Assembly: GCA_024694565.1 (NCBI GenBank)
Contig: JAILJR010000161.1
Location: 1-37,476 of the forward strand
Length of the DNA: 37,476 nt
Direction of reading: 5' to 3'
Source: Butyrivibrio sp.
GTDB lineage: Bacteria; Bacillota; Clostridia; Lachnospirales; Lachnospiraceae
How positions within the stretch are numbered: position 1 is the stretch's first letter; the number at the start of each line of letters is the position of its first letter. Positions 1 to 37,476 of the stretch are shown piece after piece. The notes beneath the pieces are model-generated. The model searched no databases, was not told the origin of the DNA, and was given only the letters and a program-made list of their open reading frames with translations. Both the position numbers and the translations under genes were made by a program.

Positions 1-57
1 TGGAACGGGCTGTTCAACAAGCAAATCAATCAACGGAATGATAAATATATCAGATAG
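1..57 (+). CDS. C-terminal end of an unidentified protein (partial)
   Basis: Reading frame 1 is open from the first base and ends at TAG (55-57), giving an 18-residue tail that is polar and rich in Asn, Gln, Lys and Arg. The gene begins outside the window. The stop is directly followed by a hairpin, which fits the end of a transcription unit. The stretch is too short to identify, and it may be chance open frame. Confidence 0.4.
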   Translation, partial: WNGLFNKQINQRNDKYIR

Positions 58-92
58 GCATTGCCATCGCTCATGGCTGCCATGGCGATGCC
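57..92 (+). terminator. Hairpin after the upstream partial gene
   Basis: An 11-bp stem (57-67 with 82-92, one G-U pair) encloses a 14-nt loop directly after the first stop codon. The downstream bases are not a clean T-run (TCTGGGTT), so if it is an intrinsic terminator it is a weak one. Confidence 0.4.
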
Positions 93-415
93 TCTGGGTT
101 ATGTTGTCAATGTGCTAATAAAATATGATAGGGAACTAAAGTTAATAATACTGAATTAAGATAGTAAATTAGTGATATAGTAAAAGTGATGTCGGATTAG
201 TGATAGAAAATCAAAAATCATAAAATGAAATTCTGTTTGCGATTTGATGTTATAATATGCTATTTACAATATGATTAATATGATATCAGATAATGTATAT
301 TATTAATGATAATACAAGAACGATTTCTTAAGCCGTCCTAACAGATTTATAGCAAAGGTAAATACGGATGGACAGGAAATTTCAGGGAAGTTGCATTTAT
401 TCGTGAGGAATAAAA
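93..415. other. AT-rich gene-free stretch before the MoxR operon
   Basis: No convincing gene is seen in these about 320 bases. They are very AT-rich. A TATAAT at 251-256 could be a -10 box for the downstream operon, but no good -35 lies at the right distance. The 10-mer ATTAGTGATA occurs twice (168-177 and 196-205), 28 nt apart. The ribosome site GTGAGG lies at 403-408. Confidence 0.4.
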
Positions 416-1336
416 ATGAATGAGCAAATTGCACGACTAAGATCAAATATAGAACTCCGTATAGTAGGTAAGGAGCAGGTCATAGACAATTTGATTACTG
501 CTATGCTTGCGGGAGGACATGTGCTTTTGGAGGATGTACCGGGAGTTGGCAAGACTTCGCTCGCAAGATCGCTATCAGATTCATTATCTCTTTCGTTTGC
601 AAGAATCCAGTGTACACCGGATACGATGCCGGCAGACATAACAGGCTTTTCTATGTATGATCCTGCAAGAGCAGAGTTTAAAGTAGTGCATGGACCGGTT
701 ATAAACAATGTCGTTCTCGCAGACGAGCTAAACAGAACGTCGCCAAAGACTCAGTCAGCTCTGCTGGAAGTAATGGAGGAGAGAAAGGTTACGATTGATG
801 GAAATGATATAAGTGTACCACTTCCTTTCATGGTAATAGCTACGCAGAACCCGTCGAATATGGCAGGGACGTATCCTGTTCCTGAGTCTTCACTCGACAG
901 ATTTATGATGAAGCTCTCAGTGGGGTATCCTGATTCAAAAGCTTCTGAAAATATGGCAATGCGCTTTCTGAATGGGGAGCTGCATGACAGAACTGAGCCT
1001 GTTCTTTCTGTGCAGGATATCATTGTTATGCAGGATAATGTTCGAAAAGTAGCTGTCCATGACAATCTTAGGGCCATGGCCGTTAAGGTTGTTGATGAGA
1101 CACGGTGTAAAACAGAGATTGCCTGCGGGGCATCTCCCAGAGCGCTCCTTTCGCTTCTGAGATGTTCACAGGCTCTGGCGTATATTAATGATCGCGACTA
1201 CTGCATTCCTGAGGATATTTCGAAGGCTGCCATGCTTACACTGCCGCACAGACTGGTTTTGTCTGCCGAAGGCAGGATGAACAGAGCTGACTCGAATTAT
1301 ATCATTAGAAAAATACTTGAGAAAATAAAGGTATAA
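416..1336 (+). CDS. MoxR-family AAA+ ATPase
   Basis: This 306-residue protein is a cytoplasmic AAA+ ATPase of the MoxR (AAA_3) family, which acts as a chaperone-like remodeler of partner proteins. The Walker A motif PGVGKTS is at residues 42-48, the Walker B LADE at 101-104 and a sensor-like ATQNP near 142. The C-terminal helical lid is complete and the length is normal. ATG 416 is preceded by GTGAGG. The stop overlaps the start of the DUF58 gene by one base (TAATG), so translation is likely coupled. The MoxR, DUF58, transglutaminase order is a widespread conserved set. The client of this copy cannot be read from sequence. Confidence 0.93.
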   Translation: MNEQIARLRSNIELRIVGKEQVIDNLITAMLAGGHVLLEDVPGVGKTSLARSLSDSLSLSFARIQCTPDTMPADITGFSMYDPARAEFKVVHGPVINNVVLADELNRTSPKTQSALLEVMEERKVTIDGNDISVPLPFMVIATQNPSNMAGTYPVPESSLDRFMMKLSVGYPDSKASENMAMRFLNGELHDRTEPVLSVQDIIVMQDNVRKVAVHDNLRAMAVKVVDETRCKTEIACGASPRALLSLLRCSQALAYINDRDYCIPEDISKAAMLTLPHRLVLSAEGRMNRADSNYIIRKILEKIKV

Positions 1337-2403
1337 TGAAGATTGTTGTTGATAAAAAAGGACTTCTTGTATATTTGCTCATTCTTGTATTGAGTGTTTT
1401 GTTTGCCAGCTTCTACGGTGGGCCGGTTTCTTTTGTCTGGCTTCATGCCATTTTGCTGATTTTCCCAATCTCAGTTCTGTATATTTTTTTGAGCCACTAT
1501 TTTTTATCCCTTTATCAGGAAATTGAAGTTCACAAGCTGTCAAAGAAAGACAGGCATGACTATCGTCTTATTCTTGAAAATAACGGCATCCTGCCAATAC
1601 ATGGCATGACTCTCGGGCTCTACTCTGACAGATGTGATCTTGATGAAATAAAGGAAAGCGATGTCATAGCACTGGGGGTTCATGAGAGGAGGGAGATTGC
1701 CTCATCCATCAGATGCAGATATGCAGGAGCATATGATGCCGGGGTAAGATATCTCAAATTCACGGATCCCTTCAGGATTTTATGCATATGGTTTGAGGTA
1801 TCGTATTCCTTCAGGGCTCTTGTAAGCCCAAGGATTACGGATATTGCCGAGCGTTCACTTGACATTGAGAATATAGTCAACAGTACAGGACTTAAGAGTA
1901 TGCATCTGTTTGAGGATTCATCGGGTAGTGATCTTAGAAATTATCTCCCCGGGGATCAGATGTCTAAGATCAACTGGAAGGTGTCGGCAAGGTTTTCCGA
2001 GCTGATGACAAGGCTTCCTGACAGGATGGAAAAAAAGACTGTGAATATCATACTTCAGGCAGTCAATGTACCGGAGCATGATCAGGACCTGGAATTATTG
2101 AAAAAGAGGGATTATTTTTTGGAGTTTGCTGTCTCGGCTGCATGGCATTTCGGAGAACAGGGAGTGCCAGTAAGTCTGATCTATCCGGCAGGGGAGATAA
2201 AGGAAGCATTAGTTGACTCACACGACACTTTCCTGGAATTTTTTAATGAGGTCACCAACGGATTATTCTACCGCTCGGAAGAGGAGTTCAAAAAACTAAA
2301 TGAAATGACGGATTTTGAAAGGAATGGAAGAAATGCGTCTGATACATGGATACTTATCAGAGAGGACAGAGAGCCGGGAGAAGGTTACTGCTGTATTATC
2401 TGA
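1336..2403 (+). CDS. DUF58 membrane protein
   Basis: This 355-residue protein has two N-terminal membrane segments (about residues 8-27 and 33-53), then a cytoplasmic part with the DUF58 signature: GSDLRNYLPGDQ, then INWKVSAR, around residues 197-220. DUF58 proteins have a vWA-like fold and are the usual partners of MoxR ATPases. The start overlaps the MoxR stop, and the 3' end overlaps the transglutaminase gene by about 70 nt. The exact function is unknown for the family. An envelope or peptidoglycan-related role is often proposed from the neighbours. Confidence 0.9.
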   Translation: MKIVVDKKGLLVYLLILVLSVLFASFYGGPVSFVWLHAILLIFPISVLYIFLSHYFLSLYQEIEVHKLSKKDRHDYRLILENNGILPIHGMTLGLYSDRCDLDEIKESDVIALGVHERREIASSIRCRYAGAYDAGVRYLKFTDPFRILCIWFEVSYSFRALVSPRITDIAERSLDIENIVNSTGLKSMHLFEDSSGSDLRNYLPGDQMSKINWKVSARFSELMTRLPDRMEKKTVNIILQAVNVPEHDQDLELLKKRDYFLEFAVSAAWHFGEQGVPVSLIYPAGEIKEALVDSHDTFLEFFNEVTNGLFYRSEEEFKKLNEMTDFERNGRNASDTWILIREDREPGEGYCCII

Positions 2404-4711
2404 CGAGATAAAGAATAATATGTTCATATATGCAGCTTTGATGATAGCAGCCTATGCCTCAGGAGGCCTTTTTGGAGAGGATTTTGAGCAAAAGAAGGAT
2501 ACTTTCGTTCTCTGCGTCATGCTGTTCAGTGCTTTTTCGGCAGTTCTGGAGTATTGCATAAGACTCATAAGAAAAGGGATTCTGCCAACATTTTTGTCGA
2601 TATTGCCGGGAGCGATAGGCGCCTTTTTTCTTAGGCGCCAGGATGATATTTCCTATCTTGCGGGTGCCATAATTCTTTCAATGTGTATCAGACTGGCAAT
2701 CGGTATAATCCCTTTTTGGAAAAAAATAGTTCTCTACGGTAGCTTTGTTCTCACTGCTTTAGCGATATTTCTGAATATCACCCGTAATACATTTACAGTA
2801 AGCAGCGGCTATGAGCTTTTTATGTTTGTGTGTCTTGTGTCATTAACCCTGTGCTCGTTCCAGCAGCTTTTTATCGAGAAAGGAAAGACAGCTTTTCCAT
2901 TCTCATATTTTTTCATCCTTTCCGTCCTCCTTACTGTAATTCCGGTAAATGATGATCCGATTGACTGGACAGGCGTGATAAGAGCCGGACAGAAGATTGT
3001 TCAGGGTGCAGATTATGCATTAAGTTCGGTATCATATTTTTTTACGGATGTATTAGATATAAAAACAAATTCCACCGGTTACAGCACGCTGACAAATCTG
3101 GGAGGAAATGCGAAGAAAACAAAAACGACTGAACTTATCATTCATGCAAAGGAAAAGCCATATGTTCTTTTTAATGATCCGGATAGCGGCGAAAAGATGA
3201 AAAGAAGGAGGGGGCTTTACCTCACGGGAGGAAGAGGACTTGATAAGGAAGTAATTGTGGATTTTCTCCTGATGCTGCACGAGGGTAGTGTCAGCAGGGA
3301 AACTGCAAAGCTGTTTTCCCATATATCTGATGTGAATCTGGAGTATGTATATCTGCGGACCAGGGATGAAATAGTGCCTGCATATTCATTTAAGCTCTCA
3401 TCTAATGGCAAAAAGATAGAGAAAGGCCAAAGCAAAAACGTTCACAAAAAAGGATATGAAATAAGGTCCAGATATCTTGATATCGATTTTGGCAGCCAGT
3501 ATCTTATTGCATTATTAAAAGATGTCTCGGCGAACGGACATATGGAAAACGTAGGTTATGAGGAACTGAGTAATTATGTACGGGATATATATGGGGTTGG
3601 CCTTAACGATATTGTTTCCGAAGATGAGTACAATGAGATACTTGAAAAATCAGCGCGCTTTAGGGAGTATAGACAAAATTTCCCGGATAATGGACAGAAA
3701 GCTTTTGGCGGCGGAGAGTATTCTCAGGATGTGATTGACAGCCTTGATGTGAGCGGAGCAGACGAAGAACTAAGAAGTCTTGCTTATGAACTGACAAAGG
3801 ATTATGACAATGATTATGATAAATGCAGGGCGATCGAAGCATATCTTCGACAATATGAGTACAGTCTGCTGGTACCTGAGGAAGGCGACCTGAAGGTTGA
3901 TATGACGACTGCGGAAGGCATGAGCAGGCTGGCGGAGTCTTTTCTTTTCGAGACGCAGAAGGGATACTGCATTCATTATACCTCTGCCATGGTAATGATG
4001 CTCAGGCTCTCCGGGATACCTGCAAGGGTAGCTTTGGGGTACTGCTATCTCTATCCGTTTGAGGAGGAAGAGTTTTACCCTGTTGAGGGGGACCGCGCGC
4101 ACGTATGGCCTGAGGCGTATATATCCAATGTGGGATGGACCGGGTTTGAACCTACAGGGAGCTATCCGACTGCAGAGAATCTGACATGGAACAGGGCTCC
4201 GATGAATGCCGGGAAATCAGGTGAAGCATCATATTACATGGGGCCAAGTGTGAAGAAGAATACAGAAGGTAATCCCGATGAAGACGGTTTGGAACCTCAG
4301 AATCAAGATGCACGGGAGAAGGCCTCTGACCCTTACCTTAGGGTATTATACCTTACAGTGTCACTGATGCTCCCCGGAGCAGGTCTCATTATCCTTCTCA
4401 TATTGTTTACCGTAGTTGCACATAAGCTTCGTTACACGCTGGGAACTCCTGATGAAAAGCTGAGTATAAGAGTTGAGCAGATAAAGAAAATGATCCGAAA
4501 ATATTCAAGAGAAAGAATTCCGGACAGGGGCTTTTTATCGGAGTATTTAAAGAGAGCTCCTGTTCAGCTTCAGCCGGATATAGAAAAGATTTTTTGTGCA
4601 TACTATGCGCTGTTATACAGCAGAGCGGGCAAAGCGTCGGTATCCATGGAGGATGTGGAGAGAGCAGGGCAGGTGATGCAGAGGTGGAAAAAAGGAGATT
4701 TCAATGATTAA
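2333..4711 (+). CDS. TgpA-like membrane transglutaminase
   Basis: The protein is about 792 residues long. It has a block of N-terminal membrane helices (about residues 28-215), an extracytoplasmic transglutaminase-like domain, one more membrane helix (about 675-700) and a C-terminal cytoplasmic tail. The papain-like core is visible: Cys546 in GYCIHYTSAM, His590 in HVWPEAY, and the acidic position in WTGFEPT, where Glu replaces the usual Asp. ATG 2333 is chosen because AAGGA lies 9 nt upstream; TTG 2315 and ATG 2324 are alternatives. It completes the MoxR-DUF58-transglutaminase operon. Its substrate is unknown, and it may be a protease or crosslinker at the cell surface. Confidence 0.88.
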   Translation: MRLIHGYLSERTESREKVTAVLSDEIKNNMFIYAALMIAAYASGGLFGEDFEQKKDTFVLCVMLFSAFSAVLEYCIRLIRKGILPTFLSILPGAIGAFFLRRQDDISYLAGAIILSMCIRLAIGIIPFWKKIVLYGSFVLTALAIFLNITRNTFTVSSGYELFMFVCLVSLTLCSFQQLFIEKGKTAFPFSYFFILSVLLTVIPVNDDPIDWTGVIRAGQKIVQGADYALSSVSYFFTDVLDIKTNSTGYSTLTNLGGNAKKTKTTELIIHAKEKPYVLFNDPDSGEKMKRRRGLYLTGGRGLDKEVIVDFLLMLHEGSVSRETAKLFSHISDVNLEYVYLRTRDEIVPAYSFKLSSNGKKIEKGQSKNVHKKGYEIRSRYLDIDFGSQYLIALLKDVSANGHMENVGYEELSNYVRDIYGVGLNDIVSEDEYNEILEKSARFREYRQNFPDNGQKAFGGGEYSQDVIDSLDVSGADEELRSLAYELTKDYDNDYDKCRAIEAYLRQYEYSLLVPEEGDLKVDMTTAEGMSRLAESFLFETQKGYCIHYTSAMVMMLRLSGIPARVALGYCYLYPFEEEEFYPVEGDRAHVWPEAYISNVGWTGFEPTGSYPTAENLTWNRAPMNAGKSGEASYYMGPSVKKNTEGNPDEDGLEPQNQDAREKASDPYLRVLYLTVSLMLPGAGLIILLILFTVVAHKLRYTLGTPDEKLSIRVEQIKKMIRKYSRERIPDRGFLSEYLKRAPVQLQPDIEKIFCAYYALLYSRAGKASVSMEDVERAGQVMQRWKKGDFND

Positions 4712-5657
4712 GGTAGATCTGATCACCGGTTTTCTTGGGGCCGGCAAGACAATATTTATAAGGGAATATGCTAAATACCTGATAGGTAACGGAGAAAAGA
4801 TTACAATAATCGAAAATGACTACGGTGCTGTTAACATTGACATGGTCCTTTTGCAGGATCTGCTTGGAGAGAAATGCAATCTCGAGATGATAGTAGGCGG
4901 TGACGGCAAAGAGGCCCATAGGCGCAGACTGCGCACAAAACTCATTTCCATGGGAATGAGCGGCTACACAAGGGTGATAGTTGAGCCGTCAGGGATATAT
5001 GATGCAGATGAATTTTTTGATATTCTCTATGATGAGCCGCTGGACAGATGGTATGAGATTGGCAGTGTGATCTCGATAGTGGATGCGCAGACAACGCTTC
5101 TTCTTGAGGGCACAATGAAGTATCTTTTTATGTCAGAGACAGCCTGGGCAGGTAAGCTTGTTTTAAGCAAAACAGATGAGCAGACAAATGCAACGAAAAT
5201 TGTTGAGTTTATCAACGAGACGATGAAAGAATATGGATGCAGTGCAAGGTTTGACACGGAAAAAGATGTGATGGCAAAGCCCTATGACAGAATGGGGAAT
5301 CCGGATTTTGAATCACTTAAAAATGCAGGATATAGAAAATCATCATATGCAAAAAAGATTATTGGGGATAATCAATTCAGTCCTCTGTTTTATTTCGATG
5401 TTGAAATGGATAAGGCTATACTTGTATCCACAGTAGAAAAGCTTCTGAGTGATGAAAAGGCAGGCCGGGTTATCAGGGTAAAGGGCTTTGTGAAAACCGG
5501 AGAAAATGAACAGCTTCAGATCAATGCTACCGGGAACGAGACCAGACTTGATCCGGTAGCCAGCAGCAGGAACGTTATCATAATAATCGGAGAGCGATTG
5601 AATAAAGAGTATATAAATGAGATTATGAGGCCCTATTGCTCAGTTGTGTCGCTGTAA
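4704..5657 (+). CDS. CobW-like G3E GTPase lacking the metal-binding cysteines
   Basis: This 317-residue P-loop GTPase belongs to the G3E/CobW group, members of which deliver metals to metalloenzymes. Visible motifs are Walker A GFLGAGKT (9-16), ENDYGAVNID (37-46), EPSGIYD near 97 and the base motif SKTD near 155. The cysteine cluster that usually follows the second motif is replaced by GGDGKEAH (65-72), so the classical metal site is missing. The C-terminal part is shorter and divergent from the standard CobW_C domain. It has a strong ribosome site (AAAAGGAG) and overlaps the transglutaminase stop by 8 nt, so it is probably the last gene of that operon. The metal or partner cannot be inferred. 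Confidence 0.85.
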   Translation: MIKVDLITGFLGAGKTIFIREYAKYLIGNGEKITIIENDYGAVNIDMVLLQDLLGEKCNLEMIVGGDGKEAHRRRLRTKLISMGMSGYTRVIVEPSGIYDADEFFDILYDEPLDRWYEIGSVISIVDAQTTLLLEGTMKYLFMSETAWAGKLVLSKTDEQTNATKIVEFINETMKEYGCSARFDTEKDVMAKPYDRMGNPDFESLKNAGYRKSSYAKKIIGDNQFSPLFYFDVEMDKAILVSTVEKLLSDEKAGRVIRVKGFVKTGENEQLQINATGNETRLDPVASSRNVIIIIGERLNKEYINEIMRPYCSVVSL

Positions 5658-5782
5658 AAGTGGTATTGAAAATACAATACATGCATGGGAAAATGCGAAA
5701 AGAATTGTACCTATGGATGAATACAGGAAGTTGGAAGAGTGTGTTAATAGTTGTGAAGATAACGGAAAGTGGTAACAAAGAT

Positions 5783-6538
5783 ATGAGGTTTATATTTATA
5801 ATTCTGATGCTGATCTGCATTATCTACGGTGTGAGTATATATATGATAGGAAGCGGGACCATGTCGTTTACAATCTGGCTTGCGCTTGGGGCTTTTTTTG
5901 GGCTTGCATTCTATGTATCCGCGAGTGGGAAGTGGATGGAGGTTCCGCCGCTAAGCCGCAAGGTAATATACGGCATTATTCTGACGATGACGCTGTTCGC
6001 AGTCATGTGTAGTATTATGATGTTCAGCCATTTCAATGACAAGGGTGAAATAGATCTTGATTACATAATTGTTCTTGGCGCCCAGATGAGGAAAAACGGT
6101 CCGAGCCGGATATATCAATACCGTCTGGATGCGGCCTATGAGTATATGAAAAATAACCCGAGGACCATATGTATAATTTCAGGAGGGAAAGGCCACGATG
6201 AGCCTGTCGGTGAAGGAATCGGCGGAAGAGACTATCTCGTGGCAAAGGGAATTGACCCGTCAAGAATTATAGCAGAAACAGAGGCAACAGATACAATTGA
6301 GAACATCGAGTACTCGCTGAAGCTGATAGACAGAAAAGCTTTAGGGGGAGACGGGAAAGCACGGATAGGAATTGTGACTAACAGTTTTCATCTGTTCCGG
6401 GGTATCCACATCGCAAAGAAGCTGACGGATGACAAGATCTGTGGTATTGCTGCATATTCATCGCCCTGGTACCTTCCTAACAATATGGCAAGAGAATGCT
6501 TTGGCATACTCAGGGATCTCGGGGAGATGCGTTTTTAA
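5783..6538 (+). CDS. YdcF/SanA-like DUF218 membrane protein
   Basis: From ATG 5783 this gives 251 residues: three N-terminal membrane segments (about 1-20, 25-43 and 55-76), then a DUF218 domain with DYIIVLGAQ, an SGGKGHDE turn, and the TDTIENIEYS and TNSFHLFRG motifs. DUF218 proteins (YdcF, SanA, ElyC) are envelope-associated and have been linked to cell-wall precursor metabolism; the exact reaction is uncertain. The frame stays open upstream to 5636, but that part looks non-coding and would put a charged segment before the first membrane helix. It lies 125 nt after the G3E GTPase gene and may be co-transcribed. Confidence 0.82.
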   Translation: MRFIFIILMLICIIYGVSIYMIGSGTMSFTIWLALGAFFGLAFYVSASGKWMEVPPLSRKVIYGIILTMTLFAVMCSIMMFSHFNDKGEIDLDYIIVLGAQMRKNGPSRIYQYRLDAAYEYMKNNPRTICIISGGKGHDEPVGEGIGGRDYLVAKGIDPSRIIAETEATDTIENIEYSLKLIDRKALGGDGKARIGIVTNSFHLFRGIHIAKKLTDDKICGIAAYSSPWYLPNNMARECFGILRDLGEMRF

Positions 6539-6615
6539 AAAGGTGACAATGAATTTTTATAAAATTATTAGTGATGAGTTACTTTTCTTTTACATATAGG
6601 ATATGGCAGGATTGT

Positions 6616-6621
6616 TATAAT
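6616..6621 (+). promoter_or_regulatory. Candidate -10 box for the condensation-fold gene
   Basis: A perfect TATAAT lies 59 nt before the start codon. The nearest -35-like sequence, TTTACA (6589-6594), is 21 nt away, which is longer than optimal. Confidence 0.35.
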
Positions 6622-6679
6622 ATAAATCTAAGAGTCACTTCAGTTTGCTTCCATCAGATACCCAAAGTGAGGAATAAAA

Positions 6680-7576
6680 ATGCATAAAAATCCGGATATC
6701 TATCTTTTGTATGAGTACATGGACAAAATCCCGTTTACAGTGAGAATGAAGTTTTACCTTGATTCCAAGGTTGATGAAATGCTTCTTGAGAAAGCTGCAC
6801 AGGAGGTTTTTGAAAGATTCCCGTATTTCAGCGTAAAGGTTGGACTTGATGAAGGGCAGAATTATACTCTGGAGCATAATGATAAACCTATAGCAGTTAT
6901 TCCGGCAAAGGAATTCATGGACTATGCAAAAAAGATTGATGGCACTCCCAACACCATATTGACGGCGATGATGTTCAAGGTAACATCCAAAATGTTCAAG
7001 GAGAAGGAAGGAACTTTTCTTGCAGGAAGAATTGCGGTTGACTACAGCAAAGATATTGGTGCAGGCCTGTCATATCGTGATTTTATCAGGTTCGTCCATA
7101 TTCGCTATGAATGGAGTATGAAGGATGAATCCATTGAAAAGCTCAATATGCGTGCAAGAGGCGCAGTTATTACCCAGAATTCACCTGAACTGAGCTATGA
7201 GCGGTTCAGACGCCTCGTGAGGGTTCATGAGGATACGGATGAACAGCCGACTCTTAAGGCAAAAAAGGCTTTTGCATCAAAAAACAGTGCATTCCGAAGC
7301 GATCCGCGAGCTACCTATGTTATCAGTTATGTCGGACAGATAGACTGGGGCGGAATGGAAGAGCATATCAAAGGGTTCTACACTATTACAGACGGGGACC
7401 TGATGATTGAGATTAACTACCTGAAGGAGTGTTTTTGTATCACTTTCCAGTTGGTCAACAAGGACGAGAAGCCGCTGGAACTGTTCTGTGAGACTTTGGA
7501 AAAGGAGAATATTCCTTTTGAGGTTTCCGATATGTATATTAGAAATATGCCAAGGATTCAGCTTCCAAAATGCTGA
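6680..7576 (+). CDS. Condensation/acyltransferase-fold protein without the HHxxxDG motif
   Basis: This 298-residue protein resembles the N-terminal half of CoA-dependent acyltransferase / NRPS condensation proteins. It opens with a strand pattern typical of that fold, then LEKAAQEVFERFPYFSVKV (about 35-55), which corresponds to the family segment choosing between acceptor and donor lobes. Where the catalytic HHxxxDG is expected, the sequence reads VDYSKDIGAGLSYRDF (near 118-133), with no histidine pair. It may be a non-catalytic binding protein or use other residues. It stands alone between a promoter-like TATAAT and a clear terminator. The ribosome site GTGAGGAATAAAA is identical to that of the MoxR gene. 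Function is unknown. Confidence 0.6.
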   Translation: MHKNPDIYLLYEYMDKIPFTVRMKFYLDSKVDEMLLEKAAQEVFERFPYFSVKVGLDEGQNYTLEHNDKPIAVIPAKEFMDYAKKIDGTPNTILTAMMFKVTSKMFKEKEGTFLAGRIAVDYSKDIGAGLSYRDFIRFVHIRYEWSMKDESIEKLNMRARGAVITQNSPELSYERFRRLVRVHEDTDEQPTLKAKKAFASKNSAFRSDPRATYVISYVGQIDWGGMEEHIKGFYTITDGDLMIEINYLKECFCITFQLVNKDEKPLELFCETLEKENIPFEVSDMYIRNMPRIQLPKC

Positions 7577-7592
7577 TCAGATGATGAGAGTA

Positions 7593-7625
7593 ATGGAGCC
7601 CGAAACATATGGGCTCCATTTTGTT
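7593..7625 (+). terminator. Intrinsic terminator after the condensation-fold gene
   Basis: A perfect 9-bp stem ATGGAGCCC / GGGCTCCAT with a 9-nt loop is followed by TTTGTT. It ends the 6680-7576 transcript. Confidence 0.85.
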
Positions 7626-7647
7626 GGAAATATGGTTAATACATGTA

Positions 7648-7677
7648 TTGAATACAGTTTGCTTTAGGGGGTATCAT
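7648..7677 (+). promoter_or_regulatory. Candidate sigma-70-type promoter for the GGDEF gene
   Basis: TTGAAT (7648-7653) and TATCAT (7672-7677) are separated by 18 nt, placed between the preceding terminator and the GGDEF gene. Confidence 0.45.
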
Positions 7678-7712
7678 AAGATAAAGATTTTGTGAGAGAG
7701 GTGTTTGGAAGA

Positions 7713-8699
7713 ATGTCAGACCTAAAAAAAGAACATTTAGTGAAAGCATCCATTGGAAACGCGATAAGGAGTCTTTATCAGATGATAGTGCTGGTAGAGG
7801 ACAGTACGGCGCTGTGCCATGTAATTGACTGCAACAGGGAACTGGAAAATATTTTTTCCGGAAATTGCAGTACCTTTGAAGATCTGATAGCGGGCATATC
7901 GAGAAATCTTCACCCTGCTAACAGGGAGGATTTTAAGATATATGCGGATCCTGATATGATTCACGATCGTTTATCAAGGGATGTATTTGTATCCGTAGAA
8001 TGCCGGCTCCGGTATGCTGATTCGAAATATTACTGGACAAGGATCACACTTTGCAACGGGAAGATTGAAGGCAGTACGGAGGGCAGGGAGTATCTTTTCC
8101 TGCTCCAGAACATACAGGATGTGAAGCAAAAAGAGCTGGACAAAGACTGCATATATATTAAGCAGCTCTGCAAGCTTCAGAATGATTATGACCGGCTTTT
8201 TATCGAAAACATGACAGACGAGCAGACGGGATGCTTTAACCGGAAGGGGCTTAAATACTACGAGAATATTGCACTCAATAAAGCAAAAAAGGACAATATG
8301 AATATTTTTGTCTGCGTGCTGGATCTGAATGGACTTAAGTATCTTAATGATACGTTTGGCCATGCAGCCGGGGATGAAGGCCTCAGAGTTGTGGCAGAAG
8401 CATTAAAAGCCTCGATTCCTGACAATTCATATATTGTTCGGACAGGCGGCGACGAGTTTCTGGTGGTAGGAGTACTTGATGAGGGCAGCGATCAGCCAAA
8501 GCAGATGGGGCTTAAACTTGAACGCTTCATCGAAGAATACAACAACAGTCACGGCAACCCGTACAAGGTTGGTGCCAGCTATGGATATGTTATGGAAAAA
8601 GTTTCAGATGAAACAGATTCCATTGACTTTCTTATAGAGCAAGCTGACAAGAAGATGTACGATATGAAGCTGAAACGGGATGATCACATGAGACTCTGA
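7713..8699 (+). CDS. PAS-GGDEF diguanylate cyclase
   Basis: The 328-residue protein has an N-terminal PAS-like sensor (about residues 15-135), a short linker and a GGDEF domain (about 165-325) with the intact active-site sequence RTGGDEF (GGDEF at 245-249). It should make cyclic di-GMP from two GTP. The inhibitory RxxD site usually just upstream of GGDEF is absent (SIPD instead), so product inhibition through that site is unlikely. No membrane segment is seen, so the sensor is cytoplasmic. ATG 7713 has GAGAGG about 10 nt upstream; a GTG at 7692 would add seven residues. No cyclic di-GMP target is visible nearby. Confidence 0.88.
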   Translation: MSDLKKEHLVKASIGNAIRSLYQMIVLVEDSTALCHVIDCNRELENIFSGNCSTFEDLIAGISRNLHPANREDFKIYADPDMIHDRLSRDVFVSVECRLRYADSKYYWTRITLCNGKIEGSTEGREYLFLLQNIQDVKQKELDKDCIYIKQLCKLQNDYDRLFIENMTDEQTGCFNRKGLKYYENIALNKAKKDNMNIFVCVLDLNGLKYLNDTFGHAAGDEGLRVVAEALKASIPDNSYIVRTGGDEFLVVGVLDEGSDQPKQMGLKLERFIEEYNNSHGNPYKVGASYGYVMEKVSDETDSIDFLIEQADKKMYDMKLKRDDHMRL

Positions 8700-8730
8700 T
8701 CTGTCCACCATCATGTCATGCAAATGAAGT

Positions 8731-9446
8731 GTGTCGATGAGGATAGTAGTGATCCGGGAACCGACAACTTATGGAAATATGGGAAGCAGATATGCGTCAA
8801 TTCTCCAGGATAATTTAATAGAAGGTGCAAAGCTTGCAGCTCTTACACGGGTCAGAGGTTCATACAGGGAACTTCTGAAGGAGTCAATTGATAACGGAGT
8901 TCCCGTCTACGAGAGTGCGGATGCACTTTTAATGATGTTGAAGGTGGCAGTCTGAAGATTGATGCAGTGATAATTGCAACTCCTCATTTTGCTCACGAAA
9001 CGATTGCTGTGAGAGCATTTAAAAATGGTCTTCATGTACTCTGCGACAAGCCATCGGGAGTTTATTCAAGGCAGGCCAGGCTGATTGAGGAGGCTGCTGA
9101 TGACTCTGGCAAGGTCTTTTCAATGGTTTTTAATCAGAGGACTCTTCCGATCTATATCAGATTAAAAGAACTTGTTGAAAGCGGCAAATATGGCTCGCTT
9201 AAACGTGTCAACTGGGTTGTTACAGACTGGTATCGTCCGGAACAGTATTACAAGTCAAGCTCATGGCACGCAACCTGGGACAAGGATGGAGGCGGAGTTC
9301 TTTTGAATCAATGCCCGCACAACCTTGACCTGCTGCAGTGGATCTGTGGCAATCCTGTAAGAGTTCAGGGATTTTGCCATGAAGGCCGATTTCACGACAA
9401 AGAAGTTGAGGATGATGTAACAGCCTATATGGAATGGGAATATTGA
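8731..9446 (+). pseudogene. Broken Gfo/Idh/MocA-family oxidoreductase
   Basis: Two consecutive frames (8731-8955 and 8967-9446) together encode the N-terminal two thirds of an NAD(P)-dependent sugar dehydrogenase. The Rossmann start YGNMGSRYA, the ATPHFAH segment, the catalytic-lysine motif CDKPSGVY and GGGVLLNQCPHNLDLLQW are all clear. Restoring one T in the run at 8927-8930 joins the frames as ADALFNDVEGGSLKIDAVII. The protein then stops after DDVTAYMEWEY; the last 120 or so residues of the family are missing, though CFSGDGT in another frame looks like a remnant of the next strand. The glycine-rich dinucleotide loop also reads oddly (VIREPTTYGNMG). It lies between the GGDEF gene and a bidirectional terminator. 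Confidence 0.8.
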
Positions 9447-9484
9447 TGCTTTTCCGGAGATGGAACAGCAATCACAAAGTAAAC

Positions 9485-9516
9485 AAAAGGCTGCCACACA
9501 TGTGTGGCAGCCTTTT
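9485..9516. terminator. Bidirectional terminator
   Basis: A perfect palindrome, AAAAGGCTGCCACA / TGTGGCAGCCTTTT around CATG, separates the broken oxidoreductase from the convergent LacI-family gene and can serve both. Confidence 0.9.
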
Positions 9517-9561
9517 ACGTTGACGCGCCTTGCGGCGCACTCTTCTTGGAAGGATTGCGGC

Positions 9562-10566
9562 CTAATTTCTGCTTCGTACTGAATCTCTTACAATAAGTTT
9601 TCCGTTTATTACCTTACGGCCAAAATGAATACCGGGGCTGTTGATTTTACTAACGATCATTTTATATGCCTTGTGAACCATTTCCTCCATGTTTACACGA
9701 ATTGTTGTAAGCTGGGGCGTGCATAGGCTTGAGTAAATGTAGTCATCATAACCAACCACCGCAATATCTTCCGGAAGCCTGTAACCAAGATCCTTGAGCT
9801 GCTGGACAAGAAAGAAGGCGATGTTGTCACAATTGCATACAAAAGAGTCAGGAGTATCTTCTGGAAGCGTTAAAGGGATAAACTTTCCGGCTTCGTCACG
9901 ATCCTCAATTATATATTCGGCTCTGAGAGGAAGATTGTTTTCTATCAGTGCCTTCTGGTAACCTAAATATCTGTCACAGATACTGCTTGTAGCCTTGATA
10001 GAACCTACAAATGCAATATTTTTGTAACCCTTACTTATAAGGTAAGATGTTATCAGGTAGCTTCCGTACATGTTATCAGAGACGACACTGTCAATATTGT
10101 AATTTGCGCTGTAAAAGTCCATAAAGATATATGGAACAGGACAGTTTTTGAGCATCTCAATATACTTGTTGCTAAGTTGTCCGAGAATGATCATACCATC
10201 CACAGAACGATTGGTTACCATATTTGGGGATACAAGTGTTTGCTCATGTTCCTCGCTCAAAATTTCCATAATGCAGGTGTCGCTGTGCCGGGTTGTTTCT
10301 TGCAGGATAACGGTATTTATTTGAGAATAGAATGCATTTTCCGAGATGTATCTGGAGGCGATCAGTACACCTATTTTATGGTTTTGATTTTTTATTTCCT
10401 TTGTTAGTTTACTTTTGTACTCATAACCCATCTCGTCAGCTTTATGTTTGATTATCTCTCGCATCTCATCGCTGACGCCTTCTTTATCTGACAGGGCCTT
10501 GGAGACAGATACTGCACTGATGCCTAGTGCTTCTCCGATAGATCTTAGTGTAACATCCTTTGCCAT
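9562..10566 (-). CDS. LacI-family transcriptional repressor of the mannoside locus
   Basis: This 334-residue protein has an N-terminal LacI helix-turn-helix (VTLRSIGEALGISAVSVSKALS, residues 5-26) followed by a hinge and a periplasmic-binding-protein-like effector domain with PYIFMDFYS, NIAFVGS and VVGYDD. It binds DNA as a dimer and releases it when a sugar is bound. It is divergent from the binding-protein operon at 11027. Matching inverted repeats lie just downstream of its own promoter and of the operon promoter, so it probably controls both. The inducer is inferred to be a manno-oligosaccharide, mannose or a metabolite of these, judged only from the neighbours. Confidence 0.92.
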   Translation of the reverse strand: MAKDVTLRSIGEALGISAVSVSKALSDKEGVSDEMREIIKHKADEMGYEYKSKLTKEIKNQNHKIGVLIASRYISENAFYSQINTVILQETTRHSDTCIMEILSEEHEQTLVSPNMVTNRSVDGMIILGQLSNKYIEMLKNCPVPYIFMDFYSANYNIDSVVSDNMYGSYLITSYLISKGYKNIAFVGSIKATSSICDRYLGYQKALIENNLPLRAEYIIEDRDEAGKFIPLTLPEDTPDSFVCNCDNIAFFLVQQLKDLGYRLPEDIAVVGYDDYIYSSLCTPQLTTIRVNMEEMVHKAYKMIVSKINSPGIHFGRKVINGKLIVRDSVRSRN

Positions 10567-10599
10567 AGTATACTCCTTAGGCTTACTATTTTGAAAAAC

Positions 10600-10646
10600 T
10601 TGTTAACTAACAAAAAAGAATCAAAGTGCACTTTGTTAACTAACAA
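10600..10646. promoter_or_regulatory. Operator pair for the LacI-type repressor (own gene)
   Basis: Two identical 14-mers TTGTTAACTAACAA (10600-10613 and 10633-10646), each a 6-bp inverted repeat around AC, lie 33 nt apart, close to three helical turns. Between and partly over them is a perfect 12-nt palindrome AAAGTGCACTTT (10623-10634). On the minus strand the distal copy starts a few bases downstream of the predicted transcription start, a normal place for a repressor. Confidence 0.75.
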
Positions 10647-10657
10647 AAACTGAAAAC

Positions 10658-10687
10658 ATTTTACAGATACCGTTTGGGGCTTTGCAA
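10658..10687 (-). promoter_or_regulatory. Promoter of the LacI-family gene
   Basis: On the minus strand TTGCAA (10687-10682) and TAAAAT (10663-10658) are separated by 18 nt. The start would be near 10651, just before the operator pair. Confidence 0.55.
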
Positions 10688-10907
10688 TTAACTTAATTGT
10701 AGTAGATTGAATAATTGTAGTCAAGTGGTGCTGCTTGCAAAAGTCTGATTTTATGCGGCTTATCGGGTGTAGTCATAATGAATGCATGCACTTTCCAAAC
10801 GAACTCGCGGCAAAACTACCAGCGAGTCAGGTCTCATTAATATAGCATAAAATGCTGATGAGATATTTATGCATTTCGACAAAATTGTAAAAGCTTGTAA
10901 AGTAATA
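10688..10907. other. Divergent intergenic region, central part
   Basis: No gene is seen here. The only structure noticed is an inverted repeat ACTCGC / GCGAGT (10803-10808 and 10822-10827) with a 13-nt gap. It could be a hairpin or a regulator site, for example for a carbon-control protein, but it does not match the operators on either side. Confidence 0.4.
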
Positions 10908-10936
10908 TTGACACAGAAATTAGGCGATTGTATATT
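10908..10936 (+). promoter_or_regulatory. Promoter of the mannoside operon
   Basis: TTGACA (10908-10913), a 17-nt spacer and TATATT (10931-10936) make a near-consensus sigma-70 promoter. Transcription should start near 10943, just before the operator-like repeats. Confidence 0.8.
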
Positions 10937-10948
10937 ATTTACATAGGC

Positions 10949-10992
10949 AGGTTAAGTAACGAGGCGCCAAATAACAAAGTCTGTAACTTAAC
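10949..10992. promoter_or_regulatory. Operator-like pair downstream of the operon promoter
   Basis: GTTAAGTAAC (10951-10960) and GTAACTTAAC (10983-10992) resemble the GTTA-nn-TAAC core of the repressor gene's operators, with at most one half-site mismatch. They lie 32 nt apart, nearly the same spacing as the other pair. The first begins about 8 nt after the predicted start, so a bound repressor would block elongation or open-complex formation. The second overlaps a short hairpin GTAACT / AGTTAC (10983-11003). Confidence 0.6.
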
Positions 10993-11026
10993 ATCAGAGT
11001 TACAAATAATGACGGAGGGTTATGAT

Positions 11027-12367
11027 ATGCAGAAAAAAATAGTAGGTATTTTAATGAGTGTTTGTATGGCAGCATCCATGCTGGCCGGGTGCGGCAGTTC
11101 ACAGGATGGTTCACAGGGCAGTTCCGAATCTCAGAGTGAAGCATCAGTCGAGGATGTCCAGGATGGGGAAGTTACTGGAACAATTACGGTATTAACAAAT
11201 CGTACCGATCTTGTTGACACCAAATTTGCAGATTATGCAAAGCAGTTCGAGGAAAAATATCCCGGTACAGAAGTAAAATTTGAAGCAATTACAGACTATG
11301 AAGGGGATGTGGCTATAAGACTCCAGACGGAGGAGTATGGTGATGTACTTTCTATCCCGAATTCAATGGCTAATGTAGACTTCCCAAATTACTTCGAGCC
11401 GCTTGGTACTGTAGAAGAGCTTAAGGATAAATACAAGGAACAGTTTCTTTTCGCAAAATACTATGATGGAAAGGTGTACGGACTGGCATCAACAATCAAT
11501 GCACAAGGCATAGTGTATAACAAGCGCATCTGGGCAGAAGCAGGTATTGATAAACTACCTGCAACGCCGGAGGAATTTCTTGATGACCTTTCAATTATTA
11601 AGGAAAAAACCGATGCGATTCCTTACTACACAAATGCTGCAGCAGGATGGCCTCTGACACAGTGGCAGGATCACTGCTGGGGATCGGTTACAGGAGATGC
11701 TGATTATCATAATAATATAATTCCCAGGGAAGAAAACCCATTCAGTCAGGGTAAGTCATGCTATGTTGTCCATAAAGTACTTTATGATGTGATCAGTAAT
11801 AAGCTCTGCGAAGAGGATCCGATTACTTCCGATTGGGAGAGCTCAAAGGTGATGATCAATAATGGACAGATTGCGACAATGACTCTGGGCTCATGGGCAA
11901 TACAGCAGTGTATGGATGCCGGGGAGAATGCAGATGATATCGGGTATATGCCCTTTCCGTACAATATTGATGGAAAGCAGTATGCAACAGCTGGTGCCGA
12001 TTACTGCTTTGCAGTAAATTCACATTCAAAGAACAAGGCTGCAGCACGCGCATGGATTGATTTTATGATAGATGAATCCGGATTTGCACTTTCTGAAGGA
12101 GGCATATCATTACTGAATGATTCAGAAATGCCTGCAACATTAAAAGATTTCGAGAATATTACTCTTGTAGCAGATAATCCCGCAACAGAGGAAAATGAAG
12201 GACTCTTCGATATGATAAACAATGACTCTGAGATTGCGCTTTATGCAGATCCTGAAAAGATGAGAATTGTTGAAGCGGCTCTTGGAACATCATCGGAATC
12301 TTTTGACGATATTATGAATGATTGGAATGTCAGATGGAGTGAGGCTCAAAAAGAGGATATTGAATAA
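11027..12367 (+). CDS. ABC sugar-binding lipoprotein (CUT1 family)
   Basis: This 446-residue solute-binding protein starts with a lipoprotein signal ending LAGC (Cys22), followed by a Ser/Gln-rich linker. The body is a family-1 extracellular sugar-binding domain, with TITVLTNRTD, the MINNGQIATMTLGSWAIQQ segment and C-terminal helices. It captures oligosaccharide at the cell surface for the two permeases that follow. ATG 11027 is preceded by GGAGGG at 7 nt; the frame remains open to 10928, but that part contains the promoter and operators. The stop overlaps the next start (TAATG). The substrate is inferred to be a mannose-containing oligosaccharide from the enzymes downstream. Confidence 0.93.
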   Translation: MQKKIVGILMSVCMAASMLAGCGSSQDGSQGSSESQSEASVEDVQDGEVTGTITVLTNRTDLVDTKFADYAKQFEEKYPGTEVKFEAITDYEGDVAIRLQTEEYGDVLSIPNSMANVDFPNYFEPLGTVEELKDKYKEQFLFAKYYDGKVYGLASTINAQGIVYNKRIWAEAGIDKLPATPEEFLDDLSIIKEKTDAIPYYTNAAAGWPLTQWQDHCWGSVTGDADYHNNIIPREENPFSQGKSCYVVHKVLYDVISNKLCEEDPITSDWESSKVMINNGQIATMTLGSWAIQQCMDAGENADDIGYMPFPYNIDGKQYATAGADYCFAVNSHSKNKAAARAWIDFMIDESGFALSEGGISLLNDSEMPATLKDFENITLVADNPATEENEGLFDMINNDSEIALYADPEKMRIVEAALGTSSESFDDIMNDWNVRWSEAQKEDIE

Positions 12368-13239
12368 TGAAAAGTAAGAAGTTCAGAAAGTCATTTGTAA
12401 TAGTAAGCTTTTTGGCGGTTCCTGTAGTTCTGTTATTACTTTTTACTTATATACCATTCTTTGATATGGTCAGGTATAGTTTTTACAAATGGAATGGCAC
12501 AAGTCCCACCATGAAGTTTATAGGCTTAAAAAACTATATACAGATTTTTACCAGAAGCGAGTATCTTGTGGTTTTTAAAACAAGTATTTACTACTTTGTG
12601 GGTTCGATTGTCCAGATTGTAGTTGCACTGTATTTTGCGGTAGTCCTTACCGCAAAAATACGGGGTGCGTCATTCTTTAAGGGAGTTATTTTTTTCCCGT
12701 ACCTGATAAATGGTGTGGCTATTGGTTTCATATTCATGTACTTTTTCAGACAGGCAGGAACCCTGGATACAATTCTCTTAACTCTTGGAGTACCACAGAG
12801 TAAGATACCGCTTTGGCTGGGGAACCCCAGGATAATCAACTATTCGCTGGCCAGCGTATCGGTATGGCGTTATTTAGGTCAGAACATGGTTATGTTTGCA
12901 GGTGCAATCCAGTCAATAAATGGCGATCTCTATGAGGCTGCATCTATAGATGGTGCTAATAGATGGCAACAGTTCAAATATATTACATTTCCGGGAATTA
13001 AACTGATTATCAGTCTTAACCTGATCCTGGCGGTAAAAGGCGCGATCTCGGTATTTGAAATTCCAAAGATTATGACAGATGGTGCAAATGGTTCATCCAC
13101 TTTTGTTCTAAAAACTTTAGACACGGCCTTTACTATTCATAAGGTTGGACTGGCATCTGCAATGGGCGTTGTACTACTGGTATTTATCATGATTGTGACA
13201 TTTATTCAAAAGAGATTCTTTGAAGGAGACGAGAGATGA
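12367..13239 (+). CDS. ABC sugar transporter permease 1
   Basis: This 290-residue permease has six predicted membrane helices and the cytoplasmic EAA loop EAASIDGANRWQQFKYITFP (about residues 190-209), which docks on the ATPase. It is of the MalF/UgpA type that pairs with the following permease. It overlaps the binding-protein stop by one base and the next permease gene by 4 nt. No ATPase gene is in this operon, which is common for CUT1 importers that share one MsmK-like ATPase encoded elsewhere. Confidence 0.93.
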   Translation: MKSKKFRKSFVIVSFLAVPVVLLLLFTYIPFFDMVRYSFYKWNGTSPTMKFIGLKNYIQIFTRSEYLVVFKTSIYYFVGSIVQIVVALYFAVVLTAKIRGASFFKGVIFFPYLINGVAIGFIFMYFFRQAGTLDTILLTLGVPQSKIPLWLGNPRIINYSLASVSVWRYLGQNMVMFAGAIQSINGDLYEAASIDGANRWQQFKYITFPGIKLIISLNLILAVKGAISVFEIPKIMTDGANGSSTFVLKTLDTAFTIHKVGLASAMGVVLLVFIMIVTFIQKRFFEGDER

Positions 13240-14078
13240 TGAAAACTGTTAATCAGGTAAAAATAAGTACAGCCTTGATATACCTGTCTTTAATCATGGC
13301 TTCATTGATTGCAATTGTGCCGATCATTGTTGTGGTTTTTGCATCATTCAAGACAACCGCTGAACTTAATACTACCGGAGTTCTCGAGCTGCCAAAGAAT
13401 ATTTTTAACTTTGAGAATTATAGGATTGCATTTGTGGATGGAAAGATGCTTTTGGGATTTATGAATACATTAGTAATCCTTTTTCTGTCCCTGGCAGCCA
13501 CAATACTTACAGGAACTATGACAGCTTATGTACTCCACAGATTTAAATTCAAAGGTAAGAAGCTGATATCTGATCTGTTTTTAATAGCATCACTTATTCC
13601 ATCAATTACCATGCAGATGTCAGTATTCCAGATTATTGTAAAACTTGGTTTATTTAACACATTATGGTCAACGGTAATCCTGTATGCGGGTACGGATATT
13701 ATTTCGATCTACATATTTTTACAGTTTATGGAAAATATCCCGTTTTCACTTGATGAGGCAGCAATCATGGATGGTGCCGGACAGATAAGGATTTTCGCAA
13801 CTATCATCTTGCCACTGCTAAAATCAGCGATAGTGACAGTGGTTATCCTAAAGGGTGTAGTTTTCTATAACGAGTTTTATACGCCATATTTATATATGCC
13901 AAAGAGCGAACTTGCTGTCATATCAACTGCATTGTTCAGATTCAAAGGACCTTACGGAACTAAGTGGGAAGTAATCTGCGCAGGAGTGATAATCACTCTG
14001 TTGCCGGCACTTATTGTCTTCCTTGTTATGCAGAAAAAGATATACAGCGGCTTAACGTCAGGTGCAGTAAAGGAATAA
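13236..14078 (+). CDS. ABC sugar transporter permease 2
   Basis: This 280-residue permease of the MalG/UgpE type has six predicted helices and the EAA loop EAAIMDGAGQIRIFATIILP (about residues 183-202). It forms a heterodimer with permease 1. ATG 13236 (GGAG about 8 nt upstream) overlaps the previous stop; ATG 13239 is possible too. The SGNH esterase gene follows after 6 nt, so uptake and deacetylation are co-expressed. Confidence 0.93.
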   Translation: MMKTVNQVKISTALIYLSLIMASLIAIVPIIVVVFASFKTTAELNTTGVLELPKNIFNFENYRIAFVDGKMLLGFMNTLVILFLSLAATILTGTMTAYVLHRFKFKGKKLISDLFLIASLIPSITMQMSVFQIIVKLGLFNTLWSTVILYAGTDIISIYIFLQFMENIPFSLDEAAIMDGAGQIRIFATIILPLLKSAIVTVVILKGVVFYNEFYTPYLYMPKSELAVISTALFRFKGPYGTKWEVICAGVIITLLPALIVFLVMQKKIYSGLTSGAVKE

Positions 14079-14084
14079 AGGAAA

Positions 14085-15668
14085 ATGATCAGACCAGCAG
14101 CTATTTTTAAAAACGGAATGGTTTTGCAGCGCAATTCTGTTGTAAGGATCTTTGGTGAATCTGATGCGAATACAATAGAAGTAGAGTTTTGCGGAAAAAA
14201 ATATTCTGCTATGTGCAGAAACAACAGATGGCAGATGGATCTGCCAACAGATGATTCTTCTGAAAAATTATCATTGAAAATTACCGCCTGTGATCATCGG
14301 GGAGAATGTGCCGAATCCATAATGATTTCAGACATTTTGTTAGGCGAGGTATGGCTGGCCGGAGGTCAGTCGAATATGGAATTGGAGCTTAAGAACAGCC
14401 TGGATGGAGAGCGGATTGCAGATGAATCAGATTATCCATCAATCAGGTTTTACAATGTGCCTAAAATCTCAGTTATAGATGATGCACTGACTCAGGCAGA
14501 AGAAAGCGCTGGCTGGAAACCGGCTGTTGGCGCACTATGCAAAGAGGTATCTGCTGTTGCCTACTATTTTGCACTGGAGATGTACGAAAAGCTTAAGGTA
14601 CCGATAGGGATAATAGGCTGCTACTTCGGCGGAACCAGTGCAACCTGCTGGATGGACGAGGCTTCGGCTAAAACAGTCACAGAGGTAAGCGGATATATTG
14701 AAGCCTGGCGGGAAGCGGTAAACAATACAACTGATCATGAATACGACCTGAAAATGGCAGAATACAACATGCGTTATAATACCTGGAATCAGAAGGTAGA
14801 AGAGCTTAGATCAAAAAAGCCGAATATTACCTGGAATGAAATTAATTCCATAGCCGGTCAATGTCCATGGCCTCAGCCCAGAGGCAGAAGATCTCCATTC
14901 AGACCCTTTGGTTTATATGAATCAATGTTGAAGAGAATTATTCCTTATAGGATAAAGGGAATCATATATTATCAGGGCGAAGAGGACGTGGATAAAGCAG
15001 ATTATTATTGCAAGCTGAACAGTGCGGTGATCAGGCGCTGGCGCGAGGACTTTGGCGAGGTGGGAAAAGAATCTGAACTCCCCTTTTATATTACGCAGTT
15101 ACCGATGTATGATACCGAACTTAATGGAGCTGATAAGTCCTGGTGCATACTTCGGCAGCAACAGGAACTGTGTTCGATCGTCAACGAAAATGTTCATATT
15201 ACTGTGCTTATCGATTATGGTGAATTTGATAATATTCATCCGATAAACAAGAAGATTCCGGGGCAGCGAATAGCATATAGGGTTCTAAAATCGACATATG
15301 GCATGAAGGATATTCCCGTGCATATGAAGCTGGAGCATGTATCATTTGAGGGAAATCTTTGTACGCTCTCATTCTCTGATACATATGGTGCTATTTGCTA
15401 CAGGAAAAGTGATGGAATTGAACTGACGGCGGAATCCGGAGAACGGATCCCTTTGCAGAATGATAACTGTGAGGAGGTTCTTGGATTTGATGTCAGTTGC
15501 GACGGAGAGAAATTCTTTGCACCGGAAGTTGCGGTAGAGGGTACGAAAATAATTCTCTCGACAAATGATGCAAAGGCAATAAAAAGAGTGCGCTATGGTT
15601 GGTCAAACTATGGGGTGGCAAATCTTTACAATGGGCGGGGAATGCCCCTGGCTCCATTTAATGTGTGA
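14085..15668 (+). CDS. SGNH-family acetylesterase (sialate-O-acetylesterase type)
   Basis: This 527-residue protein has an N-terminal beta-sandwich-like part (1-80), then an SGNH hydrolase with the nucleophile motif GGQSNM (Ser96), an oxyanion segment IIGCYFGGT near 173, YYQGEEDVD near 300 and the catalytic pair Asp382/His385 in DNIHP. Members remove O-acetyl groups from sugars. No signal peptide is seen, so it acts in the cytoplasm on imported oligosaccharides. Between the transporter and a beta-mannosidase, its likely substrate is acetylated manno- or glucomanno-oligosaccharide; sialate or xylo-oligosaccharide cannot be excluded by sequence alone. It has a good ribosome site (AAAGGAAA) 6 nt after the permease stop. 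Confidence 0.88.
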   Translation: MIRPAAIFKNGMVLQRNSVVRIFGESDANTIEVEFCGKKYSAMCRNNRWQMDLPTDDSSEKLSLKITACDHRGECAESIMISDILLGEVWLAGGQSNMELELKNSLDGERIADESDYPSIRFYNVPKISVIDDALTQAEESAGWKPAVGALCKEVSAVAYYFALEMYEKLKVPIGIIGCYFGGTSATCWMDEASAKTVTEVSGYIEAWREAVNNTTDHEYDLKMAEYNMRYNTWNQKVEELRSKKPNITWNEINSIAGQCPWPQPRGRRSPFRPFGLYESMLKRIIPYRIKGIIYYQGEEDVDKADYYCKLNSAVIRRWREDFGEVGKESELPFYITQLPMYDTELNGADKSWCILRQQQELCSIVNENVHITVLIDYGEFDNIHPINKKIPGQRIAYRVLKSTYGMKDIPVHMKLEHVSFEGNLCTLSFSDTYGAICYRKSDGIELTAESGERIPLQNDNCEEVLGFDVSCDGEKFFAPEVAVEGTKIILSTNDAKAIKRVRYGWSNYGVANLYNGRGMPLAPFNV

Positions 15669-15685
15669 AAGATCGGAGTTAAGGA

Positions 15686-18139
15686 ATGAGAAAGATTATA
15701 TTAGATAAAGACTGGAAGATGAGAAGGCTGGGCGAGGATGAGCTTTGTGAAGCAGTTGTGCCGGGATCGGTCTATCAGGACCTGCTCAGTGCCGGAAAGA
15801 TGAAGGATCCGTTTTGGAAGGACAATGAGATAGAAGCCCTTCAGCTGATGGATTATGATTATGAATACATTACGACAATTAACTGTGATGATGAAATGAA
15901 GAACATGTCAGAACTGCTGCTGGTTTTTGAGGGGCTGGACACTTTGGCTGAGATTTACGTCAACAATCAGCTTATAGGTTCTGCTGACAATATGCACAGG
16001 ACATGGAAGTATCCGGTTAAGACTATTTTGGTTAACGGCCAGAATGAGCTGAGGGTAATTTTCAGATCACCGACCCGCTTTATCAGGGAGGCGTTTGAAA
16101 AAGCGCCGACCCTTGGTACTGAGGATGCGATGAATGGATTTGTTCATATTAGAAAAGCTCACTATATGTTCGGCTGGGACTGGGGCGCCCATCTGCCGGA
16201 TGCGGGTATCTGGCGGCCGGTATATCTGGAAATGATCGACAGAGCAAAAATAGAAAGCGTTGAAATACAGCAGCACCACGAGGATGGAAAAGTCACACTG
16301 AATCTGATCCCTGAAATACAGACCTTTGATCAAGGCCTGTCAGAAGAGGAAACGGTAACCGGCTTCACTGTACATGGTCCTGACGGGAATCTGGTAAGTG
16401 ACGGGATTGCGGGCGATGAGATTATGATTGAGAGCCCGAGGCTCTGGTGGCCTAACGGGTTAGGACAGCAGGAACTGTATACAGTATCTGTCACACTTCG
16501 TGATTCCAAAGGCATAATTCTTGATGAATTTAGCAGGAGGATCGGTCTTCGTACAATCACTATGGACAGGTCAAAGGATCAATGGGGGGAGAAATTTGCA
16601 ACCTGTGTCAATGGCGTAAATTTTTTTGCCATGGGCGCCGATTATATTCCTGAGGATCATCTTCTCGGGAGAGTGACGTTTGAGACAACAAAAGCGCTAC
16701 TGGAGAAGGCGGTTTTTGCAAACTTCAATTCCATCAGAGTCTGGGGCGGAGGACATTATCCGGATGACTGGTTCTATGATCTGTGCGATGAGATGGGGCT
16801 GGTCGTGTGGCAGGACTTCATGTTTGCCTGTGCCGTATATGATCTGACTCCTGAGTTTGAAGAAAACATCACTGCAGAAATAATTGATAATCTCAAAAGG
16901 ATCAGACATCATGCATCATTGGGACTAATGTGCGGAAATAATGAGATGGAGCAATTCGTCAAAGAGAGAACCTGGGTCAGCAAGGACAGTGAGGTTCGCG
17001 ACTATATCATCATGTATGAACGGATCATGCCCAAGCTGATGAAAGAGTACGCGCCCTCTGTGTATTACTGGCCGGCAAGCCCGTCATCAGGCGGATCCTT
17101 TGATGATCCCAGAGATGAAAACCGCGGGGATGTTCATTACTGGGATGTTTGGCATGGCAATGTACCTTTTTCAGAATATCGAAAGCACTATTTCCGCTAT
17201 CTGTCAGAGTTTGGTTTTCAGTCTTTTCCTTCAAGGAAAACAATTGAGACCTTTACAGATGATGAAAATGATATGAACATATTTTCATATATCATGGAAA
17301 GGCATCAGAGAAACGGCGCTGCAAACGGAAAGATAATGAACTACATGCAGCAGACCTATAAGTATCCGACAAGCTTCGAAACTGTAATATACGCCTCTCA
17401 GCTGCTGCAGGCAGATGCCATTCGTTATGGTGTTGAACATCTGAGAAGAAATCGGAATGATGACAGATGCATGGGGGCGGTGTACTGGCAGTTTAACGAT
17501 TGCTGGCCGGTTGCATCATGGTCAAGCGTGGATTACCGGCAGAGGCTGAAGGCGCTGCATTATTTTGCAAGAAGATTTTTTGCGCCGGTCATGATTTCAT
17601 GTGAAGAAGAAGGCATGCTGGGCAGTGGACAGGAGCTTGTAAGACTTCCGTTTCAGTTTGATAAATCCATACGACTCAATGTCACAAATGAATCACGAAA
17701 TGAGGAGTCTGTGATGGTTCAGTGGGAGATACGAGATGCTTCAGCGCGGGTTATCCGAAGCGAGTCTGAAAGTATAACTGTTCCTGCACTGTCAAGCGTG
17801 TGGCTGGATAAAGTGGAGCTTCCGGATATTGATATATATGGTCAGTATGTGAGCTACAGAGCACTTATCAGGGGTGAAAAGGTATCTGAAGGGACAGTGA
17901 TCTTCTCATATCCAAAGTATTTTAAATACGAAAATCCGGAATTAAGCTATGAGATCGATGGTGACTTGATTACAGTTCACGCAAGCAAATATGCAAAGAG
18001 CGTAGAGATTCTAAATGACAATGAGGATCTGATCCTCACCGACAATTACTTTGATCTGAACGCGGACTTTAAAACAGTTAAAGTCCTAAGGGGAAATACA
18101 GACAATCTGAGGCTTAGAAGTGTATTTGATATCAGGTAG
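15686..18139 (+). CDS. GH2 beta-mannosidase
   Basis: This 817-residue cytoplasmic glycoside hydrolase of family 2 has an N-terminal sugar-binding beta-sandwich (about 1-180), an Ig-like domain (about 190-290), a TIM barrel (about 295-590) and C-terminal beta domains. IRVWGGGHYPDDWFYDLCDE is typical of beta-mannosidases. The acid/base is Glu420 in CGNNE and the nucleophile Glu508 in SEFGFQS. It releases mannose from the non-reducing end of beta-1,4-linked manno-oligosaccharides. No signal peptide is seen, in line with uptake before hydrolysis. It follows the esterase after 17 nt. Length and motifs are complete. Confidence 0.92.
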   Translation: MRKIILDKDWKMRRLGEDELCEAVVPGSVYQDLLSAGKMKDPFWKDNEIEALQLMDYDYEYITTINCDDEMKNMSELLLVFEGLDTLAEIYVNNQLIGSADNMHRTWKYPVKTILVNGQNELRVIFRSPTRFIREAFEKAPTLGTEDAMNGFVHIRKAHYMFGWDWGAHLPDAGIWRPVYLEMIDRAKIESVEIQQHHEDGKVTLNLIPEIQTFDQGLSEEETVTGFTVHGPDGNLVSDGIAGDEIMIESPRLWWPNGLGQQELYTVSVTLRDSKGIILDEFSRRIGLRTITMDRSKDQWGEKFATCVNGVNFFAMGADYIPEDHLLGRVTFETTKALLEKAVFANFNSIRVWGGGHYPDDWFYDLCDEMGLVVWQDFMFACAVYDLTPEFEENITAEIIDNLKRIRHHASLGLMCGNNEMEQFVKERTWVSKDSEVRDYIIMYERIMPKLMKEYAPSVYYWPASPSSGGSFDDPRDENRGDVHYWDVWHGNVPFSEYRKHYFRYLSEFGFQSFPSRKTIETFTDDENDMNIFSYIMERHQRNGAANGKIMNYMQQTYKYPTSFETVIYASQLLQADAIRYGVEHLRRNRNDDRCMGAVYWQFNDCWPVASWSSVDYRQRLKALHYFARRFFAPVMISCEEEGMLGSGQELVRLPFQFDKSIRLNVTNESRNEESVMVQWEIRDASARVIRSESESITVPALSSVWLDKVELPDIDIYGQYVSYRALIRGEKVSEGTVIFSYPKYFKYENPELSYEIDGDLITVHASKYAKSVEILNDNEDLILTDNYFDLNADFKTVKVLRGNTDNLRLRSVFDIR

Positions 18140-18233
18140 TGACCGAAGCCGCATACCGCTTGCGGCCGTATTTGGGCAGGCTGATGCAGCCGCATCCGAC
18201 CGCAGTATAAACTGATGTTTACAGAGGGGAAAA

Positions 18234-20405
18234 ATGAATAACAGATTTGTGATTGATACAAAAGAGAATAAAGAATACATGAAGGAATTGGGCGTGGAGC
18301 TTCTGAATTTTGGAAAGAAGTTTCCGTCACAGGGTGGTGCATCATATTATTTAGGCGATGATGGAAAACCATGGACAGACAGATCCAGGGAAACATGGAT
18401 AACCTGCAGAATGGCTCATGTATATAGTATGGCAGCCATGGCCGGGTTTGAAGAAGGAAAGGAACTGGCATCAACTGCAATAAGAGGACTGCTGAATGAG
18501 CTGATGGATAAGAATGCCGGAGGCTGGTATGCAGGACTTACTGCAGATAACAGGGCATTACCTGACAAGCAGTGCTATGCTCATGCGTTTGTCATCCTGG
18601 CTGCAACATCTGCAGTTCTCGCAAATATTGAGGGAGCTAAGGAGCTGTTAAGTAAAGCGCTGCAGGTATATGATGAAAAGTTTTGGGATGAGACAGAAGG
18701 CCTTGCTGTCGATACCTGGAACACAGAATTTACGAAGCTTGACAGCTATCGGGGCTTAAATGCAAATATGCATTCTGTGGAAGCTTTTCTGGCAGTAGCG
18801 GATTGCCTTCAGGATGAAAAGTACAGACAAAGAGCTGGCAGAATAATTGACCGGGTGATATCCTGGGCAAGCCATAATGAATGGAGAATCCCGGAGCATT
18901 TCACAGATAATTGGGAAGCAGATTTGGAGTTTAATAAGGAAAATCCTGATGATCCATTTAAACCATACGGAGCGACACCGGGACATGGAATTGAATGGGC
19001 CAGACTAATTTCACAGTGGGCAATGTCGACATCAATGACGGAGCTTCAAAGATCTGATTATATAAGTGCAGCAAGGAAGCTTTATGATCGTGCAATAGAA
19101 GATGCCTGGAACGTGGATGGTTCACCGGGACTGGTATATACTACCGGATGGGATGGAAGGCCGGTAGTGCATGACAGAATGCACTGGACACTTGCAGAAG
19201 CAATTAACACTTCAGCAGTACTCTACAGGATTACCGATGAGAAAAAATATGCAGAGCATTATTCAATGTTTTTGGAGTACCTTGAAGATGTAGTACATGA
19301 TCATGTCAATGGATCGTGGTTCCATCAGCTGGACAGAAATAATAAACTGCTGGGAACAGTATGGCCGGGCAAAAGTGATATTTATCATGCCTATCAGGCT
19401 GCACAGATTCCATATCTGGATGTCAGTAAATCTATCGCATATTCTATGAGCAGGTTAGATGTATTGGCGCTTGGGGAGCTGCTGATTGACTTTACGTGTA
19501 ATGGCAAATCAGAACAGGGGAATCTGCTTTTTGAAGCGAACCCGGGTGGAGCTCCGTGCAATGTTCTGGCGATGTTAACAAAGCTTGGAAAAAGAACAGG
19601 CTTTATAGGAAAAGTTGGCAATGATCAGTTCGGAAGAATACTAAAAGCTACTCTGGACGAAGTGGGTATCGACAGCAAGTATTTGCTGGCTGATGCACAT
19701 GTACCGACCACATTGGCATTTGTTCACAGGCTTGAAGATGGTGACAGAGAATTTTCTTTTTACAGGAACCCGGGCGCTGATATGATGCTTGGGGAAGAGG
19801 ATATAAACGATGCCATGTTTAATACAAAAATCTTTCATTTTGGGTCTCTGTCTATGACTCATGAAGGTGTTCGTAATGCAACGATTAAGGCGCTGAAAAT
19901 TGCCAGAAAGAAGGGATGTCTGATCTCGCTTGACCCAAATTTGAGAGAACCACTCTGGAAGGATCCTGAGCTTGCCAAAACACGGATTCTGGAGGCGATT
20001 TCATACTGCGATATTTTAAAGATTTCGGATAACGAAATTCGATTTATCACAGGAATTGAAGACTTCGATCTGGGAATAAAAAAGCTGAGAGACATGTATG
20101 ACGTTTCACTGATATGCCTTACCATGGGACGGGATGGTAGCAGAGCTTATTATAAAGATATGCGGGTTGAAGTTCCTGGATTTGAACAGAGTCAGATTGT
20201 GGATGCCACAGGTGCCGGAGATACATTCTGCGGTTCAGTTCTTGGCTATATATGTGATAATGGGCTGGAGGATCTGACTGAGCTGCAGCTTGAGGAAATG
20301 CTTACAAATGCCAATGCAGCAGCTTCACTTGTCATCCAGAAGAAGGGGGCAATCAAATCCATGCCGGAGATTGATATTATCAGGAAAGTCGTTGATGGCA
20401 AATGA
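18234..20405 (+). CDS. Fused mannose-isomerase-type AGE domain and PfkB fructokinase
   Basis: One 723-residue frame carries two enzymes. Residues 1-404 are an AGE-family (alpha/alpha)6 barrel close to mannose isomerase/YihS. Residues Arg59, His180, His251, Glu254 and His385 line up with the catalytic set described for YihS (R55, H176, H248, E251, H383; from memory). From Met405 (MSRLDVLALGELLIDF) to the end is a PfkB sugar kinase with NPGGAPCNV, the DPNLRE segment and DATGAGDTFCG (catalytic Asp663). Predicted flow is mannose to fructose to fructose-6-phosphate. No ribosome site precedes Met405, so it is read as a true fusion. AGAGGGG precedes ATG 18234. The 94-nt gap after the mannosidase holds a small GC hairpin (18148-18166) that may tune expression. 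Confidence 0.9.
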   Translation: MNNRFVIDTKENKEYMKELGVELLNFGKKFPSQGGASYYLGDDGKPWTDRSRETWITCRMAHVYSMAAMAGFEEGKELASTAIRGLLNELMDKNAGGWYAGLTADNRALPDKQCYAHAFVILAATSAVLANIEGAKELLSKALQVYDEKFWDETEGLAVDTWNTEFTKLDSYRGLNANMHSVEAFLAVADCLQDEKYRQRAGRIIDRVISWASHNEWRIPEHFTDNWEADLEFNKENPDDPFKPYGATPGHGIEWARLISQWAMSTSMTELQRSDYISAARKLYDRAIEDAWNVDGSPGLVYTTGWDGRPVVHDRMHWTLAEAINTSAVLYRITDEKKYAEHYSMFLEYLEDVVHDHVNGSWFHQLDRNNKLLGTVWPGKSDIYHAYQAAQIPYLDVSKSIAYSMSRLDVLALGELLIDFTCNGKSEQGNLLFEANPGGAPCNVLAMLTKLGKRTGFIGKVGNDQFGRILKATLDEVGIDSKYLLADAHVPTTLAFVHRLEDGDREFSFYRNPGADMMLGEEDINDAMFNTKIFHFGSLSMTHEGVRNATIKALKIARKKGCLISLDPNLREPLWKDPELAKTRILEAISYCDILKISDNEIRFITGIEDFDLGIKKLRDMYDVSLICLTMGRDGSRAYYKDMRVEVPGFEQSQIVDATGAGDTFCGSVLGYICDNGLEDLTELQLEEMLTNANAAASLVIQKKGAIKSMPEIDIIRKVVDGK

Positions 20406-20513
20406 GCTGATTTCAAAAAAGTAAGGATTGTATAAGCAAAATTTCTAGTCGCCTTTGCAGGGGCAGTTAGTTTCACGCTCAGCAGGATGGGATTATAATA
20501 TTTGTTCAGTAAT

Positions 20514-20557
20514 AAAAAACTGAGCCACTCAGAATCAAAGAGTGGCTCAGTTTTTTT
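20514..20557. terminator. Strong terminator ending the mannoside operon
   Basis: A-run, then ACTGAGCCACTC / GAGTGGCTCAGT stem with a 9-nt loop, then seven T. The flanking A- and T-runs let it work in both directions, so it may also end the convergent minus-strand gene. Confidence 0.93.
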
Positions 20558-20614
20558 AGTATAACGGACATGTCCCGGACATGGGGGAGAAAGTCCCCGT
20601 GTCTTCTATATTCA

Positions 20615-21405
20615 TCACATTCCTTTTATCATATACTGTACAATTGAGGCGCAGCGCTCTGCAGCCTCCTTCTCAAAGGTCGCGTATTCCATTTCCTGAC
20701 TCCCATCAGCCTTGTCGGATATGGCGCGGATGACCACAAAAGGTGTTTCATTGAGATAGCACACCTGGCCAATAGCTGCGCCTTTCATCTCGCAGCACAT
20801 GCCGCCAAAATTGCCTGTTATGGTATCCTTCTGCTCTTTTGTTGAGATGACTGATCTCCGGAACAGACTCTTCCTTCAAATGCTTTGATTTCAGGTGCTG
20901 CTTCATTGGCGGCTTTTACTGCAGCAGCCCTCAGTTCAGCATCTGCGGGGAATGCATATAGCCCGGTATAGGGGATCTCACCCTTGGCAAATCCTACAGC
21001 CTCGGCTGTAAAATCATGCTGCACCGTATCCTCAGAAACCACAATATCTCCGATATCTATGGCATTATCAAGTGATCCTGCTACACCCGTATTGATTACC
21101 TTTGTGCATCCGAAGTCATTTATCAGCGTGTTCGCACATACTCCGGCATTTACCTTACCGACACCGCACCTGACTATAACTACATCTTTTTTACCGAGTC
21201 TGCCTTCGCAAAATTCCATCCCCGCTACGGTGGTTGTCTTCTTGATATTGGCAGCATGCTTTAGCGTATTGACTTCATCATCCATTGCGCCTATTATGCC
21301 GATGATCTCTTTACCTGTGCCTGTCCCGCTGCTTGCGCATCCTGCCAAAATGGTGCAAATTACGACTGTTAACACTGTTAAAGCCAAGATAAGTTTCTTT
21401 TTCAT
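20615..21405 (-). pseudogene. Lipoprotein MTA/SAH nucleosidase, one base short
   Basis: The minus-strand gene encodes a 5'-methylthioadenosine/S-adenosylhomocysteine nucleosidase, which cleaves adenine from MTA or SAH. It starts with a lipoprotein signal (LAGC, Cys23) and a Ser/Gly/Thr linker, so the enzyme would sit outside the membrane. The first part (21405-20818) has GAMDDEV with the catalytic Glu, GVGKVNA and NTGVAGSLD; it runs out of frame after VCSGDQ. One added base at 20850/20851 gives SGDQFISTKEQKDTITGNFGGMCCE and continues to RAISDKADGS with the catalytic Asp. The repaired protein has 263 residues, the normal length plus a signal. It is either a recent pseudogene or a sequence error. 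Confidence 0.85.
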
Positions 21406-21554
21406 GGTTGATGTGCACTCCTTTCAATGAGCTCCTTGATGCTTTCAGTATGGGTACCTAAGGAACTGCTTACTAAGTAAGCATATATCTAAATTTTACA
21501 ATAATTTTTGCATAAGGGCATCAGCTTTAATGAAACTTTAATAGACAGACACGG

Positions 21555-21584
21555 AAATTGTTCAGTTAATTCTGCTGCAGTTCC
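21555..21584. repeat. Dispersed 30-nt repeat, copy 1
   Basis: This 30-nt sequence (begins AAATTGTTCAGTTAATTC, ends CAGTTCC) recurs at 37115-37144 with two mismatches. It lies in the gene-free 21406-21908 stretch. In the second location it is just upstream of an AAA-ATPase-like gene. This copy may be a remnant of the upstream region of such a gene. Confidence 0.6.
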
Positions 21585-21686
21585 TGACCTTCCGGGACAG
21601 TTATGGCTTATCTCTAAGGGGAATGTCCAAAGAATGAATATCATTACCGGCATATCGTCGGAAAGGATTTTCACGATATAGCTCTA

Positions 21687-21788
21687 TAGTATCACGGCAT
21701 AGATGGCCGAATTGCCATCATAGTATCATGGCTTAGATAACCGAATAGTCATCATAGTATCACGGCATAGATGACCGAATAGTCATCA
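21687..21788. repeat. Three tandem 34-nt repeats carrying LytTR-type half-sites
   Basis: Units at 21687-21720, 21721-21754 and 21755-21788 begin TAGTATCAyGGC and end in GCCATCA or GTCATCA. They are exactly 34 nt each with a few substitutions; unit 3 is the closest to the shared regulatory motif. Each unit contains the CCGAAT core at the same place (site starts 21705, 21739, 21773). Confidence 0.85.
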
Positions 21789-21842
21789 AAAACGACCAAA
21801 TAGACGAAAAGTGGGACATATAAAAATGCTGCATCATATAAT
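21705..21842 (+). promoter_or_regulatory. LytTR-type direct repeats and promoter of the zinc-ribbon precursor
   Basis: Sites start at 21705, 21739 and 21773 (34 nt apart), then GACCAAATAG at 21794, exactly 21 nt after the last. A -10 box TATAAT lies at 21837-21842, 43 nt from the start of the final site. The 21-nt pair and the 43-nt distance recur at the two other promoters of the system (25415 and 31684). Direct repeats two helical turns apart upstream of a -10 with no -35 are typical of LytTR-type activators. The rest of 21406-21908 holds no gene. Confidence 0.75.
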
Positions 21843-21908
21843 AAGGCAACAAACAAATATTAAAAACAAAGAGCGACAAACGCAAAGTACAAATAGGAGG
21901 AAACATCG

Positions 21909-22241
21909 ATGGAAGAAAACAGATACACACAGTTTATAAGTAAGTCCCGCAATGAGGCAAACAAGGTGGGAAGGAACATTAACACAGAATTATCAGATGC
22001 TGATATGGCAAAGGCAATCGGCGGCCTGGGCGGAAAGAATGAAGCAACCTGTCCTGTATGTGGAAAGCCGATGAAGAAAATAGATAATCCATATGGTGAT
22101 CCGTATTGGACATGTGAGAAATGCAAAGTTGACCAGATCTGCTCCGATGCCGAGTATATTGAGATATTAAAGTTCTGTGAACAGGCGGGACAAACCCAGG
22201 GACTTGTATATCCCGTATGGTGGGACAAGGTTAAGAAGTAA
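21909..22241 (+). CDS. Double-glycine-leader precursor with a zinc ribbon
   Basis: The 110-residue protein begins with a leader ending LSDADMAKAIGG (residues 28-39), which fits the LSxxxLxxxxGG type cut by C39 peptidases. After the GG the mature part has CPVC (48-51) and CEKC (69-72), a four-cysteine zinc ribbon, plus Cys78 and an aromatic C-terminus. AGGAGG lies 8 nt before ATG 21909. The gene sits behind the LytTR-type repeats, and the C39 exporter is encoded 4 kb downstream. It could be a bacteriocin, a signal or a modified peptide. It is also possible that this is a cytoplasmic zinc-ribbon protein with a chance GG, but the shared promoter and the similar leader at 31790 argue against that. 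Confidence 0.7.
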   Translation: MEENRYTQFISKSRNEANKVGRNINTELSDADMAKAIGGLGGKNEATCPVCGKPMKKIDNPYGDPYWTCEKCKVDQICSDAEYIEILKFCEQAGQTQGLVYPVWWDKVKK

Positions 22242-22277
22242 GGAACTGTTTGAAAATTATTTTTTAAACAGGTTCCT
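22241..22277 (+). other. Stem-loop after the zinc-ribbon precursor gene
   Basis: AGGAACTGTTT pairs with AAACAGGTTCCT (one bulged G) directly at the stop codon. The T-run is in the loop, not after the stem, so it is not a standard terminator. It may be an attenuator or mRNA-stabilising element between the precursor and the protease gene. Confidence 0.5.
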
Positions 22278-22386
22278 GGCTGAACAGACAAAAACCCAGA
22301 CAAAAAGAACGAATGGATGAAAAAGATACGTAATGGTCTGCTTTAACGCATTTTAGTTGACGAACATGGAGGTAGCTAACTGCTAT

Positions 22387-23232
22387 ATGGAACAAAAGAG
22401 AGACTTTTCGCTTATAAACTGCTTTTCTTCGGCTATGGTTGTGTATTTTCTTACGATTCCTTTACATGAGATGTTTCATGCACTGACGTATATTGCCTAT
22501 GGCGATAAATTGAGGGTTTTTTCTGCAGGAGCAACAGATAGTATGGGGCTGATAGATCGTGGCAGTCTTCCCTATTTTCACAGGGTCATGTTGGCCGGAG
22601 GAAGTGCATCAATACTCAATGTTATTATCGGTATAGTTCTTATGATTATAGTACTGAAGGCATCAATGGGTCCCACATTGAGAGTGTTCCTGATCCAGCT
22701 TATGGGAGCACAGCTCTCTGAAGGAATTGGATACTTTATGATCGGAGGGTTCTTTGGAGCGGGAGACTGGGGAAATGTATTTTCGTTTTTTCCGGATGAC
22801 AAAGGCTTCGTAACAGTCCTTAGAATTGTCCTCTCACTCGTTGGAGGCTTAGGAATTGTAGGCATTTTTTTCCTTCTGAATCATACGTCTTATTATTTTA
22901 TAAAAGATGTGAACAATCTGCAGGAGAGGAATAGTGTAGGATTTAAGCTTCATCTTACAGTGCTGATCGTTGGATTCATTGTCGGCATGACAATATCTGC
23001 GATGTCGCCCTTTGAAGAATTATCTCTTTTAATTGGATTTCTTTATAACATGGTATGGATTCCATTCTTCTGGGCCTTCATGTTTACCGGGGTCATGAAA
23101 GTATTACCGCCAAAGAACAGTCGTTATTTGTATCCTCTTCCAAAAGAGCCAAACTATATGCTTATAGTAATTGGAGTAGTGCTTATATTAATTGACATAT
23201 TTGTATTTGGTCCCGGGCTTTTCTTTGCATAG
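22387..23232 (+). CDS. Membrane zinc metalloprotease-like protein (M50/DUF3267 type)
   Basis: This protein of about 281 residues has an HExxH site (HEMFH, His27-His31) inside the first hydrophobic segment and about seven membrane helices overall. GAGDWGNVF near residue 130 could supply another metal ligand. Such proteins resemble site-2 protease and DUF3267 zincins that act within the membrane. ATG 22387 has GGAGG 14 nt upstream; TTG 22357 or ATG 22366 are alternative starts. It is the next gene after the zinc-ribbon precursor and likely shares its promoter. Roles such as self-protection, peptide maturation or signalling are possible; none is shown by sequence. Confidence 0.7.
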   Translation: MEQKRDFSLINCFSSAMVVYFLTIPLHEMFHALTYIAYGDKLRVFSAGATDSMGLIDRGSLPYFHRVMLAGGSASILNVIIGIVLMIIVLKASMGPTLRVFLIQLMGAQLSEGIGYFMIGGFFGAGDWGNVFSFFPDDKGFVTVLRIVLSLVGGLGIVGIFFLLNHTSYYFIKDVNNLQERNSVGFKLHLTVLIVGFIVGMTISAMSPFEELSLLIGFLYNMVWIPFFWAFMFTGVMKVLPPKNSRYLYPLPKEPNYMLIVIGVVLILIDIFVFGPGLFFA

Positions 23233-23291
23233 AAAAGTCGTAGATTCGATAAACGGGAAGGGTATATGGTTGCTCAACAGTAGCCCAAGTC

Positions 23292-25250
23292 TCACCCAAT
23301 ATACTTAAATCCCAGCATAGTGATGTCGTCGAACCGGTCTGCGCCAGCCTTGTAATCTTCAATATCTTTTGAAACGCCGCAGAGGATTCCTTCCATGGAA
23401 TCCTCTTTTCTCTTGTTAAGGGATTCCGTCAGACGCTCAAGTCCAAAGGGAGCATCTTCTGTATTTACCGATTCCGGTATTCCGTCCGTATAGACAAAAA
23501 TGCAGTCACCTTTTTCCAACTTAAGTTTGTATTCCTTAATAATAAGTTTCTTCTTGAGTCCAAGAATGGGCGAATGAGGATCTTTGAATAACTCAAAGTC
23601 CTCTCCGGCTCTTCGGAGCATTGGGTATTCATGTCCGGCGTTTGAGCATGCCATGACGCCTGTCTTTAAATCTATGATTCCAAGCCAGGCTGTTACAAAC
23701 ATTTTTTTATCATTGCCATCACACAGGGACCGGTTAGCCATTTCGAGGATGAGGGCAGGAGAGGTCTGCTGTTCGGCGACAGTGCGTATTACGGTCTTGC
23801 TTCGCATCATGAAAAGAGCTGCAGGAAAGCCCTTTCCGGAAACATCTGCAATTACCAGTGCAAGCTTATCCGGAGCAACAAAGAAAAAGTCGAAGAAATC
23901 ACCCGCAACCTCCTTCGCAGGCTTCATGGAGGCAAAGATATCGAATTCCGTTCTGTCGGGATAGGGCGGAAAGCTGCCTGGAAGAAACTGGGACTGAATT
24001 GTTTTTGACAATTCAATTTCGGTGGAGATACGTTGTTTTTCCTGTATTTCCCGGGTTCTTGCCGCCTCATATTCATCAAGCTCTGAGATCATAAAGTCAA
24101 AGGACTTTGACAAAAACCATACTTCATAGCTCTCTGAAACGGAGAGGTTATTAGTTTTTTTCTTATTCCCATCAATGAAAAAATCCTGCATATTACGGGA
24201 AATAGTATAGAAGGGATTGAGAAAAACACGCTCTATCATGTGGTTAAGGACCTGGAGTGTTATAAAAAAGAGCACTATTGCAGGGACGATGTCCCGGATG
24301 GATTGCTTTATGAATACTGCCTGTTGCTGACCGGCATCGCTTGCCAGCTGAAAACCTGCATCAACAGCTTTTTTTGCACTTATTATGTAGATCAAAGGCC
24401 CATAGATAAGCATGGTGACAAGAAGAAGCGTTGAAAAGACTCTGATTATCAGCTCCTTCATCCGAAGTCTCGTTCCATATAGGATGCAGTTGGCGATGAT
24501 TATTGAGATAATTGCAACAGTGTAAGACAGGGCAAAGCTGGAGTTGCCCCAGATAGCAGTAAAAGCGAGGATGGAAGAGATGGCAGGTACGATAACTATG
24601 ATCTTGCGCCATTTTTCAATTCCGGACAGGAATGTCTGAATTATGAGCATAATGAAGGTGGCTAAAATATATATTGATCCTGCAGGATAGGCATAGCCTT
24701 TTAGAAAAACTCCATCTGAATCGATACTAAAGAGCAGTGGCGTGAAGAAATTTATAAGGCAAAGAAGGACCGACGCACCAAGCAGGATCTTCTGAATGGT
24801 CATAAGCCCTGCAAGCTTTGCTTTATCAGTTTTTAGGATTATACAGGCGTGTTTCCAGAAGAGATAGAACAAAATAAACGTTGAAGAGTAAAAACAAGTC
24901 GATGCAAGTATGTTTAGTACACGAAGTGGTCTGCTTCCGCTAAAGAGCCACATCATTGAATCAAAAAGGAATGTAAGCGTGTTTAGAAAAAGAACAAAAA
25001 AGTACTCCGAAGAATTTTTGTTCTCTGTATTGCCCGAGGATAAGTGACCAAAATACAGCATTGAACATACCACTGTCCCAAGAATGTCCATGCTAAGGGT
25101 AAATACGTCAGAAATATCAGCTGTAAAAACAGGCTTCACAAGGGAGATTGCAAGGATCATTGCGGAGATCAAACATACTCCGACAAAACCTGCTCTATAC
25201 AGATCGGGACTTTGTTTTATGAATGCAAATGGATGATTTTTTTCGCTCAT
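23292..25250 (-). CDS. Membrane SpoIIE/RsbU-type PP2C phosphatase
   Basis: The 652-residue protein has about eight to nine membrane helices (roughly residues 15-345), a HAMP-like linker and helix (about 360-425), then a PP2C-type SpoIIE phosphatase domain. Metal-binding motifs are VAGDFFDFF, ADVSGKGFPAALFM, SNAGHEYP, YTDGIPES and DRFDDITML. Such enzymes dephosphorylate STAS-domain anti-sigma antagonists, and a STAS gene lies at 30396 in the divergent exporter operon. The N-terminal membrane part is a likely signal sensor. It is transcribed away from the exporter operon from a 284-nt shared intergenic region. A weak ribosome site (AAAAAAGAA) precedes ATG 25250. Confidence 0.9.
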   Translation of the reverse strand: MSEKNHPFAFIKQSPDLYRAGFVGVCLISAMILAISLVKPVFTADISDVFTLSMDILGTVVCSMLYFGHLSSGNTENKNSSEYFFVLFLNTLTFLFDSMMWLFSGSRPLRVLNILASTCFYSSTFILFYLFWKHACIILKTDKAKLAGLMTIQKILLGASVLLCLINFFTPLLFSIDSDGVFLKGYAYPAGSIYILATFIMLIIQTFLSGIEKWRKIIVIVPAISSILAFTAIWGNSSFALSYTVAIISIIIANCILYGTRLRMKELIIRVFSTLLLVTMLIYGPLIYIISAKKAVDAGFQLASDAGQQQAVFIKQSIRDIVPAIVLFFITLQVLNHMIERVFLNPFYTISRNMQDFFIDGNKKKTNNLSVSESYEVWFLSKSFDFMISELDEYEAARTREIQEKQRISTEIELSKTIQSQFLPGSFPPYPDRTEFDIFASMKPAKEVAGDFFDFFFVAPDKLALVIADVSGKGFPAALFMMRSKTVIRTVAEQQTSPALILEMANRSLCDGNDKKMFVTAWLGIIDLKTGVMACSNAGHEYPMLRRAGEDFELFKDPHSPILGLKKKLIIKEYKLKLEKGDCIFVYTDGIPESVNTEDAPFGLERLTESLNKRKEDSMEGILCGVSKDIEDYKAGADRFDDITMLGFKYIG

Positions 25251-25414
25251 ATTCTTTTTTATCCATGCTGTAATGTGTTGAGGAAACTGTATGTGCTAAA
25301 TAATATGATATCACAGTTCGGAATATCATTCATTGCATCATGAGACGTAATTCCTCAGAACAGGCCAAAAACAAATGCATGTTCGAGAAAAAAATCCCTC
25401 AACCACGCCAAAAT

Positions 25415-25484
25415 GACCGAATAGACATGAAAAACGACCGAATAGATATATCCGGTTTTAATCATCCAGAATTTTGGGTAAGTT
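25415..25484 (+). promoter_or_regulatory. LytTR-type direct repeat and promoter of the exporter operon
   Basis: GACCGAATAG occurs at 25415-25424 and 25436-25445, 21 nt apart. At 43 nt from the second copy is TAAGTT (25479-25484), a weak -10 that keeps only the TA....T positions; TTTAAT at 25483 is an alternative. The remaining part of the 25251-25534 region holds no gene. A 62-codon open frame across it is not considered real because it covers these sites. Confidence 0.72.
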
Positions 25485-25534
25485 TAATACATGATGGGGC
25501 ATTTGTACGAACAATTTGGGAAAGGTAATGAAAT

Positions 25535-26017
25535 ATGGCAAATGAAACCGTATTCAGAGATAAATCCATTGAACGCATCTCATCACCGGAGCAGCTGAAC
25601 GACTATGTCAGGTTGACAGATCCGGGAGTCTGGTTTGTGGTTGCGGCAATAATGATAATTCTTGTGGGAACCTTCATATTTGGAATAACAGGTCATATTG
25701 ATTCCTCGGTTCCCGGAGTATGTATATCCGATGGCAGTAGCGCAGTCTGCCTGGTTAAAAAAGAATTCGGAGACAGGCTTACTGATGATATGCATGTGCA
25801 GGTTAATTCCGCCGAGTACAGTGTTCTGCTGAAAAAATCAAAACCGGTTTCCATTGATCAGACGATTGACTCCTATGCTCTCTTTGTAGGTGACATGGAG
25901 CTTTCTGAGTGGGTCTATGAGATAGAAGTTGAGGGGAATATTCCTGAGGGTGTATATGAAGCCAGACTTGTTACAGAACGGATTTCTCCTCTTTCATTCA
26001 TATTTGGTAAACTATGA
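25535..26017 (+). CDS. Short HlyD-like adaptor of an NHLM-type exporter
   Basis: The 160-residue protein has a short cytoplasmic N-terminus, one membrane helix (about residues 32-52) and an extracellular beta-rich part. The start (SPEQLNDYVRLTDPGVWFVV) resembles the N-terminus of the HlyD-like secretion proteins of NHLM bacteriocin systems, which link the inner-membrane exporter to the outside. It is much shorter than usual and lacks the long coiled-coil hairpin. It has a good ribosome site (GGGAAAGG) and overlaps the exporter gene by 4 nt (ATGA), so the two are translated together. Identification rests mainly on this context. Confidence 0.68.
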   Translation: MANETVFRDKSIERISSPEQLNDYVRLTDPGVWFVVAAIMIILVGTFIFGITGHIDSSVPGVCISDGSSAVCLVKKEFGDRLTDDMHVQVNSAEYSVLLKKSKPVSIDQTIDSYALFVGDMELSEWVYEIEVEGNIPEGVYEARLVTERISPLSFIFGKL

Positions 26018-28197
26018 CAAAAGAGAAAAAGCTTAAACAACCGGTGCGGGGAAAAGTGGCAAAGGTACCTTTTATCATGCAGATGGAAGCTCTGGAGTGC
26101 GGAGCTGCATCCCTTGCCATGGTCCTTGCCTATTACGAAAAATGGATTCCACTGGAGCAGGTGAGACGTGACTGCGGAGTATCAAGGGACGGCTCAAATG
26201 CTCTTTACGTCATGCGCGCAGCCAGAAATTACGGCCTTGAAGCAACAGGCTACCGGTATGAGCCGGATTACCTGAGAGACAACGGAACTTTCCCGTGCAT
26301 TGCCCATTGGGAGTTTAATCACTTTGTGGTGGTTGACGGCTTTAAAAACGGAAAGGTGTATCTGAATGATCCGGCAAAAGGCACGGTGGTCATATCTTTT
26401 GAGGAGTTTGACGAGAAATTTACAGGTCTCTGCATTCTCTTTTCGCCATCAGATAAGTTCGAGCCGGGGGGAAAGCAGAAGTCCACTCTTGAGTTTGCAA
26501 AAAAGAGACTCGTGGGATGCGGTGTGGCTATAGCTTTTGTGGTATCCATGAACATTATTTCATCGCTCATAGGAGTTATCAATCCTGTGTTTTCCAGGAT
26601 TTTCATGGACAGGCTTTTGACCGGTAAGGACCCCGGCTGGCACATACCATTTATTATAGTCATGGCGGCATTTGGCTGTGTTCAGATCACCAGCCTGTTC
26701 ATAAGTACAATTTATTCAAAGCGAATTGAAGGGAAGATGTCGGTTTATGGGACAACTTCGTATATGTGGAAAGTTTTTAATCTGCCCATGGATTTCTTTT
26801 CCCAGAGATATACAGCAGACATTCTCTCAAGGAGATCCGGAAATGCCAGTATATCAAACTCACTGATCTACACTTTTGCACCTCTTGTACTTAATGCCTT
26901 TATGATGCTGTTCTATCTGTTTGTAATGCTTAAGAACAGCGTGCTCCTGACTATGATCGGGATTTCCTCCATAGTGGTCAATATGCTGATCTCCAGGATA
27001 ATTTCTGCCCATCGCGTCAATATATCAAGGATACAGATGCGGGATATGGGTAAACTTTCAAGCTGCACCACGGCTGGAATAGAGATGATCGAGACCATTA
27101 AATCAAGTGGAGCAGAGGATGGTTATTTCCAGAAATGGGCCGGATATCAGGCAAGTGTAAACACTCAGAAGGTGAAGTATGCAAAGCTTAACCAGTATCT
27201 TGGCAGCATTCCGGGAATAGTTTCGGCACTTACCAATACCATAATTCTTGCCATGGGAGTTTATCTGGTAATAAATGGCAGGTTCACCATAGGTATGATC
27301 ACGGCATTTCAGGGATTTTTAGCATCTTTTTCCGCCCCGGCAGCTACATTTATTTCAACAGGGCAGACCCTGCAGGAACTGCGCACAGACATGGAGAGGA
27401 TTGAGGATGTAATGCAGTATCCTGATGACGACAACGGTGCCAATAGATATTCAAATGGCGAGGGTGGTTATATAAAGCTCCGCGGCCGCGTGGAGATGAG
27501 GAACATAACCTTTGGATATTCGAGGCTGACAGATCCTTTGATAAAGGATTTTTCCCTAAAACTTGAACCGGGCAATCGGGTTGCTTTTGTGGGTGAGAGC
27601 GGATGCGGAAAGTCTACATTGTCAAAGCTCCTTTCCGGCCTTTACAGCCCATGGGAAGGGGAGATTTTATTTGACGGCATCCCAATGAAGGAAATTGACA
27701 GAAGCGTCTTTACCGGATCTGTGGCGGTAGTTGATCAGGATATAATCATGTTTGAGGATACAATTTCTTCCAATATAAAAATGTGGGATGAGTCTATTAA
27801 AGACTTTGAAGTGATCGCGTCGGCCAGAGATGCTCAGATCCATGATGACATAATGGCCAGAGAGGGTGGCTATGAGTACAGGATGACCGAGGGCGGAAAA
27901 GACTTCTCCGGCGGTCAGAGACAGAGAATGGAGATCGCCAGGGTCCTGGCACAGGATCCGACAATTGTGATACTTGACGAAGCAACCTCTGCTCTTGATG
28001 CCAGGACTGAATATGATGTGGTTAACGCTATTAAGGAAAGAGGAATCACCTGTATTGTTATAGCACACAGGCTCTCTACCATAAGGGACTGTGATGAGAT
28101 AATTGTGCTTAAGCACGGCGAAGTGGTAGACAGAGGAACCCACGAAGAACTTTATGCAAAAGACGGATACTATAAAGAGTTAGTTCAGAGCGAGTGA
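26014..28197 (+). CDS. C39-peptidase ABC exporter (NHLM/PCAT type)
   Basis: The 727-residue protein has an N-terminal C39 cysteine peptidase (about 15-150) with Gln23, Cys29 in ALECGAAS, His103 in FNHFVVVDGF and Asp119 in LNDPAKG, so the full catalytic set is present. An ABC membrane domain (about 165-450) and an ATPase domain follow, with Walker A GESGCGKST (near 527-535), signature FSGGQRQR (near 631) and Walker B VILDEATSALD. It cuts double-glycine leaders and exports the mature peptide. Likely substrates are the products at 21909 and 31790, both with LSD...GG leaders. It is the core of the exporter operon and forms a pair with the next ABC gene. Confidence 0.95.
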   Translation: MTKEKKLKQPVRGKVAKVPFIMQMEALECGAASLAMVLAYYEKWIPLEQVRRDCGVSRDGSNALYVMRAARNYGLEATGYRYEPDYLRDNGTFPCIAHWEFNHFVVVDGFKNGKVYLNDPAKGTVVISFEEFDEKFTGLCILFSPSDKFEPGGKQKSTLEFAKKRLVGCGVAIAFVVSMNIISSLIGVINPVFSRIFMDRLLTGKDPGWHIPFIIVMAAFGCVQITSLFISTIYSKRIEGKMSVYGTTSYMWKVFNLPMDFFSQRYTADILSRRSGNASISNSLIYTFAPLVLNAFMMLFYLFVMLKNSVLLTMIGISSIVVNMLISRIISAHRVNISRIQMRDMGKLSSCTTAGIEMIETIKSSGAEDGYFQKWAGYQASVNTQKVKYAKLNQYLGSIPGIVSALTNTIILAMGVYLVINGRFTIGMITAFQGFLASFSAPAATFISTGQTLQELRTDMERIEDVMQYPDDDNGANRYSNGEGGYIKLRGRVEMRNITFGYSRLTDPLIKDFSLKLEPGNRVAFVGESGCGKSTLSKLLSGLYSPWEGEILFDGIPMKEIDRSVFTGSVAVVDQDIIMFEDTISSNIKMWDESIKDFEVIASARDAQIHDDIMAREGGYEYRMTEGGKDFSGGQRQRMEIARVLAQDPTIVILDEATSALDARTEYDVVNAIKERGITCIVIAHRLSTIRDCDEIIVLKHGEVVDRGTHEELYAKDGYYKELVQSE

Positions 28198-28201
28198 AAC
28201 T

Positions 28202-30385
28202 ATGGGCTGGTTTGATAATCAGATTAGGCTTAGAAAACAGAATGATGAACGTAGCATTGACAATACTTTCAGGAAAATTGCCGGAGCTGTTACGGGTGAA
28301 ACCGCATCTTCAGCCTTTATGGATGAGAAGGAAAGGAACCAGAGTGCCATTGATGAGATTCTTACCTACTATCATGTCAGAAAGTGCGACATTCCGAAGA
28401 GGATAGTCAAGACCCAGGAAAAGCTTGAGTACGCCCTTCACTCCTCAGGGATAATGTACAGGAGGGTTGAGCTGACGCCGGGATGGCGAAAGGATGCCTA
28501 TGGTGCAATGCTTGGGCGCAGGAAAAAGGATAACAGCCTTGTGGCCCTTCTTCCGTATGGCTTTTCCCGCTATAGATTTTTTGATTATCTGACAGGCAAA
28601 TATGTCATTGTGGATGAAAAAAACGAGTCCCTGTTTATGGCGGAGGCTTTTGCTTTTTACAGGCCCTTTGCACTAAAAAAACTGGGGATCATTGATCTGG
28701 CAAAATATATTCTGAACGTTATAGACACCGCGGATTACATACTTATTGCATTGGCGACACTTGTAGTCACCTTGATCGGCATGTTGACACCCAGGATCAA
28801 TCTGTTTCTTTTCCGGGAAGTAACAGGCAGCGGAGACATATCGCTGCTTATTGTCACGGCGCTGTTTCTTTTGTGTACTTCCTGGGGAGCTCTCATGTTT
28901 GGGGCAGCAAAAAGCCTGATATCTGCAAGGATTGATACAAAGATGAGTATCTCGGTGGAAGCAGCCACCATGATGAGGATACTTTCCCTGCCGGCAGGAT
29001 TCTTTAAGGATTACAGTTCGGGAGAATTGTCATCCAGAGCATCCTACGTAAATTCACTCTGTTCAACACTTGTTACAGTGGTGCTTAGCACGGGGCTTAC
29101 ATCTGTTTTTTCCCTGGTCTATATCACACAGATATTTGAATATGCCCCCGGCCTTGTGGTTCCGGCGCTGTTGATCATATTGATAACGGTATCTTTTTCA
29201 GTTGTATCATCCCTTCTTCAGATGAAGCTTACGAAAAGGCAGATGCTTCTAAGTTCTCGGGAAAGTGGCATGAGTTATGCAGCTGTTTCCGGAATCCAGA
29301 AGATCAAACTGACCGGGGCTGAGAAAAGAGCCTTTTCAAGATGGGGAGATCTATATGCCGGGGAAGCTGCCCTAAGATATAATCCGCCAACGTTTTTGAA
29401 GATCAATTCAGTTTTAAGTTCTGCCATTTCTATTGTCGGGACCATTATCATGTACAACCAGGCAATAGTTACCGGGGTCTCCACAGCACAGTACATTGCC
29501 TTTAATACAGCATACGGAATGGTGTCAGGTGCTTTTATGTCTCTTTTTGGAATGGCACTTACAGCAGCAAATATAAGACCAATCCTTGAGATGGCAGAGC
29601 CGATACTGAAGGCGGAGCCTGAGATATCGGAGAGCAGGGAGACCCTTACCAGGATTTCGGGTGGAATAGAGCTTATCAACCTCACCTTTAAATATAAAGA
29701 GAATTCACCCATCATCATAGACGATCTTTCTCTTAAAATTAATCCGGGGCAGTACGTGGCAATAGTAGGAAAAACCGGGTGCGGAAAATCTACTCTTGTA
29801 AGGCTCCTTCTTGGGTTTGAGAAACCCACAAAGGGCAGTATTTTCTATGATGGAAAAGATATAGCTTCTATTGACCTTAAGTCCCTTAGAAAACACATTG
29901 GTGTGGTAACTCAAAACGGAAAGCTGTTTCAGGGGGATATCTTTTCAAATATAGTAATTGCAGCTCCGCATCTTACACTTGATGATGCCTGGGAAGCAGC
30001 CAGGATTGCCGGTATTGATGAGGACATCAGGCTGATGCCGATGGGGATGCATACACTTATATCTGAAGGAAGCGGTGGAATCTCCGGGGGTCAGAAGCAG
30101 AGGCTCATGATAGCCAGAGCAGTGGCACCAAAGCCTAAGCTCATCATATTTGATGAGGCTACATCTGCTTTGGACAATATTACACAGAAGAAGGTCTCTG
30201 AGGCGCTGGATGAGATGGATTGCACAAGAATAGTGATAGCTCACAGGCTGTCCACGATAAGGCAGTGTGACAGGATCCTGGTATTTGAGGGTGGCCACAT
30301 TGTGGAGGACGGAACCTTTGATGAACTGATAGAACAAAACGGATATTTTGCCAGTCTGGTTGAAAGACAGAGGGTGGATGCATAG
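28202..30385 (+). CDS. Second NHLM-type ABC transporter, no peptidase
   Basis: The 727-residue protein has an N-terminal cytoplasmic region of about 150 residues that is not a C39 peptidase, a membrane domain (about 165-450) and an ATPase domain with Walker A GKTGCGKST (near 522), signature ISGGQKQR (near 627) and FDEATSALD. This matches the second ABC protein of NHLM bacteriocin systems. It lies 4 nt after the C39 exporter gene and probably forms a heterodimer with it, or exports a co-substrate. The N-terminal domain is characteristic of the family but its function is unclear. Confidence 0.92.
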   Translation: MGWFDNQIRLRKQNDERSIDNTFRKIAGAVTGETASSAFMDEKERNQSAIDEILTYYHVRKCDIPKRIVKTQEKLEYALHSSGIMYRRVELTPGWRKDAYGAMLGRRKKDNSLVALLPYGFSRYRFFDYLTGKYVIVDEKNESLFMAEAFAFYRPFALKKLGIIDLAKYILNVIDTADYILIALATLVVTLIGMLTPRINLFLFREVTGSGDISLLIVTALFLLCTSWGALMFGAAKSLISARIDTKMSISVEAATMMRILSLPAGFFKDYSSGELSSRASYVNSLCSTLVTVVLSTGLTSVFSLVYITQIFEYAPGLVVPALLIILITVSFSVVSSLLQMKLTKRQMLLSSRESGMSYAAVSGIQKIKLTGAEKRAFSRWGDLYAGEAALRYNPPTFLKINSVLSSAISIVGTIIMYNQAIVTGVSTAQYIAFNTAYGMVSGAFMSLFGMALTAANIRPILEMAEPILKAEPEISESRETLTRISGGIELINLTFKYKENSPIIIDDLSLKINPGQYVAIVGKTGCGKSTLVRLLLGFEKPTKGSIFYDGKDIASIDLKSLRKHIGVVTQNGKLFQGDIFSNIVIAAPHLTLDDAWEAARIAGIDEDIRLMPMGMHTLISEGSGGISGGQKQRLMIARAVAPKPKLIIFDEATSALDNITQKKVSEALDEMDCTRIVIAHRLSTIRQCDRILVFEGGHIVEDGTFDELIEQNGYFASLVERQRVDA

Positions 30386-30395
30386 GAGGATTTAG

Positions 30396-30695
30396 ATGGA
30401 TTTGACATGGAATGTACAGGGAGAAGATCTCTTCGTTGGAGTCAGCGGAAAACTTGACACCATGAGCGCCATGGATCTTGATGAAAAATTCAATGATATG
30501 CCGGATGAGATCAGAAACATCTATTTTGATCTTGATGGCCTGCTTTACATTGCTTCCGCGGGGCTAAGGGTTTTGTTCTGGGCAAACGAATATACGGAAG
30601 ATAAGGGTGGGACAACCATTCTTAAAAATGTTGCACCGGATATACTGGAGATACTGAAAATAACCGGATTCAAGGACTTCATAAACATTGAATGA
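30396..30695 (+). CDS. STAS-domain anti-sigma-factor antagonist
   Basis: The 99-residue single-domain STAS protein has the strand pattern GEDLFVGVSGKLDT and the loop YIASAGLRVL, where the serine is the usual phosphorylation site. Unphosphorylated STAS proteins bind an anti-sigma kinase and release its target. A SpoIIE-type phosphatase (23292-25250), which could reactivate it, is encoded on the other side of the exporter genes. No anti-sigma kinase gene is in the window. AGGAGG precedes ATG 30396, and the gene follows the second ABC gene after 10 nt. Confidence 0.9.
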   Translation: MDLTWNVQGEDLFVGVSGKLDTMSAMDLDEKFNDMPDEIRNIYFDLDGLLYIASAGLRVLFWANEYTEDKGGTTILKNVAPDILEILKITGFKDFINIE

Positions 30696-30789
30696 AATGT
30701 ATGGATGAGAAAAAGAACTTGCCATTGAAGCAGAATTTATGATTATTGTGAAGACAACTATAGGCTGAAACAAGGTTAAGGTGGGAAAA

Positions 30790-31275
30790 ATGTCCGATTT
30801 ATTAGATATTAAACTGATCATTGATAAAGACTGTAAAAAGCTCAATGTGGTAATAACCAACAATGAGCGCAATGATGATGTGGAGGGAGTAATCTCAGCT
30901 ATCCAGGAATATGCCAACAAGAAAATTCCCATGATTCCGGCGTATTTCAAGGATAGTATGGTTATGTTGCCACAAAGGCAGATATGCAGGATATTCATAA
31001 TCAACAGAAGGGTAGTTGTGGAGACAGCTCAGCGAACCTATGAGGTGAAAAAAAACCTGAGAGAGCTGGAGGAGATGCTGGACAAAGACAGATTTGTCCG
31101 CATTTCCCAGTCTGAGATCCTGAACCTTCGCAAAGTTAAGAGCTTTGACTTTTCTGCAGCGGGAACAATAGGCGTTGAGCTTGAGAATGGCGAAAGTACC
31201 TGGGTTGCAAGAAGAAGGGTGCGGGATGTCAAACAGGCTCTGGCAAGAGGAGGTAATGATGAATATAAAGGATAA
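30790..31275 (+). CDS. LytTR DNA-binding regulator without receiver domain
   Basis: The 161-residue protein has an N-terminal stretch of about 50 residues typical of LytTR proteins that pair with DUF3021, then a LytTR domain (about 56-150) with YEVKKNLRELEEML, FVRISQSEILNL and VARRRVRDVKQAL. LytTR domains bind direct repeats about two helical turns apart, the arrangement seen at 21773/21794, 25415/25436 and 31684/31705. There is no receiver domain, so control probably comes from the membrane partner encoded next. ATG 30790 is preferred over GTG 30781, with AAGGTGGG upstream. The 94-nt gap before it shows no clear promoter. Confidence 0.9.
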   Translation: MSDLLDIKLIIDKDCKKLNVVITNNERNDDVEGVISAIQEYANKKIPMIPAYFKDSMVMLPQRQICRIFIINRRVVVETAQRTYEVKKNLRELEEMLDKDRFVRISQSEILNLRKVKSFDFSAAGTIGVELENGESTWVARRRVRDVKQALARGGNDEYKG

Positions 31276-31693
31276 ATGTATGTTCAGAATGTTACTTGGC
31301 TTTACACTGGGGTTATTGGCCGGAATAGTAATGTATGTACTGGTAATCCCTGACGGGACTGTAATAAATAAGCCCTTTCTGGTTTGTCACCTTCTTGGAT
31401 CAGGCATAGTGGGACTCGTAGGTTATGGTGGAGCTATTGTTTATGATATAGAGAACTGGTCGCTGGGAAGAGCTACTTTTACCCATTATTTAGTTTCCTT
31501 TATGACATTGTTTGTTATCAGCGAGCTGCTGGGGTGGTTTTCACATGACATTTTACTTGGTATGTTTATCTTTTTCACCGCAGTTTATGCGCTTATCTGG
31601 CTGACTGAGTATTATGTCTGGAGGTCGCAGGTCAGAAAAATGAACAAAGATCTTGAGATAATGCTAAAGAGTCACGATAAGGAAACCGAATAG
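31259..31693 (+). CDS. DUF3021 membrane partner of the LytTR regulator
   Basis: The 144-residue protein has four predicted membrane helices (about 8-28, 40-60, 75-97 and 102-125) and a charged C-terminal tail. It belongs to DUF3021. Pairs of receiver-less LytTR regulator and small membrane protein are known as LytTR regulatory systems in streptococci (HdrRM, BrsRM), where the membrane protein holds the regulator inactive. ATG 31259 (or 31256) follows GAGGAGG and overlaps the LytTR gene by 17 nt, so the two are tightly coupled. The 3' end contains half of the next direct-repeat promoter. Confidence 0.85.
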   Translation: MNIKDKCMFRMLLGFTLGLLAGIVMYVLVIPDGTVINKPFLVCHLLGSGIVGLVGYGGAIVYDIENWSLGRATFTHYLVSFMTLFVISELLGWFSHDILLGMFIFFTAVYALIWLTEYYVWRSQVRKMNKDLEIMLKSHDKETE

Positions 31694-31753
31694 ACACGGA
31701 AAACGACCGAATACACAAAGAACATTGAGGCCTTTTATCTTTGCTGATATTAT
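31684..31753 (+). promoter_or_regulatory. LytTR-type direct repeat and promoter of the second precursor
   Basis: AACCGAATAG (31684-31693) and GACCGAATAC (31705-31714) are 21 nt apart, with TATTAT at 31748-31753, 43 nt from the second copy. The first copy overlaps the stop codon of the DUF3021 gene. Geometry is identical to the 21773/21794 site. Confidence 0.75.
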
Positions 31754-31789
31754 TCATGCAAGGATGAAAGAAAAAAGGAGAGTAGGGCT

Positions 31790-32056
31790 GTGGCAGATAA
31801 TAAGAATGTTCAGCTGTCAGATGAGGTGTTGCTTGGTGCTACCGGTGGACTTGCAGTAACCGAAGAGAATAAGCCCGACTATGACGCGATCGGATCGGTG
31901 ATCATGCACCTGAGAGAAAAACAGTATCAGGTAAGGTTCGATGACGGTGCGGAACTGATCGCAACTTATCAGTCTGGCGGAGAGGTTTCAGATGGTACAA
32001 AGGTTGGTTTATACGCAGTTGCCGGTGGCTGGACAATGTATGTTTTGGGTAGCTGA
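31790..32056 (+). CDS. Double-glycine-leader precursor, 88 residues
   Basis: The product starts at GTG 31790 (AAGGAG about 9 nt upstream) and has a short leader LSDEVLLGATGG (residues 9-20), closely matching the leader of the zinc-ribbon precursor (both LSD..., GG, then Leu). The predicted mature part has 68 residues, no cysteine, many charged residues and a C-terminus rich in Gly and aromatic residues (YAVAGGWTMYVLGS). It looks like a small beta-rich folded domain rather than a helical class II bacteriocin. It is placed behind the LytTR-type repeat and ahead of a terminator, so it can be made in larger amount than the genes that follow. Function unknown. Confidence 0.75.
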   Translation: MADNKNVQLSDEVLLGATGGLAVTEENKPDYDAIGSVIMHLREKQYQVRFDDGAELIATYQSGGEVSDGTKVGLYAVAGGWTMYVLGS

Positions 32057-32071
32057 ATAAGAAAAAAGAAG

Positions 32072-32110
32072 GGCATCCTCTGCCGGAATAAAGCAGGGGG
32101 TGCTTTGTTG
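32072..32110 (+). terminator. Terminator/attenuator between precursor and phosphorelay genes
   Basis: GCATCCTCTGC pairs with GCAGGGGGTGC (two G-U pairs), with a loop of about 9 nt and then TTTGTTGTCTT. Because the phosphorelay genes continue in the same direction only about 40 nt later with no clear new promoter, read-through is likely and this site would set the ratio of precursor to signalling proteins. Confidence 0.65.
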
Positions 32111-32151
32111 TCTTATCGGAAGAAAAAGGTGGCAGAAAGGAGCCGGAACCT

Positions 32152-32979
32152 TTGAGGAAAAAGTTTAAGATCCTTGTTACAGGAAAAAACAGAAGAATTG
32201 CAATGGACATATGTAACCATCTTGCGGTTGATAGGGATTATTCGGTGATCAAATGTGCGGCAAAACCTGACGCTCTGTTGGAGCTTGTTCCCGTAGAGAG
32301 ACCCAGGGTAATAATCATATGTCTGGGAGATGAGAGAAAAGAGACAGTGCGAGCTTTCGATATCCTGAAGGAATGTGCAAAGCTGGGGGCTCTGACCATT
32401 ATCGTTGTGGCAAATCAGGAGGATAAATCTCTTTTTATAAAATACACAAATCTGGAGAAGATGATCTTTTTATCAAGACCGGTATCGTTATTTGCTCTGT
32501 ACGAAAAACTTGAAGAAGAGGAGCGCAGGTATACCAGAGACGATGATGATGACTATTCTATTCTTTCGGAGTATATAAATCCCAATTCAGACAGAGTGGC
32601 TCGAAGACATATTCTCGCAGTTGATGACAACGCTGAACAGCTTTTGCAGATAAAGGAGCACTTAAAGGAGTTCTATGAGGTGACACTTGTGGGATCAGGC
32701 AGGGATGCGCTTAAGTTCCTCAGGAGAAGAAAGGTGGACCTTATCTTACTGGATTATCTGATGCCTGAAATGGACGGGCCTGAAGTGATAAATGAAATAA
32801 GACAGGATCCGTCGCTGGCATCAATCCCGGTAATGTTCCTTACAGGAGTCAAAGAGAAAAGCAAGGTCATAAAAACTCTGGTGGATATTAAGCCTCAGGG
32901 CTATATTGTAAAACCCAGTAAAAAATCTGAACTTGTTGCAAAGATAATCGATGTATTTGAACAGGAGACAGAGGAATGA
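32152..32979 (+). CDS. Tandem-receiver response regulator
   Basis: The 275-residue protein has two receiver-like domains. The first (about 5-125) is degenerate: it lacks the acidic pair and phospho-acceptor Asp but keeps the fold pattern (ILVTGKN, IIICLGD, FLSRPVS). The second (about 152-270) is complete, with AVDDN, acceptor Asp201 in LLDYLMPEMDG, FLTG and YIVKPS. There is no DNA-binding output, so it works through protein contacts or passes phosphate on. TTG 32152 has AAAGGAG about 9 nt upstream. The stop overlaps the Hpt gene by 4 nt (ATGA). Confidence 0.85.
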   Translation: MRKKFKILVTGKNRRIAMDICNHLAVDRDYSVIKCAAKPDALLELVPVERPRVIIICLGDERKETVRAFDILKECAKLGALTIIVVANQEDKSLFIKYTNLEKMIFLSRPVSLFALYEKLEEEERRYTRDDDDDYSILSEYINPNSDRVARRHILAVDDNAEQLLQIKEHLKEFYEVTLVGSGRDALKFLRRRKVDLILLDYLMPEMDGPEVINEIRQDPSLASIPVMFLTGVKEKSKVIKTLVDIKPQGYIVKPSKKSELVAKIIDVFEQETEE

Positions 32980-33578
32980 GCATAGATCTTTCTTTTTTGG
33001 AAGAAAAGGGGATAGATACAAAGCTTGGAAAAGAATATACCGGCGGAACTGAAAAATATCTGTCAGCCTTAAAAAGATATTTTTCCAACTATGAAGACAA
33101 TAGGAAAAAAGCAGAGGATTGTTATGCAGGCGGGGATATAAAGAACTATATGGTTCAGGTACATGCACTTAAGAGTAACTCCAGAATGGTCGGCGCCATA
33201 AGTCTTTCAGAAGAATTTGAGGCCCTTGAAAAAGCGGCATCAGAGGGCGATATCTCATTTATTGCGGCCAACGGGGAAAAGACATTATCAAGGTACGGTG
33301 AGCTTGTGGAGTTATTAAGACCTATTGGTGAAGCCGAAATTGAGATGCCTGCTAACGAGATTACCGGCGGGGAAGCACTTCTTTTGTCAAAAGAACTGCT
33401 GGAGGCACTGGATGATTATGATGAAGAGAAATCAGCTGAACTTGCAAGAAAACTCTCGGGATATCCTTTCAGGCTTCGCCAGCGGGGGGAAATGAATCGT
33501 GCCATAAAGCTGATATCTGATTTTTGCTACGACGATGCTGCGGAAATAATAAAAGAGATCTCTGAGACTATTGAGTGA
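32976..33578 (+). CDS. Hpt phosphotransfer protein
   Basis: The 200-residue protein has an N-terminal Hpt four-helix bundle (about 20-115) with the phosphorylated histidine His63 in VHALKSNSRMVGA. The C-terminal part (about 125-200) is helical and resembles the accessory domain often found after Hpt in such operons. It should carry phosphate between the hybrid kinase's receiver and the tandem-receiver protein. It overlaps the preceding gene by 4 nt, and the kinase gene follows after 20 nt, so the three act together. Confidence 0.88.
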   Translation: MSIDLSFLEEKGIDTKLGKEYTGGTEKYLSALKRYFSNYEDNRKKAEDCYAGGDIKNYMVQVHALKSNSRMVGAISLSEEFEALEKAASEGDISFIAANGEKTLSRYGELVELLRPIGEAEIEMPANEITGGEALLLSKELLEALDDYDEEKSAELARKLSGYPFRLRQRGEMNRAIKLISDFCYDDAAEIIKEISETIE

Positions 33579-33598
33579 GAATTTGAGGGTTTTGGCGG

Positions 33599-36097
33599 AT
33601 GAAATATATAAAGACTGCTCTTTCCGTGATGATTGTTACTGTCTTTGCTTATATAGTGATAGGTGAATTTGTTTTTCCTGCTAATGTTCCCAGGGATGGA
33701 TTTATATGTGAGATGTTGCCAAGTGACAACTGGGAAATTATCATGGAAGATGGTAGCAGGAAGCCCTTTACACTTCCGGGAAGAGTACAGGAGGATGTGG
33801 TGCTTCAGACAACCCTTCCGGCCTCATTCGACAAGAAGGTGACTGTCCTGTGTTTCAGAGGCATGGACATGAGAGTTTTTATCGGGGATGAACTGCGCGG
33901 AAAGCTTGTAACCGAGGACTATGCAATTTTTGGGGACCGCTCGGCGGAGTGCTATCTTATGGTTCCGCTGTATCAGGAGGATGCGGGGAAGTGCTTACGC
34001 ATAGATTATGAATACAATTCAGGTTTTGTGTATGAAGTCTATTATGGAACATGGCTTGGTATCTGGGCACATCTCTTTTCTCAGTATGGAGCGGAGCTTT
34101 TTGTAGGTATCATTATAATGTCACTGGGCTTAATCTGCTATATCGCGTCTGTTACCTACAGGATAATCTATAAACAGTACCTGGAGATGCAGCATCTATC
34201 CACGGGTGTACTGCTTGGAGCCTGCTGGGTCATGTCCAATTCTGTGTTCAGACAGTTTTACACAAGAAATATATCTGTTATGTCTGATATACCATTTCTT
34301 ATGGTCATGCTTCTGCCAATTCCATTTCTGGTTTTTATCGATTCTCTTCAGAAGGGGCGCTATACAAAGCTCATCACTTTTGCAGGTGGATTGGAAATAC
34401 TGGACTTTGTGGTTTTGATAGCTCTTTTTATAAGCGGAAGAGTACCTCTGGTTAAAAGCTTTGTGGTCGCTGCATCCTGTTGTCTTGTATGCATAGCTGT
34501 CATGAGCTATACCATCATAAAAGATTCACTTGAGGGATATACAAAGGAATATGAATATGTGGCTGTGGGCTTTGTGGTTTTGGCAATGGCTGCAGTTGGC
34601 CAGATCCTGGCATATATCTTTGCTCACAATGGTGTGTTTTCGGGACTTTTGATGGCGATAGGTCTCCTGGGGTTTCTCATATGCGCATCAATTCACACGA
34701 TCAAGCAGCTTATAGGCTTACGACTTAAAGCCAATGAAGCTACCAGTGCCAATCAGGCGAAGGATCAGTTTTTGGCTAATATGTCCCATGAGATCAGAAC
34801 ACCCCTCAACGGGATTCTTGGGATGGATGAGATGATCATCAGGCAGACCAGGCAGAGCAATATTAAAAAATACGCGCTGGATATAAAGAGTGCAGGAAAT
34901 ACTCTTTTGGCCCTCATAAATGACATACTCGACCTGTCCAAGATCGAAGCCGGAAGCTTTGAGATAATTCCCGCAGAGTACAGCATTACATCTGTTCTGA
35001 ATGATGTTATCAATATGACCCGGCACAAAGCTGTGGCAAAGGATATTGAGTACATTTTTGAAGTGTCACCCGAAGTGCCCGGGGTCCTGTACGGGGATGA
35101 GCTCAGGGTAAGGCAGGTGATGCTGAATATAATTAATAACGCCATAAAGTATACAGAAAAAGGTCATGTAAAGATTGAGGTCAGCGCCAATAATGACCAT
35201 GATGCCTCTGATGGTGGTTCTATACTCATGGTGAAGGTTTCCGATACAGGCATGGGAATTAAGAAGGAGGATATGGATAAACTCTTTACCAGCTTTCAGA
35301 GGCTTGACGTAAAGAAAAACCGGTCAATAGAAGGCACAGGTCTGGGACTTTACATCACTCACAGGCTTTTGGAGCTGATGGGCGGAAGGATAGAAGTGGA
35401 CACCAAATATGGCCAGGGAAGTACTTTTACACTAATAATTCCGCAAAAGGTCGTTGATGAGCATCCCATAGGTGATTTTTGTGATGCTGTGAGCAAATTT
35501 ATAAGCAATATGGAAGTTGAAGAAACAACGCTTTATGCACCGAATGCGAAAATCCTTATTGTTGATGATAATCAGATGAACCTTGAAGTGATGGAGGGGC
35601 TCCTGCGGGAATCAAAGATGAAGATTGATCTGGCTCTTTCCGGAAACGAGTGCATAGAGAGGGTCCGCGAAAAGAACTATGATATCGTTCTTCTGGATCA
35701 GATGATGCCCGGGATGAATGGCGAAGAAACTCTGCAGTCCATGAAAGAGAATGGATTGATCGGAGATACTCCTGTCATAGCACTGACGGCAGATGCCATA
35801 CTTGGTGCAAGAGAAAGCTATATATCCAAAGGCTTCACAGATTATCTCAGCAAACCGGTTAAGTATGAAAAGCTTGAGGAAGCCTTTAAGAAATATCTTC
35901 CAGAAGAAAAGCAGCTGGTAAAACCAAAACAGGAAGAGGAACTGCCTGTTCTTTTGATATGGGGAATGGACTCGGACAAGCTAAGGGAGACAAAAGAAAA
36001 ATTGTCTGAGCATTATAGGTGCACATGTGTTGTGGGAAGTAAGGCAAGAGATAAATTCCTGGAGAAGCATGAAGTCGATGCTGTGATGCAGGTGTAG
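33599..36097 (+). CDS. Hybrid sensor histidine kinase (7TM-type), C-terminus frameshifted
   Basis: The 832-residue protein has one N-terminal helix, an extracellular sensor (about 27-165) and about seven membrane helices (170-375) in a 7TMR-like layout. These are followed by HisKA with His397 in MSHEIRTPLNG, HATPase with INNAIKYTE, DTGMGI and GTGLGLYI, and a receiver with VDDN and Asp700 in LLDQMMPGMNG. A second receiver-like domain then starts (VLLIWGMDSDKLRETKEKL) and stops after VDAVMQV. One added G after 36088 would extend the frame to TGA 36166-36168 with AGVADVKDMMDGGTLEWEF, so the last domain is probably broken by a missing base or by the rearrangement that follows. It would feed the Hpt and tandem-receiver proteins upstream. 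Confidence 0.88.
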   Translation: MKYIKTALSVMIVTVFAYIVIGEFVFPANVPRDGFICEMLPSDNWEIIMEDGSRKPFTLPGRVQEDVVLQTTLPASFDKKVTVLCFRGMDMRVFIGDELRGKLVTEDYAIFGDRSAECYLMVPLYQEDAGKCLRIDYEYNSGFVYEVYYGTWLGIWAHLFSQYGAELFVGIIIMSLGLICYIASVTYRIIYKQYLEMQHLSTGVLLGACWVMSNSVFRQFYTRNISVMSDIPFLMVMLLPIPFLVFIDSLQKGRYTKLITFAGGLEILDFVVLIALFISGRVPLVKSFVVAASCCLVCIAVMSYTIIKDSLEGYTKEYEYVAVGFVVLAMAAVGQILAYIFAHNGVFSGLLMAIGLLGFLICASIHTIKQLIGLRLKANEATSANQAKDQFLANMSHEIRTPLNGILGMDEMIIRQTRQSNIKKYALDIKSAGNTLLALINDILDLSKIEAGSFEIIPAEYSITSVLNDVINMTRHKAVAKDIEYIFEVSPEVPGVLYGDELRVRQVMLNIINNAIKYTEKGHVKIEVSANNDHDASDGGSILMVKVSDTGMGIKKEDMDKLFTSFQRLDVKKNRSIEGTGLGLYITHRLLELMGGRIEVDTKYGQGSTFTLIIPQKVVDEHPIGDFCDAVSKFISNMEVEETTLYAPNAKILIVDDNQMNLEVMEGLLRESKMKIDLALSGNECIERVREKNYDIVLLDQMMPGMNGEETLQSMKENGLIGDTPVIALTADAILGARESYISKGFTDYLSKPVKYEKLEEAFKKYLPEEKQLVKPKQEEELPVLLIWGMDSDKLRETKEKLSEHYRCTCVVGSKARDKFLEKHEVDAVMQV

Positions 36098-36118
36098 CAG
36101 ATGTAAAAGACATGATGG

Positions 36119-36746
36119 ATGGAGGGACGCTTGAATGGGAATTCAAGAAAACGAGCCCGTGCAAATGAACTCCGACGATTCAGAGAGGAGCAGCGGACGG
36201 ACGTCTATGCGGCATTGGATTATTGTTTTGAGAATTATAATCAGGGGCGCCCCTTTATTTTAGCGGGTCATTCGCAAGGCTCCATGATGATCAAGATCGC
36301 GCTGCAGGACTATTTTCTGGAGCATGACGATTATCTTAAACGGATGGTTGCGGCTTATGTGCTGGGTTATTCCATCACTGCCGATGACCTTAAGGCGAAT
36401 CCCGCGTTGAAGTTTGCCGAAGGCGCGGACGATACCGGGGTGATCGTTTCCTGGAATATTGAGGGACCGGAGAATAAGCACGAGAGCAATATTACCGTTA
36501 TGAATAATTCCATCGCCATCAATCCCCTGAACTGGAAACGTGACGAGACATACGCGCCCGCAACGGAAAATAAGGGAGACCGCCTTCCGGTCCCCAAGGA
36601 GGGCGAATTTATCGCAAGCGAATATGAACCGCACCGGCCCGGTATTGCGGATGCGCAGCTTGATGTGGAAAGGGGGCTAACCATTTTTGCACAATTTATC
36701 TTCTGTAGGATTGTCGAACGAAAAATACAGGTTAAGGCATTGATGA
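36119..36746 (+). pseudogene. Fragment of a DUF3089 lipase-like hydrolase
   Basis: The frame contains DVYAALDYCFENYNQGRPF and the nucleophile elbow AGHSQGSMM (near residues 49-57), then NITVMNNSIAINPLNW, all typical of the C-terminal part of DUF3089 alpha/beta hydrolases. The N-terminal half of the family is missing. After about 36680 the sequence no longer fits the family and the frame runs into an unrelated fragment. Composition from about 36180 to 36660 is visibly richer in G and C than the genes before it, which suggests a foreign origin. It is not expected to be active. Confidence 0.7.
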
Positions 36747-37055
36747 TGGCAAATATACGCTACCACTATGCTCATGATCATGGCAGAAACACAGCTTATC
36801 AACGGCTATGGAGAGGACGGAAGGACGATAATCGGCAACTGCGATACCTATGTATATATGGGCGGCAATGATGTAGGAACTGCCCAGGCTGTAGCTGAGA
36901 GGTGTGACATATCGCTCAAAAAGATACTGAATATGCCTGTAGGTACCAACTGGATATTCCGAAGGGGACAGGCACCCCAAAATGGCAAAAACTATGACCT
37001 TGATGCGCTTCTGAAATCGAAGAAGATAGGCGGTGAAAAAGAGTTGGCAAGGTAA
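36747..37055 (+). pseudogene. Fragment of a VirD4/TraG-type conjugation coupling protein
   Basis: In the frame ending at 37055 the sequence reads MIMAETQLINGYGEDG, then TIIGNCDTYVYMGGNDVGTA, then CDISLKKILNMPVGTNWIFRRG. This matches the C-terminal part of type IV coupling proteins (VirD4/TraG) that drive conjugative DNA transfer. Everything before is missing and a stop (TGA 36744-36746) closes the frame. It is a remnant of an integrative conjugative element, abutting the hydrolase fragment. Confidence 0.72.
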
Positions 37056-37114
37056 CTTTGCAATGCCCGCATTGCCTGTGTTTTCTTCCTTGCATTTGAA
37101 AATTCATCCTGCGT

Positions 37115-37144
37115 AAATTGTTCAGTTAATTCAGCTACAGTTCC
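37115..37144. repeat. Dispersed 30-nt repeat, copy 2
   Basis: 28 of 30 bases match 21555-21584. It is placed 52-81 nt before the start of the AAA-ATPase-like gene, where promoter elements would be (TACAAT at 37155-37160 could be the -10). Confidence 0.6.
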
Positions 37145-37195
37145 CAAGCTTTGTTACAATAATGAATATAGATTGCCTTAAAGAGAGGTTGCGAT

Positions 37196-37476
37196 ATGGC
37201 TTTTACAGTAAGTGTCGGGGAAGCGGACTTTGCAGCGCTTCGTAAGGAAAATGCATACTATGTAGATAAGACTGAGATCGTGTATGAGCTTGTGCATGAT
37301 ACAAATAATAAAGTAACGCTTTTTACAAGACCACGCAGGTTCGGAAAAACCCTTATGATGAGTATGATGGAGAATTTTTTCAGCATACGTAAAGATAGCA
37401 AGGGTATTTTTGAAGGGCTTGCCATAACGGAGCATAAGGATTTTTGTAAGGAGTGGATGAATCAGTATCCGGTGCT
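37196..37476 (+). CDS. AAA-ATPase-like protein, N-terminal part (cut by window end)
   Basis: From ATG 37196 (GAGAGG about 9 nt upstream) the 93 visible residues show FAALRKENAYYVDKTEIVYE and the P-loop-like RPRRFGKTLMMSMMENFF, the hallmark of the AAA-ATPase-like family (PF09820), which usually ends with a PD-(D/E)XK nuclease-like domain. These genes occur in many copies in Lachnospiraceae and Bacteroidetes. Their role is not established; links to mobile DNA or defence have been proposed. The gene continues beyond the window. Confidence 0.88.
   Translation, partial: MAFTVSVGEADFAALRKENAYYVDKTEIVYELVHDTNNKVTLFTRPRRFGKTLMMSMMENFFSIRKDSKGIFEGLAITEHKDFCKEWMNQYPV

What the first reader, a model, noticed from the sequence alone, without database searches (positions are those of the whole stretch)
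21705..31753. Three promoters share a 21-bp direct repeat with fixed distance to -10: a LytTR regulon inside one locus
GACCGAATAG-like pairs occur at 21773/21794, 25415/25436 and 31684/31705. Each pair is spaced exactly 21 nt, and TAnnnT boxes (TATAAT, TAAGTT, TATTAT) sit exactly 43 nt after the start of each second copy. I found no other copy in the window by eye. The three promoters precede the zinc-ribbon precursor, the exporter operon that includes the LytTR gene, and the second precursor with the phosphorelay. LytTR proteins are known to bind direct repeats two helical turns apart. Inference: the LytTR protein at 30790 activates all three and itself.
Basis: partly seen in the sequence, partly recalled or inferred. 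Interest (0 to 1): 0.9.

Follow-up and report, generated by a model that had tools for sequence, protein, structure and literature searches.

The report
LytTR switch governing rumen peptide export
In a genome grouped with rumen Butyrivibrio, three predicted promoters of one peptide-export gene cluster and two more on other contigs carry the same paired 9-letter DNA signal at a fixed distance from a promoter-like box; the signal is likely read by the cluster's own LytTR regulator, and the same signal stands before related regulators, exporters and predicted export peptides in many other, mostly rumen, bacteria.

Summary
The repeats are real: 3 pairs in the window against 0.03 expected, each 21 bp apart with a -10-like box at +43. 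The geometry (9-12-9-10-[-35]-17-[-10]) is that published for LytTR Regulatory Systems (LRS), and the gene pair fits: a receiver-less LytTR protein followed by a DUF3021 membrane protein. Two more sites lie on other contigs before genes whose double-glycine leader resembles that of the window's second precursor. A model built from this genome's five sites finds 26 hits (E<=0.01) in the other 78 genomes of the genus; 24 lie on a contig with a homologous LytTR gene. In 80 related loci, 74 half-site pairs sit at 21 bp, at most 4 at any other distance from 9 to 60. Newer: sites also precede genes of a HK-HPt-receiver phosphorelay. Against: three genomes have strong sites without a close LytTR relative. 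Binding, activation and inhibition by DUF3021 are untested.

The parts
21686..21788 (+). 34-bp tandem array, 3 copies, with extra half-sites at 21706 (GCCGAATTG) and 21740 (ACCGAATAG)
   Evidence: Tandem Repeats Finder; half-sites
21774..21803 (+). P1 direct repeat ACCGAATAG-12-ACCAAATAG
21837..21842 (+). P1 -10-like box TATAAT, 43 nt after the second GACC start
21909..22241 (+). precursor A: double-glycine leader, then a CxxC...CxxC zinc-ribbon-like domain (110 aa)
   Evidence: sub-threshold Pfam match Zn_ribbon_recom E 8e-4
22357..23232 (+). hydrophobic protein with an HEMFH motif, M50-like by recall; no family match
23292..25250 (-). SpoIIE-type phosphatase, divergent from P2
   Evidence: Pfam SpoIIE 155 bits
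25416..25445 (+). P2 direct repeat ACCGAATAG-12-ACCGAATAG (perfect)
25479..25484 (+). P2 -10-like box TAAGTT (TAAAAT in relatives G328 and G363)
25535..26017 (+). short secretion protein, N-terminal part of the NHLP HlyD family
   Evidence: TIGR03794, positions 1-70 of 421, below cut-off
26014..28197 (+). C39 peptidase-ABC exporter
   Evidence: TIGR03796 896.2 bits (cut-off 853.3)
28202..30385 (+). second export ABC protein
   Evidence: TIGR03797 710.1 bits (cut-off 709.4)
30396..30695 (+). STAS protein
   Evidence: Pfam STAS; TIGR00377
30790..31275 (+). LytTR regulator without receiver domain (161 aa)
   Evidence: Pfam LytTR 73 bits, residues 56-151
31259..31693 (+). DUF3021 protein, predicted membrane inhibitor; its stop codon TAG lies inside the first half-site of P3
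   Evidence: Pfam DUF3021 78 bits; start codon read
31685..31714 (+). P3 direct repeat ACCGAATAG-12-ACCGAATAC
31748..31753 (+). P3 -10-like box TATTAT
31790..32056 (+). precursor B: double-glycine leader, 88 aa, no family
32152..32979 (+). response regulator with no DNA-binding domain found (RR2)
   Evidence: Pfam Response_reg
32976..33578 (+). HPt-like protein
   Evidence: Pfam Hpt E 8e-5, 23.2 bits, just below the cut-off of 24.6
33599..36097 (+). hybrid histidine kinase
   Evidence: HisKA, HATPase_c, Response_reg

Best explanation
The three 21-bp-spaced repeats are likely binding sites of the receiver-less LytTR protein encoded at 30790, which together with its DUF3021 partner likely forms a LytTR Regulatory System (LRS) predicted to switch on its own exporter operon, the predicted double-glycine precursors A and B with the phosphorelay, and two further precursor genes on other contigs. 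Inferred mechanism: DUF3021 holds the LytTR protein inactive at the membrane; an unknown signal relieves this; LytTR dimers bind the two half-sites on one face of the DNA, 10 bp upstream of a weak -35 box, and recruit RNA polymerase; because P2 would also drive the LytTR gene, the switch feeds back on itself. The C39 exporter would then cut and export every precursor that carries the matching leader. Shown: sites, spacing, -10-like boxes, gene content, motif conservation and co-location with LytTR. Inferred: binding, polarity, inhibition, signal, and export of the precursors.
For: Chance excluded in the window. Exact matches only in the window in 3.47 Mb. LytTR and DUF3021 families. LRS geometry: 9-bp repeats mostly 12 bp apart, strong bias to 10 bp before -35, 17-bp spacers in several; window values 9/12/9/10/17. 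Two new sites on other contigs, each upstream of a precursor gene, both with TATAAA at the offset deduced from the window. Model R1 built from this genome's 5 sites: 26 hits at E<=0.01 in 12 of the other 78 genomes of the genus, 24 of 26 on a contig with a LytTR homolog of E<=1e-20; 11 of 17 other genomes with such a homolog have a site against 1 of 61 without, Fisher p 1.8e-8, not corrected for kinship. Sites directly before LytTR with no C39 exporter in the fetched 20 kb (G326, G369, G332) and on a 3.5-kb contig (G372). 80 loci: 83 sites in 56 loci, 0 for the reversed motif; 30 sites lie 100-184 nt before LytTR; TAnnnT from the second ACC in 38 of 81 at +42 and 22 of 81 at +41, against a mean of 2.2 over offsets 10-34 and 12 or fewer at every other offset from 30 to 59.
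Against: No binding, expression or start-site data. Strong sites occur in G041, G079 and G233 (other genera), before double-glycine precursors or signal-peptide-like proteins, yet no close LytTR relative was found there (best 22% and 29% identity in G041 and G079; nothing in the one fetched G233 locus). G041 has a weak DUF3021 match beside its LytTR, so an LRS of another branch; G079 and G233 have no DUF3021 match. Gaps in these assemblies or a diverged LytTR could explain it. 24 of 80 LytTR loci show no site at the threshold used, and 6 of 18 genomes of the genus with a LytTR homolog have none at E<=0.01. A LytTR-only protein can be a repressor (BlpS, PMC8545106, passages). -35 boxes are weak. 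The assembly is about 82% complete, so another LytTR gene may be missing.
Confidence: 0.85

Rival explanations
1. The LytTR protein binds these sites but represses, or competes with an activating LytTR response regulator, as BlpS does in Streptococcus gallolyticus.
For: BlpS is LytTR-only and represses by binding the same 30-bp motif as BlpR (PMC8545106, passages). A second LytTR gene, apparently a response regulator beside a histidine-kinase-like gene (by eye), exists on contig C185.
Against: BlpS lies in an operon with the two-component system that it antagonises, unlike LRS regulators; here the partner is DUF3021, a domain of LRS membrane inhibitors. The sites lie 10 bp upstream of the -35 position, as in LRS that activate. 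No R1 hit at E<=1 on C185.
Confidence: 0.1
2. Another, unrecognised DNA-binding protein reads the sites; LytTR merely lies nearby.
For: G041, G079 and G233 have sites without a close LytTR relative. RR2 and the STAS protein are also linked to sites, but no DNA-binding domain was found in them.
Against: Sites occur at LytTR-DUF3021 loci that lack the other genes: of 34 loci with a site and at least 5 kb on both sides, 25 lack the C39 exporter and 11 lack any phosphorelay gene (loci were gathered through LytTR, so LytTR itself is present by design). In the genus-wide scan, which was not gathered through LytTR, 24 of 26 hits are on LytTR contigs. The 9-12-9 geometry is that of LytTR sites.
Confidence: 0.1
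3. The repeats are a non-regulatory tandem or mobile repeat that happens to lie before three genes.
For: One site lies at the edge of a 34-bp tandem array.
Against: No tandem array was reported at the other two sites; one spacing with a -10 peak over 80 loci and position before gene starts are not expected of a mobile repeat.
Confidence: 0.02

Closest known systems
LytTR Regulatory Systems, LRS (HdrRM, BrsRM and others, Streptococcus mutans; PMC6193735, passages only)
   Same: Receiver-less LytTR regulator in an operon with a DUF3021 protein; 9-bp repeats ACC...TA 12 bp apart, 10 bp before -35; control of bacteriocin genes as well as of their own operon.
   Different: Half-site ACCGAATAG instead of mostly ACCxCTTAx; the operon also holds a C39 export system; sites also before double-glycine proteins and phosphorelay genes; 'phosphorelay' and 'histidine kinase' occur 0 times in that paper's main text.
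BlpRH/BlpS of Streptococcus gallolyticus (PMC8545106, passages)
   Same: LytTR-only protein acting at a shared motif just upstream of -35 of bacteriocin and related operons, some of them unlinked.
   Different: BlpS represses and lies in an operon with a classical two-component system that answers a secreted peptide.
NHLP-type bacteriocin export systems (TIGR03794/03796/03797)
   Same: C39-ABC and second ABC protein above their curated cut-offs, HlyD-like partner gene.
   Different: HlyD partner is only the N-terminal part (160 aa); the two window precursors match no NCBIfam family.
MAM-PCAT of Faecalibacterium duncaniae (PMC12184118, passages)
   Same: A double-glycine leader on a protein proposed to be exported by an adjacent C39 transporter.
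   Different: LytTR occurs 0 times in that paper's main text; the leader motif given there differs.

Membership tests
LytTR Regulatory System (LRS) | LytTR regulator without receiver domain | tested here: met
   Only Pfam LytTR, residues 56-151 of 161
LytTR Regulatory System (LRS) | adjacent membrane protein with DUF3021 or DUF2154 | tested here: met
   DUF3021 78 bits in the next, overlapping gene; hydrophobic segments; DUF3021 homolog within 1.2 kb in 76 of 80 related loci
LytTR Regulatory System (LRS) | paired ~9-bp repeats 11-13 bp apart just upstream of -35 of the own operon | tested here: met
   P2 ACCGAATAG-12-ACCGAATAG, 10 bp before the -35 position; directly before LytTR in relatives. 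That P2 transcribes through to LytTR is inferred from gene spacing.
LytTR Regulatory System (LRS) | membrane protein inhibits the regulator | not testable with these tools
   needs a DUF3021 deletion
LytTR Regulatory System (LRS) | positive autoregulation through the repeats | not testable with these tools
   needs a reporter assay
NHLP-type export system | C39-ABC and second ABC subunits | tested here: met
   TIGR03796 896.2 (cut-off 853.3); TIGR03797 710.1 (cut-off 709.4)
NHLP-type export system | full HlyD-type secretion protein | tested here: not met
   only positions 1-70 of 421 match, 36.1 bits against cut-off 156.2
Receiver-LytTR two-component regulators (AgrA, BlpR type) | N-terminal receiver domain | tested here: not met
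   no Response_reg match in the 30790 product

The most novel reading that the evidence does not exclude
In rumen Lachnospiraceae one LRS lineage with its own half-site (ACCGAATAG) has become the master switch of a surface and secretion programme: it turns on a C39 exporter, a dispersed set of small double-glycine domain proteins, signal-peptide proteins, and a HK-HPt-receiver phosphorelay whose receiver lacks a DNA-binding domain and acts back on the LytTR-DUF3021 or STAS-SpoIIE switch, so that an LRS and a phosphorelay form one circuit. The promoter motif then finds the exported proteins without any knowledge of their sequence.
Probability: 0.3. Interest if true: 0.75.

Novelty: new variant of a known kind. 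Interest (0 to 1): 0.55.

Why it matters
The 2018 LRS paper counts more than 4600 putative LRS operons but says that the only characterised examples are those of Streptococcus mutans (PMC6193735, passages). Here the regulator, its likely site, its likely targets and an export machine can be read together in one small region, and the motif points to targets on other contigs and to double-glycine proteins in other genera (G041, G079). It offers a promoter-based way to find exported small proteins that lack recognisable families, and a testable link between an LRS and a phosphorelay.

Tried and rejected
Reading the sites as a tandem-repeat artefact was rejected: an array was found only at P1, while 21-bp pairs recur in 56 of 80 loci. 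Looking for sites on the contig of the second LytTR gene (C185) gave none at E<=1. Identifying the precursor folds led nowhere: the precursor B model is too poor (pLDDT 49) and the precursor A model (pLDDT 70.5) has no Foldseek match in PDB at E<=0.001; the best PDB sequence match for B has E 0.031, to a designed protein. My idea that precursor B is OB-like and C SH3-like is recalled and was not shown. The simple pattern with 2 mismatches is too loose for genus-wide use: in most of the 79 genomes it is, by eye, no commoner than the backwards pattern, this genome being an exception (8 against 1), so the 69-nt model was used; its genus and family scans scored at most 64 and 17 candidates per genome with stricter filters, so weak sites may be missed. 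Weak family hits in G063, G097 and G157 looked like chance; the one in G040 precedes a lipoprotein-like ORF and stays open; those in G049, G077 and G103 were not inspected. A literature search for the half-site letters gave 155 papers; the 10 listed are unrelated by title.
Full report
OBSERVATION. Each is spaced 21 nt and each has a TAnnnT box 43 nt after the start of the second copy. ACCGAATA-N13-ACCGAATA with up to two mismatches occurs three times in the window; shuffled windows give 0.03 on average. In the whole assembly (3.47 Mb, 249 contigs, about 82% complete) the pattern has three exact matches, all in the window; one further match has 1 mismatch (C232) and four have 2 mismatches, of which C165 shares the linker GAAAAACGACCGAATA with C232. 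With up to 3 mismatches the pattern is no commoner than its reverse (57 against 79), so only the best matches count.

THE TWO NEW SITES. C232:1493 and C165:3698 (minus strand) each precede a hydrophobic ORF of 60-81 aa and then a precursor of 88-93 aa whose leader (MTENRNxELNDEMMAKATGG) resembles that of precursor B (MADNKNVQLSDEVLLGATGG). Both have TATAAA at the offset deduced from the window sites. All five sites align without gaps over 69 nt. Since the assembly is in pieces, it is not known how far these contigs lie from the window.

GENES. Order on the plus strand: precursor A (double-glycine leader, CxxC...CxxC), a hydrophobic protein, [SpoIIE phosphatase on the minus strand], then P2 and a close-packed run: HlyD-like, C39-ABC, ABC, STAS, LytTR, DUF3021 (gaps -4, 4, 10 and 94 bp; the last two genes overlap by about 17 bp from the ATG read), then P3 with precursor B, a receiver protein, an HPt-like protein and a hybrid kinase. 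The stop codon of DUF3021 lies inside the first half-site of P3. The assembly holds one other LytTR gene, of 234-aa frame, beside a histidine-kinase-like gene on C185.

WHAT IT MATCHES. The published LRS consist of a LytTR protein without receiver and a membrane inhibitor, four of the five S. mutans ones with DUF3021 or DUF2154, and have 9-bp repeats mostly 12 bp apart with a strong bias to 10 bp upstream of -35 (PMC6193735, passages). The window has 9-12-9-10-(-35)-17-(-10) at all three promoters, though the -35 letters are poor. The half-site ACCGAATAG differs from the common ACCxCTTAx form chiefly in the middle; relatives show mixed forms such as ACCGAATAG with ACCGCTTAG in G369 and ACCACTTAG with ACCGAATAG in G316.

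OUT-OF-SAMPLE TEST. A sequence-only model R1 was built from this genome's five sites alone and run over 79 genomes of the genus (at most 64 candidates scored per genome). In this genome it finds only the five training sites at E<=1. In the other 78 genomes it finds 26 hits at E<=0.01, in 12 genomes. 24 of the 26 are on a contig that carries a LytTR homolog with E<=1e-20; the exceptions are G359:C37 and G354:C11 (G354 has such a homolog on another contig). Of the 17 other genomes with such a homolog 11 have a site; of the 61 without, 1 has (p 1.8e-8; relatedness not corrected). All 7 other genomes with a LytTR at 64-85% identity have one. In G326, G369 and G332 the site stands directly before LytTR-DUF3021 and no C39 exporter like the window's was found in the 20 kb fetched; in G372 it does so too, on a contig of only 3.5 kb. 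So the site goes with the regulator rather than the exporter.

FAMILY-WIDE FOOTPRINT. A profile search of named genomes kept the best 80 of 269 LytTR loci, from Butyrivibrio, Oribacterium and other, mostly rumen, Lachnospiraceae. In 1.28 Mb, half-site pairs at 21 bp number 74; every other distance from 9 to 60 has at most 4; the reversed motif has none at 21. 56 of 80 loci have at least one site, 83 sites in all; 24 have none at that threshold. 37 sites lie within 1 kb before LytTR on its strand, 30 of them at 100-184 nt. TAnnnT from the second ACC peaks at +42 (38 of 81 unique sites; 22 at +41; mean 2.2 over offsets 10-34; the next highest between 30 and 59 are 12 at +44, 11 at +43 and 11 at +36). 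These loci were collected through LytTR and overlap in part with the genomes, so LytTR is over-represented by design. Genes after the 83 sites by simple rules: LytTR 28, DUF3021 5, exporter genes 5, precursors like B or C 6, other small double-glycine ORFs 4, receiver RR2 3, hybrid kinase 2, STAS 1, the 60-aa hydrophobic ORF 3, N-terminal signal or membrane segment 14, other 8 (three look like flagellins, by eye), none 4.

PHOSPHORELAY. Of the 51 loci with at least 5 kb on both sides of LytTR, 24 carry all three of RR2, HPt and hybrid kinase and 29 carry one or more; 9 carry the C39 exporter at 40% or more. Sites stand directly before RR2 in three loci (L172, L234, L241). Of the 34 such loci with a site, 11 have no phosphorelay gene and 25 no exporter; of the 17 without a site, 6 have a phosphorelay gene. 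So neither is needed for the site. That the phosphorelay acts on the LRS is a proposal only.

PRECURSORS. Homologs of the C-type precursor (E<=0.01) are found in 3 of 79 genomes of the genus: G000, G328 and G363. Precursor B has 30 and precursor A 46 homologs in the protein collection, B without and A almost without Pfam domains. In G328 five sites (E<=0.01) occur in about 20 kb, one with three half-sites in a row at 21-bp steps. What the predicted exported proteins do is unknown.

AGAINST. In 299 genomes of the family (at most 17 candidates scored per genome), 12 have a hit at E<=0.01. Outside the genus the genomes with hits at E<=1e-4 are G041, G112, G079 and G233. G112 has a 41% LytTR with a perfect site 184 nt before it. 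G041 and G079 have the site before double-glycine precursors and G233 before signal-peptide-like proteins, but no close LytTR; G041 has a weak DUF3021 match beside a 22% LytTR, G079 and G233 have no DUF3021 match. Some of these sites lie on short contigs or near contig ends; a missing piece or a diverged LytTR is possible, and so is another reader of the sites. LytTR-only proteins can repress (PMC8545106, passages).

LITERATURE. 'DUF3021' occurs in 3 papers held; 'LytTR' with 'DUF3021' in 2. The Hungate1000 bacteriocin survey has no mention of LytTR or NHLP in its main text (PMC13289728, passages). Among the papers listed by the searches none describes this regulon, judged by titles and abstract starts apart from the four papers read in passages; only open-licence papers were searched. 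The LRS paper names Butyrivibrio fibrisolvens among its examples.

VERDICT. A real motif set with the marks of an LRS regulon, with a distinct half-site, a dispersed set of likely export-peptide targets and a phosphorelay that appears co-regulated. Binding and polarity need the bench.

Noticed in passing
window 21686-21788: 34-bp tandem array with half-sites at 34-bp steps just upstream of and into pair P1; the last unit also holds the inverted repeat GATGAC...GTCATC.
   Followed up: partly
L155:8640 (minus) = G328:C2:23639: Three half-sites in tandem at 21-bp steps before a double-glycine precursor, divergent from another site.
   Followed up: partly
L178:2752, L184:9876, L219:5637 (minus strands): Sites before ORFs that look like flagellins (by eye), suggesting a link to motility in some relatives.
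   Followed up: no
L157:9555, L112:10960, L122:12366, L158:235, L159:4940: Sites before signal-peptide-like proteins, several with CxxC or CxH motifs (by eye); half-sites ACCGTTTAG or ACCGCTTAG in some.
   Followed up: partly
L255:692, L256:111, L257:8147 (G041, G079): Sites before double-glycine precursors in genera where no close LytTR was found.
   Followed up: yes
L171, L172, L176, L177: Two LytTR genes of this family lie close together.
   Followed up: no
window 20615-21405 (minus strand): A nucleoside phosphorylase-like gene (PNP_UDP_1, matched to position 153 of 233) appears broken into overlapping ORFs.
   Followed up: no
L023:2624-4361 (C232): Transposase-like ORFs (by eye) lie just downstream of the precursor C gene.
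   Followed up: no
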